Assembly: GCF_003627215.1 (NCBI RefSeq)
Contig: NZ_CP032677.1
Coordinates: 1,803,501-1,867,500 of the forward strand
Source: Pseudomonas sp. Leaf58
Lineage (GTDB): Bacteria; Pseudomonadota; Gammaproteobacteria; Pseudomonadales; Pseudomonadaceae
Direction of reading: 5' to 3'
Length of the DNA: 64,000 bases
Shown here: positions 1 to 64,000 of the stretch, piece after piece
Layout: every line of letters begins with the position of its first letter
Position numbering within the stretch: the stretch's first letter is position 1
Translations under genes and position numbers: made by a program
Notes under the pieces: generated by a model
What the model saw: the letters and a program-made list of their open reading frames with translations, nothing else
The model's database searches: none
What the model was told of the DNA's origin: nothing

Positions 1-516
1 TACGACCTTTCGCTGGCAGCGCTGCCGGCGGATAGCGTGACGATTGTCAGCAACGAGGCCGGCCTGAGCCTGAGCTTGGCCGGGCCGCTGGCTGCGCAGG
101 CGCAGGCATTGATTGCCGAGCAGCTGCGCGGCCTGCAGCGACAGGATCAGCTCGACCAGCAAGGCCAGTGGCAGCGCGTGGCGGGGGAGCAGCTTTCCCG
201 CTTGCTGTCGCGCATGTCGGACGTGGAGCGCCGGCAAGATGCCGACCGCGAAGGCCTGGCCAGCGGCGTCACCAGCAATGCCGCTGCAGTGATTGCTGAT
301 CAGTTGCGTGGCCTGCAGCAGCAGGACCAGTTGGACGCCCAGGGCGAGGTATCGCGCCGGGCTGGTGTGGTTCTCGACAACCATACGCAGCGCCTGCAAG
401 CCGTAGAGCTTCGCCAAGACAACGACCGTGAAGGCTTGTTGAGCCTTTCAATCTGTAACGCAGCGGCCGTCATTGCGCTGCAAACCCTCGTAAGCAAAAA
501 CACCTTTGGAGCATAA
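1..516 (+). CDS. Phage tail-fibre-region repeat protein (5' end outside window)
   Basis: The reading frame is open from the first base, so the N-terminus lies upstream; the first in-window start (GTG at 37) is probably internal. What is visible is two copies of a roughly 65-residue alpha-helical, Gln/Asp/Arg-rich repeat, each with an AEQLRGLQRQDQLD-like segment and an RRQDADREGL-like segment, which predicts a coiled-coil or trimeric fibre rod. It ends six bases before the next tail gene and lies upstream of the sheath, the position of H/G (fibre and fibre assembly) in P2-type clusters. I do not recognise a named family. A tail-fibre or fibre-associated structural role is inferred from position and repeats. 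Confidence 0.5.
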   Translation, partial: YDLSLAALPADSVTIVSNEAGLSLSLAGPLAAQAQALIAEQLRGLQRQDQLDQQGQWQRVAGEQLSRLLSRMSDVERRQDADREGLASGVTSNAAAVIADQLRGLQQQDQLDAQGEVSRRAGVVLDNHTQRLQAVELRQDNDREGLLSLSICNAAAVIALQTLVSKNTFGA

Positions 517-522
517 GACCCC

Positions 523-1284
523 ATGAGTCTCGAATCTGATGTAGCCAACCTGGTCACGCAAACCAACTCGCTGCTTTCCTATTTCCAAACCCGAAAGGCG
601 GGCATTGATGCTGCTGTCGCGGCCGCTATCGCCGCAGCGCCAGAAACCTCGCGCTCTTGGTATGTCGACCCGGTCAACGGTCTGGACACCAACAAGGGCA
701 CCCAGGCCGAGCCGTTCAAGACCATCAACAAGGCTATCGCGGTTACCCCGCCCAGCGGCGTCTGCACGGCGTACATCATGGACGACTACGACATGCCGGC
801 CGGTATCGGCTCGCTGAACTCGGTGCTGATCATGATCGGGGTAGCGAAAAACGGTGTACGGCCGAAGCTCAAGCCCAAGTACGTCACCAGTACTGATGCC
901 AACAGCGTCACCACCACCAACATGACCGGCTTCAACATGTACCTCGCGTCGAATCTGATTTCGATTCGAGACATGGATATCTACTTGCCGTCGCCTGCAG
1001 GGCTAAACCCGGCGCCGAACAACGCCCGTGCCGGCTCGTTCTTCCGTGGTTTCTCTAGCGTGAACGTGCCGACCGTCTTCAACGTGTCCCTGGAAAACGT
1101 GGCCGTCACCATGGCTGCGGACTGGTTCGGCAACTTCATCGGCGTTACGTCGAGCAGCGTGGTTCTGGCGACCACCAACGTATCGTTCCCAAGCGGTTTC
1201 GCTGGTCGCTACGTCAGCAACGTGGCCGCCGGCGCCCTGGTGAAAGACCTGGGCCATGTCATGTCTAACCTCGCTTCCCTGTAA
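523..1284 (+). CDS. Phage tail protein with beta-helix-like N-terminal region
   Basis: This 253-residue protein starts with a helical segment of about 45 residues (MSLESDVANLVTQTN) resembling the end of the preceding protein. It then has WYVDPVNGLDTNKGT and a PFKTINKAI stretch at about 45-70, which resembles the start of right-handed beta-helix domains (DUF1565 type) found in tailspikes and depolymerases. The remainder is rich in Val, Asn and Ser with no catalytic motif I can name. It sits between the fibre-repeat protein and a small tail protein, all co-directional and a few bases apart, so a receptor-binding or tip role is likely. The exact function is unproven. Confidence 0.5.
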   Translation: MSLESDVANLVTQTNSLLSYFQTRKAGIDAAVAAAIAAAPETSRSWYVDPVNGLDTNKGTQAEPFKTINKAIAVTPPSGVCTAYIMDDYDMPAGIGSLNSVLIMIGVAKNGVRPKLKPKYVTSTDANSVTTTNMTGFNMYLASNLISIRDMDIYLPSPAGLNPAPNNARAGSFFRGFSSVNVPTVFNVSLENVAVTMAADWFGNFIGVTSSSVVLATTNVSFPSGFAGRYVSNVAAGALVKDLGHVMSNLASL

Positions 1285-1299
1285 TTCGGAGTACACCCC

Positions 1300-1764
1300 A
1301 TGCAAACCCGTAACTTGAGCGTCGACTTTGGCGGCGCGTTCCTTGCCGGCTACAACTATGAAGCCCTGCCCGTGGGCGCGGCCTTGCTGGTGGCTGCCAT
1401 GCAGATCGACCAAGCGGCCGATGTGGCTCGCGCGTCGGTGATCAACGACCCGCTGCGTGCCCTGGAGCATCAGCGCGCGGCGGACGAGGCCCGCGCGTTC
1501 CAGCAGGCCGGTTACGCCGGCGACACGCCGGCCTATGTGAAGGCCTGGGCTGATGCTGCAGGGCTGGAGCCGCAGGAGGCCGCCGACAGCATTCTGGCCA
1601 AGGCTAAGGCTTGGGACGATGCGTTGCTGAGCCTTCGCGCCTTGCGCCTCAAGGGCAAACAGGACGTGCAGAAAGCGACAACCCACGCGGAAGCCGAGGC
1701 CATTGCCGACGTGGCCATTGCAGCGATCAAGGAGAGCGTGCAGGGCCTCGGCCTCGACGTTTAA
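1300..1764 (+). CDS. Small phage tail/fibre-assembly candidate
   Basis: A 154-residue, Ala-rich, largely helical protein lies 15 bases after the beta-helix protein and is preceded by a GGAG ribosome site. There is no signal peptide or membrane segment. Its place after the fibre genes and before the sheath is that of gpG-type fibre-assembly chaperones, but I see no diagnostic motif, so the role is positional inference. A rho-independent terminator follows, closing this fibre sub-operon. Confidence 0.4.
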   Translation: MQTRNLSVDFGGAFLAGYNYEALPVGAALLVAAMQIDQAADVARASVINDPLRALEHQRAADEARAFQQAGYAGDTPAYVKAWADAAGLEPQEAADSILAKAKAWDDALLSLRALRLKGKQDVQKATTHAEAEAIADVAIAAIKESVQGLGLDV

Positions 1765-1791
1765 GCCAGTTCCCACCCCGTAACCCCATGG

Positions 1792-1811
1792 GCCGCTAAG
1801 CGGCTTTTTTT
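1792..1811 (+). terminator. Terminator after fibre gene block
   Basis: A short GCCGC/GCGGC stem with a TAA loop is followed by a run of seven T, 27 bases after the stop of the preceding tail gene. Confidence 0.7.
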
Positions 1812-1828
1812 GTGCCTGGAGGGCACGC

Positions 1829-2152
1829 ATGAATCGAACCCACTTCGAGCACGTCCTGGCGGCGCTGCTGATCATGGTCGCCCTGTGGGGCGTCCTGGCC
1901 TGGCTGGGCGTTCCCGCTGGTCACTGGGCCGGCGCCGCTGCCGGCATCTTCTTTTTCGCCGGACGCGAGTACACCCAAGGCGAGCGCAACCTGGCGCACG
2001 TCGAGTCGGTACATCTGGCCAACCTGCGCTGGTACGACGGCCTGCGCATCTGGCGATGGACTGTAGACGGTCGCCTCGACTTCTTCTGCCCGCTGGTGGC
2101 CTGCTTGACCGTGGCGCTGCTGGTACAGGTGCTGCAGATCCTGCAGCACTGA
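1829..2152 (+). CDS. Small phage membrane protein, holin-like
   Basis: A 107-residue protein starts at an ATG with a GGAGG site nine bases upstream. Hydrophobic segments lie at about residues 8-28, 30-45 and 85-104, separated by a polar, Tyr/Trp/Arg-rich middle. Size and topology fit a class I holin or another small phage inner-membrane protein. It is encoded far from the endolysin (10.4 kb), which argues against a simple holin-endolysin pairing. No conserved family recognised. A GC-rich hairpin at 2173-2192 separates it from the sheath gene. Confidence 0.45.
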   Translation: MNRTHFEHVLAALLIMVALWGVLAWLGVPAGHWAGAAAGIFFFAGREYTQGERNLAHVESVHLANLRWYDGLRIWRWTVDGRLDFFCPLVACLTVALLVQVLQILQH

Positions 2153-2215
2153 CAGTTTCCTTTTCCCACCCCTCGGGCCGCGCATGACGCGGCCCTGTGC
2201 TTTCTGGAGTCTCAA

Positions 2216-3391
2216 ATGGCTGGATTCTTTCACGGCGTTACCGTAACGAACGTCGACACCGGCGCGCGCAACGTCTCGCTGCCATCGTCCTCGATCATTG
2301 GCTTGGTCGACACCTTCACAGAAGGCGCCGGCGCCACGGCCAAGGCCGGCGACCTGGTACTGATCACCAACGAGCGCGAGGCGGTCGCCGCATTCGGCGC
2401 GGCCTCGGCCATCACCAAGGCCTGCCAGGCCATCTATGCCCGCTCCAAGGCGGTGATTGTCGCCACCGGCGTGGCCAAGGTGGTCGACCCGGCGGCGCAG
2501 ACTTCCGGGATCATTGGCGGCGTGCAGGCCAGCGGCAAGCGTACTGGCCTGCAGGCGCTGCTCGATGGTAAGAGCCGTTTCAATGCGCAGCCGCGATTGA
2601 TCGTTGCGCCGAAGCACAGTGCAACCCAGGCGGTGGCTACGGCCATGGATTCGATTGCTGGCAAGCTGCGCGCCATCGGCATCATCGACGGCCCCGGCAC
2701 CACTGACGAAGCGGCCACCACCTACGCCAAGCTGTTCGGCTCCAAGCGCCTGTACATGGTCGATCCAGGTGTGCAGTTCTGGGACACCACTTCCGGCGCC
2801 TCTGGTGCGACGGTAGACGCGCCGGCCTCGGCCTGGGCGGCGGGCATGTTTGCTTACACCGATAGCGAATACGGTTTCTGGTCGTCGCCGTCGAACAAGG
2901 AGTTTGTCGGCATCACCGGCACCACCCGCGCAATCGAGTACCTGGACGGCGACGAGACTTGTCGGGCCAACCTGCTCAATAACGCCAATATCGCGACCAT
3001 CATCCGCGACGACGGTTTCCGTCTGTGGGGCAACCGCACGCTGTCGAGCGATTCTAAATGGGCGTTCGTCACCCGCGTGAGGACCATGGACATGGTCATG
3101 GACGCGATCCTGTACGGCCACAAGTGGGCGGTGGACCGGGGCATTACCTCGACCTACATCCGCGATGTGACCGAGGGCCTGCAAGCCTTCATGCGCGATC
3201 TGAAAGCCCAGGGCGCAATCATCAACTTCGAGGTCTACGCGGACCCAGTGCTCAACTCGGCCAGCCAGCTGGAGCAGGGCAAGGTGTACTGGAACATCCG
3301 CTTCACCGACGTTCCGCCGGCGGAAAACCCGAACTTCCGCATCGAAGTCACCAACCAGTGGTTGACCGAAGTCCTCGACCAAGTCGCGTAA
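2216..3391 (+). CDS. FI: Contractile tail sheath protein (P2 FI type)
   Basis: This 391-residue protein matches the P2/R-pyocin sheath family in length and pattern. It has an N-terminal FHGVTVTNVDTG segment, a Rossmann-like middle with repeated Ala/Gly stretches, and a C-terminal region ending in an EVLDQVA-like tail. It polymerises around the tube and contracts to drive the tube through the target envelope. The ATG has a TGGAG site seven bases upstream. The tube gene follows 12 bases later, in the conserved FI-FII order. Identification rests on overall sequence character plus strict synteny and is strong. Confidence 0.9.
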   Translation: MAGFFHGVTVTNVDTGARNVSLPSSSIIGLVDTFTEGAGATAKAGDLVLITNEREAVAAFGAASAITKACQAIYARSKAVIVATGVAKVVDPAAQTSGIIGGVQASGKRTGLQALLDGKSRFNAQPRLIVAPKHSATQAVATAMDSIAGKLRAIGIIDGPGTTDEAATTYAKLFGSKRLYMVDPGVQFWDTTSGASGATVDAPASAWAAGMFAYTDSEYGFWSSPSNKEFVGITGTTRAIEYLDGDETCRANLLNNANIATIIRDDGFRLWGNRTLSSDSKWAFVTRVRTMDMVMDAILYGHKWAVDRGITSTYIRDVTEGLQAFMRDLKAQGAIINFEVYADPVLNSASQLEQGKVYWNIRFTDVPPAENPNFRIEVTNQWLTEVLDQVA

Positions 3392-3403
3392 GGAGCGCAT
3401 CAC

Positions 3404-3913
3404 ATGGCAATGATTCCCGAAATTCTGGCCAACATGAACCTGTTTGTGGATGGGGTCAGCTTCCAGGGCGACGTGCCCAGCCTGACCTTGCCCAAGCTCA
3501 CACTCAAGATGGAAGAGCACCGCCCGGGTGGCATGGACATGCCTATCGAGATGGACGTGGGCATGGAGAAGATGGAGTCCAACTTCACCACCACTGGCGT
3601 GCGTAAAGAGTCACTGAAGTTCTTCGGCCTGGCTGACGGCAACGCTTTCAACGGCACTTTCCGTGGCTCGTTCAAGGGCCAGAAAGGTGAAACAAAGGCA
3701 GTCATCGTCACCCAGCGCGGCACCCTGAAAGAGCTGGATATGGGCGATTGGAAGCCAGGCGACAAGGCCGAGCTGAAGCACGCTGTGGCCTTGACCTATT
3801 ACAAGCTGGAGGTCGGCGGCGAGGTCATCTACGAGATCGACCCGGCCGGCATGAAGCGCGTCATCAATGGCGTCGACCAGCTCGCCGGCCAGCGCCGAGA
3901 CCTCGGCCTGTAG
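3404..3913 (+). CDS. FII: Major tail tube protein (P2 FII type)
   Basis: This 169-residue protein has the typical FII start (MIPEILANMNLFVDG) and a central METDVGME-like strand region. It forms stacked hexameric rings making the inner tail tube. The length agrees with P2 FII (about 172). It is placed directly after the sheath and before the E/E' chaperones and tape measure, as in P2 and the R-pyocin cluster. Confidence 0.92.
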   Translation: MAMIPEILANMNLFVDGVSFQGDVPSLTLPKLTLKMEEHRPGGMDMPIEMDVGMEKMESNFTTTGVRKESLKFFGLADGNAFNGTFRGSFKGQKGETKAVIVTQRGTLKELDMGDWKPGDKAELKHAVALTYYKLEVGGEVIYEIDPAGMKRVINGVDQLAGQRRDLGL

Positions 3914-3961
3914 CCCCTCCTGACCTTTTTACCTCCCTCTTCGAAACAAGGACACAACACC

Positions 3962-4258
3962 ATGGCCAAGCCACTGCCAAAGTTCATCAAACTGGAAGCT
4001 GACCGCGTCACCGTAACGCTGACCAGCCCGGCCCAGTTCAACGGTGTCCAGCAGGACACCATTTCCCTGCGGGCGCCGACCGTGCGTGATATTCGCAATT
4101 CGACCCAAACCTCGGACGGTGACGACGAGCAGCGCGAGCTGAACCTGTTTGCCTCCCTGGCCGATGTTCACGTCAAAGACCTGGAGGGCCTCACCTACAA
4201 GGACTACAACCGCCTGGCGACCGGTTACAACTTTTTGGTGCGAGACGACGAGCTTTAA
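3962..4258 (+). CDS. E: Tail assembly chaperone gpE
   Basis: A 98-residue protein between tube and tape measure, with the family's TVRDI motif near residue 40 and a C-terminal DYNRLATGYNFLVRDDEL. Proteins of this class bind the tape measure and are made in two forms: E alone and an E-E' fusion produced by programmed frameshifting. Here the gene ends CTT TAA T, and the reading frame displaced by +1 continues without a stop into a GpE'-like sequence ending YADMVWWLTD. The mechanism is discussed in the findings. Confidence 0.85.
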   Translation: MAKPLPKFIKLEADRVTVTLTSPAQFNGVQQDTISLRAPTVRDIRNSTQTSDGDDEQRELNLFASLADVHVKDLEGLTYKDYNRLATGYNFLVRDDEL

Positions 4259-4370
4259 TCCGGCCACGCAGAAGCAAGCAGCCAAGCGACTTGCGGCCGA
4301 GTTGAATTTCTCCGCCGCAGAGATCCTCACCATGTCCTACGCGGACATGGTTTGGTGGCTTACGGATTGA
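4257..4370 (+). CDS. gpE' extension, probably made by +1 frameshift from E
   Basis: The frame starting AAT CCG immediately after the E stop encodes NPATQKQAAKRLAAE and ends with SYADMVWWLTD, the conserved end of the GpE' family of tail chaperone extensions. It has no good start of its own: the first ATG leaves only about 16 residues and has no clear ribosome site. Joining it to E at the CTT codon gives a smooth product of about 135 residues. It ends 19 bases before the tape measure start. Confidence 0.65.
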   Translation, partial: NPATQKQAAKRLAAELNFSAAEILTMSYADMVWWLTD

Positions 4371-4389
4371 GCTTGCATAGGGGGCACCG

Positions 4390-7300
4390 ATGGCAAGCAG
4401 GCTAGCGTTATCGCTGGTGATCGGGGGCGCTGTCGCCTCATCGGTAGGTGCAGCGTTCAAGACGGTCGAGAACGGCATCCAGAAACTGGAGGCCAAAGGC
4501 AACAGGGCCAAGGTGCTGAAGAGCACCATTGGCGAAACCATCAAGCTGCGCGAAGAGTGGAAGCGCGCGCACGACAGCGGCGCGGCAGGTGCAGACAAGC
4601 TGCTCCGCAAGCTGGACAGCAATCTGGATGCCTTGCGCAAGCAGGGCGTCGAGGTTGGTCGCCTAAGCCGCGAGTATCAGCGGCTGGGGCGTGAGGCGAA
4701 GAGCGCCGATCTGCAACTCAAGGGTCACCAGCAGCTGCAGGCGGGCAAGGCCTCGCTGAAGTCGAACATTGGCCAGGCTGTGGTTGCCACGGGCATGGCC
4801 GCAGTGCCGACTATGATCAGCGCGAATTATCAAGCGGTCATCCGTGACATTGCGATCAAGGCCGACATCGTCAACAAGCCGGAGGAGCGGCAGCTTACAC
4901 GGACGGTGATCGACACAGCCAAAGACACAGGGATGTCACGCAACGATGTGGCTGACCTGGTCAACCAGCTGGTCGGCGCAGGTATGGAGCTGGACAAGGC
5001 GCTGTCCTATGCGCCGGTCGCGGCCAAGTTCGCGATTGGCCAGGGGTCTTCGGGTGTCGACACCGCGTCGATGATCCAGGCGCTGCAGCAGAACGCCAAA
5101 ATCAACGATCCGAAGGTCATGCAGCAGGCGCTGGAGGCTATTGCCTACCAAGGCCAGGCGGGCAGCTTCGAGGCCAGCGACATGGCCAAGTGGTTCCCGC
5201 AACTGCTGGCCGGCATGGAGAAAAACGGGATCACCGGGCTAGACGCGGTGACCTCGCTCGGCTCGATGCTGCAAGTCCAGATGAAGACCGCCGGCAGTTC
5301 GGACGAAGCGGCGAACAACTTCAAGAACTGGATGGAGAAGATCGGTTCCAGCGACGTGGTCAAGGCCTACAAGGACGCTGGCATTGATTATCAGGGCTCG
5401 CTCAACACCGGCCTGCAGAAGGGCATGAACGTCATTGAGGCGTCCATGGCCCTGGCCATGAAGTACGTCGAGGCGACCGACCCCGCGAAGGCTAAGAAGA
5501 TCGAGGCGGCCAAGGCCAAAATCGACAAGGAAGTCGACCCCGAAAAAGCCAAGGCTGCACTGGACGCTCTGGAAAAGACCCTGCGCACCGGCGACATCTT
5601 CGCCGACATGCAGGTCAAGGCGGCGCTCACTGCTTATGGGCAGAACAGGGGGCTGTATGAGGAACTCAAGGCCGACTCGCAAAAGGCTTCGGGCATCCTC
5701 GACAAAAACCTGGCCGAGCGCCGTGAAACCTCGGCGCAGCAGTGGGCCGAGACGGTCCAGGCGGCTGACGACGCAATGCGCAGCATTGGCGACGCTATCC
5801 GTCCTGCAACTGATATGGCGGCGAAAGGCCTGACAGCGGTCGCCCGTGGCATCACCTCGCTGTCTGACAGCTTCCCGGCTATCGTCGCGGGCATTACCGG
5901 CACCGTGGCGGCCATCCTCGCACTCAAGACTGCGTCCAGCGCGTTCAAGATCGGGCGTGGTGTGTTGAATCTCGCGCGAGGTCGAGGCCTGGAGAGGATG
6001 GCCGGCCGGGCAGGGCGTGGCGATCGTACGCCCATTGAGCTGCCTAAGACGGGCAGCAAAGTGGTCGATACCGGCCTTGGCCTGCTGGGTAAGGTGTTTG
6101 GAGCAACGCCGACGGATGCGGCGCCTGCGAACGACTCGCTAGCAGGCAGGGATGATACGCAGCGGGTGTTCGTGGTCAATACCGATGCATTCAGCGGGAT
6201 CGGCAGTAGCGTCACAAACAGCGCGCCTGCAGCACCTGCCCGTGGTAGTCGTAGAGCCCGGCGTCGGGCTCGCAGACGAGAGGCAAGGCAAGCGCCCCCA
6301 GCCCGGTCCGGTGTGAAAGTTGAGGCCCCTAAGCCGCCACCGGTGAAGCCAGCTATTCCTGCTGCTGCGCCGAAGGTGGTGACCGGGGTTGAAGATTTGG
6401 GCAGGGTTGCTCGCTCGGTGCGTGGCGTTACGCGTCTTGCCAAGCGACTGCCTGGTGGGAATGTGGTGGACGCCGGTGCCGCTGCGATCGATGTCGCGAT
6501 GAATGCCAGTTCTCAAGATGAGAAGGCAGAGGGGTACGGAGGTGCAGCTGGCAGCCTTGCGGGAACACTCGCAGGCGCGGCTGCTGGAGCGGCCATTGGA
6601 TCGGTGGTACCGGTCATAGGGACGGCAGTAGGCGGCGCCATCGGTGCTGTACTGGGTGGAATGGGTGGCGAGTCGCTCGGCGGGTGGCTGGGCAAGCGCT
6701 GGTTTGGCGATGAGCAACCCGAGCTCGAAGCCAGGGCGAAGCCGGAAAGTCCGCCAGCGCCTGAGGAGGCGGTACGTGTATCCCTGGCACCGGCTCAAAA
6801 GGACAAGCCAACCCCCAAGGTTGATACCTCGGCCCCGTTACCAGCAGCGGCAAAGGCTGCTGTCTTAGCGCCGATAGTGATCGACAACCGTGAACCTGCC
6901 ACCCGGTCAGTGCCGGCGGCGCCGGTACCGGCACTAGGTGACACGGTGCGCAACGTGCCAGCCGAGCCTGAGGTGTCGTATGAACCGCTCAACCCGGCGT
7001 CTAAAGATCCTTACCTGGTGCCCGCGCTGACGGCCAACAAGGTCCGTTTCCCAGGTGCGCCTCTGGTGCGGCCACCGGCGCAGCCCGAACCTCAACCTGA
7101 GGTCGAGCCGATCGAGCAGGAACTGCCGAGGTTGGGCGACACGGTGCGAGCCGTGGCCACCCCGACCCCGGCTGAGCCTGAAGTGTCGTATGACCCGCTC
7201 GACCCGGCGCCCAAAGATCCGTACCTGGTGCCCGCGCTGACGGCCAGCAAGGTGCGTTTCCCTGGTGCGCCACTTGTACGGCCGCCGGCGCAACCGGCGC

Positions 7301-8271
7301 CTCAAGCCGAAGGCGTGCCGATCGCGCAGGAGCCGCCAGCGAAACTGGGCAAGACGGTGCGAGCCGAGGCCGTTTCGGCTCCGGTACAACCTGAGCCAGC
7401 AGTCGAGCCTGAACCGGCACCGGCGCTGCAGGAACTGCCGAGGTTGGGCGACACGGTAAAAGCCGTGGCCACTCCGACCCCGGTCGAGCCTGAAGTGTCG
7501 TATGACCCGGTCGACCCGGCGTCCAGGGACCCGTATCTGGTCCCGGCATTGACGGCAAGTAAGGTTCGCTTCCCTGGTGCGCCGCTGGTGCGGCCCCTGG
7601 CGCAGCCTGACCCTATGCCTGAACCTGTGCTGCAGGAAGCACCGAAGCTAGGCAGCTCAGTGCGAGCCGTGTCTGCACCGGCGCCGACTGAGCCTGCGGT
7701 GTCGTACGACCCGCGCGACCCCGAGTCCAAGGACCCGTACCTGTTGCCGGCGTTGACGGCCAACAAGGTGCATTTCCCCGGCGCAGGCCTGGTGCCACCG
7801 CAAGCCCAACCGCAACCGGCGCCGGCAACGTCGCCGGTGAAGCTGGGCGAAACGGTGCGCGAGGTTCCGGCTAAATCGGCACCGGCGCCTGTGATGATCA
7901 ACAGCAGCGAGCGTAGGCCCGCCGCTGATCGTGCGTCACCGCCAGCTGTCCCCCAGTTGGCAGCCTTGCCGGCCGGTTTCGGTGATGTGGTGCGGGACAT
8001 GGTGGCCAAGTCGGCACCCGTGCCACCTCGGATGCCCGAAGTGGCTCAACCAGCCAAAGTGGCTGCGCCTGGTGCGGTATCGGCGCCGAAGGTGGATCAG
8101 GCGTTTTCGTTCTCGCCCAACATCAAGATCGATGTGCAGGGCGATGTGAAAGACCCGTCGCAGGTTGTCCGTGAAATCGAGTCGCCACTGCGCCAGCTGT
8201 TTGAGGCATGGCAGCGCGAAGCATCAGCGCGCATGACTTCGGCTCAACTGTTCGATCAACCGCATGTTTAA
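4390..8271 (+). CDS. T: Tail tape measure protein with proline-rich repeat domain
   Basis: This 1293-residue protein is the longest in the tail cluster. The N-terminal 450 residues carry the TP901-type tape-measure core: helical, with an SRNDVADLVNQLVGAGMELDKAL-like stretch split by Gly turns. Hydrophobic segments follow at about 495-515 and a Gly/Ala-rich membrane-like stretch at about 715-760 (AGAAAGAAIGSVVPVIGTAV). Residues about 770-1215 are Pro/Ala/Val-rich and contain four copies of an EPxVSYDP...KDPYLVPALTA module. The last 70 residues (FSFSPNIKIDVQGDVKDPS) form a conserved tail-tip domain. It sets tail length and is delivered at contraction. The proline-rich insertion is unusual among relatives I know. 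Confidence 0.85.
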   Translation: MASRLALSLVIGGAVASSVGAAFKTVENGIQKLEAKGNRAKVLKSTIGETIKLREEWKRAHDSGAAGADKLLRKLDSNLDALRKQGVEVGRLSREYQRLGREAKSADLQLKGHQQLQAGKASLKSNIGQAVVATGMAAVPTMISANYQAVIRDIAIKADIVNKPEERQLTRTVIDTAKDTGMSRNDVADLVNQLVGAGMELDKALSYAPVAAKFAIGQGSSGVDTASMIQALQQNAKINDPKVMQQALEAIAYQGQAGSFEASDMAKWFPQLLAGMEKNGITGLDAVTSLGSMLQVQMKTAGSSDEAANNFKNWMEKIGSSDVVKAYKDAGIDYQGSLNTGLQKGMNVIEASMALAMKYVEATDPAKAKKIEAAKAKIDKEVDPEKAKAALDALEKTLRTGDIFADMQVKAALTAYGQNRGLYEELKADSQKASGILDKNLAERRETSAQQWAETVQAADDAMRSIGDAIRPATDMAAKGLTAVARGITSLSDSFPAIVAGITGTVAAILALKTASSAFKIGRGVLNLARGRGLERMAGRAGRGDRTPIELPKTGSKVVDTGLGLLGKVFGATPTDAAPANDSLAGRDDTQRVFVVNTDAFSGIGSSVTNSAPAAPARGSRRARRRARRREARQAPPARSGVKVEAPKPPPVKPAIPAAAPKVVTGVEDLGRVARSVRGVTRLAKRLPGGNVVDAGAAAIDVAMNASSQDEKAEGYGGAAGSLAGTLAGAAAGAAIGSVVPVIGTAVGGAIGAVLGGMGGESLGGWLGKRWFGDEQPELEARAKPESPPAPEEAVRVSLAPAQKDKPTPKVDTSAPLPAAAKAAVLAPIVIDNREPATRSVPAAPVPALGDTVRNVPAEPEVSYEPLNPASKDPYLVPALTANKVRFPGAPLVRPPAQPEPQPEVEPIEQELPRLGDTVRAVATPTPAEPEVSYDPLDPAPKDPYLVPALTASKVRFPGAPLVRPPAQPAPQAEGVPIAQEPPAKLGKTVRAEAVSAPVQPEPAVEPEPAPALQELPRLGDTVKAVATPTPVEPEVSYDPVDPASRDPYLVPALTASKVRFPGAPLVRPLAQPDPMPEPVLQEAPKLGSSVRAVSAPAPTEPAVSYDPRDPESKDPYLLPALTANKVHFPGAGLVPPQAQPQPAPATSPVKLGETVREVPAKSAPAPVMINSSERRPAADRASPPAVPQLAALPAGFGDVVRDMVAKSAPVPPRMPEVAQPAKVAAPGAVSAPKVDQAFSFSPNIKIDVQGDVKDPSQVVREIESPLRQLFEAWQREASARMTSAQLFDQPHV
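6964..7800 (+). repeat. Four degenerate in-frame repeats inside the tape measure gene
   Basis: Copies of the module encoding EPEVSYDP, then KDPYLVPALTA, KVRFPGAPLV and RPPAQP begin at 6964, 7174, 7486 and 7690, with spacings of 210, 312 and 204 bases. All lengths are multiples of three. Each module is linked by an LGDTVRAV-like segment that also occurs before the first and after the last copy. Confidence 0.9.
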
Positions 8272-8280
8272 GGAGGGCCT

Positions 8281-9126
8281 ATGGCCTACATGGAGCAGCT
8301 GGAGTCCTCCCTGTCCGGACTGGTTTCAGCGGGTGAGGCCGGTCGCAAGGGGGTGGACGGCATGCTGTCCCCACTCAATAGCGCGGTCGGCAGCATCACG
8401 GGTGCCGCGTCGGAGCTGGAAAACATTCCATTCGTGGGGCCTGAGGCGGGTGCGAAGCTTGGCCGGATAGTGCGCAGTATCAACGTGGCACAGTCTCAGG
8501 TGGGGCAGGTGGCGTCGATGTATAGCCGAGCAGTCACCGGCGCCGCTCAGGTACAGGAGCGGCTCGGCACCTTCAAGCAGATGGCGGCCAAGGTCACGGC
8601 CCAGGCCGGCCGAGTGGCGGGGTTGGTCAGTCCGTCGCTGTCCAATGTGTTGCCTACCGGCGGCCTATTGCGCTCTGCCACTCCGCTACCTGAGTCGGTT
8701 GCGCCATACCCGCACCTCCTGATCATCCAGCCACACGACCCAAAGAAGCAGCCGTATTACTTCAACCTGGGCACGGCAGCATTTGACGAGTTGCGGCGTC
8801 AGACCTCGTTCCGTTGGGCTGGCCAGGAGCGTCTGCGCCGAAGTGTGGCCCAGCAGGCAGTTGGCTTGGGTGAGGAAAAGATCACACTTAAGGGTGCGAT
8901 CTTCCCCCACCACAAGGGCGGCATCAAGCAACTGAGCGTGCTGCGTAGCATCGGTCGCAACCTGCAAGCATTGAAGCTGGTCACGGGTTATGGCGAGGTG
9001 CTGGGCGATTGGTGCCTGCTCAATATTGAAGAAGAGCAAAGTCACCTGCTGGCGGGTGGCATCCCCCGTAAACAGGGCTTCAACCTGGAGTTTGTGAGCT
9101 ATGGCAACGACCTGCAGAACGTCTGA
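8281..9126 (+). CDS. U: Tail protein gpU with extended N-terminus
   Basis: Residues about 145-281 match the P2 GpU family, from PHLLIIQPHD through FNLGTAAFDELRRQTSFRW and ITLKGAIFPHHKGG to the C-terminus; this domain acts as a tail terminator. The first 140 residues are an extra helical, Ala/Gly-rich extension resembling other Pseudomonas tail proteins, making this about twice the length of P2 gpU. It starts ten bases after the tape measure and overlaps the next gene by 26 bases, suggesting translational coupling. Confidence 0.85.
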   Translation: MAYMEQLESSLSGLVSAGEAGRKGVDGMLSPLNSAVGSITGAASELENIPFVGPEAGAKLGRIVRSINVAQSQVGQVASMYSRAVTGAAQVQERLGTFKQMAAKVTAQAGRVAGLVSPSLSNVLPTGGLLRSATPLPESVAPYPHLLIIQPHDPKKQPYYFNLGTAAFDELRRQTSFRWAGQERLRRSVAQQAVGLGEEKITLKGAIFPHHKGGIKQLSVLRSIGRNLQALKLVTGYGEVLGDWCLLNIEEEQSHLLAGGIPRKQGFNLEFVSYGNDLQNV

Positions 9127-9307
9127 CGGGGATCTGCTCGATGTGATCTGTCAGCACCATTACGGAAATCTCAATGGCACGGTCGAAGCAGTGCTCGATG
9201 CCAACCCGGATTTGGCCAGGGAGGCACAGCCGTACCGTGCCGGCCTGCTGGTGTTGCTGCCCGATCTGTCGGTGCCGGCAGTCGAACTCCTGCAGCTGTT
9301 CGACTGA
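9101..9307 (+). CDS. X: Tail protein X (LysM-like)
   Basis: This 68-residue protein has the GpX/LysM-like pattern: DGDLLDVICQHHYGN, then VEAVLDANPDLA, and a C-terminal LLVLLPDL strand. The domain is small and is found at the baseplate/tail tip in P2-type phages. It overlaps gpU by 26 bases, so its own ribosome site lies inside U. Confidence 0.9.
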   Translation: MATTCRTSDGDLLDVICQHHYGNLNGTVEAVLDANPDLAREAQPYRAGLLVLLPDLSVPAVELLQLFD

Positions 9308-9325
9308 CCCCGCGTTACGCGTAAC

Positions 9326-9350
9326 GAAGCCCCGCCCCGTGCGGGGCTTC
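9326..9350 (+). terminator. Strong hairpin between X and D
   Basis: GAAGCCCCGC and GCGGGGCTTC form a ten-base perfect stem, followed by a T-containing run. A second small palindrome (CGTTACGCGTAACG) lies just before it at 9313-9326. It may attenuate transcription into D. Confidence 0.6.
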
Positions 9351-9367
9351 CTGTTTCTGGAGTAAGC

Positions 9368-10411
9368 ATGAAACCAACGTATCGAATCATCGCGGACCGC
9401 AAAGACATCACCGCGCTGATCAATGACCGCTTGCTGCTGTTGCGGATCTCAGACAAGCCAGGCATGGAGTCGGACGAGTTTGAGCTGCGCATTGATGACC
9501 GCGACCAGGTCGTTGCGCTGCCTGCTCGGGGCGGAGTAGTGGAGGTTTTGCTGGGCTACGAGGGGCAACCACTGAAGCGCATGGGCGCCTATACGGTCGA
9601 CGAGGTGCAGTTATCCGGACCGCCTGATGAGCTGACTATTCGCGGCAAGGCCAGCGATATGCGCGGCAGCGGCAAGACCATCCGTAGCGGCAGTTGGGAG
9701 AATGTGCCGCTGTCCGAGATCGTCGCTGAAATTGCCAAGCGCAACGGCTGGGAGGTGGTTTGCCCGGTCACGACGAAGGTCGAGCGGATCGATCAGCGCA
9801 ACGAATCGGATTTCAACTTTGTCACGCGCCTGGCTCGGCAGTACGACAGCACCGCCAAGGTCGCCCAGGGCAAGTTGCTGGTGATGCCCCGGCAGGGCGG
9901 GAAAAGCACTTCGGGCAAGTCACTGCAGGTCATCAGTGTCAACAAGACGGAAGTGTCCCGCTATCAGTTCCGGCTAAGTGACCGCAGTACGCAGAAGGCA
10001 GTGAAAACCCAGCATCAGGACCAGAAGACCGGTGCTTTGAAGGTGGTCCAGCTGGACAACGAAGAATCGCCAGAGGGCCTGCCCCCAGTTCACACCGACC
10101 GCCATATCTACCCCAACGAGACTGCAGCCAGGCAGGCCGCCAAGGCGCGGCTGGCCGCGTTCAACCGCAGCACTGCCGGTGTGCGCCTGGAGATGGCGGG
10201 CCGGCACGACCTGTTCGCGGAGTGCTCGGTGAATGCCCAGGGCTTCAAGGTCGGGCTTGATGGCGAGTACCTGGTGGAAAGCGTGGAGCAGATGTTCACG
10301 GCCAGCGGGTGGACCACGACCGTGGAGTGCAACGGCGGCAAGAAGGGCAAGGCCAAGGCCTCTGGCAAGAAAAAGAAAGACGACAAGCCGCTCAAGGTTG
10401 AGCAGCTCTAA
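9368..10411 (+). CDS. D: Baseplate hub / late control protein gpD
   Basis: This 347-residue protein of the GpD family (P2 late control D, equivalent to the gp27-like hub) starts PTYRIIADRKDITALINDRLLLLRISD and carries ADDF-type hub strands. The C-terminus is strongly basic (GKKGKAKASGKKKKDDKP). It lies at the conserved place after X. Two degenerate partial copies of this gene lie at 16.8-17.0 kb and 18.7-18.8 kb, outside the presumed element end. Confidence 0.9.
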   Translation: MKPTYRIIADRKDITALINDRLLLLRISDKPGMESDEFELRIDDRDQVVALPARGGVVEVLLGYEGQPLKRMGAYTVDEVQLSGPPDELTIRGKASDMRGSGKTIRSGSWENVPLSEIVAEIAKRNGWEVVCPVTTKVERIDQRNESDFNFVTRLARQYDSTAKVAQGKLLVMPRQGGKSTSGKSLQVISVNKTEVSRYQFRLSDRSTQKAVKTQHQDQKTGALKVVQLDNEESPEGLPPVHTDRHIYPNETAARQAAKARLAAFNRSTAGVRLEMAGRHDLFAECSVNAQGFKVGLDGEYLVESVEQMFTASGWTTTVECNGGKKGKAKASGKKKKDDKPLKVEQL

Positions 10412-10436
10412 CCCCCCCGACACACTGGAGAGAACA

Positions 10437-11006
10437 ATGGCTATCTCGGTTCAACAGTTGCAACAGATCCTCCCCAACGCCGGCCGCAAAGCCGGCGTTT
10501 TTGTTCCCGGCCTCAACGCAACAATGGGCAAGTACTCGATCATCACCCCTCGGCGTATGGCTGCGTTCCTTGCACAAGTCGGCCATGAGTCGGGCCAGCT
10601 GCTGTATGTGCGAGAGCTCGGTAACGATGCCTACCTGGCCAAGTACGACACCGGGCGGCTGGCGGAGCGCCTAGGCAACACCCCGGCGGCTGATGGCGAT
10701 GGCCAGCGGTACCGTGGCCGTGGACTTATCCAGATCACCGGGCGCGACAACTACGAGGCCTGCAGCGAAGCGCTGTTCGGAGACAGCCGCTTGCTCAACA
10801 CCCCCGACTTGCTCGAGCAGCCCGTCTACGCCTCGCTGTCGGCCGGCTGGTTCTGGCAGCGGGCAGGGCTTAATACCCTGGCTGACAAGGTGCTGCAGGC
10901 CGATGACTCGGTGTTCGAGCTGATCACGCGCCGTATCAATGGCGGCCTGAATGGGTTGAAGGATCGCCAGGCGCTCTACAAGCGCGCGCTTGAGGTGTTG
11001 CAGTAA
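10437..11006 (+). CDS. Endolysin, GH19 chitinase-like lytic enzyme
   Basis: The 189-residue product starts MAISVQQLQQILPNAG at an ATG with a GGAGAG ribosome site. The GH19-like core includes AAFLAQVGHESGQL with the conserved catalytic-type Glu, RYRGRGLIQITGRDNY, and a C-terminal ITRRINGG. Such enzymes cleave peptidoglycan and replace lysozyme in R-pyocin and many Pseudomonas phages. Its stop TAA shares a base with the ATG of the next lysis gene. There is no signal peptide, so it needs a holin. Confidence 0.88.
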   Translation: MAISVQQLQQILPNAGRKAGVFVPGLNATMGKYSIITPRRMAAFLAQVGHESGQLLYVRELGNDAYLAKYDTGRLAERLGNTPAADGDGQRYRGRGLIQITGRDNYEACSEALFGDSRLLNTPDLLEQPVYASLSAGWFWQRAGLNTLADKVLQADDSVFELITRRINGGLNGLKDRQALYKRALEVLQ

Positions 11007-11560
11007 TGCCGCTGAACTGGCGTATCGCCCTTCTGGCCGTTGCGGTCGGGCTCTATGCCGGCGGGCGAGGGGCCTGGGTGTGGCAGGCCAGCGAGTACGG
11101 AAAGCAGCTGGCTGAACAGGCTGCAGGTTATGTTCAGCAACTGGCGGACAGTGATCGGGCTCACGGTCGAGAACGTGAGGAGGCTGCAGCTGCAGCCCTG
11201 GAGCAGTTGGCAGCGCAGAAAAGTCAGCGACAGGCCTTGGAGGATCGCCTGCAGGAGCAGGGCAAAACACACTGGAAGGAGATGAACGATGCAAAACAGA
11301 CTCAAGATCGCCTGCGTGACAGGCTGGCTACTGCTGACTTGCGGCTGTCAGTCCTTGTCGACGCCGGAGCCTTTGCCGCCACGGGTGGTGACGGTGGGAT
11401 GCGAGAAGCCGCCGGCACCGGAGGCGTGGTTCATGGCGCCTTACGCGCCCGACTTGACCCAGCGCATGCTCAACGAATTATCGGCATCACCGACACCGGT
11501 GATCGAGGACTGATCGCACTGCAGGCCTGCCAGGCCTACGTCCGCGAAGTCACCAAATGA
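11006..11560 (+). CDS. Rz-like inner-membrane spanin
   Basis: This 184-residue protein has an N-terminal membrane anchor (LNWRIALLAVAVGLYAGG) followed by a long Gln/Ala/Glu-rich coiled coil from about 30 to 120, the typical i-spanin layout. It begins on the last base of the endolysin stop codon. A second lysis gene with a lipoprotein signal is encoded entirely inside it in another frame, the hallmark arrangement of Rz/Rz1. The C-terminal 60 residues look less conserved, as they must also accommodate the embedded frame. Confidence 0.8.
   Translation: MPLNWRIALLAVAVGLYAGGRGAWVWQASEYGKQLAEQAAGYVQQLADSDRAHGREREEAAAAALEQLAAQKSQRQALEDRLQEQGKTHWKEMNDAKQTQDRLRDRLATADLRLSVLVDAGAFAATGGDGGMREAAGTGGVVHGALRARLDPAHAQRIIGITDTGDRGLIALQACQAYVREVTK
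11289..11513 (+). CDS. Rz1-like outer-membrane spanin lipoprotein nested in Rz
   Basis: A 74-residue frame fully inside Rz encodes a lipoprotein signal (MQNRLKIACVTGWLLLTCGC, likely lipidated at one of the two Cys) and a short Pro-rich mature part (TPEPLPPRVV), which is the standard Rz1 composition. Outer and inner spanins bridge the periplasm and fuse the membranes in the final step of lysis. Confidence 0.8.
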   Translation: MQNRLKIACVTGWLLLTCGCQSLSTPEPLPPRVVTVGCEKPPAPEAWFMAPYAPDLTQRMLNELSASPTPVIED

Positions 11561-11678
11561 AAAGAGGCGAGCCGGGTAGATGCGTCAACATCCAGCCCGG
11601 CCCGCCGAACCCGCAGACCCTTCCTGCAAGTCCAGCCGTGGCCTCTGCCTTGTGCACAAAGCGCGGCGAGCCTAACAC

Positions 11679-11694
11679 CTGTTTATCCATACAG
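11679..11694 (+). promoter_or_regulatory. LexA (SOS) box upstream of the DNA adenine methyltransferase
   Basis: CTGTTTATCCATACAG fits the CTGT-N8-ACAG LexA consensus exactly and ends 17 bases before the methyltransferase ATG. At this distance LexA would block the promoter or early transcription, making the gene DNA-damage-inducible. Confidence 0.75.
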
Positions 11695-11711
11695 TAAAGA
11701 CTTGCATACCT

Positions 11712-12506
11712 ATGACCTCTCCTATTATTCCTTGGATGGGTGGCAAACGCCGCCTGGCCGACCGCTTGATCCCTCTCTTTCCCCCTCATGAATGCTACGT
11801 CGAAGTATTCGCCGGCGGCGCCGCGTTGTTCTTCATGCGCCCCCAGCCCGCCCCAGTGGAGGTGCTGAACGATCTCAACGGTGACCTGGTCACCCTCTAC
11901 CGGGTTGTGCAGAACCATCTGGAGGAGTTTGTGCGCCAGTTCAAGTGGGCGCTCAGTTCCCGGCAGATCTTCGAGTGGCAGAAGATGACGCGCCCTGAAA
12001 CCTTGACCGACATCCAGCGAGCGGCGCGGTTCTTCTACCTGCAGCAGCACGCCTTCGGCGGAAAGGTCACTGGTCAGACGTTCGGAACCGCGACCACCGG
12101 GCCGGCAATCAACTTGTTGCGCATTGAGGAGAACCTATCCGTCGCATGGCAGCGCCTCGCCTGCACCTACGTCGAAAATCTGTCCTGGCTCGCCTGCGCC
12201 GAGCGGTACGATCGAGCGCACACGTTCTTTTACATGGACCCACCGTACTGGCAGACCGCAGGTTATGGCGTCGATTTTCCCTTCGAAGAGTATGAGCGCA
12301 TGGCCGAGTTCATGCGTCGGTGCAAGGGCAAGGTAATGGTCAGCATCAACGACCATCCGGACATCCGCCAAGCTTTCGAGGGTTTCCACTTCGAGTACCT
12401 GGATATCCGCTATAGCAACACGAATCAGCGCCAAGGTAAGGCGGAGGTGACCGGCGAACTGGTGATCATGAATTGGGAACCCTCAGAGCTGCAACAGCTT
12501 TTCTAG
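11712..12506 (+). CDS. Orphan D12-class DNA adenine methyltransferase
   Basis: This 264-residue N6-adenine methyltransferase of the Dam/D12 family has an N-terminal PWMGGKRRLADRL segment (SAM site, residues about 6-18), YVEVFAGGAALFF, VLNDLNGDLV, and the catalytic DPPY at about residue 176 (YMDPPYWQTAGYG). The length is typical. No restriction endonuclease is adjacent, so it is a solitary methylase, probably protecting phage DNA or modifying the host. A perfect LexA box lies 17 bases upstream and separates it from the lysis genes. Target sequence cannot be inferred with certainty; GATC is possible. Confidence 0.88.
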   Translation: MTSPIIPWMGGKRRLADRLIPLFPPHECYVEVFAGGAALFFMRPQPAPVEVLNDLNGDLVTLYRVVQNHLEEFVRQFKWALSSRQIFEWQKMTRPETLTDIQRAARFFYLQQHAFGGKVTGQTFGTATTGPAINLLRIEENLSVAWQRLACTYVENLSWLACAERYDRAHTFFYMDPPYWQTAGYGVDFPFEEYERMAEFMRRCKGKVMVSINDHPDIRQAFEGFHFEYLDIRYSNTNQRQGKAEVTGELVIMNWEPSELQQLF

Positions 12507-12695
12507 TTGTAGATATTGCAGCCAACGCAAAACTTCAATGCAGTGGGTTATGATCAGATTGATAGTGTGCATGACTTTCTCCTAGGTGAGTTTGCCCACC
12601 GATAGTTTATCGTATGCAAGTATGCTTCAGATGGGGCGATTTAACCGGGAGATTTAATTGTATGCCAATAGATTAATGCGTTGCGCTCTATCCAT

Positions 12696-12740
12696 AGGCG
12701 CCACTTAGGCCTAAGGCACCTAATTGGCGCCTTTTGTTTT
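12696..12740 (+). terminator. Terminator closing the methyltransferase transcript
   Basis: AGGCGCCA and TGGCGCCT form the outer stem with TTAGGCCTAA inside, followed by TTTGTTTT. It lies in a 353-base gap (12507-12859) that is otherwise AT-rich and holds no gene I can support. It separates the + strand phage genes from the two convergent minus-strand cargo genes. Confidence 0.75.
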
Positions 12741-12859
12741 AGGGGGTAAATTTGCTGAAGCTGCGAGGCTACGGGTTCTGGAGCATAAAGTAAGGTGTTG
12801 GCGGTAATCACTGATGTACATGTTCACCGGTTCCCGCGGCGCTCTTTTAGAGTCTGATA

Positions 12860-14551
12860 TTAGCTGGCTGGATCGAGCTGTAGATAAACTAATTTCGGTT
12901 CATTCCTCAGTCCTTCTGCTGGATATGTTTTTACAAGCTGGTTGCTTTTGGCGTCATAAGTTATTCTATCTGGCAAGCATGCTTCAGCTACGCGAGGGTT
13001 GTTAGCATGTAATTTAGAGTAATTTCTTTTCGTCCATGCAAGGATCGCTTTGTGCAGCGGTCGGCACTCTCTTTGGAAGTCTCCTTTAGGAACAACCAAG
13101 CCCAGCACATTAAGGCAGTAAGCTAAAATTGGAGAGCTTTTGAAATTGGGGAAATTTTCCAACTGAATGATTTCGTTATAGACTATGCGGTGTAGCTTAT
13201 GTCTGATTGCACGTCCTGCTGGGCCGGCTAGCGCGAATTGTAGTTTGCTCCATATCATGTTGTGTTGTATTGACCAGCAGTCCCACCATGGTGATTTAAC
13301 GCATGATGCATGATGAATTGTTTCAAAAATTATGCTTGCCATGTCGTCATATATGGATTCATAGGGGTGCCCGTATGCAACTTTTATACGGAGGTTAATT
13401 CTTTTCGGGGCGCTATGTTCGTCAAGAATCTTAACGGCTTCTTTTGTGAAATTCATTATTGCTTGCAGCTTTTGTACCGGTTCGCTTTCGTAGCTATTAG
13501 CTAACCCGTTCACTGTGTAGAGATCTGAGGTCGCAGAAGTAAGATAGTCCGTTGCTCTCCTTAGTGGCCGGGAATAGGTAAGGATCTTCGCGTCTGCGTA
13601 TCCCTGGAGAGCGACTAACACTAACCTGCAGTATGCGTCCCATTGAACTGCACTCCATTTTCTCTTGCCCAACAAGTCAGGGTCTAGTAATGAATCTATA
13701 CTCTCGATGGCTTTAGGGTTGGAAAACATAGCTTGGCTAAGCGGTCTCAGGTGACCAATTAATCCAGATTCATAAGCGTCTGTCTCATGGTAAAGGAATG
13801 AGTTGGGATTGCTTAGTGCCTCCCGTACGATATTTTTGGAAAATGTCTCAATTGCAATGCCATATTTCCCCTGGTCATTGATTTCTTCGAATATTGCGAG
13901 AGCGGTTATGGGAGATGAATCGATGATGGCTCGGCACAGACGTTTGTCTGCTATGAGAAGAAGTAAGTCGTGAGCGTATCCTTCGGCATTGGTCAGCCGC
14001 TGCAGTACTTTTCCTTCAGGCAATTCATCCGCCTGCTTTCCATGTCTATATCTGTCAGGTGCATGTCTTACGAGTGCTTCCGCAGAAGACGCGAGCTCAT
14101 CAGCAATTACTGAAAGCTCGGCTGGGTCCCCTTTTATGATATGTCGATAAAGCGATTTAGCAAAACGTTCAGCATTGCTCCTCCCAAATTTAGGTGGACG
14201 TATGAAAGCGAACCACGCCCAAGCTAAGAACGTTAGCAAAAAAATGCCACCTAAGAGTGCTTGCCATAAAGCCGGCGAGAGAAGTTTACCTTCTGGAACC
14301 AGCCAGCCTTGCGCACGCCATAGGTCAGTTACCAGTGTCAAAAAACCGACCCCACATACAATGAAATAGGTTGCTGCGAAGAGTGGAACGGGCGCCGCTC
14401 GAATTCGAAAACGATACCGGACATCTCCAATTGTCCAAGCAAGAACCATAAGAGCAAGTCCGGTTAGAAACTCGGAAAAACCGAAAAACTTTGGTCCTGA
14501 CGGGTCGAGGTGAAAAAAGCATATCGTCCCATAGCAGATGTCGGTGGTCAT
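12860..14551 (-). CDS. Membrane-anchored 563-residue protein of unknown family (cargo candidate)
   Basis: I do not recognise this family. Three predicted membrane helices lie at about residues 23-43, 54-74 and 96-117. They are followed by about 445 residues of mainly helical soluble sequence, probably cytoplasmic, with no Walker, nuclease or protease motif that I can name. The start is an ATG with a GGAAGA ribosome site. Base composition is clearly more AT-rich than the tail genes and the flanking chromosome, and codon use is mixed, indicating recent acquisition. It is convergent with the phage late transcript and in the same direction as the ApeA-like gene, 264 bases away. Its position at the prophage end suggests a defence or superinfection-exclusion role. 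That is inference from context only. Confidence 0.75.
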   Translation of the reverse strand: MTTDICYGTICFFHLDPSGPKFFGFSEFLTGLALMVLAWTIGDVRYRFRIRAAPVPLFAATYFIVCGVGFLTLVTDLWRAQGWLVPEGKLLSPALWQALLGGIFLLTFLAWAWFAFIRPPKFGRSNAERFAKSLYRHIIKGDPAELSVIADELASSAEALVRHAPDRYRHGKQADELPEGKVLQRLTNAEGYAHDLLLLIADKRLCRAIIDSSPITALAIFEEINDQGKYGIAIETFSKNIVREALSNPNSFLYHETDAYESGLIGHLRPLSQAMFSNPKAIESIDSLLDPDLLGKRKWSAVQWDAYCRLVLVALQGYADAKILTYSRPLRRATDYLTSATSDLYTVNGLANSYESEPVQKLQAIMNFTKEAVKILDEHSAPKRINLRIKVAYGHPYESIYDDMASIIFETIHHASCVKSPWWDCWSIQHNMIWSKLQFALAGPAGRAIRHKLHRIVYNEIIQLENFPNFKSSPILAYCLNVLGLVVPKGDFQRECRPLHKAILAWTKRNYSKLHANNPRVAEACLPDRITYDAKSNQLVKTYPAEGLRNEPKLVYLQLDPAS

Positions 14552-14815
14552 AAATCTTCCAGGCAGGCTGTTATCGATGTCATGAGGTAGCTGAGGCTAG
14601 TCTTAACTGTAGTAACTGAGTCGCACATGTTTGATTTTGTGACACGCTCTGGCTCACTTATATGGGCTATATTCGGAATGATGGGTAAACAGCGCCGCAT
14701 TCAATCCGATCTGCGCAGCGGCCACTGTAATTCCAGTGGGCTGAAAAGCGTAAACACCTGCTAACAGCTGATTGCTCAATTTTTGTTATATGGCTGCAGT
14801 TCGGGTTGTATGTGT
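14552..14815 (-). other. AT-rich gap between the two cargo genes
   Basis: No open frame worth calling is present. Because both genes read leftward, this gap should contain the promoter of the membrane protein and the end of the ApeA-like transcript. There is no obvious T-run terminator, so read-through from the ApeA-like gene is possible. Confidence 0.4.
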
Positions 14816-16321
14816 CTATTCACTGCTGCTGAGTTCCGTATCGCTGTCAAGGGCTTTTATTAATTCATCGCTATGCTCTTTGTAGTGTATCAGGAATCGA
14901 CTGAAACTGTGCCCGAATCCATGATGATTATCGAGCCACTGTTGAGTATCCCAACCTGCTTCAATCAAATCTGACGCAGAAAAAACGAACTCAAGAGCAT
15001 CGGTTAAAAATGGAATCAATGGTTGAATCTTTTTGTAATTGATGCCATTCAATGAGCCGTGTACAAAGTAATTTCGAATTTTTACACCCGTTGTGCATGC
15101 TGTGGAAATCTCGGGCAGTGACTTGCCGAAATGGTTTGCTACGATTTGTGCTCTATAGTTAACTTTTTTAGGGAGTGAAGGTTTCCCAATTCGTCCTAAA
15201 GAATTTAATATACTGTTTCGGTCTGGTGATACTGGAAGATCCCTAAATATTTTTTGACATTCCTTTCGTGCTTTTTCAAGCTCTGCTGATATTGATGCAG
15301 GGATGGGGGTGGCATCTGGAGGTAGTATGTCAAACATATTTGCTGCAGCTACGAGCCTATCAATGTCGTAAAGATCTCCTTTTTCTAAGCATCCCACATA
15401 TCGCCACCTGGATGCGGCCCATTCATGGTGGCGATCGATCCAGCTTGTTAGAACGCGTTTGAATTCATCTGGGGAGTTGATTGGGTTAAGAGGGATGTCG
15501 CCGGCATGAGGCTTATGATGACTACCTTTGGCTGATGTTTTTGTTGCGTAGCTTGCGAATACTGCTAAGGGTTTAGGTGTTTCGTCGGCATCAATGGAGG
15601 TTTCAATTTCTATGTTTTTTATTCCTTGTACGCGTCCCGCTACATAAGACAAGAAGCAGTTCAGGGTCAAAAGATTGTCCATTGCCTCTTTGAATGTGAG
15701 GTGTGAGTGGAACTCCAATGAGATCAACATTCGGTTATCAATATGTGCGCTAGCAGGAGGACGCGTATTGAACGCCGGTCTATGATGGACTGAGATCTTT
15801 CCGATGGATGTTGTGGCTTCGATGGCGCAATATTTTCCGCTGAAGTATATGAAATGCGGGTGTTCACCAAGGGGGACGGTTCGAGCTCCATCTTTCAATA
15901 GTGCCTCAAGGTCCTCGCGCTTCGAAAACCTGTGTCCGAGTACGTCGTGATCGTAGAAGAGTGTGTAAATGTCTTTGGGTTGAAAGCTTATTCGTTTGAT
16001 GCAATTAGCGTCTGGATCGAAATGATGTGAGCCTAGAGCAACATAATGGGGAAATATATTTGCATAATATCTGAATTCATCTTCTTTAGTTTGAATGAAG
16101 GAAGGTGGTTGGCTTATGCAGTCTATTAAGGTTATTTGTTGGCCAGCGTATGAGACCCCAGTACCTTTGACGATGTTTTGCGACTCAATAGGACTGTCCA
16201 AATGTATTCGGACGTTGGTGTTCTTTCCATCGAGCTTAAGCTCGCCTACCACGTTACGATTGTCCAGTAGCTGAAACGTTCCAAGGTGGCGGTTAGGTGC
16301 TGTTTTTTTCTTTTTACTCAT
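14816..16321 (-). CDS. ApeA-like HEPN-domain protein, candidate abortive-infection RNase
   Basis: The 501-residue product starts MSKKKKTAPNR at an ATG with an AAGG ribosome site; an upstream in-frame ATG 36 bases earlier lacks one. The N-terminal 300 residues are beta-rich with LGTFQLLDNRNVVGELKL and a later LTFKEAMDNLLTLNCFLSYVAG, the pattern of ApeA N-terminal domains. The C-terminal helical region contains VKIRNYFVHGS, with R416 and H421 forming the R-x4-H motif of HEPN RNases. Known ApeA proteins act as single-gene abortive-infection defences, probably cutting RNA once triggered. The gene is AT-rich and sits between the phage methylase and the element's dusA attachment remnant. The family call rests on remembered patterns and needs a profile search. 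Confidence 0.65.
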   Translation of the reverse strand: MSKKKKTAPNRHLGTFQLLDNRNVVGELKLDGKNTNVRIHLDSPIESQNIVKGTGVSYAGQQITLIDCISQPPSFIQTKEDEFRYYANIFPHYVALGSHHFDPDANCIKRISFQPKDIYTLFYDHDVLGHRFSKREDLEALLKDGARTVPLGEHPHFIYFSGKYCAIEATTSIGKISVHHRPAFNTRPPASAHIDNRMLISLEFHSHLTFKEAMDNLLTLNCFLSYVAGRVQGIKNIEIETSIDADETPKPLAVFASYATKTSAKGSHHKPHAGDIPLNPINSPDEFKRVLTSWIDRHHEWAASRWRYVGCLEKGDLYDIDRLVAAANMFDILPPDATPIPASISAELEKARKECQKIFRDLPVSPDRNSILNSLGRIGKPSLPKKVNYRAQIVANHFGKSLPEISTACTTGVKIRNYFVHGSLNGINYKKIQPLIPFLTDALEFVFSASDLIEAGWDTQQWLDNHHGFGHSFSRFLIHYKEHSDELIKALDSDTELSSSE

Positions 16322-16497
16322 GATGAACCTTGCTCTTCCTTTGCAAGCCAGCGTCAAGTCAAGGCAGATTGCCCGTTTCTCCGGTCAAGAGGAATAGGAA
16401 TATTCGATTCTGAAAGGTTCGATGGTAAAAAATTGGTACGAATGGTGTGATCTGATGGCACAGGCTATGAATTACGTGGCTTGTGCGGAAAACATGC

Positions 16498-16548
16498 CCA
16501 ATCCATCATCGGTGCAACGCTGAAGCGGCGGGAGGGCTCAGGGCGCAT
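16498..16548 (-). other. dusA: dusA 5'-end fragment, presumed attachment site of the element
   Basis: On the minus strand an ATG at 16548 opens MRPEPSRRFSVAPMMDW, the N-terminus of tRNA-dihydrouridine synthase A. The homology stops abruptly after MMDW, where true DusA continues TDRHCR; here an unrelated short tail and a stop follow. The 5' end of dusA is an established insertion site of a family of integrases carried by prophages and islands. The fragment therefore marks the right boundary, with the prophage to the left and the former dusA upstream region to the right (16549 onward). The gap 16322-16497 holds only element-end sequence, with no gene seen. Confidence 0.75.
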
Positions 16549-16799
16549 GGTTGCTGGGTTAGAGCCTGATTTTGCAGTCATTTCGTTCAACGTGTTCTGT
16601 ACCGGTTTCGGGATTTTTGGGGCGTTTTTTACCGCGTGCATGGTGCTTTGTACCAAGCGAATCAGGGCGTGTACCGATTCCCAATGCAACGGTCAGTCCC
16701 CGCAAGAAGGCAGGCGGCACCATCAGCTGCGAAGCTCAGATCCGCATCAACCACGATAAGACGACAGTTTACCAAGAGAGCGCCTAGGTATCGAATAAA

Positions 16800-17005
16800 C
16801 GCGGATCGCACGGGCTTCATCGCGCAGATCAATCACCGCCTGTTGCTGCGGATCTCGGACAGTTGGTGATGCCCCGGCAGGGCGGTAAGCGCTTATCGGG
16901 CAAGTTACTCTAGGTCGATGCTCAGGGCTTCAAGCTCGGGCTCGATGGTGAGTACCTGGTGGAAGGCGTGGAGCAAGTGTTCAAGGCCAGCGGGTGGACG
17001 ACGGA
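16800..17005 (+). pseudogene. Internally deleted relic of a gpD tail gene
   Basis: Three stretches match the D gene at 9368-10411 in the right order with large deletions between. 16800-16860 encodes a version of ADRKDITALINDRLLLRISD, 16861-16912 of LVMPRQGGKSTSGKS, and 16918-17005 of NAQGFKVGLDGEYLVESVEQMF. Frames are broken and a TAG interrupts. It lies about 250 bases outside the dusA fragment, so it is not part of the present element. A small GC hairpin (GCCCGCC/GGCGGGC-like) at about 17017-17034 follows. 17035-17194 holds no gene. Confidence 0.8.
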
Positions 17006-17194
17006 GGCAAAAGAAAGCCCGCCGAAGCGGGCAAGGTCTATCACGTAGGGATGATTTCAGAGTGCCTGAGCGATTGTGAAAAATAGGTGAGTGAAACGTC
17101 TACAAAGTGTCACTCACGTTATCTAGATGTTACAGTTATCCACTACCGAAATTACACACCAGCCATCTGCGATCCGGCTGTAATTAAGTAATTA

Positions 17195-17620
17195 TCAATC
17201 CAGTGCATTATGCAGCACCTCATATATCACGCCTGTAGCAATTGTCACGAGCAGCAGGTCAGTACCGGCTTGTTGCCATTCATAGCCATCGTAATGTGGA
17301 AGACGTCCGATCAGTCGACTGTCGAGCTTCTTGGCGATGCCAGGAGGTAGAGGTTTGCCGCGTGCTAGATTTTTCTGAATACCGGGTGGCAGAGAGGAAC
17401 CTGGGCTCCAGTAATCGCGGTTGTTGCTGAGGATAACTTGCACCCCGCCTAAGTCGATGGAGGGCCCTCCGTGCCAAGCGTCGCTCTTGTCTAGACCCCT
17501 CTGGTTGCCGTGTTGATCATCTTTTTCATGTCCTTTTCCCTTCCCCGGGTCTGCCAGTAACATAGGGCTTACCCCCATTATCAGCGAGAGCGCTACGGCG
17601 ACACGTATCTTCATATCCAT
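17195..17620 (-). CDS. Secreted CigR/RcnB-like protein
   Basis: The 141-residue product starts MDMKIRVAVALS at an ATG with an AGGA site eight bases upstream. It has a signal peptide cleaved near LLADPG, a basic His/Lys/Gly-rich linker (KGKGHEKDDQHGNQRG), and a C-terminal LPPGIQKNLARGKPLPPGIAKKL repeat leading to a hydrophobic end (LLLVTIATGVIYEVL). This pattern is that of the RcnB/CigR family of periplasmic or membrane-associated proteins; CigR is described as an anti-virulence regulator in Salmonella. It is divergent from the Gly-rich secreted protein gene. Confidence 0.7.
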   Translation of the reverse strand: MDMKIRVAVALSLIMGVSPMLLADPGKGKGHEKDDQHGNQRGLDKSDAWHGGPSIDLGGVQVILSNNRDYWSPGSSLPPGIQKNLARGKPLPPGIAKKLDSRLIGRLPHYDGYEWQQAGTDLLLVTIATGVIYEVLHNALD

Positions 17621-17797
17621 GAGAGCATTCCTTGACAATTCCCCGTCAACAGCATAGCCATTCTATTATCGAGGGCAATTGATACTAGCGGAGCAAAAGA
17701 AGCGTTAGCATTCTGTCGGGATGCGAGAACTTAAGTGCCTGCGTTAGGTCGAAGCTCCAGTTTAGCTACCCCCTCGCGCCTCTGGAGGCGAATAGAA

Positions 17798-18250
17798 ATG
17801 AGAAAACCCGTGGTTGCTGTGTTTGCTTGTGCTTTGGCACTCGGGATGACGGCATTTTTGCCTGCCGATATCTCCCCTATTAGTTCCGCCTATGCCAAAG
17901 GTGGTGGTGGTGGTGGTGGTGGTGGTGGTGGCGGTCATGGTGGTAGTGGCAACGGCGGCGGACATGGAGGTGGGCATGCAGGTGGCATGGGAGGATATAG
18001 CGGAAATGGTAAGGGCTTTGGGAGTGATCACGCTGGAAAGGCGACACGCGATCATGGGGTAAGCGGCAATCATTACGGAAGTTCGCGCAACAGCGACAAC
18101 GGTCATGGAACCACCACCTCGGGTGTCGCTCACTCCAAGGACACTCGCGGGTTGGCCAAATCCACGGCCATCTCTCGAACCACTCCAGGCGACCATAATT
18201 CCAAAGGTCTCAGCAACGCTGTTGGGTCTTCGTCAAAAAATGATCGATGA
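17798..18250 (+). CDS. Secreted Gly/His-rich low-complexity protein
   Basis: This 150-residue protein starts MRKPVVAVFACALALGM, preceded by a TGGAGG site further upstream than usual (about 19 bases). A signal peptide probably ends at SAYA. The mature part opens with about 12 consecutive Gly codons, mostly GGT, then GGHGGG-type repeats and a Ser/Asn/His-rich tail. No fold or catalytic motif is visible. Function unknown; metal binding via His is only a guess. A strong terminator follows at 18291. Confidence 0.6.
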   Translation: MRKPVVAVFACALALGMTAFLPADISPISSAYAKGGGGGGGGGGGGHGGSGNGGGHGGGHAGGMGGYSGNGKGFGSDHAGKATRDHGVSGNHYGSSRNSDNGHGTTTSGVAHSKDTRGLAKSTAISRTTPGDHNSKGLSNAVGSSSKNDR

Positions 18251-18290
18251 TTTGACAGCTTCTATGCGGTACCGACCTTAGCGTGCACGA

Positions 18291-18316
18291 AAGCCCAGCC
18301 TATGCTGGGCTTTTTT
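18291..18316 (+). terminator. Terminator after the Gly-rich protein gene
   Basis: AAGCCCAGC and GCTGGGCTT flank a four-base loop and run into TTTTTT, 40 bases after the stop. Confidence 0.85.
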
Positions 18317-18442
18317 GTGCCCGCGATGGCACGGAGCAAGCTACGCCACAAGGAATACTCGGGGCGACAACGGCGGCAAGCCTCGGGCCGCCTGGTTGCA
18401 CGAAAGCCTACCCCTTGGTTAATGCCGGTCAGTTAAACAAAC

Positions 18443-18463
18443 TGGGGCTGCAAAGCAGCCCCA
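18443..18463. repeat. GC hairpin
   Basis: TGGGGCTG and CAGCCCCA with a five-base loop form a stem like the one after spuC at 30350. The flanking 18317-18607 carries no gene I can support. Confidence 0.6.
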
Positions 18464-18607
18464 ATTAGGGTGGAGATAGTTGGCATTGATGCCGGGGCTG
18501 ATGGCGACGCTGGAAATGGATGCGCCAGGTTGCAGGCATTCCTGAACGACCTGGGCTTTGAACGGTTTCGGATAAGAACTTCGTTGGCGCATGGAAATCC
18601 TGGCGAT

Positions 18608-18653
18608 AAGGGCGATTGCGTCCGCTTAAAAATACGCGGACGCCATCGCCCTT
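18608..18653. repeat. 18-base near-perfect inverted repeat
   Basis: The arms 18608-18625 and 18636-18653 are AAGGGCGATTGCGTCCGC and its complement with one mismatch, around a ten-base AT-rich loop. No T-run follows. It lies immediately before the second gpD relic. Confidence 0.85.
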
Positions 18654-18688
18654 AAAGCTGGGGTTGGAAGGCGATTTCGCCGGACGCT

Positions 18689-18830
18689 TACCGGGCTCGA
18701 TGATGAGTACCTGGTGGAAAGCGTAGAGCAAGTGTTCACGGCCGGCGGGTGGACGACGGCCTTGGAGTGCAACGGCGGCAAGAAGGGCAAGGCCGAGGCC
18801 TCTGGCAAGAAAAAGAAAGACATCAAGCGT
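18689..18830 (+). pseudogene. 3'-end relic of a second gpD gene
   Basis: This stretch matches the last 140 bases of the D gene (about 10252-10398), including the codons for DGEYLVESVEQ, VECNGGKKGKAKASGKKKKD and the basic tail. It has a few substitutions and a stop after the equivalent of YLVESV. It is distinct from the 16.8-kb relic because it keeps the basic tail that the other lacks. Confidence 0.85.
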
Positions 18831-19036
18831 TTTTTTAGAGTTTTTGCTTGAAAGGCTTTGGAAGTAGCCTAATGTGAAAATTCTGTTGAGTAACGTTGCG
18901 TCTCGTTTCTACTAGGCAGTGCTCGCCGGAGCTCTCTGAAATCGCTAGCGCGGTGTAAGTGCCTAATTTCATGTGATTTTTCATTTGCTGGCAGTTGCCT
19001 CTTTGGTACGGCGCATCACTTGAAAGGGAGTTTGTC

Positions 19037-21062
19037 ATGCGATTGATTGCCAAACCGAATACGCCTCATGAAAAGTCTGAAACGCCATCGTCACTATGGA
19101 AATTGGGTTCTTCCTTTCTGTTGGCGAGTGCTATCGCGCTCACCACCCAGGCATGGGCCGAAGAACCTCCGAAACCCGCCACAGATGCCACCAAAGCTGC
19201 AAATGACGCGCTTCTAAAAGAGCTCCCCTTTAACGATAAAACCTCTTTCGAACTGGCTCATAAAGGCTTCGTTGCTCCGCTTCCTACCGAGCCGATCAAA
19301 GGCCCTAGCGGTAACATGATTTGGGACCCGAATAAGTACAACTTCATCAAAGAAGGTCAAGCTGCACCTGCGTCCACCAACCCGAGCCTTTGGCGACAGT
19401 CGCAGCTTATCAACATATCCGGTCTTTTCGAGGTAACCGACGGTATTTACCAAGTGCGTAACTACGACCTATCCAACATGACCATCGTGGAAGGCAAAGA
19501 AGGTATCACCATTTTCGATCCGCTGATTTCCCGTGAAACCGCCAAGGCTGCGCTTGACCTCTATTACAAGCATCGGCCCAAGAAGCCGGTTGTGGCGGTG
19601 ATTTACACTCACAGTCACGTTGACCACTACGGCGGGGTTCGCGGCGTGATCAACGAAGAGGACGTCAAGGCCGGCAAGGTCAAGGTGTACGCCACCTAAG
19701 GGCTTCCTTGAACATGCGGTTGCCGAAAACGTAATGGCCGGTACTGCCATGAGTCGCCGGGCCAGCTACATGTATGGCAACCTGCTGCCGCCCAACGAGA
19801 CTGGCCAGCTAGGCGCGGGGTTAGGGACCACCACTTCGGCCGGCACTGTGACGCTTATCCCGCCAACTGACATCATTGAGAAAACCGGCGAAAAGCGCAC
19901 CATTGATGGTCTGACCTATGAGTTCTTATATGCGCCTGGTAGTGAAGCACCCGCTGAAATGCTCTATTACATTCACGAAAAGAAAGCGCTTAACACTGCC
20001 GAAGATTCCACCCACACGCTACACAACACTTATTCGCTTCGGGGCGCAAAAATCCGCGAGCCATTGCCTTGGTCCAAGTACCTCAATGAAGCTTTGAAAA
20101 TGTGGGGTAATGACGTCCAAGTGATGTACGCCATGCACCACTGGCCGGTTTGGGGCAACAAAGAGGTGCGCGACCAGTTGTCCTCGCAGCGTGACATGTA
20201 CCGCTACATCAATGACGAAACCCTGCGCCTGGCGAACAAGGGTTACACCATGACCGAGATCGCTGAGCAGGTTAAATTACCCAGTGGTATCGCCAATCGA
20301 TTCTCTAACCGTGGCTACTACGGTTCGCTTAACCACAACGTCAAAGCCACGTATGTCCTCTATCTCGGTTGGTTCATCGGTAACCCCGCCACCCTTTGGG
20401 AGTTACCACCGGACGAACAAGCCAAACGCTACGTCGACATGATGGGCGGCTCTGAGGCAGTCCTGAAAAAAGCCAAGGAGTACTACGACAAGGGCGACTT
20501 CCGCTGGGTGGCCGAAGTGGTCAACCACGTGGTATTCGCTGAGCCAAACAACCAGGCCGCGAAAAACATGCAGGCCGATGCCCTGGAACAGCTCGGCTAC
20601 CAAGCTGAAAGCGGGCCGTGGCGCAACTTCTACCTGACCGGAGCCAAGGAGCTGCGCGAAGGCGTCAAGCAGTTGCCAACGCCGGATACCGCTAGTCCGG
20701 ACACCGTCAAGGCCATGGATCTTGACCTGTTCTTCGACTACCTGGCCATGCGCTTGAAAGGGCCTGAGGTGGCTGAAAAGCACATAACGCTTAACCTTGA
20801 CTTCACCGATCTTAAGCAGCAGTACACCCTTGAAATGGTCAACGGCGTGCTCAATCACACTGAAGGCATGCAGGCCAAAAACGCGGATGCCACCATTTCC
20901 TTAACCCGTGACACCTTGAACAAGCTGATGCTCAAAGAAACCACGCTCAAGGATGCAACCACTGCTGGCTCAATCAAGATTGAGGGGACTGAAGGCAAGC
21001 TCGAAGAGCTGATGAGTTACATGGACAACTTCGAGTTCTGGTTCCCGATCGTCACACCTTGA
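19037..21062 (+). pseudogene. SdsA-type alkylsulfatase gene broken by a one-base insertion
   Basis: An ATG at 19037 (AAGGGAG site) starts a secreted protein with a signal peptide ending TQAWA. The metallo-beta-lactamase motif THSHVDHYGG follows near residue 195, typical of Zn-dependent class III alkylsulfatases (SdsA1 family). The frame stops at TAA 19697-19699. The frame displaced by one base resumes at once with PKGFLEHAVAENVMAGTAMSRR and runs to 21062 through the dimerisation domain and the C-terminal SCP2-like domain (ITLNLDFTDLKQQYTLEMVNGVL). Removing one base within 19691-19694 restores a full-length protein of about 675 residues. As written the enzyme is not made; a sequencing error cannot be excluded. 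Confidence 0.85.
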
Positions 21063-21179
21063 TGGTTCAAGATCGCTAGCGGGTGCAGACAAGGCTCTCG
21101 ATTCAGTCGAGACCTTGTCGCGCTCAATGATTAAAGGCGCTGGCAAACCTTGCAGCCCCCAAAGTCGGAGTGAGCCATC

Positions 21180-22496
21180 ATGAAAAGCTATCGAGCCGGT
21201 TATGCGCTCATTGCGCCTGTACGCGTAATGAGCCTGCCGGTACTCGCGCTCGCCACAGCGATTCATACCAGCCCCATCTGGGCGGGCGGGATCCTGATTT
21301 ATGAAGCAGGACAGGAAGGGAATGGCCTGGCAAACGCAGGTTCCGCCGCTTTGGCCAATGATCCGAGTGTACTCATGAGCAACCCAGCGGGTATCACTCA
21401 GCTCAAGGGCATACAGATCAGCGCCAATGCTCAGGTGATTCTTGGCAATCTGCGTTTCTCCCGAGACAGCAACAATCAGTTTGGCGGCAACGAGGGAGGC
21501 AATTCGCTGGAATATCTGCCAGGGGCCAGTCTGTTCATCAGCCATCAAATCGACGAGCGCTCTACCGTCGGATTCGGCATGTACGGTAACTTCGGTCTGG
21601 CATTGGATTATGACGATGACTGGGCGGGCCGCTACTTTACGCAAGAGGCTGCGATCATTGGCGTTTCGCTGCAACCCACCTGGGCTTACAAGTTTACCGA
21701 TGATCTGTCGATCGGCATCGGCCCACGTATCATGGTCGGTTACTACCGCACCGAGATGGCCATCAACAACAATCTGTTGGGGCTGGCCGACCGCCCGGAT
21801 GGCCAACTGGAATACAAGGACACCGATGTCGGCGTGGGCGTGAATCTGGGGGGGCTTTACCAAGTGAATCCGCGCACCCGCCTCGGCCTTGCGTACACCA
21901 GCAAGGTCAAACTCGAGTTCGATGATAACCCCCACCTGAGCGACATCAACAACCCGCTGCTCAATGCTGCATTGCGCCGCTTGGAAGTCGACGCTCTGGA
22001 GCTCGACTTGAACGTTCCGCAGACCGTGACAGCCAGCATTGCGCATGAGCTTGATGGGCAGTGGACGCTGTTGGGCAGCCTCGGGTGGCAGGACTGGAGC
22101 GAATTCGGTGATGTTGGCGTAGATGTCGATGCCAACGGTGGCGGCACAAGTCGGACTGTTGATCGCAAATACAAAGATACCTGGCATGCCTCGATTGGTG
22201 CGATGTACCAAGCTACCCCTCAATGGCGGTACAGCGTCGGGCTGGGATACGACAGTTCGGCGGTGGATGACGAAGACCGCACCGTGGACAACCCGATGGG
22301 TGAGGCGTGGCGATTAGCTGCGGGTATCAACTACGCGGTGGATGAAGGGCTGGACCTACACCTTGCCTACACCCTGGTGTGGTTGGGGGATATGGATGTC
22401 GATCAGACCAAGAGCCGTTCAGGCACCACATTGTCAGGCAGCTATGACAGCAGCGCATTGCACATCATCGGCGGGGGCGCGACCTGGCGCTTCTAA
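21180..22496 (+). CDS. OmpP1/FadL-family outer-membrane transporter
   Basis: The 438-residue product has an N-terminal signal region and then the diagnostic FadL start GILIYEAGQEGNGLANAGSAALANDPS with the NPAG motif (LMSNPAGI) that forms the N-terminal hatch. The rest is alternating beta strands ending in the aromatic C-terminus GGGATWRF recognised by the BAM machinery. FadL/TodX proteins carry long-chain fatty acids or other hydrophobic compounds across the outer membrane. It lies 117 bases after the broken alkylsulfatase, suggesting an original role in surfactant or alkyl-sulfate/fatty-alcohol uptake. Confidence 0.88.
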   Translation: MKSYRAGYALIAPVRVMSLPVLALATAIHTSPIWAGGILIYEAGQEGNGLANAGSAALANDPSVLMSNPAGITQLKGIQISANAQVILGNLRFSRDSNNQFGGNEGGNSLEYLPGASLFISHQIDERSTVGFGMYGNFGLALDYDDDWAGRYFTQEAAIIGVSLQPTWAYKFTDDLSIGIGPRIMVGYYRTEMAINNNLLGLADRPDGQLEYKDTDVGVGVNLGGLYQVNPRTRLGLAYTSKVKLEFDDNPHLSDINNPLLNAALRRLEVDALELDLNVPQTVTASIAHELDGQWTLLGSLGWQDWSEFGDVGVDVDANGGGTSRTVDRKYKDTWHASIGAMYQATPQWRYSVGLGYDSSAVDDEDRTVDNPMGEAWRLAAGINYAVDEGLDLHLAYTLVWLGDMDVDQTKSRSGTTLSGSYDSSALHIIGGGATWRF

Positions 22497-22536
22497 ATGA
22501 CGCGACTCATTGCTAACGTAAGGAAGGAGATCCGGC

Positions 22537-22791
22537 CTGAAAACCAGGGTATTGGCCGCAAGTCTATGTTTCCCCACGCTCATGCTGCATGGCTGCGCCA
22601 GCAAGTATGTGGAAGCCGATCAATATTCGGGGTTCCTCAAGGATTACAGTATCTTGAAGGCGGACAAGTCGCCCTCGGGTGCGGTAGTCATGCGCTGGAT
22701 CAAACCAGGCTTAGAGGTCAAACGTTACACCAGAGTGTATCTGGAACCCAGCCCACACTCGCTTGTGCAGTCTGAAGCCATCCCTACGTGA
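22537..22791 (+). pseudogene. Truncated DUF3313 lipoprotein
   Basis: A CTG (an ATG in relatives is likely) after a GGAGATCC site opens a lipoprotein signal with the lipobox LHGC at about residue 20, then KYVEADQYSGFLKDYS and MRWIKPGLEVKRYTRVYLEP, the N-terminus of DUF3313 proteins. These are normally about 220 residues long, but here the frame changes and ends after 84. Start mutation plus truncation suggest a dead gene. It belongs with the FadL-like porin 40 bases upstream. Confidence 0.65.
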
Positions 22792-22799
22792 TAGACCTT

Positions 22800-22823
22800 G
22801 CCCGCCTCGGTGGGCTTTCTTTT
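22800..22823 (+). terminator. Terminator used as group II intron insertion site
   Basis: GCCCGCC and GGTGGGC form a stem followed by TTTCTTTT. The group II intron-like sequence begins two bases later. Confidence 0.65.
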
Positions 22824-22824
22824 G

Positions 22825-22950
22825 GTGCGCCAGGCATGGCGCGTTGCACGCAAGCGCAAGCGCAACCAGCTTGGCTGTGGTGGCCTCGCTGGTGACTTGG
22901 AGGTGAAAGTCCTCTACACACCCGGCAAGGGGAAGTGTTAGCCAGAGAAT
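22825..22950 (+). mobile_element. 5' fragment of a group II intron
   Basis: The sequence starts with GTGCGCC, the GUGYG-type 5' end of group II introns, and continues with a CAGGCATGGCGC hairpin and a GGAGGTGAAAGTCCTC block typical of domain I in bacterial introns. No reverse transcriptase frame follows; the match fades by about 22950, shortly before the end of the PHA synthase gene. Insertion right after a terminator hairpin is the habit of bacterial class C introns. Only domain I remains, so it is immobile and unspliceable by itself. Confidence 0.55.
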
Positions 22951-22973
22951 GCGTTTAATCCAAACGGCCAGCC

Positions 22974-24767
22974 TTAACGCTCCATGACATAGGTACCAGG
23001 CGCAGGGCAGAGGGGCGGATACTTGCGCGAGCCGAGTTTCTTCGGCGCCGCCCGGCTGTCACCCGAGCGCTGGCCGATCCAATCGCGCCAATGCGGCCAC
23101 CAGCTGCCTTGCTGGCGCTCGCCAGCGGTCTGCAGCCAGGCCTCGGGGGTCTCGGTCGCGGCGGGCGCCGCGTAGTAGAACGACTTTGGGTTGCCTGGTG
23201 GGTTCACCAGGCTCTGCAAGTGACCTGCATTGGACAGCACGTAGGTGGTGTCCTCGCCAAACAGCCGCGCGGTGCTGTAGCAGCCCTGCCAAGGGGTGAT
23301 GTGGTCGGTGGTGCCGCCAATCACATAGGCGCCCACCTTCACCTGAGTCATGTCGATCGACTCGCCAGCAATCTCCAGGGCGCCCGGGTTGCTGTAGGGG
23401 TTTTGCTGGATCAGGTCGAGGTAGTCGGCGTGCAGTTGCGCCGGTAGCCGGGTGGTGTCGTTGTTCCAGGCCAGGATGTCGAAAGCCGGCGGTTTGTTGC
23501 CCAGCAGGTAGTTGTTTACCCAGTAGCTCCAAATCAGGTCGTTTGGGCGCATCCAGGCGAACATGCGGCCCATGCCCTGGCCGCTGAGCACGCCTTTGCG
23601 CCGCGAACTGGCCTTGGCCGCGCGCAGGGCGGCGGGGGTGTTGAACAGCCCCAAGGTGGTGTCGTCCAGCGCCGAGGGCATGTCGAGCACGCACACGGCC
23701 CAGCTGGTATTGGCTACCTTGTGGCCTTCGCCACGGGCCGCCAGCCAGCCCAGGTAGGCGGCCAGGGTGATGCCGCCCGAGCAGGAGCCCCCCATGTTCA
23801 CATCCGGGCTACCGGTGATTCTGCGCGCCACCTCCACTGCTTGGTCCAGGCACAGCGCGTAATCGGACAAGCCCCAGTCGCGATGCTCGCGGGTGGGGTT
23901 GCGCCAACTGATGACGAACAGGCTTACGCCGCTGTCCTGAATCCACTGGATCAGGCTTTTTTCCGGCGACAGGTCGATGGCGTAGTACTTGTTGATTTGC
24001 GGCGGCGACATCACCAAAGGCCGGGTATAGACCTGTTCGGTAGTGGCGGCGAACTGCAGCAGCTCGAACATGTCGTTGCGAAACACCACTTCGCCCTTGG
24101 CCGTGGCGATGTTTTCCCCCACCTTGAACGGCGCGCTGTCGACCTGCCTCGGCAGGCCGCGGTTGCTCAGCAGGTCTTGGCCGAATTGGCGGATACCCCG
24201 GGCCAGGCTCATGCCGCCAGTGTCCACCAGCTTGCGCAGTGCTGCCGGGTTGGTCAGCGGTGAATTGCTCGGTGCCAGGGCGTCGGCCAGCAGTGCGGCT
24301 ATGAACCGGGCGCGGCTTTTTTCCAGCGGGGCAAGGTCGGTGGACTCGATAAAGCGGGTCAGCTCACTTTGCCCGGCCAGGTAGCTCTGCAGCAGTGCGC
24401 GCAGGAAGGCGTTGGATTGCCAGGCGGGGTCGGCGAAGCGTTTGTCTTTTGGGTCTGGGGTGATGCCGGAGTGGCCAGCGACAATGCCGCGCAGCGATTT
24501 CAGGTAGCCACCCGCATGCGCGCCAGCCTTGAGGGGCGACGTGCCCACGGCCTTGAACAGGCAGCCGGCCCAATTGGCCAGGTCGGCCGGGCGCATGCTG
24601 ACCAGCGGATTGCCCGCCAGGGGCGGGTTGGCAGTGCTGCCGATCAGCGCTTCGAGCGGAGTGTCGTCCGGCACCTCGACCGGCTTGCGCGCACGACGCT
24701 TTCGGCCGGTTGCGGGTGGGCGCTGGGTGTGGGGGGCGGTGTCGCTGGTTCGGGTGGCTCTGCTCAT
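22974..24767 (-). CDS. Orphan polyhydroxyalkanoate synthase-like protein
   Basis: The 597-residue protein starts MSRATRTSD; an upstream in-frame start 69 bases earlier is less likely. It is PhaC-like: a PhaC N-terminal domain at about 60-230, then the alpha/beta hydrolase core with the lipase-like box GGSCSGG, whose Cys is near residue 329, and the later Asp (GGTTDHITPW) and His (NAGHLQS) of the triad. PHA synthases polymerise 3-hydroxyacyl-CoA into storage granules. The N-terminal 40 residues are basic and low-complexity. No phaZ, phaD or phasin is adjacent, so it is separate from the main pha locus. Function as a true polymerase is unproven. Confidence 0.75.
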   Translation of the reverse strand: MSRATRTSDTAPHTQRPPATGRKRRARKPVEVPDDTPLEALIGSTANPPLAGNPLVSMRPADLANWAGCLFKAVGTSPLKAGAHAGGYLKSLRGIVAGHSGITPDPKDKRFADPAWQSNAFLRALLQSYLAGQSELTRFIESTDLAPLEKSRARFIAALLADALAPSNSPLTNPAALRKLVDTGGMSLARGIRQFGQDLLSNRGLPRQVDSAPFKVGENIATAKGEVVFRNDMFELLQFAATTEQVYTRPLVMSPPQINKYYAIDLSPEKSLIQWIQDSGVSLFVISWRNPTREHRDWGLSDYALCLDQAVEVARRITGSPDVNMGGSCSGGITLAAYLGWLAARGEGHKVANTSWAVCVLDMPSALDDTTLGLFNTPAALRAAKASSRRKGVLSGQGMGRMFAWMRPNDLIWSYWVNNYLLGNKPPAFDILAWNNDTTRLPAQLHADYLDLIQQNPYSNPGALEIAGESIDMTQVKVGAYVIGGTTDHITPWQGCYSTARLFGEDTTYVLSNAGHLQSLVNPPGNPKSFYYAAPAATETPEAWLQTAGERQQGSWWPHWRDWIGQRSGDSRAAPKKLGSRKYPPLCPAPGTYVMER

Positions 24768-24977
24768 GGCTGCTCTCGTGATTCCGGGCACGGTTTTGTT
24801 GTGCACCGACTCTAAGGCAGCAGTGGCTGTGGCCACTTCTCATCGCACGTCAGCCAATTTTCATTTCATGACGAGATGCCAGCGAATCGCGCACTCATGG
24901 AGTGCGCGGGCAATCCGCTAGCCACCCACCTTGTTGGTGATCGGCGTGGTGGGCGACACGCTGCACAGCGACTGAAC

Positions 24978-25490
24978 TCAGTCAGTAGGCTGTACCACTG
25001 CGCTATCGGCGGCGGCGGGAGCGGCGACAGGCGCTTTTGCCTTGGCACGATTGCGTCGGTCCTGGCCGCGTTGCCGCGAAGCTTGCTGCTTGGCATGCAA
25101 CGCCTGAGCCGCGGTCACGCTGCCGCTTGCTTGACCGCTCAGGTCCAAGCGCGGCGCATTCTCGACCATGCTTGCCCAGTATCGCGCTCCCCGGCACCAC
25201 GTCGAGATGCCCAGCTTGAGCTGTTCGCGGGTCAAACCGAGCAGTTCGAGGTGTTGCTCGGCATCCTTGAAAATACCTTCCTTGAGGGGCACCTTGGGGG
25301 CCGGGTTGACCGGGAAGGCCAAAGGAAAGTGCTTCTGCAATGGCCAAATCGCTGCCACCGCCGGATCCTGCTCACGGGCCTTCGCCTGCGGCGGCGACCT
25401 GCGCTTGGCCGGGGCCGGATTCTTGGCCTTGGCCTGTTCTTTGTCAGCCCGCAGGCGGTCACGTAGCTCAGCTAGTTGTTCAAAACCCAT
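24978..25490 (-). CDS. ProQ/FinO-domain RNA chaperone
   Basis: The 170-residue protein starts MGFEQLAELRDRL. After a Lys/Ala/Pro-rich N-terminal linker, the ProQ/FinO fold is visible from about residue 50 to 130: WPLQKHFPLAF, PLKEGIFKDAEQHLELLG, LKLGISTWCRGARYWASM. A basic Ala/Lys/Arg-rich tail (KQQASRQRGQDRRNRAKAKA) follows. Such proteins bind structured RNAs, small RNAs and 3' UTRs. It is a single-gene unit; a terminator for the opposite neighbour's transcript lies just upstream. Confidence 0.85.
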   Translation of the reverse strand: MGFEQLAELRDRLRADKEQAKAKNPAPAKRRSPPQAKAREQDPAVAAIWPLQKHFPLAFPVNPAPKVPLKEGIFKDAEQHLELLGLTREQLKLGISTWCRGARYWASMVENAPRLDLSGQASGSVTAAQALHAKQQASRQRGQDRRNRAKAKAPVAAPAAADSAVVQPTD

Positions 25491-25577
25491 CGTTAAATTC
25501 ACAGCTTCGAAGTTGAATGTGTGGCGCAAGGATATAACGAGTGAGCACAAGGGGCCATGTGCTAGGGCAAAGGGATG

Positions 25578-25620
25578 GAAAAAGGCTCATCGTGCTCGGA
25601 ATGTGCGATGAACCTTTTTG
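25578..25620 (-). terminator. Terminator for the cupin/AraC minus-strand transcript
   Basis: AAAAAGG-CTCATCG and CGATGA-ACCTTTTT form a long imperfect stem around a 13-base loop. Read on the minus strand it ends in a T-run just after the cupin gene. Confidence 0.65.
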
Positions 25621-25688
25621 CGGTTGTCGGCCCGGTCAGTAGTGCGTGCTATGCACCGCGGTGGGTTCGCCGCCCCAGTGCCGCCGAG

Positions 25689-26075
25689 TCAGATCCAGAC
25701 GTCATTCACTGCAGTTCGCGCGCCCCCTTCATGGCCTGTATTCAAAACGCCTCGCGGCTCGATCATCATCAGCTTCGCTTGCGCTTGTGCCGCGGTTCTA
25801 TGCGCTACGCCACGCGGCACGACATACAGTTCACCTGGGTTCACCTGCACGCTGCCCTCTGGGAGGTCGATGCGCAAGACGCCTTCGAGCACAACAAACG
25901 CTTCATCGGTCTCTGGGTGCGAGTGCCAGATAAACTCACCTTCGATACGCACGACCTTGAATTGGTAGTCATTCATTTCGGCGACGACCCTCGGGCTCCA
26001 CTGCTGCTCGATCAGCGAAGCTTTTTCAATCAAATTCACGGGTTGTGATGCGGATTGCTGATGGATGTCGGACAT
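25689..26075 (-). CDS. Small cupin-domain protein
   Basis: This 128-residue single-domain cupin carries both metal-binding motifs: the first in FIWHSHPETDEAFVVLEG (H-x-H with a downstream Glu) and the second in PGELYVVPRGVAHRT. The substrate is unknown. It lies 71 bases downstream of the AraC-family gene in the same direction and probably shares its transcript. Start ATG with a GAGGATCC site. Confidence 0.85.
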   Translation of the reverse strand: MSDIHQQSASQPVNLIEKASLIEQQWSPRVVAEMNDYQFKVVRIEGEFIWHSHPETDEAFVVLEGVLRIDLPEGSVQVNPGELYVVPRGVAHRTAAQAQAKLMMIEPRGVLNTGHEGGARTAVNDVWI

Positions 26076-26146
26076 GACGGATCCTCTTTGATGGAGCCGT
26101 CAGCCTATCCAACAAACCGCACGCTGCTCTTGTACGATCCTGCAAC

Positions 26147-26971
26147 TTAGCGGGCAGCTCGCAAGCGCTCCAGCCAGCGCAACGGCGGCACACCATAGGT
26201 GCGTGTGAAGTGCCGGGTCATGTGGCTTTGATCGTGAAAGCCTGCGGCCAATGCCGCATCGACCAGCGTGAAGCCATCCACAATCAGCCTACGAAAACAG
26301 TCCAGGCGCCGTAGCGTGACAAAGCGGTAGGGGCTGGTGCCGTAAAGGGCCCGAAAGTCCCGTGACAAGCTCCATTGCTCACGCCCGCTGGCCTGTTCGA
26401 GCATCTCCAGGGTGATGCCGAGTTGCAGGTGCTCCATGATGAACGCTCTGGCGCGCTCGGCCGAGCGGTAGTCCAAGCGTTTGCGACCACGTGGCTTGCC
26501 GCCGACCGCACGCAGCGCCATTGCCAGGTCATAGACCGCGTCCTGCTCTTCGAGTGTTTCCAGCGGATGATCCAGTGCCTGGACAAAGGCCTCGCTGGCA
26601 CGGAACAGACGCGTATCGCTGGACAGCCCGCCAGCAATGAAAGGCAATGGTTCGCCACCGAGAACGTTCTGGATCAGCGAAGGGTCGATGTAGGCCATTC
26701 GGTAGCGAAAGCCCACCTCGGTGCCGGCCATGCCGTCATGCACTTCATCAGGGTGCAGCACCAGTGTGTTGCCTGGCACGCCGTGGCACAGCACCCCCTT
26801 GTAGTGAAAGCTCTGCACGCCGACAAGGGTGCGGCCGATCGAGTAGGTATCGTGACGGTGTGGGTCGTAACCATGGCCGCCGAACCACGCCTCGATGCGT
26901 TCCACACTGCCAGGTGGCGCGCTACGTATGACCCAGTCGGCGGCGGTTGATGGGCTTGCTTTTCGTTCCAT
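26147..26971 (-). CDS. AraC-family transcriptional regulator with N-terminal cupin sensor
   Basis: The 274-residue product starts MERKASPSTAADW. The N-terminal half is an AraC-type ligand-binding cupin (YDPHRHDTYSIGRTLVGVQSF, GNTLVLHPDEVHDG). The C-terminal 100 residues carry two helix-turn-helix motifs ending AALAAGFHDQSHMTRHFTRTYGVPPLRW. It lies between the TonB-dependent receptor and the cupin, all on the minus strand, and could control either. The effector cannot be read from sequence. Confidence 0.85.
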   Translation of the reverse strand: MERKASPSTAADWVIRSAPPGSVERIEAWFGGHGYDPHRHDTYSIGRTLVGVQSFHYKGVLCHGVPGNTLVLHPDEVHDGMAGTEVGFRYRMAYIDPSLIQNVLGGEPLPFIAGGLSSDTRLFRASEAFVQALDHPLETLEEQDAVYDLAMALRAVGGKPRGRKRLDYRSAERARAFIMEHLQLGITLEMLEQASGREQWSLSRDFRALYGTSPYRFVTLRRLDCFRRLIVDGFTLVDAALAAGFHDQSHMTRHFTRTYGVPPLRWLERLRAAR

Positions 26972-27078
26972 GAATACTCTTGGCGCTACTGCGTCAACCG
27001 GGTGGGTATACGCCATCCTAGTGCACAAGTACCCGGGCGCCCAAGCGCAACCGGCACCGCGACAACTCCGCGCAAATG

Positions 27079-29490
27079 TTAGAACGCGTACACCAACGTG
27101 GCCGTGGCGCTACGTGGGCTGCCATACCAACCACGTGAGCCGATGGCTGTGTAGTAGGTCTTGTCAAACACGTTGTCGAGGTTCAACGAGACGCTGGTTT
27201 GCGGCGTGAAAGCATATTGCGCCATCAGGTCGACCACACTGTAGGCACCCTGGGTAAAGGTTTCGCCGTGGGGGCCCGCGTCTTTGTAGTACTCGGTTCC
27301 CTGCCAGCGCACACCACCGCCCACCTTCAGCTGCGCCAGTGACTGCAGGCGATAGCTGGTGAACAGTTTGAGGGTATCGCGCGGCACCTCGGTTAGCAGG
27401 CGGTCGCCTTCCGAGTCCTTGCTGACGGCATACGTATAGCTGGCCGATACCTGCCAGTCAGGCAGGATCTCGCCTGCTGCTTCCATCTCGAAACCGCGGG
27501 TTTTGGTACCCGATTCGGCACGGTAGGCCTGGTTGCCGTCGGGGGCCAGGTTACTGCCGTCGGCCACGGCCAAGTTGTCTTGATGCACCTCGAACACACT
27601 GAACGCAGTGGTCAAGCGCTTGTCCCAGAACTCGCTTTTGATACCCAGCTCGTAGTTCACGCCCTCTAGCGGTTCAAGGTAGTTGCCACTGACATCCTTG
27701 TTGCTTTGCGGTTTGAAGATCGTGGTGTAGCTGGCATAGGCCGACCAGTTTTCGTTGAGGTCATAAACCAGCCCGAGGTAAGGGGTGACGACCCCGGTTT
27801 CGCTGCGCGAGATGCGGCTGGTAGCGCCGGTCGCCAGCGTCTCGTGGGTTTCGTCGCGCTGCCAGTCAATCACCCGCGCCCCAGTAATCAGCGACCAGTC
27901 ATCGGCCAGGCTCCAGCGCACCGAGGCCACCAGGCCGTCCTGGGTCTCATCCAGCGCATCTTCGGTGGACTTGGTGTGGATGGCGTCCGGTATCGCCAGC
28001 GAGCCGTCCCAGCTGTGGATGTTGTCGATGGTCTGCAGCGACCACAGCGGGTAACCGTTGTTACGGTCGTAGGCGCGGTAGTGGCTGGCGCCCAAGTAGG
28101 CTTGGTGCTCGCGGGCCAACAGCTCGAACGGGCCCGCAGCCGAGAGGTCGAACGAGGTCTGCCGGGGCTCGCCCGCCCAGCGGCCGGTCCAGGTAGTGAT
28201 ACCACTGCCGTCGGGGTTGACGGTGCCACTGGCGGCAGTGGCAAAGGCATCGTCATAGCTGCGTCGGCTGTGTTCGGCATTCAGTTTCAGTTGCCAGCCG
28301 TTGTCCAACTGGTGATCCAGGGTGGTGAACACTGTCTTGGCGCGACGCTTGTGGTAGCTCCAATCCGCGGCCGAGTTGAATGAGCGAGAAGGGCTGAAGT
28401 GGCTGCCATCGGTATTGAACATCGGGAAGCCGTGGTTGCCCGCGCCGTCGTTGTCCATTTCCTGGTATTGCGCACCTACGGTCAGCATCGTGCTGTCGGT
28501 CATGTCCCACTCCACCACGCCGTAGGCCACCTGCTTTTCCAGGGACTGGCGGTCGATGTAGCTTTGGCTGTCGGTGGTCGAGGCGACGAAGCGCCCGCGC
28601 ACATTGCCGCTGTCCGACAACTTGCCGGACACATCCAGTTCGGTGCGGTAGTTGTCCCACGAGCCCGCTTTCAGGGTTAGCTTGCGTTGCGTTTCCAGCG
28701 TCGGCTTCTTGCGAATCAGGTTGACGGTGGCGCTGGGGTCGCCGGTGCCAGACATCAGCCCCGTGGCCCCGCGTACCACCTCGACCCGGTCATACGACAC
28801 CATGTCGGCAAGGTCGTCTTTAAAACCGTAGGTGTCGGGCCGGTTGATGCCGTCGACCTGTATGCTGCCAACCTCGAAGCCGCGTACATAAATATGGTTG
28901 GCGTCGCTGCCGGCTGGCCCCATGCTGTCGATGACCACGCCAGGGGTTTGTGCCAGTACCTGGGCAACATCGTTCAGGTTCTGGTCTTCGATCTGCTGCC
29001 GGGTCACCACGCTGACCGATTGCGGTGTCTCGCGTGCCGAGAGGCGCAACCCGGTGGCGGTGTTGGCCGAGCCGGTGGTATAGCTGCCGGTGCCTTCGCT
29101 GGTGGCACCCAGCCCCACGCTGGAGACGGTGGTGGCGGCTAGCTCCAGCGTGCCATTCTGGCTGGGGCTAACCAGCATGTAGTGCTTATCTCCCGCTTGC
29201 TGCACCTGCAGGCCCGTACCTTGCAACAGCTGCGCAAAGCCGTGTTCCAGCGCGTAGCTGCCGTGCAATCCCTGGCTAGCGAGGCCGGCGACTTCTTCGT
29301 TGCTGAAGCTGACAATCACCCCGCTCGCCGTGGCGAACTGGTTGATGGCAGCGCCCAGCGGCCCCGCCGGGATGCTGTAGCTGACAAGCGCGGCACTGGC
29401 ATTTGCACTGGCCAGTAGCGCGCCTGAAAGGCTGACCACCAGCGCTGCTTGGCGAATGCTGAAGGCAGGGGGGGAAAAACAAGCGGACAT
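27079..29490 (-). CDS. TonB-dependent siderophore receptor with N-terminal signalling domain
   Basis: The 803-residue protein starts MSACFSPPAFSIRQAAL with an AAGGAG site. A signal peptide is followed by a secretin/TonB short N-terminal (STN) domain at about 35-110 (IPAGPLGAAINQFATASGV), a TonB-box region, the plug (TPQSVSVVTRQQIEDQN, VDGINRPDTYGF, VVRGATGLMSGTGDPSATVNL), and a 22-strand barrel ending ATLVYAF. This is the FpvA/FoxA/FiuA architecture. The STN domain normally signals to an anti-sigma/ECF sigma pair, but no such pair is adjacent. A Fur-like box and a promoter lie upstream. Confidence 0.9.
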   Translation of the reverse strand: MSACFSPPAFSIRQAALVVSLSGALLASANASAALVSYSIPAGPLGAAINQFATASGVIVSFSNEEVAGLASQGLHGSYALEHGFAQLLQGTGLQVQQAGDKHYMLVSPSQNGTLELAATTVSSVGLGATSEGTGSYTTGSANTATGLRLSARETPQSVSVVTRQQIEDQNLNDVAQVLAQTPGVVIDSMGPAGSDANHIYVRGFEVGSIQVDGINRPDTYGFKDDLADMVSYDRVEVVRGATGLMSGTGDPSATVNLIRKKPTLETQRKLTLKAGSWDNYRTELDVSGKLSDSGNVRGRFVASTTDSQSYIDRQSLEKQVAYGVVEWDMTDSTMLTVGAQYQEMDNDGAGNHGFPMFNTDGSHFSPSRSFNSAADWSYHKRRAKTVFTTLDHQLDNGWQLKLNAEHSRRSYDDAFATAASGTVNPDGSGITTWTGRWAGEPRQTSFDLSAAGPFELLAREHQAYLGASHYRAYDRNNGYPLWSLQTIDNIHSWDGSLAIPDAIHTKSTEDALDETQDGLVASVRWSLADDWSLITGARVIDWQRDETHETLATGATSRISRSETGVVTPYLGLVYDLNENWSAYASYTTIFKPQSNKDVSGNYLEPLEGVNYELGIKSEFWDKRLTTAFSVFEVHQDNLAVADGSNLAPDGNQAYRAESGTKTRGFEMEAAGEILPDWQVSASYTYAVSKDSEGDRLLTEVPRDTLKLFTSYRLQSLAQLKVGGGVRWQGTEYYKDAGPHGETFTQGAYSVVDLMAQYAFTPQTSVSLNLDNVFDKTYYTAIGSRGWYGSPRSATATLVYAF

Positions 29491-29537
29491 CCATTGGCTC
29501 CTTTTCGATGGACGATGCAAGCATTCAAGTGATAAGC

Positions 29538-29557
29538 GTAATGCTAATAAGAATACT
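29538..29557 (-). promoter_or_regulatory. Candidate Fur box for the siderophore receptor
   Basis: GTAATGCTAATAAGAATACT consists of three NAATNN-type hexamers resembling Pseudomonas Fur sites. It lies between the predicted promoter and the receptor start. Confidence 0.45.
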
Positions 29558-29577
29558 TCGCATGAAAAAGCGGCCGG

Positions 29578-29606
29578 ATAGTTGTCTTTCTTGACGCAAT
29601 TGTCAA
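29578..29606 (-). promoter_or_regulatory. Sigma70-type promoter of the siderophore receptor
   Basis: On the minus strand TTGACA (29606-29601), a 17-base spacer and AACTAT (29583-29578) form a good vegetative promoter about 90 bases before the receptor start. Confidence 0.55.
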
Positions 29607-29636
29607 CCGGAGTTTTAGGCGGGCGGGCGGATGCAA

Positions 29637-29656
29637 GCCACCCCTGTAGGGGTGGC
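29637..29656. terminator. Hairpin after the first XRE-cupin regulator
   Basis: GCCACCCC-TGTA-GGGGTGGC is a perfect eight-base stem located just after the stop of the minus-strand regulator at 29688. There is little T-run. Confidence 0.55.
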
Positions 29657-29687
29657 AGCAACTGGCGTGATGTCGTGGGGCGAGCGC

Positions 29688-30242
29688 TTAGCTGAATACC
29701 CAGAGCACGCGGGTAGGCTTATCGGTGAGGTTGGCGTAGCGAAAACTGGCGTGCGGTTGCAGCTGAAAACTGTCATTGGCGCGCAGCGTTACCGGCTCGC
29801 CGCCATCCAGCCAGACGGTCAGCTCGCCTTCAAGCACGAAGCAGCCCTGTTCCGAGCTGTCGTCAAGGTACTCTTCGCCGCTGCTGGCCCCTGGCTCAAG
29901 GTGGCTATCGAGCATGGAAAAAGCGCCGGTGATGGTGGGGGAGGCCAGCACGTCGGTGATGCCGCCGGCCAGGTGAAGCGTACGACGCTCGTGAGGGCGG
30001 GTGACCCAGTCGAGTTCGCGGGGTTTGTCCAGTTTGTAGAAATAGGCTGTGGAGACACCCAGTTCTTCGCTGATTGCCGTGAGGTCGGCCACGGTTGGGC
30101 GCGATACGCCCCGTTCGACTTGGGAAAGAAAACCCACCGAACGGCCGATGCGTTGGGCCAGTTCGCCCAGTGTCAGGCCCTTGAACTTGCGCAGGTCGCG
30201 AATCAGTACGGCCAGGCCTTCGATCTCTTCGTGCACTTTCAT
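29688..30242 (-). CDS. XRE-cupin transcriptional regulator (PuuR-like), copy 1
   Basis: The 184-residue product starts MKVHEEIEGLAVLIRDLR. An XRE helix-turn-helix spans about 10-65 (LTLGELAQRIGRSVGFLSQVERG), and a C-terminal cupin at about 100-184 (GCFVLEGELTVWLDGGEP) is the likely ligand sensor. PuuR-type proteins repress putrescine catabolism until polyamine is present. It lies downstream of spuC in the same direction, separated by a terminator, and is nearly identical in length and sequence to the regulator at 34032. The site CCTGAAAAGTACAGG at 30278-30292, just upstream of its start, is a candidate operator. Confidence 0.88.
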   Translation of the reverse strand: MKVHEEIEGLAVLIRDLRKFKGLTLGELAQRIGRSVGFLSQVERGVSRPTVADLTAISEELGVSTAYFYKLDKPRELDWVTRPHERRTLHLAGGITDVLASPTITGAFSMLDSHLEPGASSGEEYLDDSSEQGCFVLEGELTVWLDGGEPVTLRANDSFQLQPHASFRYANLTDKPTRVLWVFS

Positions 30243-30349
30243 AGTTGAATCGCGACTTTCGGACAGGAAAATAATGCCCTGAAAAGTACAGGATTCATCT
30301 CGCAAAGCAAAATGCTTCAAGGGCTTGCTGTGTGTCAGTCAAGCAAACA

Positions 30350-30368
30350 GGGGCTGCAGGGCAGCCCC
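30350..30368 (-). terminator. Terminator after spuC
   Basis: GGGGCTGC and GCAGCCCC with a three-base loop lie 19 bases past the spuC stop on the minus strand. Confidence 0.65.
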
Positions 30369-30386
30369 AGTGAAACCAACTGCCGC

Positions 30387-31745
30387 TTAGCGAACAGCCT
30401 CGTACGTCAGGTCCAGGCACTTGCGGGCTTTTTCCACCAGTTCGTCGATCTCCTCAATGCTGATCACCAGCGGCGGCGCGATGATCATGGTGTCGCCCAC
30501 GGCGCGCATGATCAGGCCGTTGTCGAAGCAGTGCTGGCGGCAGATCATGCCGACACCTTTGCCTTGGTAACGGGCGCGGGTGGCCTTGTCTTTCACCAGC
30601 TCGATCGCGCCGAGCATGCCCAGGCCGCGTACTTCGCCCACCAGCGGGTGGTCGGCCAGCTCGCGCAGGCGTTGTTGCAGATACGGGGCGGTTGTTTCGC
30701 GCACCTGCTCGATGATCTTCTCGTCCCGCAGGATGCGCAGGTTCTCCAGGCCCACCGCAGCCGCCACCGGGTGGCCGGAATAGGTGAAGCCGTGGTTGAA
30801 GTCACCGCCTTCGCTGATCACTTTGGCCACTTTGTCCCGCACGATCACACCGCCCATGGGGATGTAGCCGGAGGTCAGGCCCTTGGCGATGGTCATCAAG
30901 TCAGGCTGGAGGTCGTAGTAGTCGCTACCGAACCACTCACCGGTACGGCCGAAGCCGCAGATCACTTCGTCGGCGACGAACAGGATGTCGTACTTAGCGA
31001 GGATTTCCTTCACCTTCGGCCAGTAGGTCTGTGGCGCAATGATCACGCCGCCAGCGCCCTGGATCGGTTCGGCGATGAAGGCGGCGACATTGTCCACGCC
31101 GACTTCCAGAATTTTCTTCTCCAGCTGTTCGGCCGCCCACACGCCGAAGTCGGCCTCGGTCATGTCGCCACCTTCGCCATACCAATACGGCTGCGGGATG
31201 TGCACGATATCCGGGATCAACCCGCCTTGCTGGTGCATACCGCTCATACCGCCCAGGCCCGCGCCGGCCACGGTGGAACCGTGGTAACCGTTGATACGGC
31301 CAATGATGACCTTCTTGTTTTTCTGGCCCTTGAGCGCCCAGTAATGCCGGACCATGCGCAGCACGGTGTCATTGCCTTCGGAGCCGGAGCCGGTGAAAAA
31401 CACATGGTTCATGCCTGGCGGCGCCACATCGGCGATTGCCTTGGCCAGTTCCAGCGCAGGCGGGTGCGCGGTCTGGAAGAACAGGTTGTAGTAGGGCAAC
31501 TGCTTCATCTGCTGGCTGGCGACGTCGGCCAGTTCATCGCGGCCATAGCCGACCGCCACGCACCACAGGCCCGCCATGCCATCAAGAATCTTGTTGCCTT
31601 CGCTGTCCCACAGGTACACGCCCTTGGCCGAGGTAATGATGCGCGGGCCTTTCTTGGCCAGTTGCTGGACATCGCTGAACGGCGCCAGGTGATGGTCGCG
31701 GCTCATCGCTTGCCAGGCAAGCGTCTGCGAATGCTGTTCACTCAT
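30387..31745 (-). CDS. spuC: Putrescine-pyruvate aminotransferase
   Basis: The 452-residue class III PLP-dependent aminotransferase starts MSEQHSQTLAWQAMSRDHHLAP. It has the GSEGNDTVLRM segment, the cofactor-binding VADEVICGFGRTG motif, and the PLP lysine in TIAKGLTSGYIPMG. SpuC-type enzymes transaminate putrescine (or related diamines) with pyruvate to 4-aminobutanal and alanine. It is the last gene of the minus-strand set spuI-spuA-spuC, with 70 bases before it. The family also contains omega-amino acid transaminases, so exact substrate is inferred from neighbours. Confidence 0.88.
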   Translation of the reverse strand: MSEQHSQTLAWQAMSRDHHLAPFSDVQQLAKKGPRIITSAKGVYLWDSEGNKILDGMAGLWCVAVGYGRDELADVASQQMKQLPYYNLFFQTAHPPALELAKAIADVAPPGMNHVFFTGSGSEGNDTVLRMVRHYWALKGQKNKKVIIGRINGYHGSTVAGAGLGGMSGMHQQGGLIPDIVHIPQPYWYGEGGDMTEADFGVWAAEQLEKKILEVGVDNVAAFIAEPIQGAGGVIIAPQTYWPKVKEILAKYDILFVADEVICGFGRTGEWFGSDYYDLQPDLMTIAKGLTSGYIPMGGVIVRDKVAKVISEGGDFNHGFTYSGHPVAAAVGLENLRILRDEKIIEQVRETTAPYLQQRLRELADHPLVGEVRGLGMLGAIELVKDKATRARYQGKGVGMICRQHCFDNGLIMRAVGDTMIIAPPLVISIEEIDELVEKARKCLDLTYEAVR

Positions 31746-31815
31746 TGACTTCACTCCATCAAGTTGCGCAGCCGAACTGCGCGGGTACTTTTTTGTCGTT
31801 GGTAACGGTTGTCTT

Positions 31816-32589
31816 TCAGGCGGACAGCAACAGCCGCTGGCGCAATACCGAGCGCTGCCGGCAGGCCTTGCCAAAGGACTGGAAGATGGTCAGGTAATGC
31901 GGGTTATCCATGACCTGGTACTCGGGGTGCCATTGCACGGCCAGGGCAAAGCCCTTGCTGTTCTCGACCGAAATCGCTTCCACCAGGCCATCGGGTGCCA
32001 GCGCTTCAACCCTCAGCCCGGGGGCCAATGCATCGATGCCTTGGCCGTGGATGGAATTGACCTCGATGATCGCCGGCAAGCCCATGCGATCAAGCATGCC
32101 GCCGGGCTCGATATGCAGGGCGTGACGCGGGCCATACTGCTTTTCGATAGGCTCCCCTTTGCCTTCGCGGTGGTCCATGAACATGCCGGCCTCGTGCACT
32201 TTCTGGTGCAGGGTGCCGCCCAGCGCCACGTTCATTTCCTGGAAGCCACGGCAAATGCCGAGCACCGGCACACCGGCGGCGATGGCCGCACGCATCAACG
32301 GCAACGTGGTGGCGTCACGCAGCGGGTCGTGATGAGTGCCCGCTGCACTGGCCGGGCCGTGGTAGTGGTGCGGTTCGATGTTGGACGGCGAACCGGTGAA
32401 GATCAGCCCATCCACCACGTCGAGAATATCGGCGCTATCCATCAGGTCGGCGAGGCTGGGAATCACGATGGGCAACCCACACGCTGCCTTGGCCGCCGCG
32501 CGTGCGTACTTCTCGCTGATGGTCTGGGTTGCATGCAGCTCAATCATGCTGGTGCATGCGGTAATGCCGATAACGGGCAAACGTGGCAT
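31816..32589 (-). CDS. spuA: Gamma-glutamyl-GABA hydrolase (class I glutamine amidotransferase-like)
   Basis: This 257-residue PuuD-type hydrolase starts MPRLPVIGITACTSMI with a GGAGGAAG ribosome site. The class I GATase core has the nucleophile in GVPVLGICRGFQE and the His of VQWHPEYQ. It cleaves gamma-glutamyl-GABA to glutamate and GABA in the glutamylated putrescine pathway. It sits between spuI and spuC on the same transcript. Confidence 0.88.
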   Translation of the reverse strand: MPRLPVIGITACTSMIELHATQTISEKYARAAAKAACGLPIVIPSLADLMDSADILDVVDGLIFTGSPSNIEPHHYHGPASAAGTHHDPLRDATTLPLMRAAIAAGVPVLGICRGFQEMNVALGGTLHQKVHEAGMFMDHREGKGEPIEKQYGPRHALHIEPGGMLDRMGLPAIIEVNSIHGQGIDALAPGLRVEALAPDGLVEAISVENSKGFALAVQWHPEYQVMDNPHYLTIFQSFGKACRQRSVLRQRLLLSA

Positions 32590-32657
32590 ATCTTCCTCCG
32601 GCAAATCCATATTGCGCGTTGTAATGAAGCGCTAGGGGGCAGCGTCTTGGTCTTTAC

Positions 32658-34004
32658 CTACAGGAACCAGCGGTATTCGCGGGCATCGATGTGGTGCATG
32701 AAGTCCAGTTGCTCCTGGTATTTGTTTTCGCAATAGACCATCACGAACTCGCTACCCAGGCCTTCGTTGATCACCGGGTGGTGACGCATGGCGGCCAGGG
32801 CGCTGAGGGCATCCTTGGGGAAATCGATACCGCTCTGGCGGTTGTCGTTCAACGGGGCGATAGGTTCGACGCCGCGCTCCAGGCCGTGCTCCATGCCGGT
32901 CAGGATGGCCGCCAGTACCAGGTACGGGTTGGCATCGGCGCCGGCGAGGCGGTGCTCGATGCGCAGGTTGCGCGGGTCGGACTCGGGGATGCGAATGCAC
33001 GCATCGCGGTCTTCGAAGCCCCAACTGGCTTTGCTCGCTGCGTTGACCATGGCGCCGTAACGGCGGTAGGCATTGTGGTTGGGGGCGAAAATCGGCATGC
33101 AGTGGGGCAGCAGCTCCAGGCACCCGGCCACCGCATGGCGCAGCTTGCGCTGTTCGGCACCGGCCAGGATATTGTTGCCGGCGTCATCGTACAGGCTGAC
33201 GTGCACATGCATGCCGCTGCCGGGTGCGTCCAGGTACGGTTTGCTCATGAAGCTGGCGCGGTAGCCATGTTTCAACGCAATACCGCGGGTGCTGCGGCAG
33301 AACAGCGCCGACCAGTCCGCCGCGCTCAGAGCATCGTCGCTGTGGGAGAAGTTGATCTCGAACTGGCCTGGGCCCAACTCGGCCGTGATGACGTTGGCCG
33401 GCACACCCTGTTCGTTGGCGCCATCGACCATTTCGTGCAGCACCGACGAGAAGCGCGACAGCCGCTCGATGTGCATGTTCGGCTGGTCGTCCTGGTCGTC
33501 GGTGGCCGTGTCGCGTGGGTACTGCGGCAGGCCGTTGTCGAGCTTGCGGTCGAACAGGTAGAACTCCAGCTCGAAGGCCACCACCGGGTGGATGCCGCGT
33601 TTGGCCAGGCGCTGGAGCACGCGGGCCAGCACTTCACGGGGCTCGAACTCGATCGGCTTGGCGGTGCCGTCGGAGGTGATGAGCATCTGGGCGATCACTT
33701 CCTTTTCCCAGCGCACCGGTTTCAGGGTACCCGGTACCAGGCGCCGGGCGGCATCTGGGTCGCCGTCGGCGAAGCAGTAGTCACCAATGGGGTAAAGGCC
33801 TCCTTGGGTGCCCAACAGCACGCAGTTTTGCGGCAGCTTCAGCGGTGTGCCAGCGGCGACTTTTTCCAGCATGTCCATGGGGTAGCGCTTGCCGTAGAAG
33901 TGCCCGGGGATATCCAGTGCAATCAGGTCGACATAACGTATTTCTGGGTGTTTTGCGCGGAACGCGCGCACTTCAGTTAGCAGATCCGGAAAGATGACAC
34001 TCAT
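32658..34004 (-). CDS. spuI: Gamma-glutamylpolyamine synthetase (glutamine synthetase family)
   Basis: This 448-residue glutamine-synthetase-family protein starts MSVIFPDLLTEVRAFRAKHPEIRYVDL, preceded by AAGGACAAG. The beta-grasp N-terminus is followed by the catalytic domain (VVAFELEFYLFD, ELGPGQFEINFSHSDD, GSGMHVHVSLYD, NHNAYRRYG, IEHRLAGADANPYLV). Family members PuuA/SpuI ligate glutamate to putrescine or other polyamines with ATP, the first step of the pathway. It heads the set, directly after the second XRE-cupin regulator with a 27-base gap. Confidence 0.88.
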   Translation of the reverse strand: MSVIFPDLLTEVRAFRAKHPEIRYVDLIALDIPGHFYGKRYPMDMLEKVAAGTPLKLPQNCVLLGTQGGLYPIGDYCFADGDPDAARRLVPGTLKPVRWEKEVIAQMLITSDGTAKPIEFEPREVLARVLQRLAKRGIHPVVAFELEFYLFDRKLDNGLPQYPRDTATDDQDDQPNMHIERLSRFSSVLHEMVDGANEQGVPANVITAELGPGQFEINFSHSDDALSAADWSALFCRSTRGIALKHGYRASFMSKPYLDAPGSGMHVHVSLYDDAGNNILAGAEQRKLRHAVAGCLELLPHCMPIFAPNHNAYRRYGAMVNAASKASWGFEDRDACIRIPESDPRNLRIEHRLAGADANPYLVLAAILTGMEHGLERGVEPIAPLNDNRQSGIDFPKDALSALAAMRHHPVINEGLGSEFVMVYCENKYQEQLDFMHHIDAREYRWFL

Positions 34005-34031
34005 CTTCTTGTCCTTGTGAGGTGAACGAAT

Positions 34032-34586
34032 TCAGTTGAAGACCCAGAGCACACGCGTGGGTTTGTCCGTCAGGTTGGCGTAACGGAACTGCGCGTGGGG
34101 TTGCAGCTGGAAGCAGTCATTGGCCTGCAGGGTCACGGCATCGCCGTCATCCAGCCATACCGTGAGTTCGCCTTCGAGCACAAAACAGCCTTGCTCGGAA
34201 CGGTCCGTCAGGTACGGCTCGCCACTGGTGGCGCCTGGCTCGAGATGGCTGTCGAGCATGGAGAACGCCCCGGCGATGGTGGGCGAGGCCAGCACATCGG
34301 TAATGCCCGATTCCAGGTACAGCGTGCGCCGCTCGTGGGGGCGGGTGACCCAGCTGATGTTGCGCGGCTTGCTCAGGTTGTAGAAGTACGCGGTCGATAC
34401 GCCGAGCGCTTCACTGATGGCGGTGAGGTCCGCCACCGTAGGGCGCGAAACACCGCGTTCGACCTGGGACAGGAAGCCGACCGAGCGGTTGATGCGCTCG
34501 GCCAGTTCACCCAGGGTCAGGTTCTTGAATTTGCGCAGGTCGTGAATAAGGATCGCGAGGGCTTCAACCTCTTCGTGCATCTTCAT
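34032..34586 (-). CDS. XRE-cupin transcriptional regulator (PuuR-like), copy 2
   Basis: This 184-residue regulator has the same layout as the copy at 29688: XRE HTH (LTLGELAERINRSVGFLSQVERG) plus cupin (GCFVLEGELTVWLDDGDA). By hand alignment the two differ at about 29 of 184 positions without gaps. It is promoter-proximal to spuI (27-base gap), so it probably autoregulates the whole set. A 50-base nested palindrome begins 15 bases upstream of its start. Confidence 0.9.
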   Translation of the reverse strand: MKMHEEVEALAILIHDLRKFKNLTLGELAERINRSVGFLSQVERGVSRPTVADLTAISEALGVSTAYFYNLSKPRNISWVTRPHERRTLYLESGITDVLASPTIAGAFSMLDSHLEPGATSGEPYLTDRSEQGCFVLEGELTVWLDDGDAVTLQANDCFQLQPHAQFRYANLTDKPTRVLWVFN

Positions 34587-34600
34587 CGATTCGGGCTGCC

Positions 34601-34650
34601 GTGAAATTTTTAGAGTTATTTTTCATGAAAAAATACAGGAAAAATTTCAC
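34601..34650 (-). promoter_or_regulatory. Nested palindromic operator upstream of the regulator-spuI transcript
   Basis: The outer arms GTGAAATTTTT (34601-34611) and AAAAATTTCAC (34640-34650) are perfect inverted copies. The inner palindrome TTTTTCATGAAAAA (34619-34632) has the same centre, with seven-base spacers on both sides. Its position 15-65 bases before the start codon fits an autorepressor site. Confidence 0.7.
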
Positions 34651-34957
34651 GAGTCAAGCTGGATGGGGAAATGTAGGCTGAATAGAGCTGGGCGTGTAGG
34701 GATGTGCCCACGCCCGCATGCAGAAACAGCCTGCGTCGGTTTCAGGATGCGCCTGGTCGCTCGCACGCAACCCCCCGGCGCCACAACTGCCATGCTTGCA
34801 GGATGCCTTCGGACCAGTGCGCGCAGACGCGCGGCCGTAGGCGAGGAGGCCGCTGGCACCACGCAACCGTGACGTGGCCGGCGCGCCGCAGCAGAACACG
34901 CCGGATACCCGCCCTCACAACAACAAAGGCGGGCGCCGTGATGCCGAGGTCCGCTGA
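34651..34957 (+). other. Intergenic region before the formate dehydrogenase operon
   Basis: 307 bases, GC-rich, presumably with the fds promoter. I see no convincing -35/-10 pair and no riboswitch I can support. No gene for a LysR-type FdsR lies here, although one often precedes fds operons. Confidence 0.4.
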
Positions 34958-35440
34958 ATGCCTGACGAACTGCTCCACTTGCCTGTGATCCACCGCATCT
35001 TGGCCCGTGACAAGGATACCCCCGGCGCCCTGTTGCCGATCCTGCATGCCATTCAACACGACATCGGCTACATCCCCGATGCCGCCGTCGCCGAAATCGC
35101 CCATGCTTTGAACCTCAGCCTGGCAGAGGTACGCGGGGTGATCAGCTTCTACCACGATTTCCGCACCACGCCGCCGGCGCGCCACACCCTGCGCCTATGC
35201 CGCGCCGAGTCGTGCCAGAGCCGTGGCGCCGAGGCCCTGGCCGCGCAACTGCGCGAACAGCTGGCACTGGACGACCATGGCACCAGCGCCGACGGAGCCA
35301 TCAGCCTGCGCCCGGTCTACTGCCTGGGGGCTTGCGCCTGTTCGCCAGCGCTGGAGCTGGACGGCCAAGTGCATGCGCGCCTGACCCCTGAGCGCCTGCG
35401 TGCGCTGGTGAACGGTTGCCGGGAGGACGCAGCATGCTGA
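34958..35440 (+). CDS. fdsG: NAD-dependent formate dehydrogenase gamma subunit
   Basis: This 160-residue thioredoxin-like [2Fe-2S] protein is related to NuoE. Four Cys ligands are visible in LRLCRAESC and VYCLGACAC. It passes electrons from FdsB toward the other clusters in the soluble formate:NAD oxidoreductase. Its stop lies seven bases inside the next gene, so the two are coupled. First gene of fdsGBAD. Confidence 0.92.
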   Translation: MPDELLHLPVIHRILARDKDTPGALLPILHAIQHDIGYIPDAAVAEIAHALNLSLAEVRGVISFYHDFRTTPPARHTLRLCRAESCQSRGAEALAAQLREQLALDDHGTSADGAISLRPVYCLGACACSPALELDGQVHARLTPERLRALVNGCREDAAC

Positions 35441-36993
35441 AGGTTTACCTCCCCTGCGATTCGGTAGCCCGTGCCGTGGGCGCCGACCAGGTCGCCGATG
35501 CCTTGCAGCGCGAGGCCGAGCGCCGCCAATTGCCGCTGGATATCCAGCGCACCAGTTCACGCGGCCTGTACTGGTTGGAGCCGCTGCTAGAGTGCGACAG
35601 CGCGCAAGGGCGCCTAGGTTTCGGCCCGGTCACCCCGGCAGACGTGCCGTCATTGCTCGATGCCCTGGCCGGTGACGCCGGGGGCCATTCGCTGGCGTTG
35701 GGGCCGGTCGAAGCCATTGCTTACCTCAAGACCCAGCAGCGCCTGCTGTTCGCCCGCGCCGGCATCACCCGGCCACTGTCGCTGGACGACTACCGTGCCC
35801 ACGGCGGTTTCGCCGGGCTTGAAGCGGCCGTGGCCATGGACGGCGCCGAAGTGGTCGCTGCTGTACTCGATTCCGGCCTGCGCGGCCGGGGTGGCGCGGC
35901 GTTCCCGGCCGGTATCAAGTGGCGCACCGTGCGCGACGCAGGGGCCGGGCAAAAGTACGTGGTATGCAACGCCGACGAGGGCGACTCGGGTACCTTCGCC
36001 GACCGCATGTTGATGGAAGGCGACCCGTTCCTGCTGATCGAGGGCATGATCATCGCCGGCCTGGCGGTGGGCGCCGACAAGGGCTACATCTATGTGCGTT
36101 CGGAATACCCCGACGCCATCCGCGTGCTCGACCAAGCCTTCGCTATCGCCCGTGACGCCGGCTACCTCGGCAGCAACGTGGCTGGCAGCGGCCAGGCCTT
36201 CGACCTGGAAGTACGGGTGGGCGCCGGTGCCTATATTTGCGGTGAAGAAACCGCACTGCTCGAGTCCATCGAAGGCAAGCGCGGCATCGTCCGCGCCAAG
36301 CCACCGCTACCCGCCTTGCAAGGCCTGTTTGGCCTGCCGACGCTGGTGCACAACGTGCTCACCCTGGCCTCGGTACCGGTCATTCTGGCCAAGGGGGCGG
36401 CGTTTTACCGCGACTTCGGCATGGGCCGCTCGCTGGGCACCATGCCGTTCCAGCTGGCCGGCAACATCCGCCAAGGCGGCTTGGTGGAACGCGCCTTCGG
36501 CCTGACCCTGCGCGAGCTGGTGGAGGGCTACGGGGGGGGCACGGCCAGTGGCCGGCCTTTGAAGGCCGCGCAGGTCGGTGGCCCGCTCGGTGCCTGGGTG
36601 CCACCCAGCCACTTCGATACGCCGCTGGACTATGAAGCGTTCGCGGCTATCGGCGCGATGCTTGGCCATGGCGGTGTAGTGGTGGCCGACGACACCCTCA
36701 ACATGGCTAGCATGGCGCGCTTCGCCTTGCAGTTCTGCGCCGAGGAATCCTGCGGTAAGTGCACCCCATGCCGCATCGGCTCTACCCGTGGCATGGAAGT
36801 GGTCGACCGGCTAATCGCCACCAGCGACATAACTGAGCGGCATGACCACGCCCTGTTGCTGCGCGACCTGTGCGACACCCTGCAGTACGGCTCGCTGTGC
36901 GCCATGGGCGGCATGACCGCCTACCCGGTGGCCAGCGCGCTGAAGTACTTCCCCGCCGATTTTGGGCTGACCACCACGGAGGCCGCGCAGTGA
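35434..36993 (+). CDS. fdsB: NAD-dependent formate dehydrogenase beta subunit
   Basis: The 519-residue product starts MLKVYLPCDSVARAVG with a GGGAGGA site; the ATG overlaps the end of fdsG. A thioredoxin-like N-terminal domain (to about 120) precedes the NuoF-like diaphorase domain: NADH/FMN binding in GRGGAAFPAGIKW and NADEGDSGTF, ICGEETALLESIEG, and the [4Fe-4S] ligands in EESCGKCTPCRIG. It reduces NAD with electrons from formate. The stop TGA overlaps the GTG start of fdsA. Confidence 0.93.
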   Translation: MLKVYLPCDSVARAVGADQVADALQREAERRQLPLDIQRTSSRGLYWLEPLLECDSAQGRLGFGPVTPADVPSLLDALAGDAGGHSLALGPVEAIAYLKTQQRLLFARAGITRPLSLDDYRAHGGFAGLEAAVAMDGAEVVAAVLDSGLRGRGGAAFPAGIKWRTVRDAGAGQKYVVCNADEGDSGTFADRMLMEGDPFLLIEGMIIAGLAVGADKGYIYVRSEYPDAIRVLDQAFAIARDAGYLGSNVAGSGQAFDLEVRVGAGAYICGEETALLESIEGKRGIVRAKPPLPALQGLFGLPTLVHNVLTLASVPVILAKGAAFYRDFGMGRSLGTMPFQLAGNIRQGGLVERAFGLTLRELVEGYGGGTASGRPLKAAQVGGPLGAWVPPSHFDTPLDYEAFAAIGAMLGHGGVVVADDTLNMASMARFALQFCAEESCGKCTPCRIGSTRGMEVVDRLIATSDITERHDHALLLRDLCDTLQYGSLCAMGGMTAYPVASALKYFPADFGLTTTEAAQ

Positions 36994-39860
36994 TCAATTT
37001 CTTCGACCCCGAAACCGACCTGGGCACCCCGGCCCGCGACAGCGAGGTGCAAGTCAGCCTGAGCATCGATGGCCGTGCCATCAGTGTGCCTGCTGGTACC
37101 TCGGTGATGCGTGCTGCGGCCATGCTCGGCACCAGCATCCCCAAACTGTGCGCCACCGACAGCCTCGAAGCCTTTGGCTCGTGCCGCATGTGCATGGTGG
37201 AAATCGAAGGCATGCGCGGCTATCCGGCCTCCTGCACCACCCCGGTCAGCGAAGGCATGGTGGTGCACACCGAAACCCCGCGCCTGGCCGGCCTGCGCCG
37301 CAACGTGATGGAGCTGTACATCTCCGACCACCCGCTGGACTGCCTGACCTGTTCGGCCAACGGCAACTGCGAACTGCAGACCGTGGCTGGCCAGGTGGGC
37401 CTGCGTGAGGTGCGCTACGGCTACGACGGCGCCAACCACCTGGCCGAGAAAAAGGACGTTTCCAACCCGTATTTCGATTACGAGCCGAGCAAGTGCATTG
37501 TCTGCAGCCGCTGTGTGCGCGCTTGCGAGGACATCCAGGGCACCTTTGCCCTCACCATCACCGGGCGCGGCTTCGAATCGCGGGTGGCGGCGGCGGGCGG
37601 CGACAACTTCCTGGCCTCCGAGTGCGTGTCGTGCGGCGCCTGTGTGCAGGCCTGCCCGACGGCGACCCTGACAGAAAAGAGCCTGGTGCAGCTGGGCCAG
37701 CCCGAGCGCGCGGTCATCACCACCTGCGCCTACTGCGGGGTCGGCTGCTCGTTCCGTGCCGAGATGAAAGGCGACCAGCTGGTGCGTATGGTCCCGGACA
37801 AGAACGGTGGCGCCAACCACGGCCACGCCTGCGTCAAGGGCCGCTTCGCCTGGGGCTACGCTACCCACCCGGACCGCATCACCAAGCCGATGATTCGCAA
37901 GCGCCTGGAAGACCCATGGCAGGAAGTGAGCTGGGACGAAGCGGTCACCTATGCCGCCAGCGAGTTCCGCCGCATCCAGCTCAAGTACGGGCGCGATTCC
38001 ATCGGCGGTATCACCTCCAGCCGTTGCACCAACGAAGAAGCCTACCTGGTGCAGAAACTGGTGCGCACGGCGTTCGGCAACAATAACGTCGACACCTGTG
38101 CGCGGGTGTGCCATTCGCCCACCGGCTATGGCCTGAAGCAGACCCTGGGTGAGTCGGCCGGTACGCAAAGCTTCGATTCGGTGATGCAGGCCGATGTGGT
38201 GCTGGTGATCGGCGCCAACCCCACCGACGCCCACCCGGTATTCGGTTCGCAGCTCAAGCGCCGCCTGCGCCAAGGCGCGCGGCTGATCGTGATCGACCCT
38301 CGGCGCATCGACCTGGTCGATTCACCCCACGCCCGCGCCGAACTGCACCTGCAGCTACGCCCAGGTACCAACGTGGCCATGCTCAACGCCCTGGCCCACG
38401 TCATCGTCAGCGAAGGCCTGTTGGCCCAAAGCTTCATCGATGCCCGCTGCGAAACCGAGGATTTCGCCCGCTGGCGCGATTTTGTCAGCCTGGCAGAAAA
38501 CGCCCCTGAAGTGCTTGGCCCAGTGTGTGGCGTACCGGCCGAGCAGATCCGCGCCGCCGCCCGCCTGTATGCCACCGGCGGCAACGCGGCCATCTACTAC
38601 GGCCTGGGTGTGACCGAGCACAGCCAGGGCAGCACGGCGGTAATGGGTATCGCCAACCTGGCCATGGCCACCGGCAACATTGGCCGCGAAGGGGTAGGGG
38701 TGAACCCGCTGCGCGGGCAGAACAACGTGCAGGGCTCGTGCGACATGGGCTCGTTCCCGCATGAACTGCCGGGCTACCGGCACATTTCCAACGAAGGCGT
38801 GCGTGCCGAGTTCGAGCGTGCTTGGGGCGTGACCTTGCAGCCCGACCCCGGCCTGCGCATCCCCAACATGTTCGAGGCGGCGCTGGACGGCAGTTTCAAG
38901 GCCCTGTACTGCCAAGGCGAGGACATTGCCCAGAGCGACCCCAATACCCAGCACGTTACCGCAGCCTTGCTGGCCATGGAGTGCGTGGTGGTGCAGGACA
39001 TCTTCCTCAACGAAACGGCCAAGTTCGCCCATGTGTTCCTGCCGGGCAGCTCGTTCCTGGAGAAAGACGGTACCTTCACCAATGCCGAGCGGCGCATTTC
39101 GCGGGTACGCAAGGTCATGGAACCGCTGGCCGGCAAGGCCGACTGGGAGGCAACCGTGGCCCTGGCCAATGCCCTGGGCTACCCGATGAACTACCGCCAC
39201 CCGTCCGAAATCATGCAGGAGATCGCCAGCCTGACGCCCACCTTCCACCGCGTCAGCTACGCCGAAATCGACCGCCACGGCAGCCTGCAATGGCCGTGCA
39301 ACGACGCCGCGCCGGACGGCACGCCGACCATGCACATCGACCAATTCGTGCGTGGCAAAGGGCGCTTCATGCTTACCGGCTACGTGCCCACCGAGGAGAA
39401 GGTCAACACCCGTTACCCGTTACTGCTGACCACCGGGCGCATCCTGAGCCAGTACAACGTCGGCGCTCAGACCCGGCGCACCGGCAACGTTGCCTGGCAT
39501 GATGCCGACCGTTTGGAAATTCACCCAACCGACGCCGAAAGCCGTGGCATCCAGGACGGTGACTGGGTGGGCATCGGCAGCCGTGCCGGGCAGACCGTGT
39601 TGCGTGCCAAGGTCAGTGCGCGGGTGGCGCCGGGGGTGGTGTACACCACGTTCCACTTCCCCGAGTCGGGGGCCAACGTGATTACCACCGACAACTCCGA
39701 CTGGGCCACCAACTGCCCAGAATACAAAGTGACGGCGGTGGAGGTGGTGAAGGTGTTCCAGCCGTCGCAGTGGCAAAAACGCTACCAGGACTTCAGTGAC
39801 GAGCAGCGGCGCTTGCTGCAAGAGCGCCGTAAAACCGAGAAAGCCGAGGTGCGCCGATGA
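36990..39860 (+). CDS. fdsA: NAD-dependent formate dehydrogenase alpha (molybdopterin) subunit
   Basis: The 956-residue catalytic subunit starts at a GTG that overlaps the fdsB stop, preceded by GGAGG. Domains in order: a [2Fe-2S] ferredoxin (CATDSLEAFGSCRMCMVE), a NuoG-like His/Cys cluster (HPLDCLTCSANGNC), two [4Fe-4S] clusters (CIVCSRCVRACED; CVSCGACVQACPT), a further cluster (CAYCGVGCSF), and the bis-MGD domain with DTCARVCHSPTGYG. The metal ligand is Cys374, not selenocysteine. It oxidises formate to CO2. The ATGA overlap couples it to fdsD. Confidence 0.95.
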   Translation: MINFFDPETDLGTPARDSEVQVSLSIDGRAISVPAGTSVMRAAAMLGTSIPKLCATDSLEAFGSCRMCMVEIEGMRGYPASCTTPVSEGMVVHTETPRLAGLRRNVMELYISDHPLDCLTCSANGNCELQTVAGQVGLREVRYGYDGANHLAEKKDVSNPYFDYEPSKCIVCSRCVRACEDIQGTFALTITGRGFESRVAAAGGDNFLASECVSCGACVQACPTATLTEKSLVQLGQPERAVITTCAYCGVGCSFRAEMKGDQLVRMVPDKNGGANHGHACVKGRFAWGYATHPDRITKPMIRKRLEDPWQEVSWDEAVTYAASEFRRIQLKYGRDSIGGITSSRCTNEEAYLVQKLVRTAFGNNNVDTCARVCHSPTGYGLKQTLGESAGTQSFDSVMQADVVLVIGANPTDAHPVFGSQLKRRLRQGARLIVIDPRRIDLVDSPHARAELHLQLRPGTNVAMLNALAHVIVSEGLLAQSFIDARCETEDFARWRDFVSLAENAPEVLGPVCGVPAEQIRAAARLYATGGNAAIYYGLGVTEHSQGSTAVMGIANLAMATGNIGREGVGVNPLRGQNNVQGSCDMGSFPHELPGYRHISNEGVRAEFERAWGVTLQPDPGLRIPNMFEAALDGSFKALYCQGEDIAQSDPNTQHVTAALLAMECVVVQDIFLNETAKFAHVFLPGSSFLEKDGTFTNAERRISRVRKVMEPLAGKADWEATVALANALGYPMNYRHPSEIMQEIASLTPTFHRVSYAEIDRHGSLQWPCNDAAPDGTPTMHIDQFVRGKGRFMLTGYVPTEEKVNTRYPLLLTTGRILSQYNVGAQTRRTGNVAWHDADRLEIHPTDAESRGIQDGDWVGIGSRAGQTVLRAKVSARVAPGVVYTTFHFPESGANVITTDNSDWATNCPEYKVTAVEVVKVFQPSQWQKRYQDFSDEQRRLLQERRKTEKAEVRR

Positions 39861-40060
39861 GCAGCGACAGCCTGGTCAAGATGGCCAACCAGATTGCCCA
39901 CTACTTCGACAGCGAACCTGACCGGGCGCTGGCGGTACAAGGGGTACGCAATCACCTGCAAAGCTTCTGGACGCCGGCGATGCGCCGGCAGCTGGCGGAA
40001 TGGAGCGAGGCCCATGCGGAGGACGGGCTTGACCCGAAGGTACGGGAGGCGTTGATCTAG
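39857..40060 (+). CDS. fdsD: Formate dehydrogenase delta subunit
   Basis: This 67-residue FdsD starts MSSDSLVKMANQIAHYF. Small helical proteins of this family assist assembly or insertion of the cofactor in fds operons. It overlaps fdsA by four bases. No fdhD/fdsC sulfurtransferase gene follows in this window, so that accessory must be elsewhere. Confidence 0.92.
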   Translation: MSSDSLVKMANQIAHYFDSEPDRALAVQGVRNHLQSFWTPAMRRQLAEWSEAHAEDGLDPKVREALI

Positions 40061-40088
40061 CTGTTGCTGTTGAATGGGGCTGCTTCGC

Positions 40089-40120
40089 GGCCCTAGCGCT
40101 GGCTTGCCGGCGCTAGGGCC
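40089..40120. repeat. 11-base perfect hairpin after fdsD
   Basis: GGCCCTAGCGC and GCGCTAGGGCC with a ten-base loop lie between the convergent fdsD and universal-stress genes. It has no T-run and may be a bidirectional terminator or a REP-type element. Confidence 0.7.
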
Positions 40121-40134
40121 CTGACAGGTTGAAT

Positions 40135-40998
40135 TCAGCCTCGGGCCAATTCCGCCAAGTGCGCGATGACTTCTTCGCTTTTAAGTACCAGCACATCCCC
40201 TTCCAGTGCATCCAGCACCACCTCCGAGGTATTGCCGATCAATGCCCCGGTAATCCCCGTACGGCAAACCGTACCGATAACCGTCACCACGGCATCGAGC
40301 TGTTTCTCGGTATGTGGAATCAGCACGTCCGCCGGCCCTTCGGCCACATGCAGGCACTCTTCACCGATGCCGTATTCAGCCTGGAACGCGGCACAAGCAT
40401 CGCGATAACGCTTTTCGATGGTCTCGCTCAATTGGTACACCGGGTCCGGCGCCGACAGCATTGGCGATGGGTGTGCACTGATAACGTGCAATTCACCCTT
40501 GGCCAAACCGGCAATGGCATAGCCATGGTCAATGATGCTCGCATGTAAGCGGCGATGGTCTTCGTCCTGGTTACCCACGTCTACCGCGGCCAAGATCTTG
40601 CCGCCGGTCCACGGCCGTTCGCTCTTGACCATCAGCACGGGGCACGGGCATTGGCGTAGCAGTTTCCAGTCAGTGGGGGTGAGCAAGGCCTTTTTCAGCG
40701 GGTTGTCCGGGCGGTGCTCCTTGATCACCAACTCGCAGCCCTCGGCCTGCTGTACGTAGATGATGGTGTCGTGCAGGTTGCCACGCCAGGCCTCTTCATG
40801 GGTGATGTTGTCGTAACCGTCATCATGCAGCTGGCTGCTCAGCAGGCTCAGCAGCGCGCTGTGATCGTGCTTTTTGTCGCACATCAGCAGGTGCAGGCGT
40901 GCGCCGGTCACCCCGGCAATCAGCTTGGCACGGGTTAGCGCCCGGCTGTGGGCGTGCTCGGGGTCGAGGACGACGAGGATGCTGCGGACGGCTTGCAT
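40135..40998 (-). CDS. Tandem universal stress protein
   Basis: This 287-residue protein has two UspA folds: residues about 1-145 (MQAVRSILVVLDPEHAHSRALTRA, ending PCPVLMVKS) and 150-287 (KILAAVDVGN, GNTSEVVLDALEGDVLVLKSEE). The second half keeps the GxxG-like ATP-binding pattern (VIGTVCRTGITGALIGNTS). It is located between formate dehydrogenase and miaE, reading toward fdsD. Stress or energy-limitation sensing is the family role. Confidence 0.88.
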   Translation of the reverse strand: MQAVRSILVVLDPEHAHSRALTRAKLIAGVTGARLHLLMCDKKHDHSALLSLLSSQLHDDGYDNITHEEAWRGNLHDTIIYVQQAEGCELVIKEHRPDNPLKKALLTPTDWKLLRQCPCPVLMVKSERPWTGGKILAAVDVGNQDEDHRRLHASIIDHGYAIAGLAKGELHVISAHPSPMLSAPDPVYQLSETIEKRYRDACAAFQAEYGIGEECLHVAEGPADVLIPHTEKQLDAVVTVIGTVCRTGITGALIGNTSEVVLDALEGDVLVLKSEEVIAHLAELARG

Positions 40999-41152
40999 GA
41001 GCGTTAACTCCCTTCAAAGGTGACGGCCAATGACTGACTATAGTCGGCGCTTGCGTCACTGGCGCTTGATGCACATCAAGCATAGTCACTGGCGTCGCCC
41101 GGCTCCGCCGGTATAATCGCCGGCCTTGCCCGTTCTGTGTGGTTGCACGCTT

Positions 41153-41770
41153 ATGTCCCTGATCCCCGAAATCGACGCCTTTCTTGGCTGCCCGACGCCC
41201 GACGCCTGGATCGAAGCGGCGCTCGCCGACCAGGAAACCTTGCTGATCGACCACAAAAACTGCGAGTTCAAGGCCGCCAGCACCGCCTTGAGCTTGATCG
41301 CCAAGTACAACACCCACCTTGACCTGATCAACATGATGTCGCGCCTGGCCCGCGAGGAACTGGTGCACCACGAGCAGGTGCTGCGCCTGATGAAGCGCCG
41401 TGGTGTGCCGCTGCGGCCGGTGTCGGCAGGGCGCTATGCTTCGGGCCTGCGCCGCCTGGTGCGCGCCCACGAGCCGGTCAAGCTGGTGGATACATTGGTG
41501 GTGGGGGCATTCATCGAGGCGCGCAGCTGCGAGCGCTTTGCCGCTCTGGTACCGCACCTGGATGAAGAGCTGGGTCGCTTCTATCACGGGCTACTGAAAA
41601 GCGAAGCGCGCCACTATCAGGGTTACCTGAAGCTGGCCCACAACTACGGTGACCCGGCAGACATCGGCCGCCGGGTCGAGCTGGTGCGTGCAGCGGAAAT
41701 GGAGCTGATTCAGTCACCGGACCAGGAACTGCGCTTCCACAGCGGCATCCCGCTGGCGCAAGCCGCCTGA
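41153..41770 (+). CDS. miaE: tRNA 2-methylthio-N6-isopentenyladenosine hydroxylase
   Basis: The 205-residue diiron enzyme starts MSLIPEIDAFLGC. The iron ligands lie in a ferritin-like four-helix bundle: E in DHKNCEFKAAS, E/H in AREELVHHEQV, E in FIEARSCERF, and E/H in LLKSEARHYQGYL. It hydroxylates ms2i6A37 in tRNA with O2. A good -10 (TATAAT) lies at 41112-41117. Single-gene unit. Confidence 0.93.
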   Translation: MSLIPEIDAFLGCPTPDAWIEAALADQETLLIDHKNCEFKAASTALSLIAKYNTHLDLINMMSRLAREELVHHEQVLRLMKRRGVPLRPVSAGRYASGLRRLVRAHEPVKLVDTLVVGAFIEARSCERFAALVPHLDEELGRFYHGLLKSEARHYQGYLKLAHNYGDPADIGRRVELVRAAEMELIQSPDQELRFHSGIPLAQAA

Positions 41771-41792
41771 TTCACACTAGGCGGCCTGGCAG

Positions 41793-42113
41793 TTAGTTGC
41801 GTCGGCCCAGCAGCAGGCCGATGACCAGACCGAAGCCTGCGGAAATGGCCACGGTTTGCCAAGGATGGCCGCCGATATAGTCCTGGGTTGCCTCGACCAC
41901 CGGTTGCGCTTTGTCCCGCACGCTAGCGGCTGCCTGGCGCGCCTGTTTCAGTTTGAGGCTGACTTGCGCGCGAAGGGTTTCTGCTTCTTCGCCCACCAGA
42001 GCTGAGCTTTCATTCAGCAGTTTTTCCGATTCTTCGATCAGCGCCTGCAATTCGCTGAATACCTGGTCCTTGATCTGATCGCTGGCGGCCAGCGCGGGGT
42101 TTTTACGGGCCAT
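41793..42113 (-). CDS. ElaB/YqjD-family (DUF883) membrane-anchored protein
   Basis: The 106-residue product starts MARKNPALAASDQ. It has a helical Glu/Gln/Ala-rich body, the GGHPWQTVAISAGFG motif and a single C-terminal membrane helix (VAISAGFGLVIGLLLG) ending RRN. ElaB/YqjD proteins bind ribosomes and anchor them to the inner membrane in stationary phase. Confidence 0.88.
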   Translation of the reverse strand: MARKNPALAASDQIKDQVFSELQALIEESEKLLNESSALVGEEAETLRAQVSLKLKQARQAAASVRDKAQPVVEATQDYIGGHPWQTVAISAGFGLVIGLLLGRRN

Positions 42114-42237
42114 GAACTCGTCCTCGTTAATGGAATGGATTGAACAATGGATGCTTGTGCGCGAAAAAAGTTGCTTCGCCGTGTACACCGAGCGTTGGTG
42201 TAAGATAGCCGCCATTTTCAACAGGGTAGGTACCTTC

Positions 42238-42501
42238 ATGAGTTTCAATCTGGCCAACATGAGCTTCGAGGAACGGGCGCAGATCGAGGCAGAGAAGGCC
42301 CGGCTGTTCGAGATGTGGCAGAACAACCTGGGCAAAGCCAAGGGGGAAGCGGCCCGGCTGATCGCGGAAAAGCCACGGCGCAAGGGCAAATGGGCCGAAT
42401 GGGTGCGGGCTGAGTTGGACGGCATGTCGCCGCCTGAATACGCCAGCATGGTGCGCAGCGAAGTCAACAAGCTGATGGCCGCTGCCAGCGCCAGCCGCTG
42501 A
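42238..42501 (+). CDS. Conserved hypothetical small protein
   Basis: The 87-residue product starts MSFNLANMSFEERAQIEAEKARL at an ATG, with a weak AGGGTAGG site. It is basic and helical with no signal peptide or membrane segment; a KPRRKGKWAEW stretch at mid-length suggests nucleic-acid contact. The gene is divergent from the DUF883 gene. A TAAGAT -10-like element lies at 42201. Function unknown. Confidence 0.65.
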   Translation: MSFNLANMSFEERAQIEAEKARLFEMWQNNLGKAKGEAARLIAEKPRRKGKWAEWVRAELDGMSPPEYASMVRSEVNKLMAAASASR

Positions 42502-42527
42502 TCCCCCTTCAGCTTTGGTGAGCCCCC

Positions 42528-42556
42528 TGTAGGAGCGGGTTTACCCGCGAATTGGC
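42528..42556. repeat. P. putida-type REP palindrome
   Basis: CCTGTAGGAGCGGGTTTACC and the following CGCGAA form the well-known REP element of P. putida, in a convergent intergenic spot. The neighbouring minus-strand LysR gene ends at 42561. Confidence 0.8.
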
Positions 42557-42560
42557 CGGT

Positions 42561-43451
42561 TCAGGCAAACGCTGCCAGCAAATCCTGGGCAAACGCCTGC
42601 TGTGCCTCGCCAACCACTTGGGCCCGGTGCCGTGCCAACGTAAACGGCACCAGAAAATCCAGCCCCGGGTCTAATGCCCACAACACCCCCTCGGCCTCCC
42701 ACCCCTGCGCGTAATGGCACGGCAAATAGCCAATATGCCGGCCCGACAGAACAAACGTCAGCACACTCTCGATCTGCTCCGCCATCGCCATGCTGTGCTG
42801 GCTCTGGAACGGCTCGCCACCCTTGAGAAACCGGTACGGGTGGCGCACCTGGTCCATCTGCTGCAAGCGCTCACGGCTAACGCCAGCCTCGCCGAACAGC
42901 ACATGCCCCTTACCGCAATACAGCCGTTGCCGCTCTGCGAACAGTGGCTGGTAATCGAAGGCCGCCTGGTTGCCAGAGAAGTAGCTGATGGCGTAGTCCA
43001 GCCGCTGCTCCAGCAACAGCCGTTCCAGCTGCGCCGGCGGCGCGCTGATCAGCTCCAGCTGCACCGACTCCTCGCGCCTGCGAAAGGCTGCAATGGCCGT
43101 CGCCAGTTTCACGCTCACCGCCTTGTCCTGGCTCTCCGCCAGGCCGATGCGCACGGCCCCCAGCAGCCGCCCGGCAACGCCACTGGCCTGCTGGCGGAAC
43201 TGCTCGATATTCAGCAGCAACCCACGGGCCGCCTCCAGCAATAACGTGCCTTTTTCCGTGAGCTGGAAACCGCTTTTGCCGCGGCTGCACAGGCGGTAGC
43301 CCAGGCGCGACTCCAGTTGCGCCATGCGCTGGCTGATCGTGGGCTGGCTCAGGCCCAGCACCCCTTGTGCGGCGCTGAAGCCACCGGCCTCGACTACAGT
43401 GACGAACAGCCGCAGCAGGTGCAGGTCGGGGTCTTGTACCTGTCCGAGCAT
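42561..43451 (-). CDS. LysR-family transcriptional regulator
   Basis: The 296-residue product starts MLGQVQDPDLHLLRLF with an AGGAGC site. The HTH lies at about 10-70 (GGFSAAQGVLGLSQPTISQRMAQLESRLGYRL), followed by the periplasmic-binding-like effector domain. It is divergent from the polyamine-binding-protein and ureohydrolase genes with a gap of about 100 bases, so it probably regulates them. Effector unknown; a guanidino or polyamine compound would fit. Confidence 0.88.
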   Translation of the reverse strand: MLGQVQDPDLHLLRLFVTVVEAGGFSAAQGVLGLSQPTISQRMAQLESRLGYRLCSRGKSGFQLTEKGTLLLEAARGLLLNIEQFRQQASGVAGRLLGAVRIGLAESQDKAVSVKLATAIAAFRRREESVQLELISAPPAQLERLLLEQRLDYAISYFSGNQAAFDYQPLFAERQRLYCGKGHVLFGEAGVSRERLQQMDQVRHPYRFLKGGEPFQSQHSMAMAEQIESVLTFVLSGRHIGYLPCHYAQGWEAEGVLWALDPGLDFLVPFTLARHRAQVVGEAQQAFAQDLLAAFA

Positions 43452-43553
43452 TGCATTGCTCCTGATGAATGTCAGCTTTGCAAACTTGCCATTTTTGCAA
43501 TGTAACCCGGCTGCCATGCTTGCGCCATCCAGCCATTTACCGAGGTGTCCGCC

Positions 43554-44633
43554 ATGCGTCGATCGTTGTGCCTGTTGTCTTTGGTCCTGGCCTTGCCGCT
43601 GCAAGCTGAAGAAAAGGTCGTCAACCTCTACAGCTGGGCCGACTACGTCGCCCCGCAAACCCTGCAGCGTTTCGAGCAGGAAACCGGCTATAAGGTGCGC
43701 TACGACACCTTCGACACTACCGAGGTGCTAGAAACCAAATTGCTGACCGGTCGCAGCGGCTATGACGTAGTGGTGCCGTCGGCGGCCTTGCTGGCCCGGG
43801 CACTCAAGGCCAACGCCCTGCAGCCGCTGGACGCCCAGGCTATGCCCGGCTATGGCAACCTCGACAAGGACCTGCTGGCCAAGCTCGCCGAGGCCGACCC
43901 CGGTAACCGCTATGCCGTGCCCTATACCTGGGGCACCTTGGGCCTGGGGGTGAATGTGGAGGCGGTACGCCAGCGCCTGGGCGATGTGCCGCTGGACAGC
44001 CTCGACCTGCTGTTCAAGCCTGAGTACGCCAGCCGCCTGAAGGACTGCGGCATCGCCATGCCCGACTCACCGCAAGAAGTGATCGGCGTGGCCCTGAATT
44101 ACCTGGGTAAGGACCCTTACAGCCAGGACAAGGCCGACCTGGCCGCCGCGCAGAACCTGCTGAACCAGTTGCAGCCATCGATCAGCTATGTCGCCAACGG
44201 CCGGCAAATCAGCGATCTGGCCAATGGCAGTGTGTGCCTGGCGTTGACCTACAACGGTGATGCCGCAATGGCCGCCGACCAGGCGCGCCGCGCCGGCAAG
44301 CCGTTCGAGCTGATCTACCGCATCCCCCGCGAGGGCACGTTGGTGTGGCAGGACAACCTGGTCATCCCCAAGGACGCCCCGCACCCCGAAGCGGCGCGGG
44401 CGTTCATCGCCTTCATGCTGCAACCAGAATCGGTTGCCGCGCTGACCAACACGCTGTTCTTCGCCAATGCCAACCAGGCCGCCACGCCTTTGGTAGACGA
44501 CGCGGTACGCAACGACCCGGACATCTACCCGCCTGCTGCGGTGCGCCAGCGCTTGTATGCCGACCGCAGCATGGCCCTGGCCGACCTGCGCCTGCGCAAC
44601 CGCCTGTGGACCGCCTTTCGCAGCCGCCAATAA
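43554..44633 (+). CDS. Periplasmic polyamine-type binding protein (PotF/SpuD-like)
   Basis: The 359-residue product starts MRRSLCLLSLVLALPLQAEE with a cleavable signal. The PotD/PotF family pattern is clear: VVNLYSWADYVAPQTLQRFEQETGYKV, then VPSAALLARAL, PYTWGTLGLGVNVE, GDAAMAADQARRAGKPFELIYRIPREGTLVW. It binds polyamines or related guanidino compounds. No permease or ATPase follows; the partner is the ureohydrolase 25 bases downstream, so it may act with a transporter encoded elsewhere. Confidence 0.85.
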   Translation: MRRSLCLLSLVLALPLQAEEKVVNLYSWADYVAPQTLQRFEQETGYKVRYDTFDTTEVLETKLLTGRSGYDVVVPSAALLARALKANALQPLDAQAMPGYGNLDKDLLAKLAEADPGNRYAVPYTWGTLGLGVNVEAVRQRLGDVPLDSLDLLFKPEYASRLKDCGIAMPDSPQEVIGVALNYLGKDPYSQDKADLAAAQNLLNQLQPSISYVANGRQISDLANGSVCLALTYNGDAAMAADQARRAGKPFELIYRIPREGTLVWQDNLVIPKDAPHPEAARAFIAFMLQPESVAALTNTLFFANANQAATPLVDDAVRNDPDIYPPAAVRQRLYADRSMALADLRLRNRLWTAFRSRQ

Positions 44634-44658
44634 CCCATAACGACCCAGGAGCCCGACC

Positions 44659-45624
44659 GTGGAGCAAGCCGCAAACAACGACCAGGCCATGACCCGTGAC
44701 AGCCTGTATGGCACCGCCGCCGAAAGTACTTACGCCGGCATTACCAGTTTTTCCCGTCGCCGCTACAGCCGCGACCTGCGTGGCGTCGATGTGGTGGTCA
44801 GCGGTGTGCCGTTCGATACTGCCACCAGCAACCGCCCCGGCGCGCGCTTCGGCCCACGGGCGATCCGTGCCGCCTCGGTGCAGCAGGCCTGGGCCCGACA
44901 CTGGCCGTGGGCGTTCGACCCGTTCGACCACCTGGCGGTGATCGATTATGGCGATTGCGCCTTCGACAGCGGCAGCCCACAGTCGGTGCCGGACCGTATC
45001 GAGGCCCATGCCGCGCCTATCCTGGCAGCCGGCTGCGCCATGCTCACCCTGGGCGGCGACCACTTCATTAGCTACCCGCTGCTCAAGGCCCATGCTCGCC
45101 GGCATGGCCCGCTGGCACTGATCCACTTCGATGCGCACAGCGACACCTGGCCGGATGAGGACGGCAAGCGCATCGACCACGGCACCATGTTCTGGCATGC
45201 CGCCCGCGAAGGCTTGGTGGACCCAGCCTGCTCAGTACAGATCGGCCTGCGCACCACCAATGACGACAGCCAGGGCTTTGCCATCCTCGACGCCCGGCAG
45301 GTGCACCGCCAGGGCACCGAGGCGGTGATTGCGGCCATTCGCCAGCGGGTGGGCGAACGGCCGGTATACCTGACCTTCGATATCGACTGCCTCGACCCGG
45401 CCTATGCGCCAGGTACCGGCACGCCGGTGTGTGGTGGGCTGAGCACGCTGCAGGCGCTGGAGATCTTGGGCGGGCTGCGCGGTATCAACCTGGTGGGCAT
45501 GGACTTGGTGGAGGTGGCGCCGGCCTATGACCATGCCGATATCACCGCATTGGCTGGGGCGACCCTGGCGATGGAAATGCTGTGCCTGTATGCGGCGCGG
45601 CACAAGGTAGACAAGGGCCAGTAA
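44659..45624 (+). CDS. Ureohydrolase (agmatinase/guanidinobutyrase)
   Basis: The 321-residue arginase-family enzyme has a GTG start with an AGGAG site; an ATG lies 30 bases later. The Mn ligands are all present: GGDHFISYP, HFDAHSDTW, FDIDCLDPAYAPGTGTP. Family members split agmatine or 4-guanidinobutyrate to urea and the amine. Together with the binding protein and the divergent LysR gene this looks like a guanidino-compound utilisation unit. The substrate cannot be told from sequence. Confidence 0.88.
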   Translation: MEQAANNDQAMTRDSLYGTAAESTYAGITSFSRRRYSRDLRGVDVVVSGVPFDTATSNRPGARFGPRAIRAASVQQAWARHWPWAFDPFDHLAVIDYGDCAFDSGSPQSVPDRIEAHAAPILAAGCAMLTLGGDHFISYPLLKAHARRHGPLALIHFDAHSDTWPDEDGKRIDHGTMFWHAAREGLVDPACSVQIGLRTTNDDSQGFAILDARQVHRQGTEAVIAAIRQRVGERPVYLTFDIDCLDPAYAPGTGTPVCGGLSTLQALEILGGLRGINLVGMDLVEVAPAYDHADITALAGATLAMEMLCLYAARHKVDKGQ

Positions 45625-45629
45625 GCCTG

Positions 45630-45650
45630 GGGCCGCTTGGCGGCCCTTTC
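45630..45650 (+). terminator. Terminator after the ureohydrolase gene
   Basis: GGGCCG and CGGCCC with a five-base loop followed by TTT, just past the stop codon. The 220-base gap to the next gene contains nothing else notable. Confidence 0.6.
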
Positions 45651-45844
45651 GCGACACAAAGCCGCTGCCACAAAAGGCCTGCGTCCGCCGGTCATGTGTC
45701 GTGCCGGGCAGCAAAGCAGCCAGCAAGGCGCATACTGAAACATCAGGAATTATCTCCACCCGCATTCACACTTTTGCCGCGAACCCCTCGCGCCTTAGGC
45801 TATCAAACCCACCCGGCGCGGCATTTTCGTACAGGAGGTGAAGC

Positions 45845-46162
45845 ATGACCCCGACATTGCCCATCCTGGCCTTCGGCCTGGCGCTGTGCCTGCCTGCACA
45901 CGCCGCCACTGAGCCACCCTTGCAACTCGCTGCCGCTAACAACAACCCCTACAACAGCCCCATCCAGCGCGCCAACCCCAATAGCCGCCAGGGCAGCATG
46001 CCGGCCACGCCACCGGTGCGCGGCCCGTCTACCGACCCCTACCAGCGCCCGCCCACGCTGGATAACCGCGGCATCGGCAACGGCGACAACCTGCGCCGCC
46101 AGCAGCAAACCCCGAACCTGCAACCCACCCGGCCACCGCGCGACAACCCGCGCGCGCCGTGA
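45845..46162 (+). CDS. Secreted Pro/Asn-rich hypothetical protein
   Basis: This 105-residue protein has a signal peptide (MTPTLPILAFGLALCLPAHA, cleaved about residue 20) and a mature part rich in Pro, Asn, Gln and Arg (NNNPYNSPIQRANPNSRQG). It appears disordered. An AGGAGGTG site lies upstream. It precedes the sugar dehydrogenase by 34 bases in the same direction, possibly one transcript. Function unknown. Confidence 0.65.
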   Translation: MTPTLPILAFGLALCLPAHAATEPPLQLAAANNNPYNSPIQRANPNSRQGSMPATPPVRGPSTDPYQRPPTLDNRGIGNGDNLRRQQQTPNLQPTRPPRDNPRAP

Positions 46163-46196
46163 CCCCGTCCAAAGCGCTTGGAAAAAGGAATCGTGC

Positions 46197-47348
46197 ATGC
46201 TTCGAGCACCCTGGCTAGCCACCCTGACTGCCGCTGCACTGCTGCCCCTGCTGGCGCAGGCGGCGGCCGAGCAGCAGTTTCGCAGTGAACAAGGCACGTT
46301 GATCGTTAGCACCCTGGCCGACGGCCTGCGCAACCCTTGGGCCTTGGCGTTTCTGCCGGGCGGCAAGGACATGCTGGTGACCGAGCGCGCTGGCAACCTG
46401 CGGGTGGTCAACGCCGAAGGCAAGGTTGGCCCACCGATCAGCGGCGTGCCCAAGGTCTGGGCCGAGGGCCAGGGCGGCCTGCTGGATGTGGTGTTGTCGC
46501 CGGAATTCGGCAAGGACCGCACCGTCTATTTGTCCTACGCCGAAGAGGGCAGTGACGGCAAGGCCGGTACTGCGGTCGGCCGCGGCCAGTTGTCCGAGGA
46601 CCGTGCCCGGTTAGAGAACTTCAGCGTGATCTTCCGCCAGCAGCCCAAGTTGTCGGTGGGTAATCACTTTGGCTCGCGCCTGGTATTCGACCGCGACGGC
46701 TACCTGTTCATCGCCCTCGGCGAGAATAACCAGCGCCCGACCGCCCAGGACCTGGACAAGCTACAAGGCAAGATCGTGCGCATTTTGGCGGACGGCGAAG
46801 TGCCCAAGGATAACCCCTTCGTCGGCAAGCACAACGTGCGCCCCGAGATTTGGTCATACGGTCACCGCAATCAGCAAGGCGCTGCGCTCAACCCCTGGAC
46901 CGGCAAGCTCTGGACCCACGAGCACGGCCCGCGTGGCGGCGACGAAATCAACATCCCCAAGCCCGGCAAGAACTACGGCTGGCCGGTTGCGACCCACGGC
47001 ATCAACTACTCGCTGCTGCCGATACCTGAGGCCAAGGGCAAGCATGTGCAGGGCATGGTCGACCCGCACCACGTATGGGAAAAGTCGCCGGGTATCAGCG
47101 GTATGGCGTTCTACGACAGCCCGACGTTCAAGGCCTGGGACCACAACCTGTTCATTGGCGCATTGGCCACCCAGGAGCTGATCCGGCTGCAGTTGGAGGG
47201 CGACAAGGTGGTGCATGAAGAGCGTTTGCTGGGTGAGCTGAAAGCGCGTATTCGCGATGTGCGGGTGGGCCCGGATGGTTACCTGTATGTGCTGACCGAT
47301 GCCAAGGACGGCGCGCTACTCAAAGTGGGCCTAGGCGACGGCACCTGA
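46197..47348 (+). CDS. PQQ-type soluble aldose sugar dehydrogenase (YliI-like)
   Basis: The 383-residue product has a signal peptide ending AQAAAE. It has the six-bladed propeller of the GDH-B/YliI family: GLRNPWALAFLPGGKDMLVTERAGNLRVV, GGLLDVVLSPEFGKDRTVYLSYAE, NHFGSRLVFDRDGYLFIALGENNQR, GHRNQQGAALNPWTGKLWTHEHGPRGGDEIN. These periplasmic enzymes oxidise aldoses with PQQ. Starts at an ATG after a GGAA site. Confidence 0.9.
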   Translation: MLRAPWLATLTAAALLPLLAQAAAEQQFRSEQGTLIVSTLADGLRNPWALAFLPGGKDMLVTERAGNLRVVNAEGKVGPPISGVPKVWAEGQGGLLDVVLSPEFGKDRTVYLSYAEEGSDGKAGTAVGRGQLSEDRARLENFSVIFRQQPKLSVGNHFGSRLVFDRDGYLFIALGENNQRPTAQDLDKLQGKIVRILADGEVPKDNPFVGKHNVRPEIWSYGHRNQQGAALNPWTGKLWTHEHGPRGGDEINIPKPGKNYGWPVATHGINYSLLPIPEAKGKHVQGMVDPHHVWEKSPGISGMAFYDSPTFKAWDHNLFIGALATQELIRLQLEGDKVVHEERLLGELKARIRDVRVGPDGYLYVLTDAKDGALLKVGLGDGT

Positions 47349-47400
47349 CGCGGCACTGCCCCTGTGGGCGATTACCCACAAGGTACGTGTAGAATACGGC

Positions 47401-48507
47401 ATGGCTACCGACCCCCAATCCCTCTACCAGCAAGCCCTGGCCACCCAGGGCTACGTTGCCGACCCCGCCCAGGCCAGCGCCGTTCAGGCTTTGCAGGCCT
47501 GCTTCGAAGCCGTCGAGCAGGGCCGCGCCACCCACGGCATCTACCTCTGGGGCCCGGTCGGGCGGGGCAAGACCTGGCTGATGGACCAGTTCCATCGGTG
47601 CCTGCGCGCACCCAGCCGGCGTCAGCACTTTCATCACTTCATGGCCTGGGTCCACCAGCGCCTGTTCCAGCTCAACGGTACCGCCGACCCGCTGCTGGCG
47701 CTGGCCCGGGAGCTGGCCGGGCAGATCAGCGTACTGTGTTTCGACGAACTGTTCGTCAACGACATCGGTGATGCAATCATCCTCGGCCGCCTGTTCCAGG
47801 TGCTGTTCGATCAGGGCGTAGTCATCGTCGCCACCTCTAACCAGCCACCCGAGCAGCTTTACCGCGACGGCTTCAATCGCCAGCGTTTCTTGCCGGCCAT
47901 CGCTGCCATCCAGCGGCACATGCAGGTATTGCCGGTAGCCGGCGACCAGGACCATCGCCTGCACCCCGGCGCCGAACGCCAGCGTTACTGGGTGGCGCAA
48001 GCGGGGCAGGGCAGCCAGTTGGCCGAGGTATTCCGCCAACTCAGCCCGGGCGATGCGGGCCACGATCAGCCCTTGGCCATTGGTTCCAGGCAGGTGCAGG
48101 TGGTGCGGCGCAGCGCGCAAGCCGTCTGGTGCCGCTTCAGCGATTTGTGCGAACAGCCGCTGGCAGCCATGGAATTCATGGCCCTGTGCGACCGTTTCCC
48201 GGCCATCCTGGTGTCGGGCATTCCAGCGCTGGGCGGTGAACAGCGGGCTGGCCGCATCGCCCGTGGCACCGAGGATGGTGCGGCGCGGGTGGTGGCGGGC
48301 GACCGCGAACTGCCGGCGCTGTCGCCTAAGGATGATGCCGTGCGCCGCTTCATTGCCCTGGTCGATGAATGTTACGACCGCCGGGTGGCGTTGTACCTGG
48401 AGGCACAGGTAGCGCTCGATGCCCTCTACACTCAAGGGTATCTGGCATTCCCGTACCAACGGACCCTAAGCCGGCTACGGGAGATGCAACTGCAGCGCTT
48501 CGCCTGA
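47401..48507 (+). CDS. zapE: ZapE/AFG1-family ATPase
   Basis: This 368-residue AFG1-type ATPase has the Walker A GPVGRGKTWLMD near residue 50, Walker B VLCFDELFVND near 118 and sensor region VIVATSNQPPEQLYRDGFNRQRFLP. ZapE associates with FtsZ during division under stress. P. putida genomes carry more than one AFG1-type gene; this copy is slightly diverged in its C-terminus. A DinB protein follows 13 bases after. Confidence 0.85.
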   Translation: MATDPQSLYQQALATQGYVADPAQASAVQALQACFEAVEQGRATHGIYLWGPVGRGKTWLMDQFHRCLRAPSRRQHFHHFMAWVHQRLFQLNGTADPLLALARELAGQISVLCFDELFVNDIGDAIILGRLFQVLFDQGVVIVATSNQPPEQLYRDGFNRQRFLPAIAAIQRHMQVLPVAGDQDHRLHPGAERQRYWVAQAGQGSQLAEVFRQLSPGDAGHDQPLAIGSRQVQVVRRSAQAVWCRFSDLCEQPLAAMEFMALCDRFPAILVSGIPALGGEQRAGRIARGTEDGAARVVAGDRELPALSPKDDAVRRFIALVDECYDRRVALYLEAQVALDALYTQGYLAFPYQRTLSRLREMQLQRFA

Positions 48508-48520
48508 AAAGGAGCCGCCC

Positions 48521-49102
48521 ATGGAGCCGTTGTCGCATCATCTACTGACCCAGGCCTACAACAATGGTTGGGCCAACCACCGCTTGTACAAGGCCTGCCT
48601 GCAATTGACCCAGGATGAATTCGTCGCCCCGCGCTGCAGCTTTTTCCCGTCGATCAAGGCCACCCTGAACCACCTGTTGACGGTGGACTGGTTTTACCTG
48701 CACATGCTCGAGTGCGAGCAGCGTGGCGAGCAGCCCGAGCCCGATGGCGAGCGCTTCTTCGAGCCAGAACAGCCGTTTGCCACCTGTACCGACCTGCATG
48801 CCGAGCAGGCCCAGGCCGACCACCGGCTAATCGCTTATTGCCGCAGCCTGCGCGATGGCGAACTGGGGCGTTATGTAAGCATCGTGCGGCCCGAGCGGGT
48901 GCAGCGCGAGCAGCGGCTGCGCTTGCTGGCGCACCTGTTCGAGCACCAGGTACATCACCGTGGGCAGGTGCATGCGATGCTCAGTGATACGGCGGTCAGG
49001 CCGCCACAGCTGGATGAGTTTTTCTGTGAGGAAGAGGCGGGGTTACGGGCAGGGGATTTTGCCGAGTTGGGCTGGACCGAGGCGCAAGTCTGGGAAGTGT
49101 AG
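48521..49102 (+). CDS. DinB-family metal-binding protein
   Basis: This 193-residue DinB/YfiT-like four-helix bundle has the three metal His: the first in ATLNHLLTVDWFYLHML, and the last two in LLAHLFEHQVHHRGQVHAML. Proteins of the family are often thiol-dependent transferases. It overlaps the operon logic of zapE (13-base gap, GGAG site). Substrate unknown. Confidence 0.88.
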   Translation: MEPLSHHLLTQAYNNGWANHRLYKACLQLTQDEFVAPRCSFFPSIKATLNHLLTVDWFYLHMLECEQRGEQPEPDGERFFEPEQPFATCTDLHAEQAQADHRLIAYCRSLRDGELGRYVSIVRPERVQREQRLRLLAHLFEHQVHHRGQVHAMLSDTAVRPPQLDEFFCEEEAGLRAGDFAELGWTEAQVWEV

Positions 49103-49172
49103 GGTGGGTGCGGGCTCGCCCGCGAAGCATCTACGCCGCTCGTGCGGCGCTCGAGGCTGAACGTGAAAGGGG

Positions 49173-49610
49173 TTACAAGGCGTGAAACCAGCCCAGGGTG
49201 ATCATCGCCAGCACTGCATAGCGGCCGGCCTTGGCCAGGGTGACCAGCAGCAGGAAACGCCAGAACGGCTCGCGCATGATCCCAGCGATCAGTGTCAGCG
49301 GGTCGCCGATCAGCGGCACCCAGCTAAGCAGCAGCGACCATTGCCCCCAGCGCTGGTAGCGCTGCTGCGCGCGCTGCAGCTGTACTGCACTGAACGGGAA
49401 CCAGCGCTTGTCGCGCAGGTGCTCGAGGGCGCGGCCCAGTAACCAGTTGACGACCGAACCGAGCACATTGCCCAGGGTGGCCACCAGCAGCAGGGTCGCC
49501 CAAGCCTCGGGCTGGCGCAGCAACAGGCCGACCAGCACTGCCTCCGATTGCAGCGGCAGCAGGGTGGCGGCGCCGAAGGCGCTGAGGAACAGCGCCCACA
49601 GGCTGAGCAT
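49173..49610 (-). CDS. YqaA-family (SNARE-associated-like) membrane protein
   Basis: The 145-residue protein has four hydrophobic segments and the LPLQSEAVLVGLLL start and WVPLIGDPLTLIAGIMREPFWRFL core of the YqaA/DedA-related family. DedA proteins are undecaprenyl-phosphate or phospholipid flippases; YqaA's own role is less clear. Its start codon overlaps the stop of the DUF411 gene (TGATG), so the two are translationally coupled. Confidence 0.88.
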   Translation of the reverse strand: MLSLWALFLSAFGAATLLPLQSEAVLVGLLLRQPEAWATLLLVATLGNVLGSVVNWLLGRALEHLRDKRWFPFSAVQLQRAQQRYQRWGQWSLLLSWVPLIGDPLTLIAGIMREPFWRFLLLVTLAKAGRYAVLAMITLGWFHAL

Positions 49611-50038
49611 CAGTAGTTGGCGACCACGCTGTCCTTGCCCTCCTGGGTCACGCCGATGACCTGGTAGGCATCCTTGTGGTCACCCATTTCCATGCCCGGC
49701 GAGCCCATGGGCATGCCCGGTACGGCCAGGCCCTTGAGGTCGCTGCGCGTGGCTAGCAGGCGTACCTGCTCGGCCGGCACGTGGCCCTCGACGAACTTGC
49801 CGTCGATCACCCCGGTGTGGCACGACGCCAAGCGCGGCGCCACGCCCAGGCGTTGCTTGACCGCGCTCATGTTGGGTTCGACATGGTCGTTGACGGTGAA
49901 ACCGTTGTCGCGCAGGTGGCTGATCCAAGCTTTGCAGCAACCGCAGTTGGGGTCGCGGTAGACGTCGATGGTCTCGGCAGCCTGGGCCAGGCCGGTGACG
50001 GCCAGCAGGCTCAGGGTCAGCAAGTGTTTGCGCAGCAT
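49610..50038 (-). CDS. Periplasmic DUF411 metal-related protein
   Basis: The 142-residue product starts MLRKHLLTLSLLAVTGLAQA with a signal peptide. The DUF411 core is complete: DPNCGCCKAWISHL, with three Cys, then LASCHTGVIDGKFVEGHVPA and GLAVPGMPMGSPGMEMG, the latter Met-rich. DUF411 proteins (CopG-like) are associated with copper resistance and handling. Its stop overlaps the start of yqaA. Confidence 0.88.
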   Translation of the reverse strand: MLRKHLLTLSLLAVTGLAQAAETIDVYRDPNCGCCKAWISHLRDNGFTVNDHVEPNMSAVKQRLGVAPRLASCHTGVIDGKFVEGHVPAEQVRLLATRSDLKGLAVPGMPMGSPGMEMGDHKDAYQVIGVTQEGKDSVVANY

Positions 50039-50144
50039 GGTGAAGCACTCCTTCCAGCGGTAGGCCCGCAGCATAGCGTAAGCGGCTTGCGCGATGTTCG
50101 CTGCAGGCACCTGTCAGCTGGCTGAGGTGCACATTACAGGATTG

Positions 50145-51479
50145 TCAGCTGGACGCCTCGTCGGTACCGAGGTCGCGCATCAGCAGGGCGTAGTCCAGCG
50201 CGACCTGCTCTGGGATTGGCAGGTACACCACATGGCCGTCCCCCGGCGCCACCTGAATGGCCTGCTGCTGGCGGTCGCACAGGCGGTGCAGGTCGAAGTG
50301 GTAATTGCCGCGCGGGGTCATCAGCTCCAGATGGTCGCCCACGGCGAAGCGGTTCTTCACTTTGACCTCGGCCAGGCCATCGACACGCGCACCGGTCAGC
50401 TCGCCAACGAACTGCTGGCGTTCGGAGACCGAGTTGCCGCGTTGGTAGTTCTGGTACTCGTCGTGCACGTGGCGGCGCAGGAAGCCTTCGGTATAGCCAC
50501 GTTGCGCCAGAGATTCCAGGTTGCCCATCAGCGCGCGGTCGAACGGCCGCCCAGCCACGGCGTCGTCAATGGCCTGGCGGTACGACTGCACCGCGCGGGC
50601 GCAGTAGAAGTGCGACTTGGTGCGGCCTTCGATCTTCAGCGAGTGCACGCCCATGCCGGCCAGGCGCTCGACGTGCTGGATGGCGCGCAGGTCCTTGGCA
50701 TTCATGATGTAGGTGCCGTGCTCGTCCTCGAATGCCGGCATTTCGCTGCCGGGGCGGTTGCTTTCCTGCAGCAGGAACACCTGCTCGGTAGGTGTGCCCA
50801 GGCCCAGGGTCGGCTGCACTTCGCGCACGATGTCGCCGGTGGCGTTCTCGGTGGCCGGCGTGGCGTCGTACTTCCAGCGGCAGGCATTGGTGCAGGTGCC
50901 CTGGTTGGCATCGCGTTTGTTGAGGTAGCCCGACAACAGGCAGCGGCCGGAGTAGGCCATGCACAGGGCGCCATGGACAAACACTTCCAGCTCCATGTTT
51001 GGCACTTGTTGGCGAATTTCCTCGATCTCTTCCAGCGACAGCTCGCGCGACAGGATCACCCGGCTCAGGCCCAGTTGCTGCCAGAACTGCACGCTGGCCC
51101 AGTTGACCGTGTTGGCCTGCACCGACAGGTGTACCGGCATCTGCGGGAAGTGCTGGCGCACCAGCATGATCAGGCCGGGGTCGGACATGATCAGCGCATC
51201 CGGGGCCATTTCGATCACCGGTGCCAGGTCCTTGAGGAAGGTCTTGAGCTTGGCATTGTGCGGGGCGATGTTGACCACTACGTAGAAGCGCTTGCCCAGC
51301 GCATGTGCCTCCTGGATGCCCAAGGCCAGGTTGGCATGGTCGAACTCGTTGTTGCGCACCCGCAAGCTGTAGCGTGGCTGGCCGGCGTAGACCGCGTCGG
51401 CGCCATAGGCAAAGGCGTAGCGCATGGTCTTGAGGGTGCCGGCGGGGGCCAGTAGTTCGGGCTTGGCGGTAGGAGTCAT
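50145..51479 (-). CDS. trhP: tRNA 5-hydroxyuridine synthase TrhP (U32 family)
   Basis: The 444-residue product starts MTPTAKPELLAPAGTLKTMRYAFAYGADAVY. U32 signature regions are present: PELLAPAG, VFVHGALCMAYSGRCLLSGY and the Cys cluster (GTCTNACRWKY), plus HSLKIEGRTKS. TrhP (YegQ) makes ho5U34 in tRNA, using prephenate, and carries an Fe-S cluster. The length is normal. Its promoter faces the AI-2E transporter gene. Confidence 0.88.
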   Translation of the reverse strand: MTPTAKPELLAPAGTLKTMRYAFAYGADAVYAGQPRYSLRVRNNEFDHANLALGIQEAHALGKRFYVVVNIAPHNAKLKTFLKDLAPVIEMAPDALIMSDPGLIMLVRQHFPQMPVHLSVQANTVNWASVQFWQQLGLSRVILSRELSLEEIEEIRQQVPNMELEVFVHGALCMAYSGRCLLSGYLNKRDANQGTCTNACRWKYDATPATENATGDIVREVQPTLGLGTPTEQVFLLQESNRPGSEMPAFEDEHGTYIMNAKDLRAIQHVERLAGMGVHSLKIEGRTKSHFYCARAVQSYRQAIDDAVAGRPFDRALMGNLESLAQRGYTEGFLRRHVHDEYQNYQRGNSVSERQQFVGELTGARVDGLAEVKVKNRFAVGDHLELMTPRGNYHFDLHRLCDRQQQAIQVAPGDGHVVYLPIPEQVALDYALLMRDLGTDEASS

Positions 51480-51612
51480 GTGCGCACCGGGGCAAAAGGC
51501 GGGGATGCTAGAGCTGGCGGACAAGGCACGTATTGATTTGCATCAAGGAAACCGTGGCACTTTTGGCCAAGCGGCGAGCACTAATATCCAAGAAGCCACC
51601 CGAGGATATGCA

Positions 51613-52677
51613 ATGAACGAAGCCGCTTTACAGAACAGAGCCCTGGCAGTGCTTCTGGCGCTGGTGACCATCGCCTTCGTGTGGATTTTGCTGCCTTACT
51701 ACGGCGCGATCTTCTGGGCGGTGATACTCGGCATCCTGTTCGCCCCGTTGCAGCGCCACCTGCTGATCCGCTTTGGGCGCCGGCGCAACCTGGCCGCGGC
51801 CGCCACCTTGTTGGTGTGCCTGCTGGTGGCGGTGCTGCCGGTGATCATTACCAGTGCACTGTTGGTGCAGGAAGGCGCCATGCTGTACCAGCGTGTCGAG
51901 AGTGGGCAATTGGACATCGCCGGTTATGTCGAGCGCGGCAAGGACATGCTCCCGGCCTTTGCCCAGCAGGGCCTGGACAGCATGGGCATGGGTAACCTGG
52001 ACGGGCTGCGCGACAAGATTACCAAGTGGGCCACCCAGGGCAGCCAAGTGCTGGCCAGCCAGGCGTTCAACTTTGGCCAGGGCACGTTCGAGTTCGTGGT
52101 CAGCTTCGGCGTCATGACGTACTTGTTGTTCTTCTTCCTGCGCGAAGGCGGGGAGGTCGCCCGCCGGGTGCGGCTGGCAGTACCGCTGCCCGAGCAGCAG
52201 AAGCGCCGGTTGCAACTGAAGTTCAACCGCGTGGTGCGGGCGACGGTGAAAGGCAATGTGCTGGTTGCCATTACGCAGGGCGCGTTGGGCGGTTTAATTT
52301 TTTGGGTACTGGATATTCCCAGCGCGCTGGTGTGGGCGGTGCTGATGGCGTTTCTGTCGCTGTTGCCAGCAGTGGGGGCGGGCATCGTCTGGGCGCCGGT
52401 GGCGGCGTATTTCCTGCTGACCGGGGCGATATTGCCGGGGGCGATCCTGACCGCGTTCGGCGTGCTGGTGATAGGCCTGGTGGATAACCTTTTGCGGCCG
52501 ATTCTGGTGGGCAAGGATACGCGCATGCCGGACTACCTGATCCTGGTGTCGACGCTGGGCGGGTTGGCGGTGTTTGGGCTTAACGGGTTTGTGATCGGGC
52601 CGTTGATCGCTGCCTTGTTCTTGTCGAGCTGGGCAATCTTTGCGGCGACCAAGCCGCAGGTGCAGTTGCCGGAGTAG
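51613..52677 (+). CDS. AI-2E-family transporter
   Basis: The 354-residue product starts MNEAALQNRALAVLLALVTI after a CGAGGA site. It has seven to eight membrane helices, and the PerM/AI-2 export C-terminal signature LPAVGAGIVWAPVAAYFLLTG, GLVDNLLRPILVG and DYLILVSTLGGLAVFGLNGFVIGP. Family members export signals or ions; substrate not readable. Monocistronic. Confidence 0.9.
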   Translation: MNEAALQNRALAVLLALVTIAFVWILLPYYGAIFWAVILGILFAPLQRHLLIRFGRRRNLAAAATLLVCLLVAVLPVIITSALLVQEGAMLYQRVESGQLDIAGYVERGKDMLPAFAQQGLDSMGMGNLDGLRDKITKWATQGSQVLASQAFNFGQGTFEFVVSFGVMTYLLFFFLREGGEVARRVRLAVPLPEQQKRRLQLKFNRVVRATVKGNVLVAITQGALGGLIFWVLDIPSALVWAVLMAFLSLLPAVGAGIVWAPVAAYFLLTGAILPGAILTAFGVLVIGLVDNLLRPILVGKDTRMPDYLILVSTLGGLAVFGLNGFVIGPLIAALFLSSWAIFAATKPQVQLPE

Positions 52678-52709
52678 TGGGAGGTTTTGGCAGGTGTTTG
52701 CCTGGTTAT

Positions 52710-52990
52710 TTTCAGCGCCGGGGAGATCGAGCGCCGCCCGCGCGGCGCTTCGCGGCGCAAGGCCGCTCCCACATCTGTTTCGGGCCAATTATCCCTGTGC
52801 CGGATGGGGTGCAGCCTTGATGCACGGCTGGAGATGGGTGGAAAGCAGTTGCGCAGCCTTCGATATCGAATGGAACAAACAAGGCGGGCAGAGGTGAACT
52901 CACAGGAGTGACTGGCCCGAAACAGATGTGGGAGCGGCCTTGCGCCGCGAAGCGCCGCGCGGGCGGCGCTCGATCTCACAGGCGCTGAAA
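52710..52990. repeat. Long inverted repeat (REP/BIME-like) pair
   Basis: The arms are 52710-52787 and 52913-52990, about 78 bases each. They are near-perfect reverse complements that include GAGATCGAGCGCCGCCCGCG, a CGCGGCGCTTCGCGGCGC self-palindrome and GGCCGCTCCCACA, with 125 bases between. The centre holds no gene. The unit lies between the convergent transporter and phnX genes, as expected for extragenic repeats. Confidence 0.9.
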
Positions 52991-53014
52991 GTCTCGCGAC
53001 GAGCCCATCCCGGG

Positions 53015-53842
53015 TCAGGATGTTTGCGGCATTTCGCCCTTGGCCAAGCGCCGGTTGATGTCGGCAACCACTTCGGGCAAATCGTTGATGGTGTCGATCA
53101 GGTAGTGCGGGCGGGAGCCGGCGAACAGCGCGTGAATGCGCTGGCGTTCGCTCTCCAACTGCTCGGCGCTCAGTGCCTGGTAGCCTTCCCAGGTCAGCCC
53201 CAAGGCATTGCCCGAGCACACCAGGGCCACGGTCCACATGCCGGCACGGCGGCCTTCGAGAATACCCGGCACGGTGTCGTCGACCTTTACGCAGGCCGCC
53301 ACATCGTCGATCCCCAGGGCGATTACGTTAGCCAGCGCCTGGGCCGGCCATGGGCGGCCGTTCGGGGTTTCGTCGGTGGCCACTACATGGTCGGCCACGT
53401 AGCCATTCTGCGCAGCCAACTCCACCACTTTGTCCATCACCACTTTCGGGTAGCCCGAGCACGAGCCGATCTTCAGGCCGTCCTGGCGCAGCCCGGTAAG
53501 GGTGCTCAGGGCGCCGGGGATCAGTGCCGAGTGCACGGCAATTTTCTCGATCTGCAGCGGCATGAAGCGGTTGTAGAGGGCAGTGACGTCATCGTCGGTC
53601 GGGGTACGGCCGAACACCTTGCGGTAGCGCTCGGCTATCGCCGGCACATCGCACAAGGTGCGGATGTGGTCCCACTTGCCCATGCCCATCGGGCCGCGGG
53701 CTTCTTCGATGGACACCTGCACATCGAATTCGGCAAAAGCTTCGACGAATATCTGGGTTGGGGCGAAGGAGCCGAAGTCGACCACGGTGCCGGCCCAGTC
53801 GAGGATGGCGGCTTGCAGCTGGGTGGGGTTGCTGTAGTTCAT
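53015..53842 (-). CDS. phnX: Phosphonoacetaldehyde hydrolase
   Basis: This 275-residue HAD-family enzyme has the nucleophile in [14 protein letters not shown], the cap lysine region, and [19 protein letters not shown] near the end. It cleaves phosphonoacetaldehyde to acetaldehyde and phosphate. Same direction as phnW with a 34-base gap, forming the 2-aminoethylphosphonate degradation operon. Confidence 0.93.
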
Positions 53843-53876
53843 GTGGGCTAATTCCTGAAATAGGGTGGGCAGAGGG

Positions 53877-54983
53877 TCAGATGTCCAGCACTTCCATTTC
53901 CCGCAGCACTTCGGCCACGGCGTTCACGGCGGCCTGCATGCCGTCCGCCCCGACCACGCCGATGCAGCCGACACGGAAGGTTTCCACTTGGGTCAGCTTG
54001 CCTGGGTAGAGGATGAAGCCCTTGGCCTTGACCCGCTCATAGAAGTCTTTGAACTGGTAGCGGGCATCGTTCGGCGCGTGGAAGGTGACAATGATCGGCG
54101 CCTGGATCGCGGCCGGCAGGAAGCTGCGCAGGCCGATGGCGGCCATGCCTTCGAGCAGGGTCTTGCAGTTGTCCGCGTAGCGTTGGTGGCGTGCTGGCAA
54201 GCCACCTTCCTCGTTGTATTGCTGCAGCGCTTCGTGCAGGGCGGCGACCACGTGGGTGGGCGGGGTGAAGCGCCACTGGCCGGTCTTGGCCATGTAGGCG
54301 TGCTGGTCGTGCAGGTCCATGGCCAGCGAGTGGGCATTGCCTTCGGCGGCAGCCAGGGCGGTTTTTTCGGCAAACACGAAGCCCATGCCCGGTACGCCTT
54401 CCAGGCATTTGCCGGAGGCAGCGATCAGGGCCTCGAAGGGTATTTCGCGGGCATCGATGGGCAGTGCGCCGAACGAACTCATGGCATCGATGATCAGGCG
54501 CTTGCCGTGGCCTTTGATCACTCGGGCGATCTCGGCCAATGGGTTGAGGATGCCGGTGCTGGTTTCGCAATGGATCAGTGCGACATGTGTAATAGCCGGG
54601 TCGGCAGCCAGCAGGCGGTCGACGTCGGCGGCGGTGGTCGGCTGGTCTTCGGCGGTTTCAAAGGTGCTGTAGGTGCGGCCCAGTACCTTGCAGATTTTTG
54701 CCAGGCGCTGGCCGTAGGCGCCGTTGATCAGCACCAGAACCTTGCCATTGCGCGGCACCAAGGTGCCGATGGCGGCTTCCACGGCGAAGGTGCCGCTGCC
54801 TTGCAGGGGCACGCAGTGGTGGCTGGCGCTGCCGTCGAGAATGGCCAGCAATTGTTCGCACACGCTGGCCGTCAGTTGGTTGAAATCACGGTCCCAGGAG
54901 CCCCAGTCCACCAGCATGGCTTGGCGGGTGCGGGACGAGGTAGTCAGTGGGCCGGGGGTCAGCAGGATCGGGGCGTTGCTCAT
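53877..54983 (-). CDS. phnW: 2-aminoethylphosphonate-pyruvate transaminase
   Basis: The 368-residue class V aminotransferase starts [17 protein letters not shown] with a GAGGAA site. The PLP lysine lies in [16 protein letters not shown], with [14 protein letters not shown] before it. It converts 2-aminoethylphosphonate and pyruvate to phosphonoacetaldehyde and alanine, feeding PhnX. Divergent from a LysR regulator with 110 bases between. Confidence 0.93.
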
Positions 54984-55093
54984 TCCGTTATTCCTCACAA
55001 GCGGTGGCGTGAACGACGGGGCTAGGTTGCAATTCGCGCTGCCATCAATCAAATTGTTTGTCGTTATCCGAGCTATAAGTCAGGCCGATACAA

Positions 55094-55957
55094 ATGAACC
55101 TGTTCCAGTTGCGCGCCTTCGATGCCGTGGCCCGTGAGGGCAGCTTCACCCGTGCTGCTGCACGCCTGTTCATCAGCCAGCCGGCGGTGACCGGGCACGT
55201 CAAGGCACTGGAGGAGCACTACCAGATCACCTTGTTGCGGCGTACTGCGCGGCGGGTGGAGTTGACCGAAGAGGGCACCCGGCTGGCGGCCATCACCCGT
55301 GCCATGTTCGGCCTGGCCGAAGAAGCACAGGCTATGCTTGAGGCCAACCGCCAGCTGTTGACCGGGCGCCTGGAAGTGGCGGCCGACGGCCCGCACCGGG
55401 TCATGCCGATGCTGGCCGTGCTGCGTGAGCGCTACCCGGGCATTACCGTCAACCTGCGCCTGGGCAATGCCCAGGAAACCCTGGCTGCACTGCTCAGCGA
55501 GCATGCCGACGTGGCCGTGCTGACCGAGATCGAACCGCGCAAGGGCCTGCATTTGCAAAACCTTTGCGAGTCGCGGCTGTGTGCCTTGCTGCCGGCGGGG
55601 CATGCCTGGGCCAGCGCGGAGCGCGACCTACCGTTGGCCGCCTTGCACCAGCAGATCATGGTGCTGCGTGAACCCAGTTCGACCACTCGGCGCACCTTCG
55701 ACAAGGCCTGCGCCGCCGCTGGCGTGCAGCCGCGTGTACTGCTGGAGCTGGACAGCCGCGAGGCGGTAACCGAAGCGGTGGCTTCGGAGCTGGGCATTGG
55801 CGTGGTTTCGTCCACCGAAGTGGCCCATGACCCAAGGGTGGTGGCACGGCCACTGGCCGGCGAAGGGCTGCGCAACCAGCACTTGATCGGCTGCCTGGAG
55901 CGCCGTCGCGAACTGCGCCTGATTCAGGCCTTTCTCGGCCTGGCGGCAGGGCTATGA
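55094..55957 (+). CDS. LysR-family regulator of the phnWX operon
   Basis: The 287-residue product starts MNLFQLRAFDAVAREGSFTRAAARLF, with the HTH at about 1-60 and the effector domain after. It is divergently placed before phnW, the usual place of the 2-aminoethylphosphonate-responsive LysR activator. The shared 110-base region (54984-55093) should carry T-N11-A operator sites; the stretch ATTTGTTTGTCGTTATCCGAGC (positions 55051-55072 region) is AT-richer. Role inferred from synteny. Confidence 0.85.
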   Translation: MNLFQLRAFDAVAREGSFTRAAARLFISQPAVTGHVKALEEHYQITLLRRTARRVELTEEGTRLAAITRAMFGLAEEAQAMLEANRQLLTGRLEVAADGPHRVMPMLAVLRERYPGITVNLRLGNAQETLAALLSEHADVAVLTEIEPRKGLHLQNLCESRLCALLPAGHAWASAERDLPLAALHQQIMVLREPSSTTRRTFDKACAAAGVQPRVLLELDSREAVTEAVASELGIGVVSSTEVAHDPRVVARPLAGEGLRNQHLIGCLERRRELRLIQAFLGLAAGL

Positions 55958-56013
55958 TGGCGGTTTCAAGGGGGCGGCCGAAAATGGCCGGCATTGAGCC
56001 GACAGGACCTTCG

Positions 56014-57033
56014 ATGAGCGAAAAAAACACCATTTCCATGCAGTTGGTGCGCGAGGCGCTGATGCAGACCTGCCCCGCTGGCCAGCCCGATACCGGCTTG
56101 CTGGCCCGGGCGGGTATTGCTGTCGAACAGTTGCACCTGCCTGCGGCGCGGGTCAGCGCCGAGGCCTATGCCCGGCTGTGGCGATTGTTGGCGCGGCGCT
56201 GCAACGACGAATTCTTCGCCATGGACCGGCGTGGCCTGCGCAGCGGCAGCCTGGCCTTCATGTGCCGGGCCAGCATGGCCCAACCCACACTTGGTGCAGG
56301 GCTGGAAACCGCGTTGGCGTTTCTTTCGTTGATGCTCGAAGACCTGCAGCCAGGCTTGGTGCGCCAGCAGGGGCTGGCGGAAATCGTCATCAACGAGCCC
56401 TGCGATGAGCCGCGGCGCGCGTTTACCTATTTCACCTTCTGGATGATCGTGCATGGTGTGGCGTGCTGGTTGGCCGGCCGCCGTATCCCGATTCTGGCCG
56501 TCGACCTGCGCTGCGCCGAACCGCCGTTTTGTGGCGATTATCGGGTGATGTTTTCCGATAACCTGCAGTTCGACCGCCCCCGCACCCGCATGATCATTGC
56601 CGCCGATTGCCTGGATATACCCATCAAGCGCAGTGAGGAAGAGTTGCAGCGGTTTTTGGCCGAGGCGCCGGGTAACATTTTGGTCAAGTACCGCGACCCG
56701 GCCAGCCTGGGCCTGCGTATTCGCGCCGACTTGTTGCGCCTGCCACCGGGCCAGTGGCCTGATGGTGACGCGCTGGCGCGCCAGTTGTGCCTGTCACCGT
56801 CCACGTTGCGCCGCCGGCTGGCCGAGGAGGGACAGTCCTACCAAGGCCTCAAGGACAGTGCGCGCCGCGAATTGGCCATTGCCTGGTTGGGCCGGCATGA
56901 AGCGGCCATGGGCGAGATCGCCGAGCGCCTGGGTTTTGCCGACAGCAGCTCGTTTTACAAGGCGTTCCGCAAATGGTTCGGTTGCAACCCCGGGCATTAC
57001 CGTGCGCTGATCCAGGCCCGCGACCGCGGTTAG
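56014..57033 (+). CDS. AraC-family regulator with OruR/ArgR-like N-terminal domain
   Basis: The 339-residue product starts MSEKNTISMQLVREALMQ with an ACAGGA site. The N-terminal half is the arabinose-binding-like domain (GLLARAGIAVEQL, RLWRLLARRCNDEFFAMDRRGLRSGSLAFM). The C-terminal AraC HTH pair ends EIAERLGFADSSSFYKAFRKWFGCNPGHYRALI. It precedes the NEL effector gene and the acyl-CoA synthetase operon in the same direction. Regulators of this subclass often control lipid or amino-acid catabolism, so the downstream operon is a plausible target. Confidence 0.85.
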   Translation: MSEKNTISMQLVREALMQTCPAGQPDTGLLARAGIAVEQLHLPAARVSAEAYARLWRLLARRCNDEFFAMDRRGLRSGSLAFMCRASMAQPTLGAGLETALAFLSLMLEDLQPGLVRQQGLAEIVINEPCDEPRRAFTYFTFWMIVHGVACWLAGRRIPILAVDLRCAEPPFCGDYRVMFSDNLQFDRPRTRMIIAADCLDIPIKRSEEELQRFLAEAPGNILVKYRDPASLGLRIRADLLRLPPGQWPDGDALARQLCLSPSTLRRRLAEEGQSYQGLKDSARRELAIAWLGRHEAAMGEIAERLGFADSSSFYKAFRKWFGCNPGHYRALIQARDRG

Positions 57034-57153
57034 CAGGTGGAACACGGCCAGCCACGCCCCAAGGCAGCGGGGCGGCTATTTACAATGATTCCTGCTGCTG
57101 CCACGCACCAGCGCTGAGCAAGGTAATGGCTTTTGACAGCCAGGACCTTGCTC

Positions 57154-60100
57154 ATGCCCACCTCCACCCTACGGCCGCAAACCCAGTACCCCGCCAACGA
57201 TTTCATCGTCCCCCTCCTGCCCGGCTGGATGACGAGCGCCGATCACCGACAGGTCAAAGCACTACAGGCCAGCGTTGTGGCCCACTTGCGAAGCCAGCAG
57301 TTGATGGCCGGCTTGTACAAGCAGATACAGCCACTGGATGCGTTCGCCAAGGACCGCCTCGGTGCAGCCATCCAGGCAAAGATGGACGTTACCGTCGACC
57401 TTGAAACTGCGGTATGGCAAGAGCAGCGCTTGCGCGTCAGTACCCAGCCGTTCAACCCGATCGAGGGGGTTTTGCCCCCGGACTTCGAGACCCAACTGGT
57501 GCTGCAACCCCTGTTACAGAAGCTGTTGCAAAACTTTAGCGCGGGTGAGTCGTTTTCCGACGACACTGCCGTGTTCAAGGTTTCGCCTATTGCGGGTGAG
57601 CCGGCACAGCCGGTGATCGACCGTGTCGACACCCTGGTCACCGTGTGCCGCGAAAGTGATGTCGGGTCCGCTTACCAAAGCTACCTGGCCAAGGTGCTGG
57701 GGCAAACCTTTACCGACACGCTGGCCAAGGACCTACGCCTGGCGCTGGCGCTGGCTGCGGAGCTGGCCGCATTGCAGGGGCAGCTTGCCAGCAGCGACCT
57801 GCAGATGCTGCGCTTGATAGGCCGCGCTCAACCGGCGCTACATGCGCAAGGCTGGCAGGTTGAAGCCAGGGCGTTACAGCTGCTGGGTTGCCGGGTGGAT
57901 GGTGGCATGGCGTTTGAGCTTCACCAGCCAACGCGGCAGCAAGGCGACTTTCCTTATGGGCCCCCCAACCGCCTGAAAGGGGTAATTGTGTACCTGCCCC
58001 AGGCTGGGGACTTCCCGTTGCGCCGGTTCGCTGACTGGGACGCGGCGAACCGGGCGCTTGTGCAGGCAATGGCCGGCAACGCGTTCAAGGAGGCGTTGGT
58101 TCAGTGTATTGCCTTGAGCGACCGTACGGGCTACCTGACATTGCTCAACCAGCGCTTGAGCGATGACCAGCCAGACCTGCAGCCCGCAGGTGTTTCGATC
58201 AAGGGCGATGTGTTCAGCGGGCTGGCCCAATGGCATGTGCAGCGCATCAAGGCTGATGCGCGGTTCCTGGCCGTGCCCACAGCGGACGCCGACAGCGCTG
58301 CGACAGCCAAACGGTTGGCCAATATTGCCGATGCCGGGCTGACGTTGTTGGGGTTGGCCGGCCTGTTCGTACCGGTAATTGGCGGGCTGTTGTTGGCCGA
58401 CATGGCCAGGCAGTTACTCGGCCACGTTTTCGCCGGCGTCAACGACTGGAGCCAGGGCCATCAACACGAAGCCTTGGAGCACCTGTTGACGGTGGCCACG
58501 TCCGCCGCACTGCTAGGGGTGACGGCGCTGGGGGTGCACACGGCGCGCAATGCCTTCGTCGAGTCGCTGGAGCCGATCACCACCGAACAGGGCACGCAAC
58601 GGCTATGGCGCAACGACCTTGAGCCCTATCGCAAAGCGCCCGCACAGCTGTTGATGCGCGAGCGCCATGATGGTCTGTTCAGCGCTGACGGCAGCCTTTG
58701 GTGGCATGACGACGGTACATTTTATGCGGTGCGCCAGGATGCCAAGGGTAACTGGCGGCTGCTGCACCGCGAGGGTGCACAGGTTTATGGCCCGCCGCTT
58801 CGGGGCAATGGTGAGCGTGGCTGGTGGCTGAGTGTCTACCGCCCGCTGGAGTGGCAAGGCAGCGCGCACCTGCTGACACGCCTGTGGCCCGCGGCCAGGG
58901 CGCTGGATGCCGAGCGGTTGGCGCAGATACTGCGGGTTGCCGATGTTGACGAGCCGATGCTGCGCAAACTGTTGGTCGAACGCCGTGCACTGCCGGTTGC
59001 TTTGCGTGACACGCTCGAGCGGTTTGCGGTGCACGAGCAAAACGAGCGTTTCTTCGCGCAAACCAGCGAGGGCGAGGGCTTTGTAGCCCGCTTGCAGTGG
59101 TGCAGTCAGATACTCGCCCTGCACGACGAGGCGCTGGAGGACCAGCTCACTGCGGCTATTGACCATGCAGAGCGCTTGCGCCCATCGATGCTCGACCATT
59201 TTGCCGAGCAATATCTGCGCGATGACCCGGCGCTGCCAGCGCTGGCGCGGCATTTCCCCACGTTGCCGAAGGCTTATGCGCTGGAGTTGCTTAAAGACGC
59301 TTCGCAGGCGATGCGCGAAACACTCATCGGCCATTCGCGCCTGCCGCTGGCCCTGGCGCAGCGGGCACGGGCGCTGCTACAAGAGGTGCGCCTGGTTCGG
59401 CTGCGCGAAGCGCTGTACCTGCGCGGCAGCTATTGTGCCGACCTGGTAAGGCTGGTGTTCATTTTGCTGCGCAAGGCCGGCCTTGCCGCCGGTCAGGTCG
59501 ACCTGGTGTGGCGGGAGGGTTCATTGTCCGGGGCAGTGCTGGAGCGCCTGCAGCCTGCCTATGACGAGTTGGCGCAACAGCTTGATATGGTCTGGAAGGA
59601 CGGACGCTTCGTGCTCTATGACAAGGCGGGCTTGCAGAGCGAGCTGAAGGTGGCCGAACCGCACGGGGTGTTCGAAGTGTTGGCGGCCGTTTTAGCACCC
59701 GGTTTTTTGCAGAAAATGGGGTGGCTAGGTGACGATGTTCCAGGGCAGATTCGGGCGCAGCTGCAAACCGGGCTCCCGGCTGATCGCCAAGGGATGTTAA
59801 AGCTGATGGGCTGGCGTGAAGCCAGGCCGTTGGGGGCAGTACTTCAGCGCCTGGAGGATGGCCGCGTGGGGTACCCACTCGGGCCGCTGCTGTCATGCCT
59901 GGAGCAGCCCGAATTAACGCTGCGCCGCCGGATTCGTAGCCTTTACCCAAGCTTCAATGAAGAGGCGGTCGAACGTTATCTCGGGCTGTTGTATCAATAC
60001 ACCCTATCGCCTTATAGCGCGCTGTTGAACCAAGAGCAGGAATATGACCGCTTGGACGAACGCCTCAACGCCTGGGCGCGCCATCCGCAACGGTTTCAGC

Positions 60101-61737
60101 GTGAGCAGCGCTTGCAGGTCAGTGACGAGTTTCGCCGGGCCTGGCGCATGGAGGGTGTGCGCCTGCCCGACCCAGGGCAATATGGCTGGGGCTCACAGCT
60201 GTATTTGGCCTCGCTACCCGTAGGTGAGCTGCCCACGCTGCCCGTTGGCACTGACTATGGCCACGTCCTCCAATTGACACTTGTCAACATGCGCCTAAGC
60301 GTATTGCCGCCAGGCTTTCTGGCCTGCTTCCCGCGGCTGAAGACACTGCGTTTGGGCTACAACCAGTTGCAGACCCTGCCGGCCGGCTTGGAGCAGCTGA
60401 CGCACCTGGAGGAGCTGAACCTGACAGGCAACCGTATCCGCTTCACGGCAGCGCAGGCGCAGGTGCTGGCCAACTGCAGACAACTGCGTTTCCTTGATCT
60501 CAGTGACAATGTGATTGGCTCGATCGGCTTGCGCGTGGGGCAACTGGTAAACCTGGCGTCCTTGAACTTGCGCAACACCAACCTCAGCGCGCTACCTGAC
60601 GGCCTTGAGCGGTGCGAGCGGCTGACCTACGTCGACCTGAGCAACAACCAGGTCGCTCATCTTCCAGATGATGTGCTCGACACACCCGTGTTGCGCCGCC
60701 AGGTGCTGGTGCTTTCTGGTAACCCGCTGCCGGTAGAGCAACTTGACCGCTTGCGCCCGGTACCTCCGCCCACGCCGGAGCCTGCGCCTGGCGCCGATGA
60801 CGAGCCTTCGGGGAAAACCCGGTGGTTGGATACTTTGCCCGATGACCAGCGCCAGGCTGCCGGGGTGCAATGGGACGCATTGCGCGCCGAGGAGCGCGGC
60901 GACGCTTTCTTCGACTTGCTCGACGAGCTGACCCGGAGTACCGACTTCATTGTGGTTCCACAAGAAATCGGCCGTCGCGTGTGGGGAGTGATTTCGGCGG
61001 CAAGCACCAGTGATCGAGTGCGCCAGGACCTGTTCGAGCTCGCCGCCGACCCCCGCACCTGCGCCGATAGCGCTGCGCACTGCTTCAGCCAGTTAGAGGT
61101 TGGCATGCACGTCTCACAACTCACCCACAATGGCGAGCCGGCAGCCACCGCCAATGAGCGGCTACGCCTGGCGCAGCGTCTGTTCCGCCTGAAGAAGGTG
61201 GAGGACTTGGCGCGCGAAGACATGAATGCCCGTTACGCTGACGGGCGCTGGCAGCAAGGGGAGGACGACGAAGAGGAAGTTGAGGTGAGCCTGGTCTACC
61301 GTACACACCTTGCCCACCGCCTTAACCTGCTGGGCCAAGCCGACAGCCTGTGGTTCGCGACCTTGGCCGAAGTGGAAGAAGCCGACATTGACAATGCCTA
61401 CAGCAGGGTACTTGCGGCCGAGGCCACCGATGAGCGCGCCGTGTTCATCAGCAAGCTGCCGTTCTGGCAAGCCGCCTTGCGTGCGCAGAACGCTGCGGCA
61501 TTCGCGGCCATTGAGGACGGCTACCTTGAGCAGTGGGAAGCGATGGAAACGCAGGGGCAATCGCAGCCCGGCAGCGAGGCCGCGCTGGGCGACCCACATT
61601 ATCTGGCACAGGCCAAGCGTTTGCTTCAGGAGCGGGACGAGGCGCTTGCTGAACTGGCCCTGCAACTGACCCGAGCGGCTTTGCCGGTGCGGGCAGAAGC
61701 CCTGTCACCCAGCGGCCAAACCAGTCATCCAGATTGA
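57154..61737 (+). CDS. LRR/NEL-type E3 ubiquitin-ligase effector with toxin-like N-terminus
   Basis: The 1527-residue protein starts MPTSTLRPQTQYPANDF; a TTG 21 bases upstream lacks support. The N-terminal region resembles the large dermonecrotic-toxin-like domain (DUF6543) common in Pseudomonas, with two hydrophobic helices at about 385-450 (AGLTLLGLAGLFVPVIGGLL; LTVATSAALLGVTALGV). Leucine-rich repeats span about 1030-1195 (LKTLRLGYNQLQTLPAGLEQL and similar). The last 300 residues form a NEL ubiquitin-ligase domain with the catalytic CxD motif at Cys1303-Asp1305 (DPRTCADSAAHCF). NEL enzymes (IpaH, SspH, SlrP) ubiquitinate eukaryotic host proteins. No signal peptide or secretion genes nearby; delivery route unknown. 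Confidence 0.88.
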   Translation: MPTSTLRPQTQYPANDFIVPLLPGWMTSADHRQVKALQASVVAHLRSQQLMAGLYKQIQPLDAFAKDRLGAAIQAKMDVTVDLETAVWQEQRLRVSTQPFNPIEGVLPPDFETQLVLQPLLQKLLQNFSAGESFSDDTAVFKVSPIAGEPAQPVIDRVDTLVTVCRESDVGSAYQSYLAKVLGQTFTDTLAKDLRLALALAAELAALQGQLASSDLQMLRLIGRAQPALHAQGWQVEARALQLLGCRVDGGMAFELHQPTRQQGDFPYGPPNRLKGVIVYLPQAGDFPLRRFADWDAANRALVQAMAGNAFKEALVQCIALSDRTGYLTLLNQRLSDDQPDLQPAGVSIKGDVFSGLAQWHVQRIKADARFLAVPTADADSAATAKRLANIADAGLTLLGLAGLFVPVIGGLLLADMARQLLGHVFAGVNDWSQGHQHEALEHLLTVATSAALLGVTALGVHTARNAFVESLEPITTEQGTQRLWRNDLEPYRKAPAQLLMRERHDGLFSADGSLWWHDDGTFYAVRQDAKGNWRLLHREGAQVYGPPLRGNGERGWWLSVYRPLEWQGSAHLLTRLWPAARALDAERLAQILRVADVDEPMLRKLLVERRALPVALRDTLERFAVHEQNERFFAQTSEGEGFVARLQWCSQILALHDEALEDQLTAAIDHAERLRPSMLDHFAEQYLRDDPALPALARHFPTLPKAYALELLKDASQAMRETLIGHSRLPLALAQRARALLQEVRLVRLREALYLRGSYCADLVRLVFILLRKAGLAAGQVDLVWREGSLSGAVLERLQPAYDELAQQLDMVWKDGRFVLYDKAGLQSELKVAEPHGVFEVLAAVLAPGFLQKMGWLGDDVPGQIRAQLQTGLPADRQGMLKLMGWREARPLGAVLQRLEDGRVGYPLGPLLSCLEQPELTLRRRIRSLYPSFNEEAVERYLGLLYQYTLSPYSALLNQEQEYDRLDERLNAWARHPQRFQREQRLQVSDEFRRAWRMEGVRLPDPGQYGWGSQLYLASLPVGELPTLPVGTDYGHVLQLTLVNMRLSVLPPGFLACFPRLKTLRLGYNQLQTLPAGLEQLTHLEELNLTGNRIRFTAAQAQVLANCRQLRFLDLSDNVIGSIGLRVGQLVNLASLNLRNTNLSALPDGLERCERLTYVDLSNNQVAHLPDDVLDTPVLRRQVLVLSGNPLPVEQLDRLRPVPPPTPEPAPGADDEPSGKTRWLDTLPDDQRQAAGVQWDALRAEERGDAFFDLLDELTRSTDFIVVPQEIGRRVWGVISAASTSDRVRQDLFELAADPRTCADSAAHCFSQLEVGMHVSQLTHNGEPAATANERLRLAQRLFRLKKVEDLAREDMNARYADGRWQQGEDDEEEVEVSLVYRTHLAHRLNLLGQADSLWFATLAEVEEADIDNAYSRVLAAEATDERAVFISKLPFWQAALRAQNAAAFAAIEDGYLEQWEAMETQGQSQPGSEAALGDPHYLAQAKRLLQERDEALAELALQLTRAALPVRAEALSPSGQTSHPD

Positions 61738-61827
61738 CAACTTAGGCCATTGCCGCCGGGCCTGTGCGGCGCGAACATCGTCAGACCGATGGTTTAACTC
61801 CAAAAACAAGAAACCAGGAGTCTGACG

Positions 61828-63474
61828 ATGCGTGATTACACCGAGGCCGCTCGTGCGTTCGACCATGGCCAGGCTGCTGCGGCGGCGTTGCATGGCAACC
61901 TCGAAGCCCTCAATGCCTGTGTCGAATGCTGCGACCGCCATGCCGGTGCCGACACGCTGGCGCTGATCCACGAAGACCGCGATGGCAACACCACGCGGTA
62001 CAGCTTCGACCAGCTCAAGGCGCAAGCTGCGCGTTTTGCCAATGTGCTCAAGGCACAGGGCGTGGCACCCGGGGACCGGGTTGCCGGCCTGATGCCGCGG
62101 ACCCCGCAATTACTGGTTACCATCCTTGCCACCTGGCGCCTCGGGGCCGTCTATCAGCCACTGTTCACCGCGTTCGGCCCCAAGGCCATCGAGCACCGCC
62201 TGGAGCAGTCCCATGCCCGCGTGGTCGTCACCGACAGCCACAACCGCGCCAAGCTGGACGATGTGCACGCTTGCCCGACCATCATCACAGTCAACGCCCG
62301 CAGCGGCGAGCTGGACTTCCAGCAGTGCCTGGACCATGCCGCGGATGTCTGCGAGCCGGTCATGCGCGCGGGTAACGACCCGTTCCTGCTGATGTTCACC
62401 TCCGGCACCACCGGCCCGGCCAAACCGCTGGAAGTGCCGCTGCGTGCCATCGTCGCTTTCCAGGGCTACATGCGCGATGCCATCGATCTGCGCCCCGAAG
62501 ACATCTTCTGGAACCTGGCCGACCCGGGTTGGGCCTATGGCCTGTATTACGCGGTCACCGGCCCGCTGTCGCTGGGCCACGCCACCACCTTCTACGATGG
62601 CCCGTTCAGCGTCGAAAGCTGCGCCAGGGTGATCGCCAAGCTGGGCATCACCAACCTGGCCGGCTCGCCCACTGCTTACCGTATGCTGATCGCTGCGGGC
62701 GATGGGTTCTCGGCGCCAATCAAGGGCCGCCTGCGAGTGGTCAGCAGCGCTGGCGAACCGCTCAACCCGGAAGTGATCCGCTGGTTCGCCGACGAACTGG
62801 GCGTGACCATCCACGACCACTACGGGCAGACCGAGCTGGGCATGGTGCTGTGCAACCACCATGGCCTGCAGCACCCGGTGCACCTGGGCTCGGCCGGTTT
62901 TGCCATCCCCGGCCACCGCATCGTGGTGCTGGACGAGCAGGGCAATGAACTGCCAGCCGGCCAGCCGGGCATCCTTGCTGTCGACCGCGAGCAATCGCCG
63001 CTGTGCTGGTTCGCGGGCTACCACGGCCTGGCGACCAAAGCCTTCGTCGGCAAGTACTACCTTAGCGGCGACACTGTCGAGCTGAACCAGGACGGCAGCA
63101 TCAGCTTCGTTGGGCGTAGCGATGACGTGATTACCACCTCCGGCTACCGAGTCGGCCCGTTCGATGTCGAGAGCGCCCTGATTGAGCACCCGGCGGTGAT
63201 CGAGGCGGCGGTGATCGGCAAGCCAGACCCTGAGCGTACCGAGCTGATCAAGGCTTTTGTGGTATTGGCCGGTGGTTACCAAGGCAATGCCGAGCTGGAA
63301 GAAACCTTGCGCCAGCACGTGCGCCAGCGCCTGTACGCGCATGCCTACCCAAGAGAAATCGAATTCGTCAGTGAGCTGCCCAAAACCCCGAGCGGCAAGC
63401 TGCAACGCTTCATCCTGCGCAACCAGGAAGTCGCCAAACAACAAGCGCAACAGGCCACCCCTGCGAGCGCCTGA
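61828..63474 (+). CDS. Acyl-CoA synthetase (AMP-binding protein)
   Basis: The 548-residue ANL-family ligase has a P-loop FTSGTTGPAKPLE near residue 192, a core HDHYGQTELGM near 330, the hinge Asp in YLSGDTVE followed by SFVGRSDDVITTSGYRVGP, and the C-terminal catalytic Lys in KTPSGKLQR. An AGGAG site lies upstream. It activates a short- or medium-chain carboxylic acid to acyl-CoA. It is the first gene of what in P. putida is a beta-oxidation operon (SDR, thiolase, acyl-CoA dehydrogenase and so on). Confidence 0.9.
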   Translation: MRDYTEAARAFDHGQAAAAALHGNLEALNACVECCDRHAGADTLALIHEDRDGNTTRYSFDQLKAQAARFANVLKAQGVAPGDRVAGLMPRTPQLLVTILATWRLGAVYQPLFTAFGPKAIEHRLEQSHARVVVTDSHNRAKLDDVHACPTIITVNARSGELDFQQCLDHAADVCEPVMRAGNDPFLLMFTSGTTGPAKPLEVPLRAIVAFQGYMRDAIDLRPEDIFWNLADPGWAYGLYYAVTGPLSLGHATTFYDGPFSVESCARVIAKLGITNLAGSPTAYRMLIAAGDGFSAPIKGRLRVVSSAGEPLNPEVIRWFADELGVTIHDHYGQTELGMVLCNHHGLQHPVHLGSAGFAIPGHRIVVLDEQGNELPAGQPGILAVDREQSPLCWFAGYHGLATKAFVGKYYLSGDTVELNQDGSISFVGRSDDVITTSGYRVGPFDVESALIEHPAVIEAAVIGKPDPERTELIKAFVVLAGGYQGNAELEETLRQHVRQRLYAHAYPREIEFVSELPKTPSGKLQRFILRNQEVAKQQAQQATPASA

Positions 63475-63487
63475 AAGGAAACCGATC

Positions 63488-64000
63488 ATGCAAATAGCCA
63501 ACAAACACTTCATCGTTAGCGGCGCTGCCTCCGGGCTGGGTGCTGCCACCGCGCAGATGCTGATCGAGGCCGGCGCCAAGGTCATGCTGGTCGACCTCAA
63601 TGCCCAGGCCGTCGAGGCCAAGGCCCGCGAGCTGGGTGACAATGCACACTTCGCAGTGGCCGACATCAGCGACGAGCAGGCCGCACAAGCGGCGGTCGAG
63701 GCGGCGCTCAGTGCGTTTGGCAGCCTGCACGGCCTAGTCAACTGCGCCGGTATCGTCGGTGCCGAAAAAGTGCTGGGCAAACAGGGGCCGCATGGCCTAG
63801 CCAGCTTTGCCAAGGTGATCAACGTCAACCTGATCGGCAGCTTCAACCTGCTGCGCCTGGCCGCTGCGGCCATGGCCGAAGGGCCGGCCGATGGCGGCGG
63901 CGAACGCGGGGTCATCATCAACACCGCCTCCATCGCCGCCTATGACGGCCAAATCGGCCAGGCCGCCTACGCCGCTTCCAAGGGCGCTATCGCCAGCCTG
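63488..64000 (+). CDS. SDR-family 3-hydroxyacyl-CoA dehydrogenase (3' end outside window)
   Basis: The frame starts MQIANKHFIVSGAASGLGAATAQML with an AAAGGAAA site, 13 bases after the ligase gene, and is open at the window end (171 residues seen). The NAD-binding GAASGLG, the NCAGIVG motif and the start of the active site (NTASIAAYDGQIGQAAYAASKG, with Ser, Tyr and Lys of the triad) are visible. It resembles type II 3-hydroxyacyl-CoA dehydrogenases of bacterial beta-oxidation operons. Confidence 0.88.
   Translation, partial: MQIANKHFIVSGAASGLGAATAQMLIEAGAKVMLVDLNAQAVEAKARELGDNAHFAVADISDEQAAQAAVEAALSAFGSLHGLVNCAGIVGAEKVLGKQGPHGLASFAKVINVNLIGSFNLLRLAAAAMAEGPADGGGERGVIINTASIAAYDGQIGQAAYAASKGAIASL

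Follow-up and report, generated by a model that had tools for sequence, protein, structure and literature searches.

What role do two low-GC genes play at the end of a prophage in Pseudomonas sp. Leaf58, and do they act together? The locus lies within a window of 64,000 nucleotides, by which we mean the whole stretch of DNA analysed. An initial sequence-only reading of this DNA proposed that the genes, here called A and B, could form a single two-component defence system carried by a prophage integrated at dusA. The features relevant to the question are as follows.

11679-11694, no strand: LexA-box-like site ahead of the methylase gene (pattern match)
11712-12506, plus strand: last late gene, D12-class N6-adenine DNA methyltransferase (PF02086, 3.3e-24; phrog_56, 1.5e-99)
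12696-12732, plus strand: terminator-like hairpin 3' of the late operon, then a T-rich run (fold of 12680-12745)
12860-14551, minus strand: gene B, 563-aa membrane protein with three predicted transmembrane (TM) segments and a soluble domain (hydropathy, conservation)
14552-14815, no strand: 264-bp gap between A and B (ORF coordinates)
14816-16321, minus strand: gene A, 501-aa ApeA-family protein, ApeA_NTD1 + HEPN_Apea (Pfam, motif alignment)
16498-16781, no strand: dusA 5'-end copy with integrase-start remnant, the right attachment-site copy (DNA match)
16788-17003, plus strand: remnant, in three pieces, of a phage tail gene from a decayed second element (79-90% identical to parts of 9379-10318)

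Genes A and B are uninterrupted ORFs on the minus strand, opposed to the late operon. Their GC content is 43.6% and 45.7%, respectively (45.0% over 12507-16497), against 62.5% in the prophage (4390-12506), and 3.5-kb windows over the A-B block have the lowest GC across the 64 kb. The prophage genes upstream of the block match phage tail sheath, tape measure, tail and endolysin families, and its left neighbour is the methylase gene. The LexA-like site, found with what we take to be the LexA consensus, starts 33 bp upstream of the methylase ATG; it is weak on its own, since the window holds four such matches. The hairpin, which precedes TTTTGTTTT, is absent from the list of a simple terminator scan; the fold of 12680-12745 has a minimum free energy of -25.4 kcal/mol (z -2.26), and 4 of 200 shuffles were equally good. 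No promoter- or terminator-like match was found in the gap between A and B.

On the right, 16498-16781 is 79% identical over 289 bp to positions 1775005-1775288 of G000:C1, where a dihydrouridine synthase gene (PF01207) and the adjoining integrase gene (PF00589) begin, both confirmed by Pfam. Because of this match to the starts of both genes, we take an attachment-site copy to mark the end of the block. The name dusA, and not that of another dus gene, is assigned from the sequence as read and from PMC4482086. We conclude that a prophage of about 45 kb occupies the dusA site and that the block stands at its far, attR-like end. Three proposals of the sequence-only reading thus hold: the distinct composition of the two genes (about 45% versus 62% GC), their orientation against the late operon, and their position as prophage-end cargo between the methylase gene and the dusA copy at 16498; the block end that it set at 16548 takes in part of the attachment copy. 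To the right of this copy lie the integrase-start and tail-gene remnants of the second, decayed element; the tail gene at 9379-10318, from which the latter can be recognised, matches phrog_52 (tail protein), and the remnant is presumably gpD-like. The DNA of the A-B block gave no match in the plasmid collection and, among 55 genomes, matched only its own genome.

Gene A is of a known kind. Its product passes the Pfam cut-offs for ApeA_NTD1 (PF18862, 63.9 bits against 25.5, residues 12-294) and for the C-terminal HEPN_Apea domain (PF18739, 40.2 bits against 24.4). The catalytic motif of HEPN domains is R(x)4-6H, a pattern that A satisfies with RN(x)3H (R416-N417-x3-H421), invariant in all 47 alignment rows. 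The TTG start listed for the gene is probably wrong; we prefer the ATG at 16321, which is preceded by a purine-rich sequence and gives 501 aa. The profile search proposed for the two proteins identified A as ApeA-like through Pfam, while the search of solved structures returned no match for it. In PADLOC, A matched no ApeA-named model and gave a weak match to PDC-S58 (E 5e-6). It had no match in the phages collection and matched four plasmid records at no more than 38% identity; its three nearest relatives are full length, with 79-86% identity. No neighbour is common to all 11 other A loci. One prophage setting is shared by L050, L051 and L074. The ApeA_NTD1-HEPN architecture is described in PMC3710099, and ApeA is counted among HEPN defence systems in PMC7699616 and PMC10952713. 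Judged from its sequence, gene A appears to be an ApeA-type single-gene candidate defence protein, and it adds a further prophage-borne Pseudomonas relative of ApeA with an intact catalytic motif.

Gene B is the less familiar of the two, as had been proposed: it is a membrane protein of no named family. The window's B has no credible match in Pfam, NCBIfam or PADLOC 2.0.0, and when each member of a 60-row alignment was compared with Pfam at E 1, recurrent matches were no better than E of about 0.014. Among solved structures a single chain was returned, C4-Zn1-HEHE-1, at E 0.02. The one family recovered is phrog_25374, a phage family with no assigned function (3.1e-75, residues 139-560, profile positions 2-401 of 406), and the matched part omits the N-terminal TM bundle of B. 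The TM segments are predicted at about 23-42, 57-77 and 97-118, followed by a soluble domain of about 440 aa, and the charge pattern agrees with a predicted N-out/C-in topology. In the alignment, TM1 is the most conserved stretch (its columns have a mean entropy of 0.38, compared with 1.08-1.75 for segments of the soluble domain), and residues E27, T40, R49, T75 and Q97 are kept in 60 of 60 rows.

Homologues of B number at least 857 at E <= 0.001 among 8000 candidates scored, and the three nearest are full length, with 83-87% identity; P. monteilii is one species with such close relatives. A search from the most divergent copy returned 11 proteins, and Pfam recognised no domain in them. The family is patchy and is found across several phyla: counting the genome studied here, B occurs in 3 of 398 genomes of the genus and in 1 of 369 of the class. 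It had no match in the phages collection or in the plasmid collection. B thus represents a large, well-conserved, patchy family of membrane proteins lacking a credible Pfam match among 60 members, and from sequence we regard it as an undescribed family and a candidate defence gene.

The neighbourhood of B was analysed at 47 loci (38 genome and 9 viral), 22 of which have at least 5 kb of flank on both sides; the scans for B and A loci were pattern-based, not exhaustive, and the B matches at L022, L026, L029, L030, L035, L038 and L047 are partial or split. Neighbour genes were called by the longest-ORF rule, so some of these ORFs are spurious. Tyrosine integrases (PF00589) make up 7 of 124 neighbour ORFs among the matches listed. 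Nine integrase ORFs lie within 2 kb of B (141.5 kb scanned) and four at 2-10 kb (about 460 kb), a count that is biased because the query integrases were mainly chosen from near B; the 7 of 124 do not depend on that choice. Defence-type neighbours, taken with no matched control, include Mrr (L015), T5orf172 (L043), BrxL (L010) and a NucC-like nuclease (L007); at L003 a DUF4238 gene stops 10 nt ahead of the ATG of B, and a DUF4238 protein alone confers T7 resistance according to PMC9122126. PADLOC matches among the 124 neighbours fell into 45 families, mostly with one ORF each, among the matches listed and with no far control; part of these matches are probably not defence genes, and the "Cyclase" models, for example, may be picking up RNA 3'-phosphate cyclase. 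A co-directional ORF of at least 110 aa within 100 nt of B is missing at 30 of 42 loci, a set formed by removing the near-duplicates L031, L039, L044, L046 and L047, in which one side has no ORF of this size at 11 of 42. Genes that look ordinarily chromosomal by eye also stand beside B, for example at L023 and L034.

We suggest, with a probability of roughly 0.58, that the A-B block is lysogenic-conversion cargo consisting of an ApeA-type Abi protein (A) and an independent membrane effector (B). The two genes would have been acquired separately as prophage cargo. The N-terminal domain of A may sense some product of infection, upon which its C-terminal HEPN domain, through RN(x)3H, would cleave RNA and arrest the infected cell. 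In B, the large cytoplasmic domain would hold the TM bundle, with its invariant polar residues, in check; when a competing phage infects the cell, this domain would release the bundle, and the inner membrane would be permeabilised or depolarised, following a Rex-like logic. If B does defend, a single-gene candidate is at hand whose membrane hypothesis can be tested through the invariant TM residues.

It is rather unlikely, but worth weighing first among the alternatives, that defence is provided by A only and that B is cargo with no anti-phage role, such as a trait of the cell surface or of envelope stress. Pfam and PADLOC 2.0.0 recognise no effector domain of a known type in B, whether a nuclease, an NADase or another, and this, together with the ordinary-looking neighbours at some loci, is consistent with such a role. 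However, the rarity of B, its patchy occurrence over several phyla and its proximity to integrases and defence-type genes are more in keeping with a conflict gene.

The true two-component system, in which B as membrane sensor or effector and A as RNase would act jointly, is in our opinion unlikely. The genes are co-directional in the window, and they do co-occur elsewhere, so that the refutation which the sequence-only reading had set for itself, a complete lack of co-occurrence, does not apply. The only other adjacent pair, L011 (in the same genome as G107), has B then A about 45 nt apart, and at L025 an ApeA-type gene of the same island and strand lies upstream of B, at a distance of about 2.6 kb. 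The latter was found by the broader HEPN_Apea profile of Pfam, not by the A profile (ApeA_NTD1 41.0, which passes; HEPN_Apea 22.7 for the whole protein, cut-off 24.4, and 25.8 in the genome scan). Furthermore, PF18739 was detected in 3 of 37 B genomes versus 5 of 368 genomes of the class (Fisher P 0.029), L031, another assembly of the L014 strain, being omitted from the 38 B-locus genomes; in two of these three B genomes the gene is within 2.6 kb of B. In the genus, among 397 genomes besides its own, 2 carry B, 7 carry A and 1 carries both (P 0.035), so the co-occurrence check detects an association that is not obligate.

The distribution nevertheless argues against joint action. In the flanks examined, an A-profile match is present at 1 of 38 genome and 0 of 9 viral B loci, and 10 of the 11 other A loci lack B in their flanks; these counts do not support the proposal of one two-component system. 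The order A then B in the window is reversed in L011, where A is far more diverged from its counterpart than B (27% and 41% identity in two pieces, against 58%) and is interrupted by an in-frame stop, while in the window 264 bp separate the genes. We rejected an obligate system of A plus B, as across these flanks neither adjacency is conserved nor gene order fixed. A and B are associated, yet their pairing is not obligate. The over-representation of ApeA-type genes in B genomes, two of them near B, leaves room for cooperation; the best reading is that A and B look like two defence cargo genes that are independent of each other and occupy the same hotspots.

More doubtful still is the suggestion that B serves as a modular hub at the membrane, represents a defence class not yet described and licenses an adjacent effector upon infection, its soluble partners being exchanged from island to island. 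These would be ApeA-type RNases in the window, in L011 and, nearby, in L025, DUF4238 in L003, the Mrr-type nuclease in L015 and GIY-YIG/T5orf172 in L043. Infection would then be sensed at the membrane by B, and solitary copies of B would act via the membrane alone. That the block is inert genetic debris is very improbable: it adjoins the remnants of the second element and A is broken in L011, but both frames run to full length and keep their conserved motifs, and the three nearest relatives of each gene are full length as well.

The block and its genes can be compared with known systems. PMC4482086 describes dusA-associated islands and prophages with an integrase beside dusA, the dusA 5' end as target, imperfect direct repeats and highly variable cargo; the Leaf58 element resembles them in all four respects and is an ordinary example, differing by the second-element remnants at the same site. 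A shares with ApeA both domains and their order, each scoring above its curated cut-off, as well as the RN(x)3H motif and, mostly, the absence of a fixed partner; it differs in its PADLOC matches, which are weak and to PDC-S58; it is known here from its sequence. For the block as a whole, we compared RexAB of lambda and RexABpp of P. putida by their published descriptions. In PMC12894663, activation of RexBpp harms the membrane and RexA is described as DNA-binding, not as an RNase. The likeness lies in a prophage-borne membrane protein with a soluble partner; a dependence of the two genes on each other, as in RexAB, was rejected on genomic grounds, as A and B are separable across loci. In contrast to RexAB, B also carries its own soluble domain.

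The block at the end of the prophage is described below, with A denoting the ApeA-family gene and B the membrane-protein gene.

Starting 33 bp upstream of the methylase gene: LexA-like site (pattern match)
11712-12506: D12-class adenine methylase, the last phage gene before the block (family matches)
12860-14551, minus strand: gene B (ORF)
14816-16321, minus strand: gene A, if an internal ATG is the start (ORF)

The right part of the phage in the window carries tail-sheath, tape-measure, tail, endolysin and Rz-type genes (family matches). A hairpin with a T-rich tail was found by folding 3' of the methylase gene and is absent from the list of a simple terminator scan. At 12507, the GC content drops from 62.5% to 45.0%. 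The stretch starting at 16498 copies the 5' end of a dihydrouridine synthase gene; over 289 bp it shares 79% identity with the start of the real gene (1775005-1775288 of the contig), which lies next to an integrase gene. This match places the prophage at about 1775.0-1820.0 kb of its contig. The GC drop, the methylase gene on the left and the dihydrouridine synthase copy on the right bear out the foreign two-gene block proposed in the sequence-only reading, which was also correct in regarding it as cargo. Integration into the 5' end of dusA is known from PMC4482086, where it goes with imperfect repeats and a cargo that varies.

The dihydrouridine synthase copy continues into a remnant of an integrase start and then into a three-piece tail-gene remnant (16788-17003); it is therefore probable that another element of this type formerly occupied the integration site. 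The tail-gene remnant has internal deletions, and its identity to pieces of 9379-10318 is 79-90%. At the other end of the prophage, an HD-domain response regulator and a large hybrid sensor kinase (L069:13755-18834, about 1777.3-1782.3 kb of the contig) sit between the dusA-adjoining integrase and the phage genes, a cargo unusual for a phage. Elsewhere in the window, an alkyl sulfatase gene (18995-21062) seems to be split, because two consecutive plus-strand ORFs resemble its front (18995-19699, a metallo-beta-lactamase fold that breaks off at position 77 of the 196-position profile) and its back (19734-21062, the dimerisation and C-terminal domains).

Gene A matches ApeA_NTD1 (63.9 bits) and HEPN_Apea (40.2 bits), both over the curated Pfam cut-offs, and the 47 aligned relatives show no variation in its HEPN motif, R416-N417-x3-H421. 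Its earlier assignment as an ApeA-like HEPN protein was correct. Homologues numbered 483 among the candidates scored; all of the 120 listed have ApeA_NTD1, and most, not all, also have HEPN_Apea. Beyond the window, ten of 11 A loci (seven genus genomes and four viral contigs) were without B in the flanks examined. Given these domains, the motif and relatives mostly without B, A is a further member of an already known kind, ApeA. In two loci (L050, a viral contig, and L074, a chromosome), A lies shortly before a phage terminase gene, and the setting of L051 resembles them by eye. The architecture, in which an N-terminal domain of mostly beta structure is joined to an ApeA HEPN, was presented in 2013 (PMC3710099), and ApeA is placed among anti-phage HEPN systems in PMC7699616 and PMC10952713.

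Gene B is a large undescribed family and the more interesting remainder of the block. Profile searches of Pfam, NCBIfam and PADLOC yielded nothing credible; among the PHROGs, family 25374 (function unknown) matches residues 139-560. Among 8000 candidates scored, 857 were homologues, with relatives in Pseudomonas, Burkholderia, Cupriavidus, Bordetella, Pseudoxanthomonas, Halomonas, Acidobacteria MAGs and other groups. Hydropathy over 60 rows predicts three TM segments, and the net charges in these rows (+2.5 after TM1, +0.7 between TM2 and TM3, +4.1 after TM3) fit an N-out/C-in topology. TM1 is the most conserved of the stretches compared (mean entropy 0.38 bits vs. 1.08-1.75 in soluble segments), and E27, T40, R49, T75, Q97, N126, S156, N240, S251, E256 and N481 are present in 60/60 rows. 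This conservation, together with the invariant residues, argues that the membrane part may be functional and not a mere anchor.

The sequence-only reading had further proposed that A and B form a two-component defence, which is unsupported as an obligate arrangement. With the window's own genome excluded, an A-profile match stands beside B in one of 38 genome loci (L011, same contig as in the genus genome G107) and in none of nine viral loci, the flanks of these 47 loci varying in length and reaching at least 5 kb on each side in 22. In L011, B precedes A; B is 58% identical to that of the window, and A, interrupted by an in-frame stop, is 27% and 41% identical in its two pieces. Pfam's broader HEPN_Apea profile was matched in 3/37 B genomes vs. 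5/368 other class genomes (Fisher P 0.029). These three are L011; Iodobacter, where the match and B are on different contigs; and Dyella mobilis (L025), where B is preceded on its strand, at a distance of about 2.6 kb, by an ApeA-type gene (ApeA_NTD1 over the cut-off, HEPN_Apea borderline). In the genus survey (398 genomes, own genome counted), B occurs in three, A in eight and both in two; in the class survey (369 genomes), each occurs in the window's own genome only. These locus scans and survey counts show that A and B co-occur more than unrelated genes would, yet they are no obligate pair, and shared defence hotspots suffice to account for their co-occurrence. Besides B and the ApeA_NTD1-HEPN gene, the L025 stretch 2854-16707, which lies between two integrase-like genes (by eye), contains a DUF5677 gene, a relaxase-like gene and others that match nothing in Pfam.

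At 30 of the 42 non-duplicate B loci, B lacks a co-directional neighbour ORF of at least 110 aa within 100 nt, 11 of the 42 having one side devoid of ORFs of this size. Close co-directional partners vary from locus to locus: a DUF4238 gene 10 nt before B's ATG (L003), the ApeA relative (L011), an Mrr-like nuclease (L015), T5orf172 (L043) and several without Pfam match; other ORFs in this count may be spurious. A single DUF4238 protein gave strong T7 resistance in another study (PMC9122126). In L010, a BrxL gene is found about 1.3 kb away from B, and in L007 the distance between B and a NucC-like nuclease gene is about 240 bp; tyrosine integrases make up 7/124 ORFs near B. Two mutually related proteins, of 254 aa in a Halomonas genome (L013:9197-9958, no Pfam match) and of 236 aa in a viral contig (L042:3151-3858), are encoded directly upstream of B with a 33 nt gap. 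In L019, a Tn7-like element is suggested by a TniQ-like gene (12075-14048) on the strand opposite to B, about 360 bp away. The link of B to defence through its neighbours is guilt by association, the neighbour counts being without a matched control.

For A, established HEPN biology is the basis for proposing an RNase that would be triggered by infection and lead to growth arrest. The RNase proposal also draws on PMC3710099. B would work alone as a membrane effector, set free by its own cytoplasmic domain. By analogy, it may act in a manner similar to RexB, which, according to PMC12894663, damages the membrane in P. putida once triggered.
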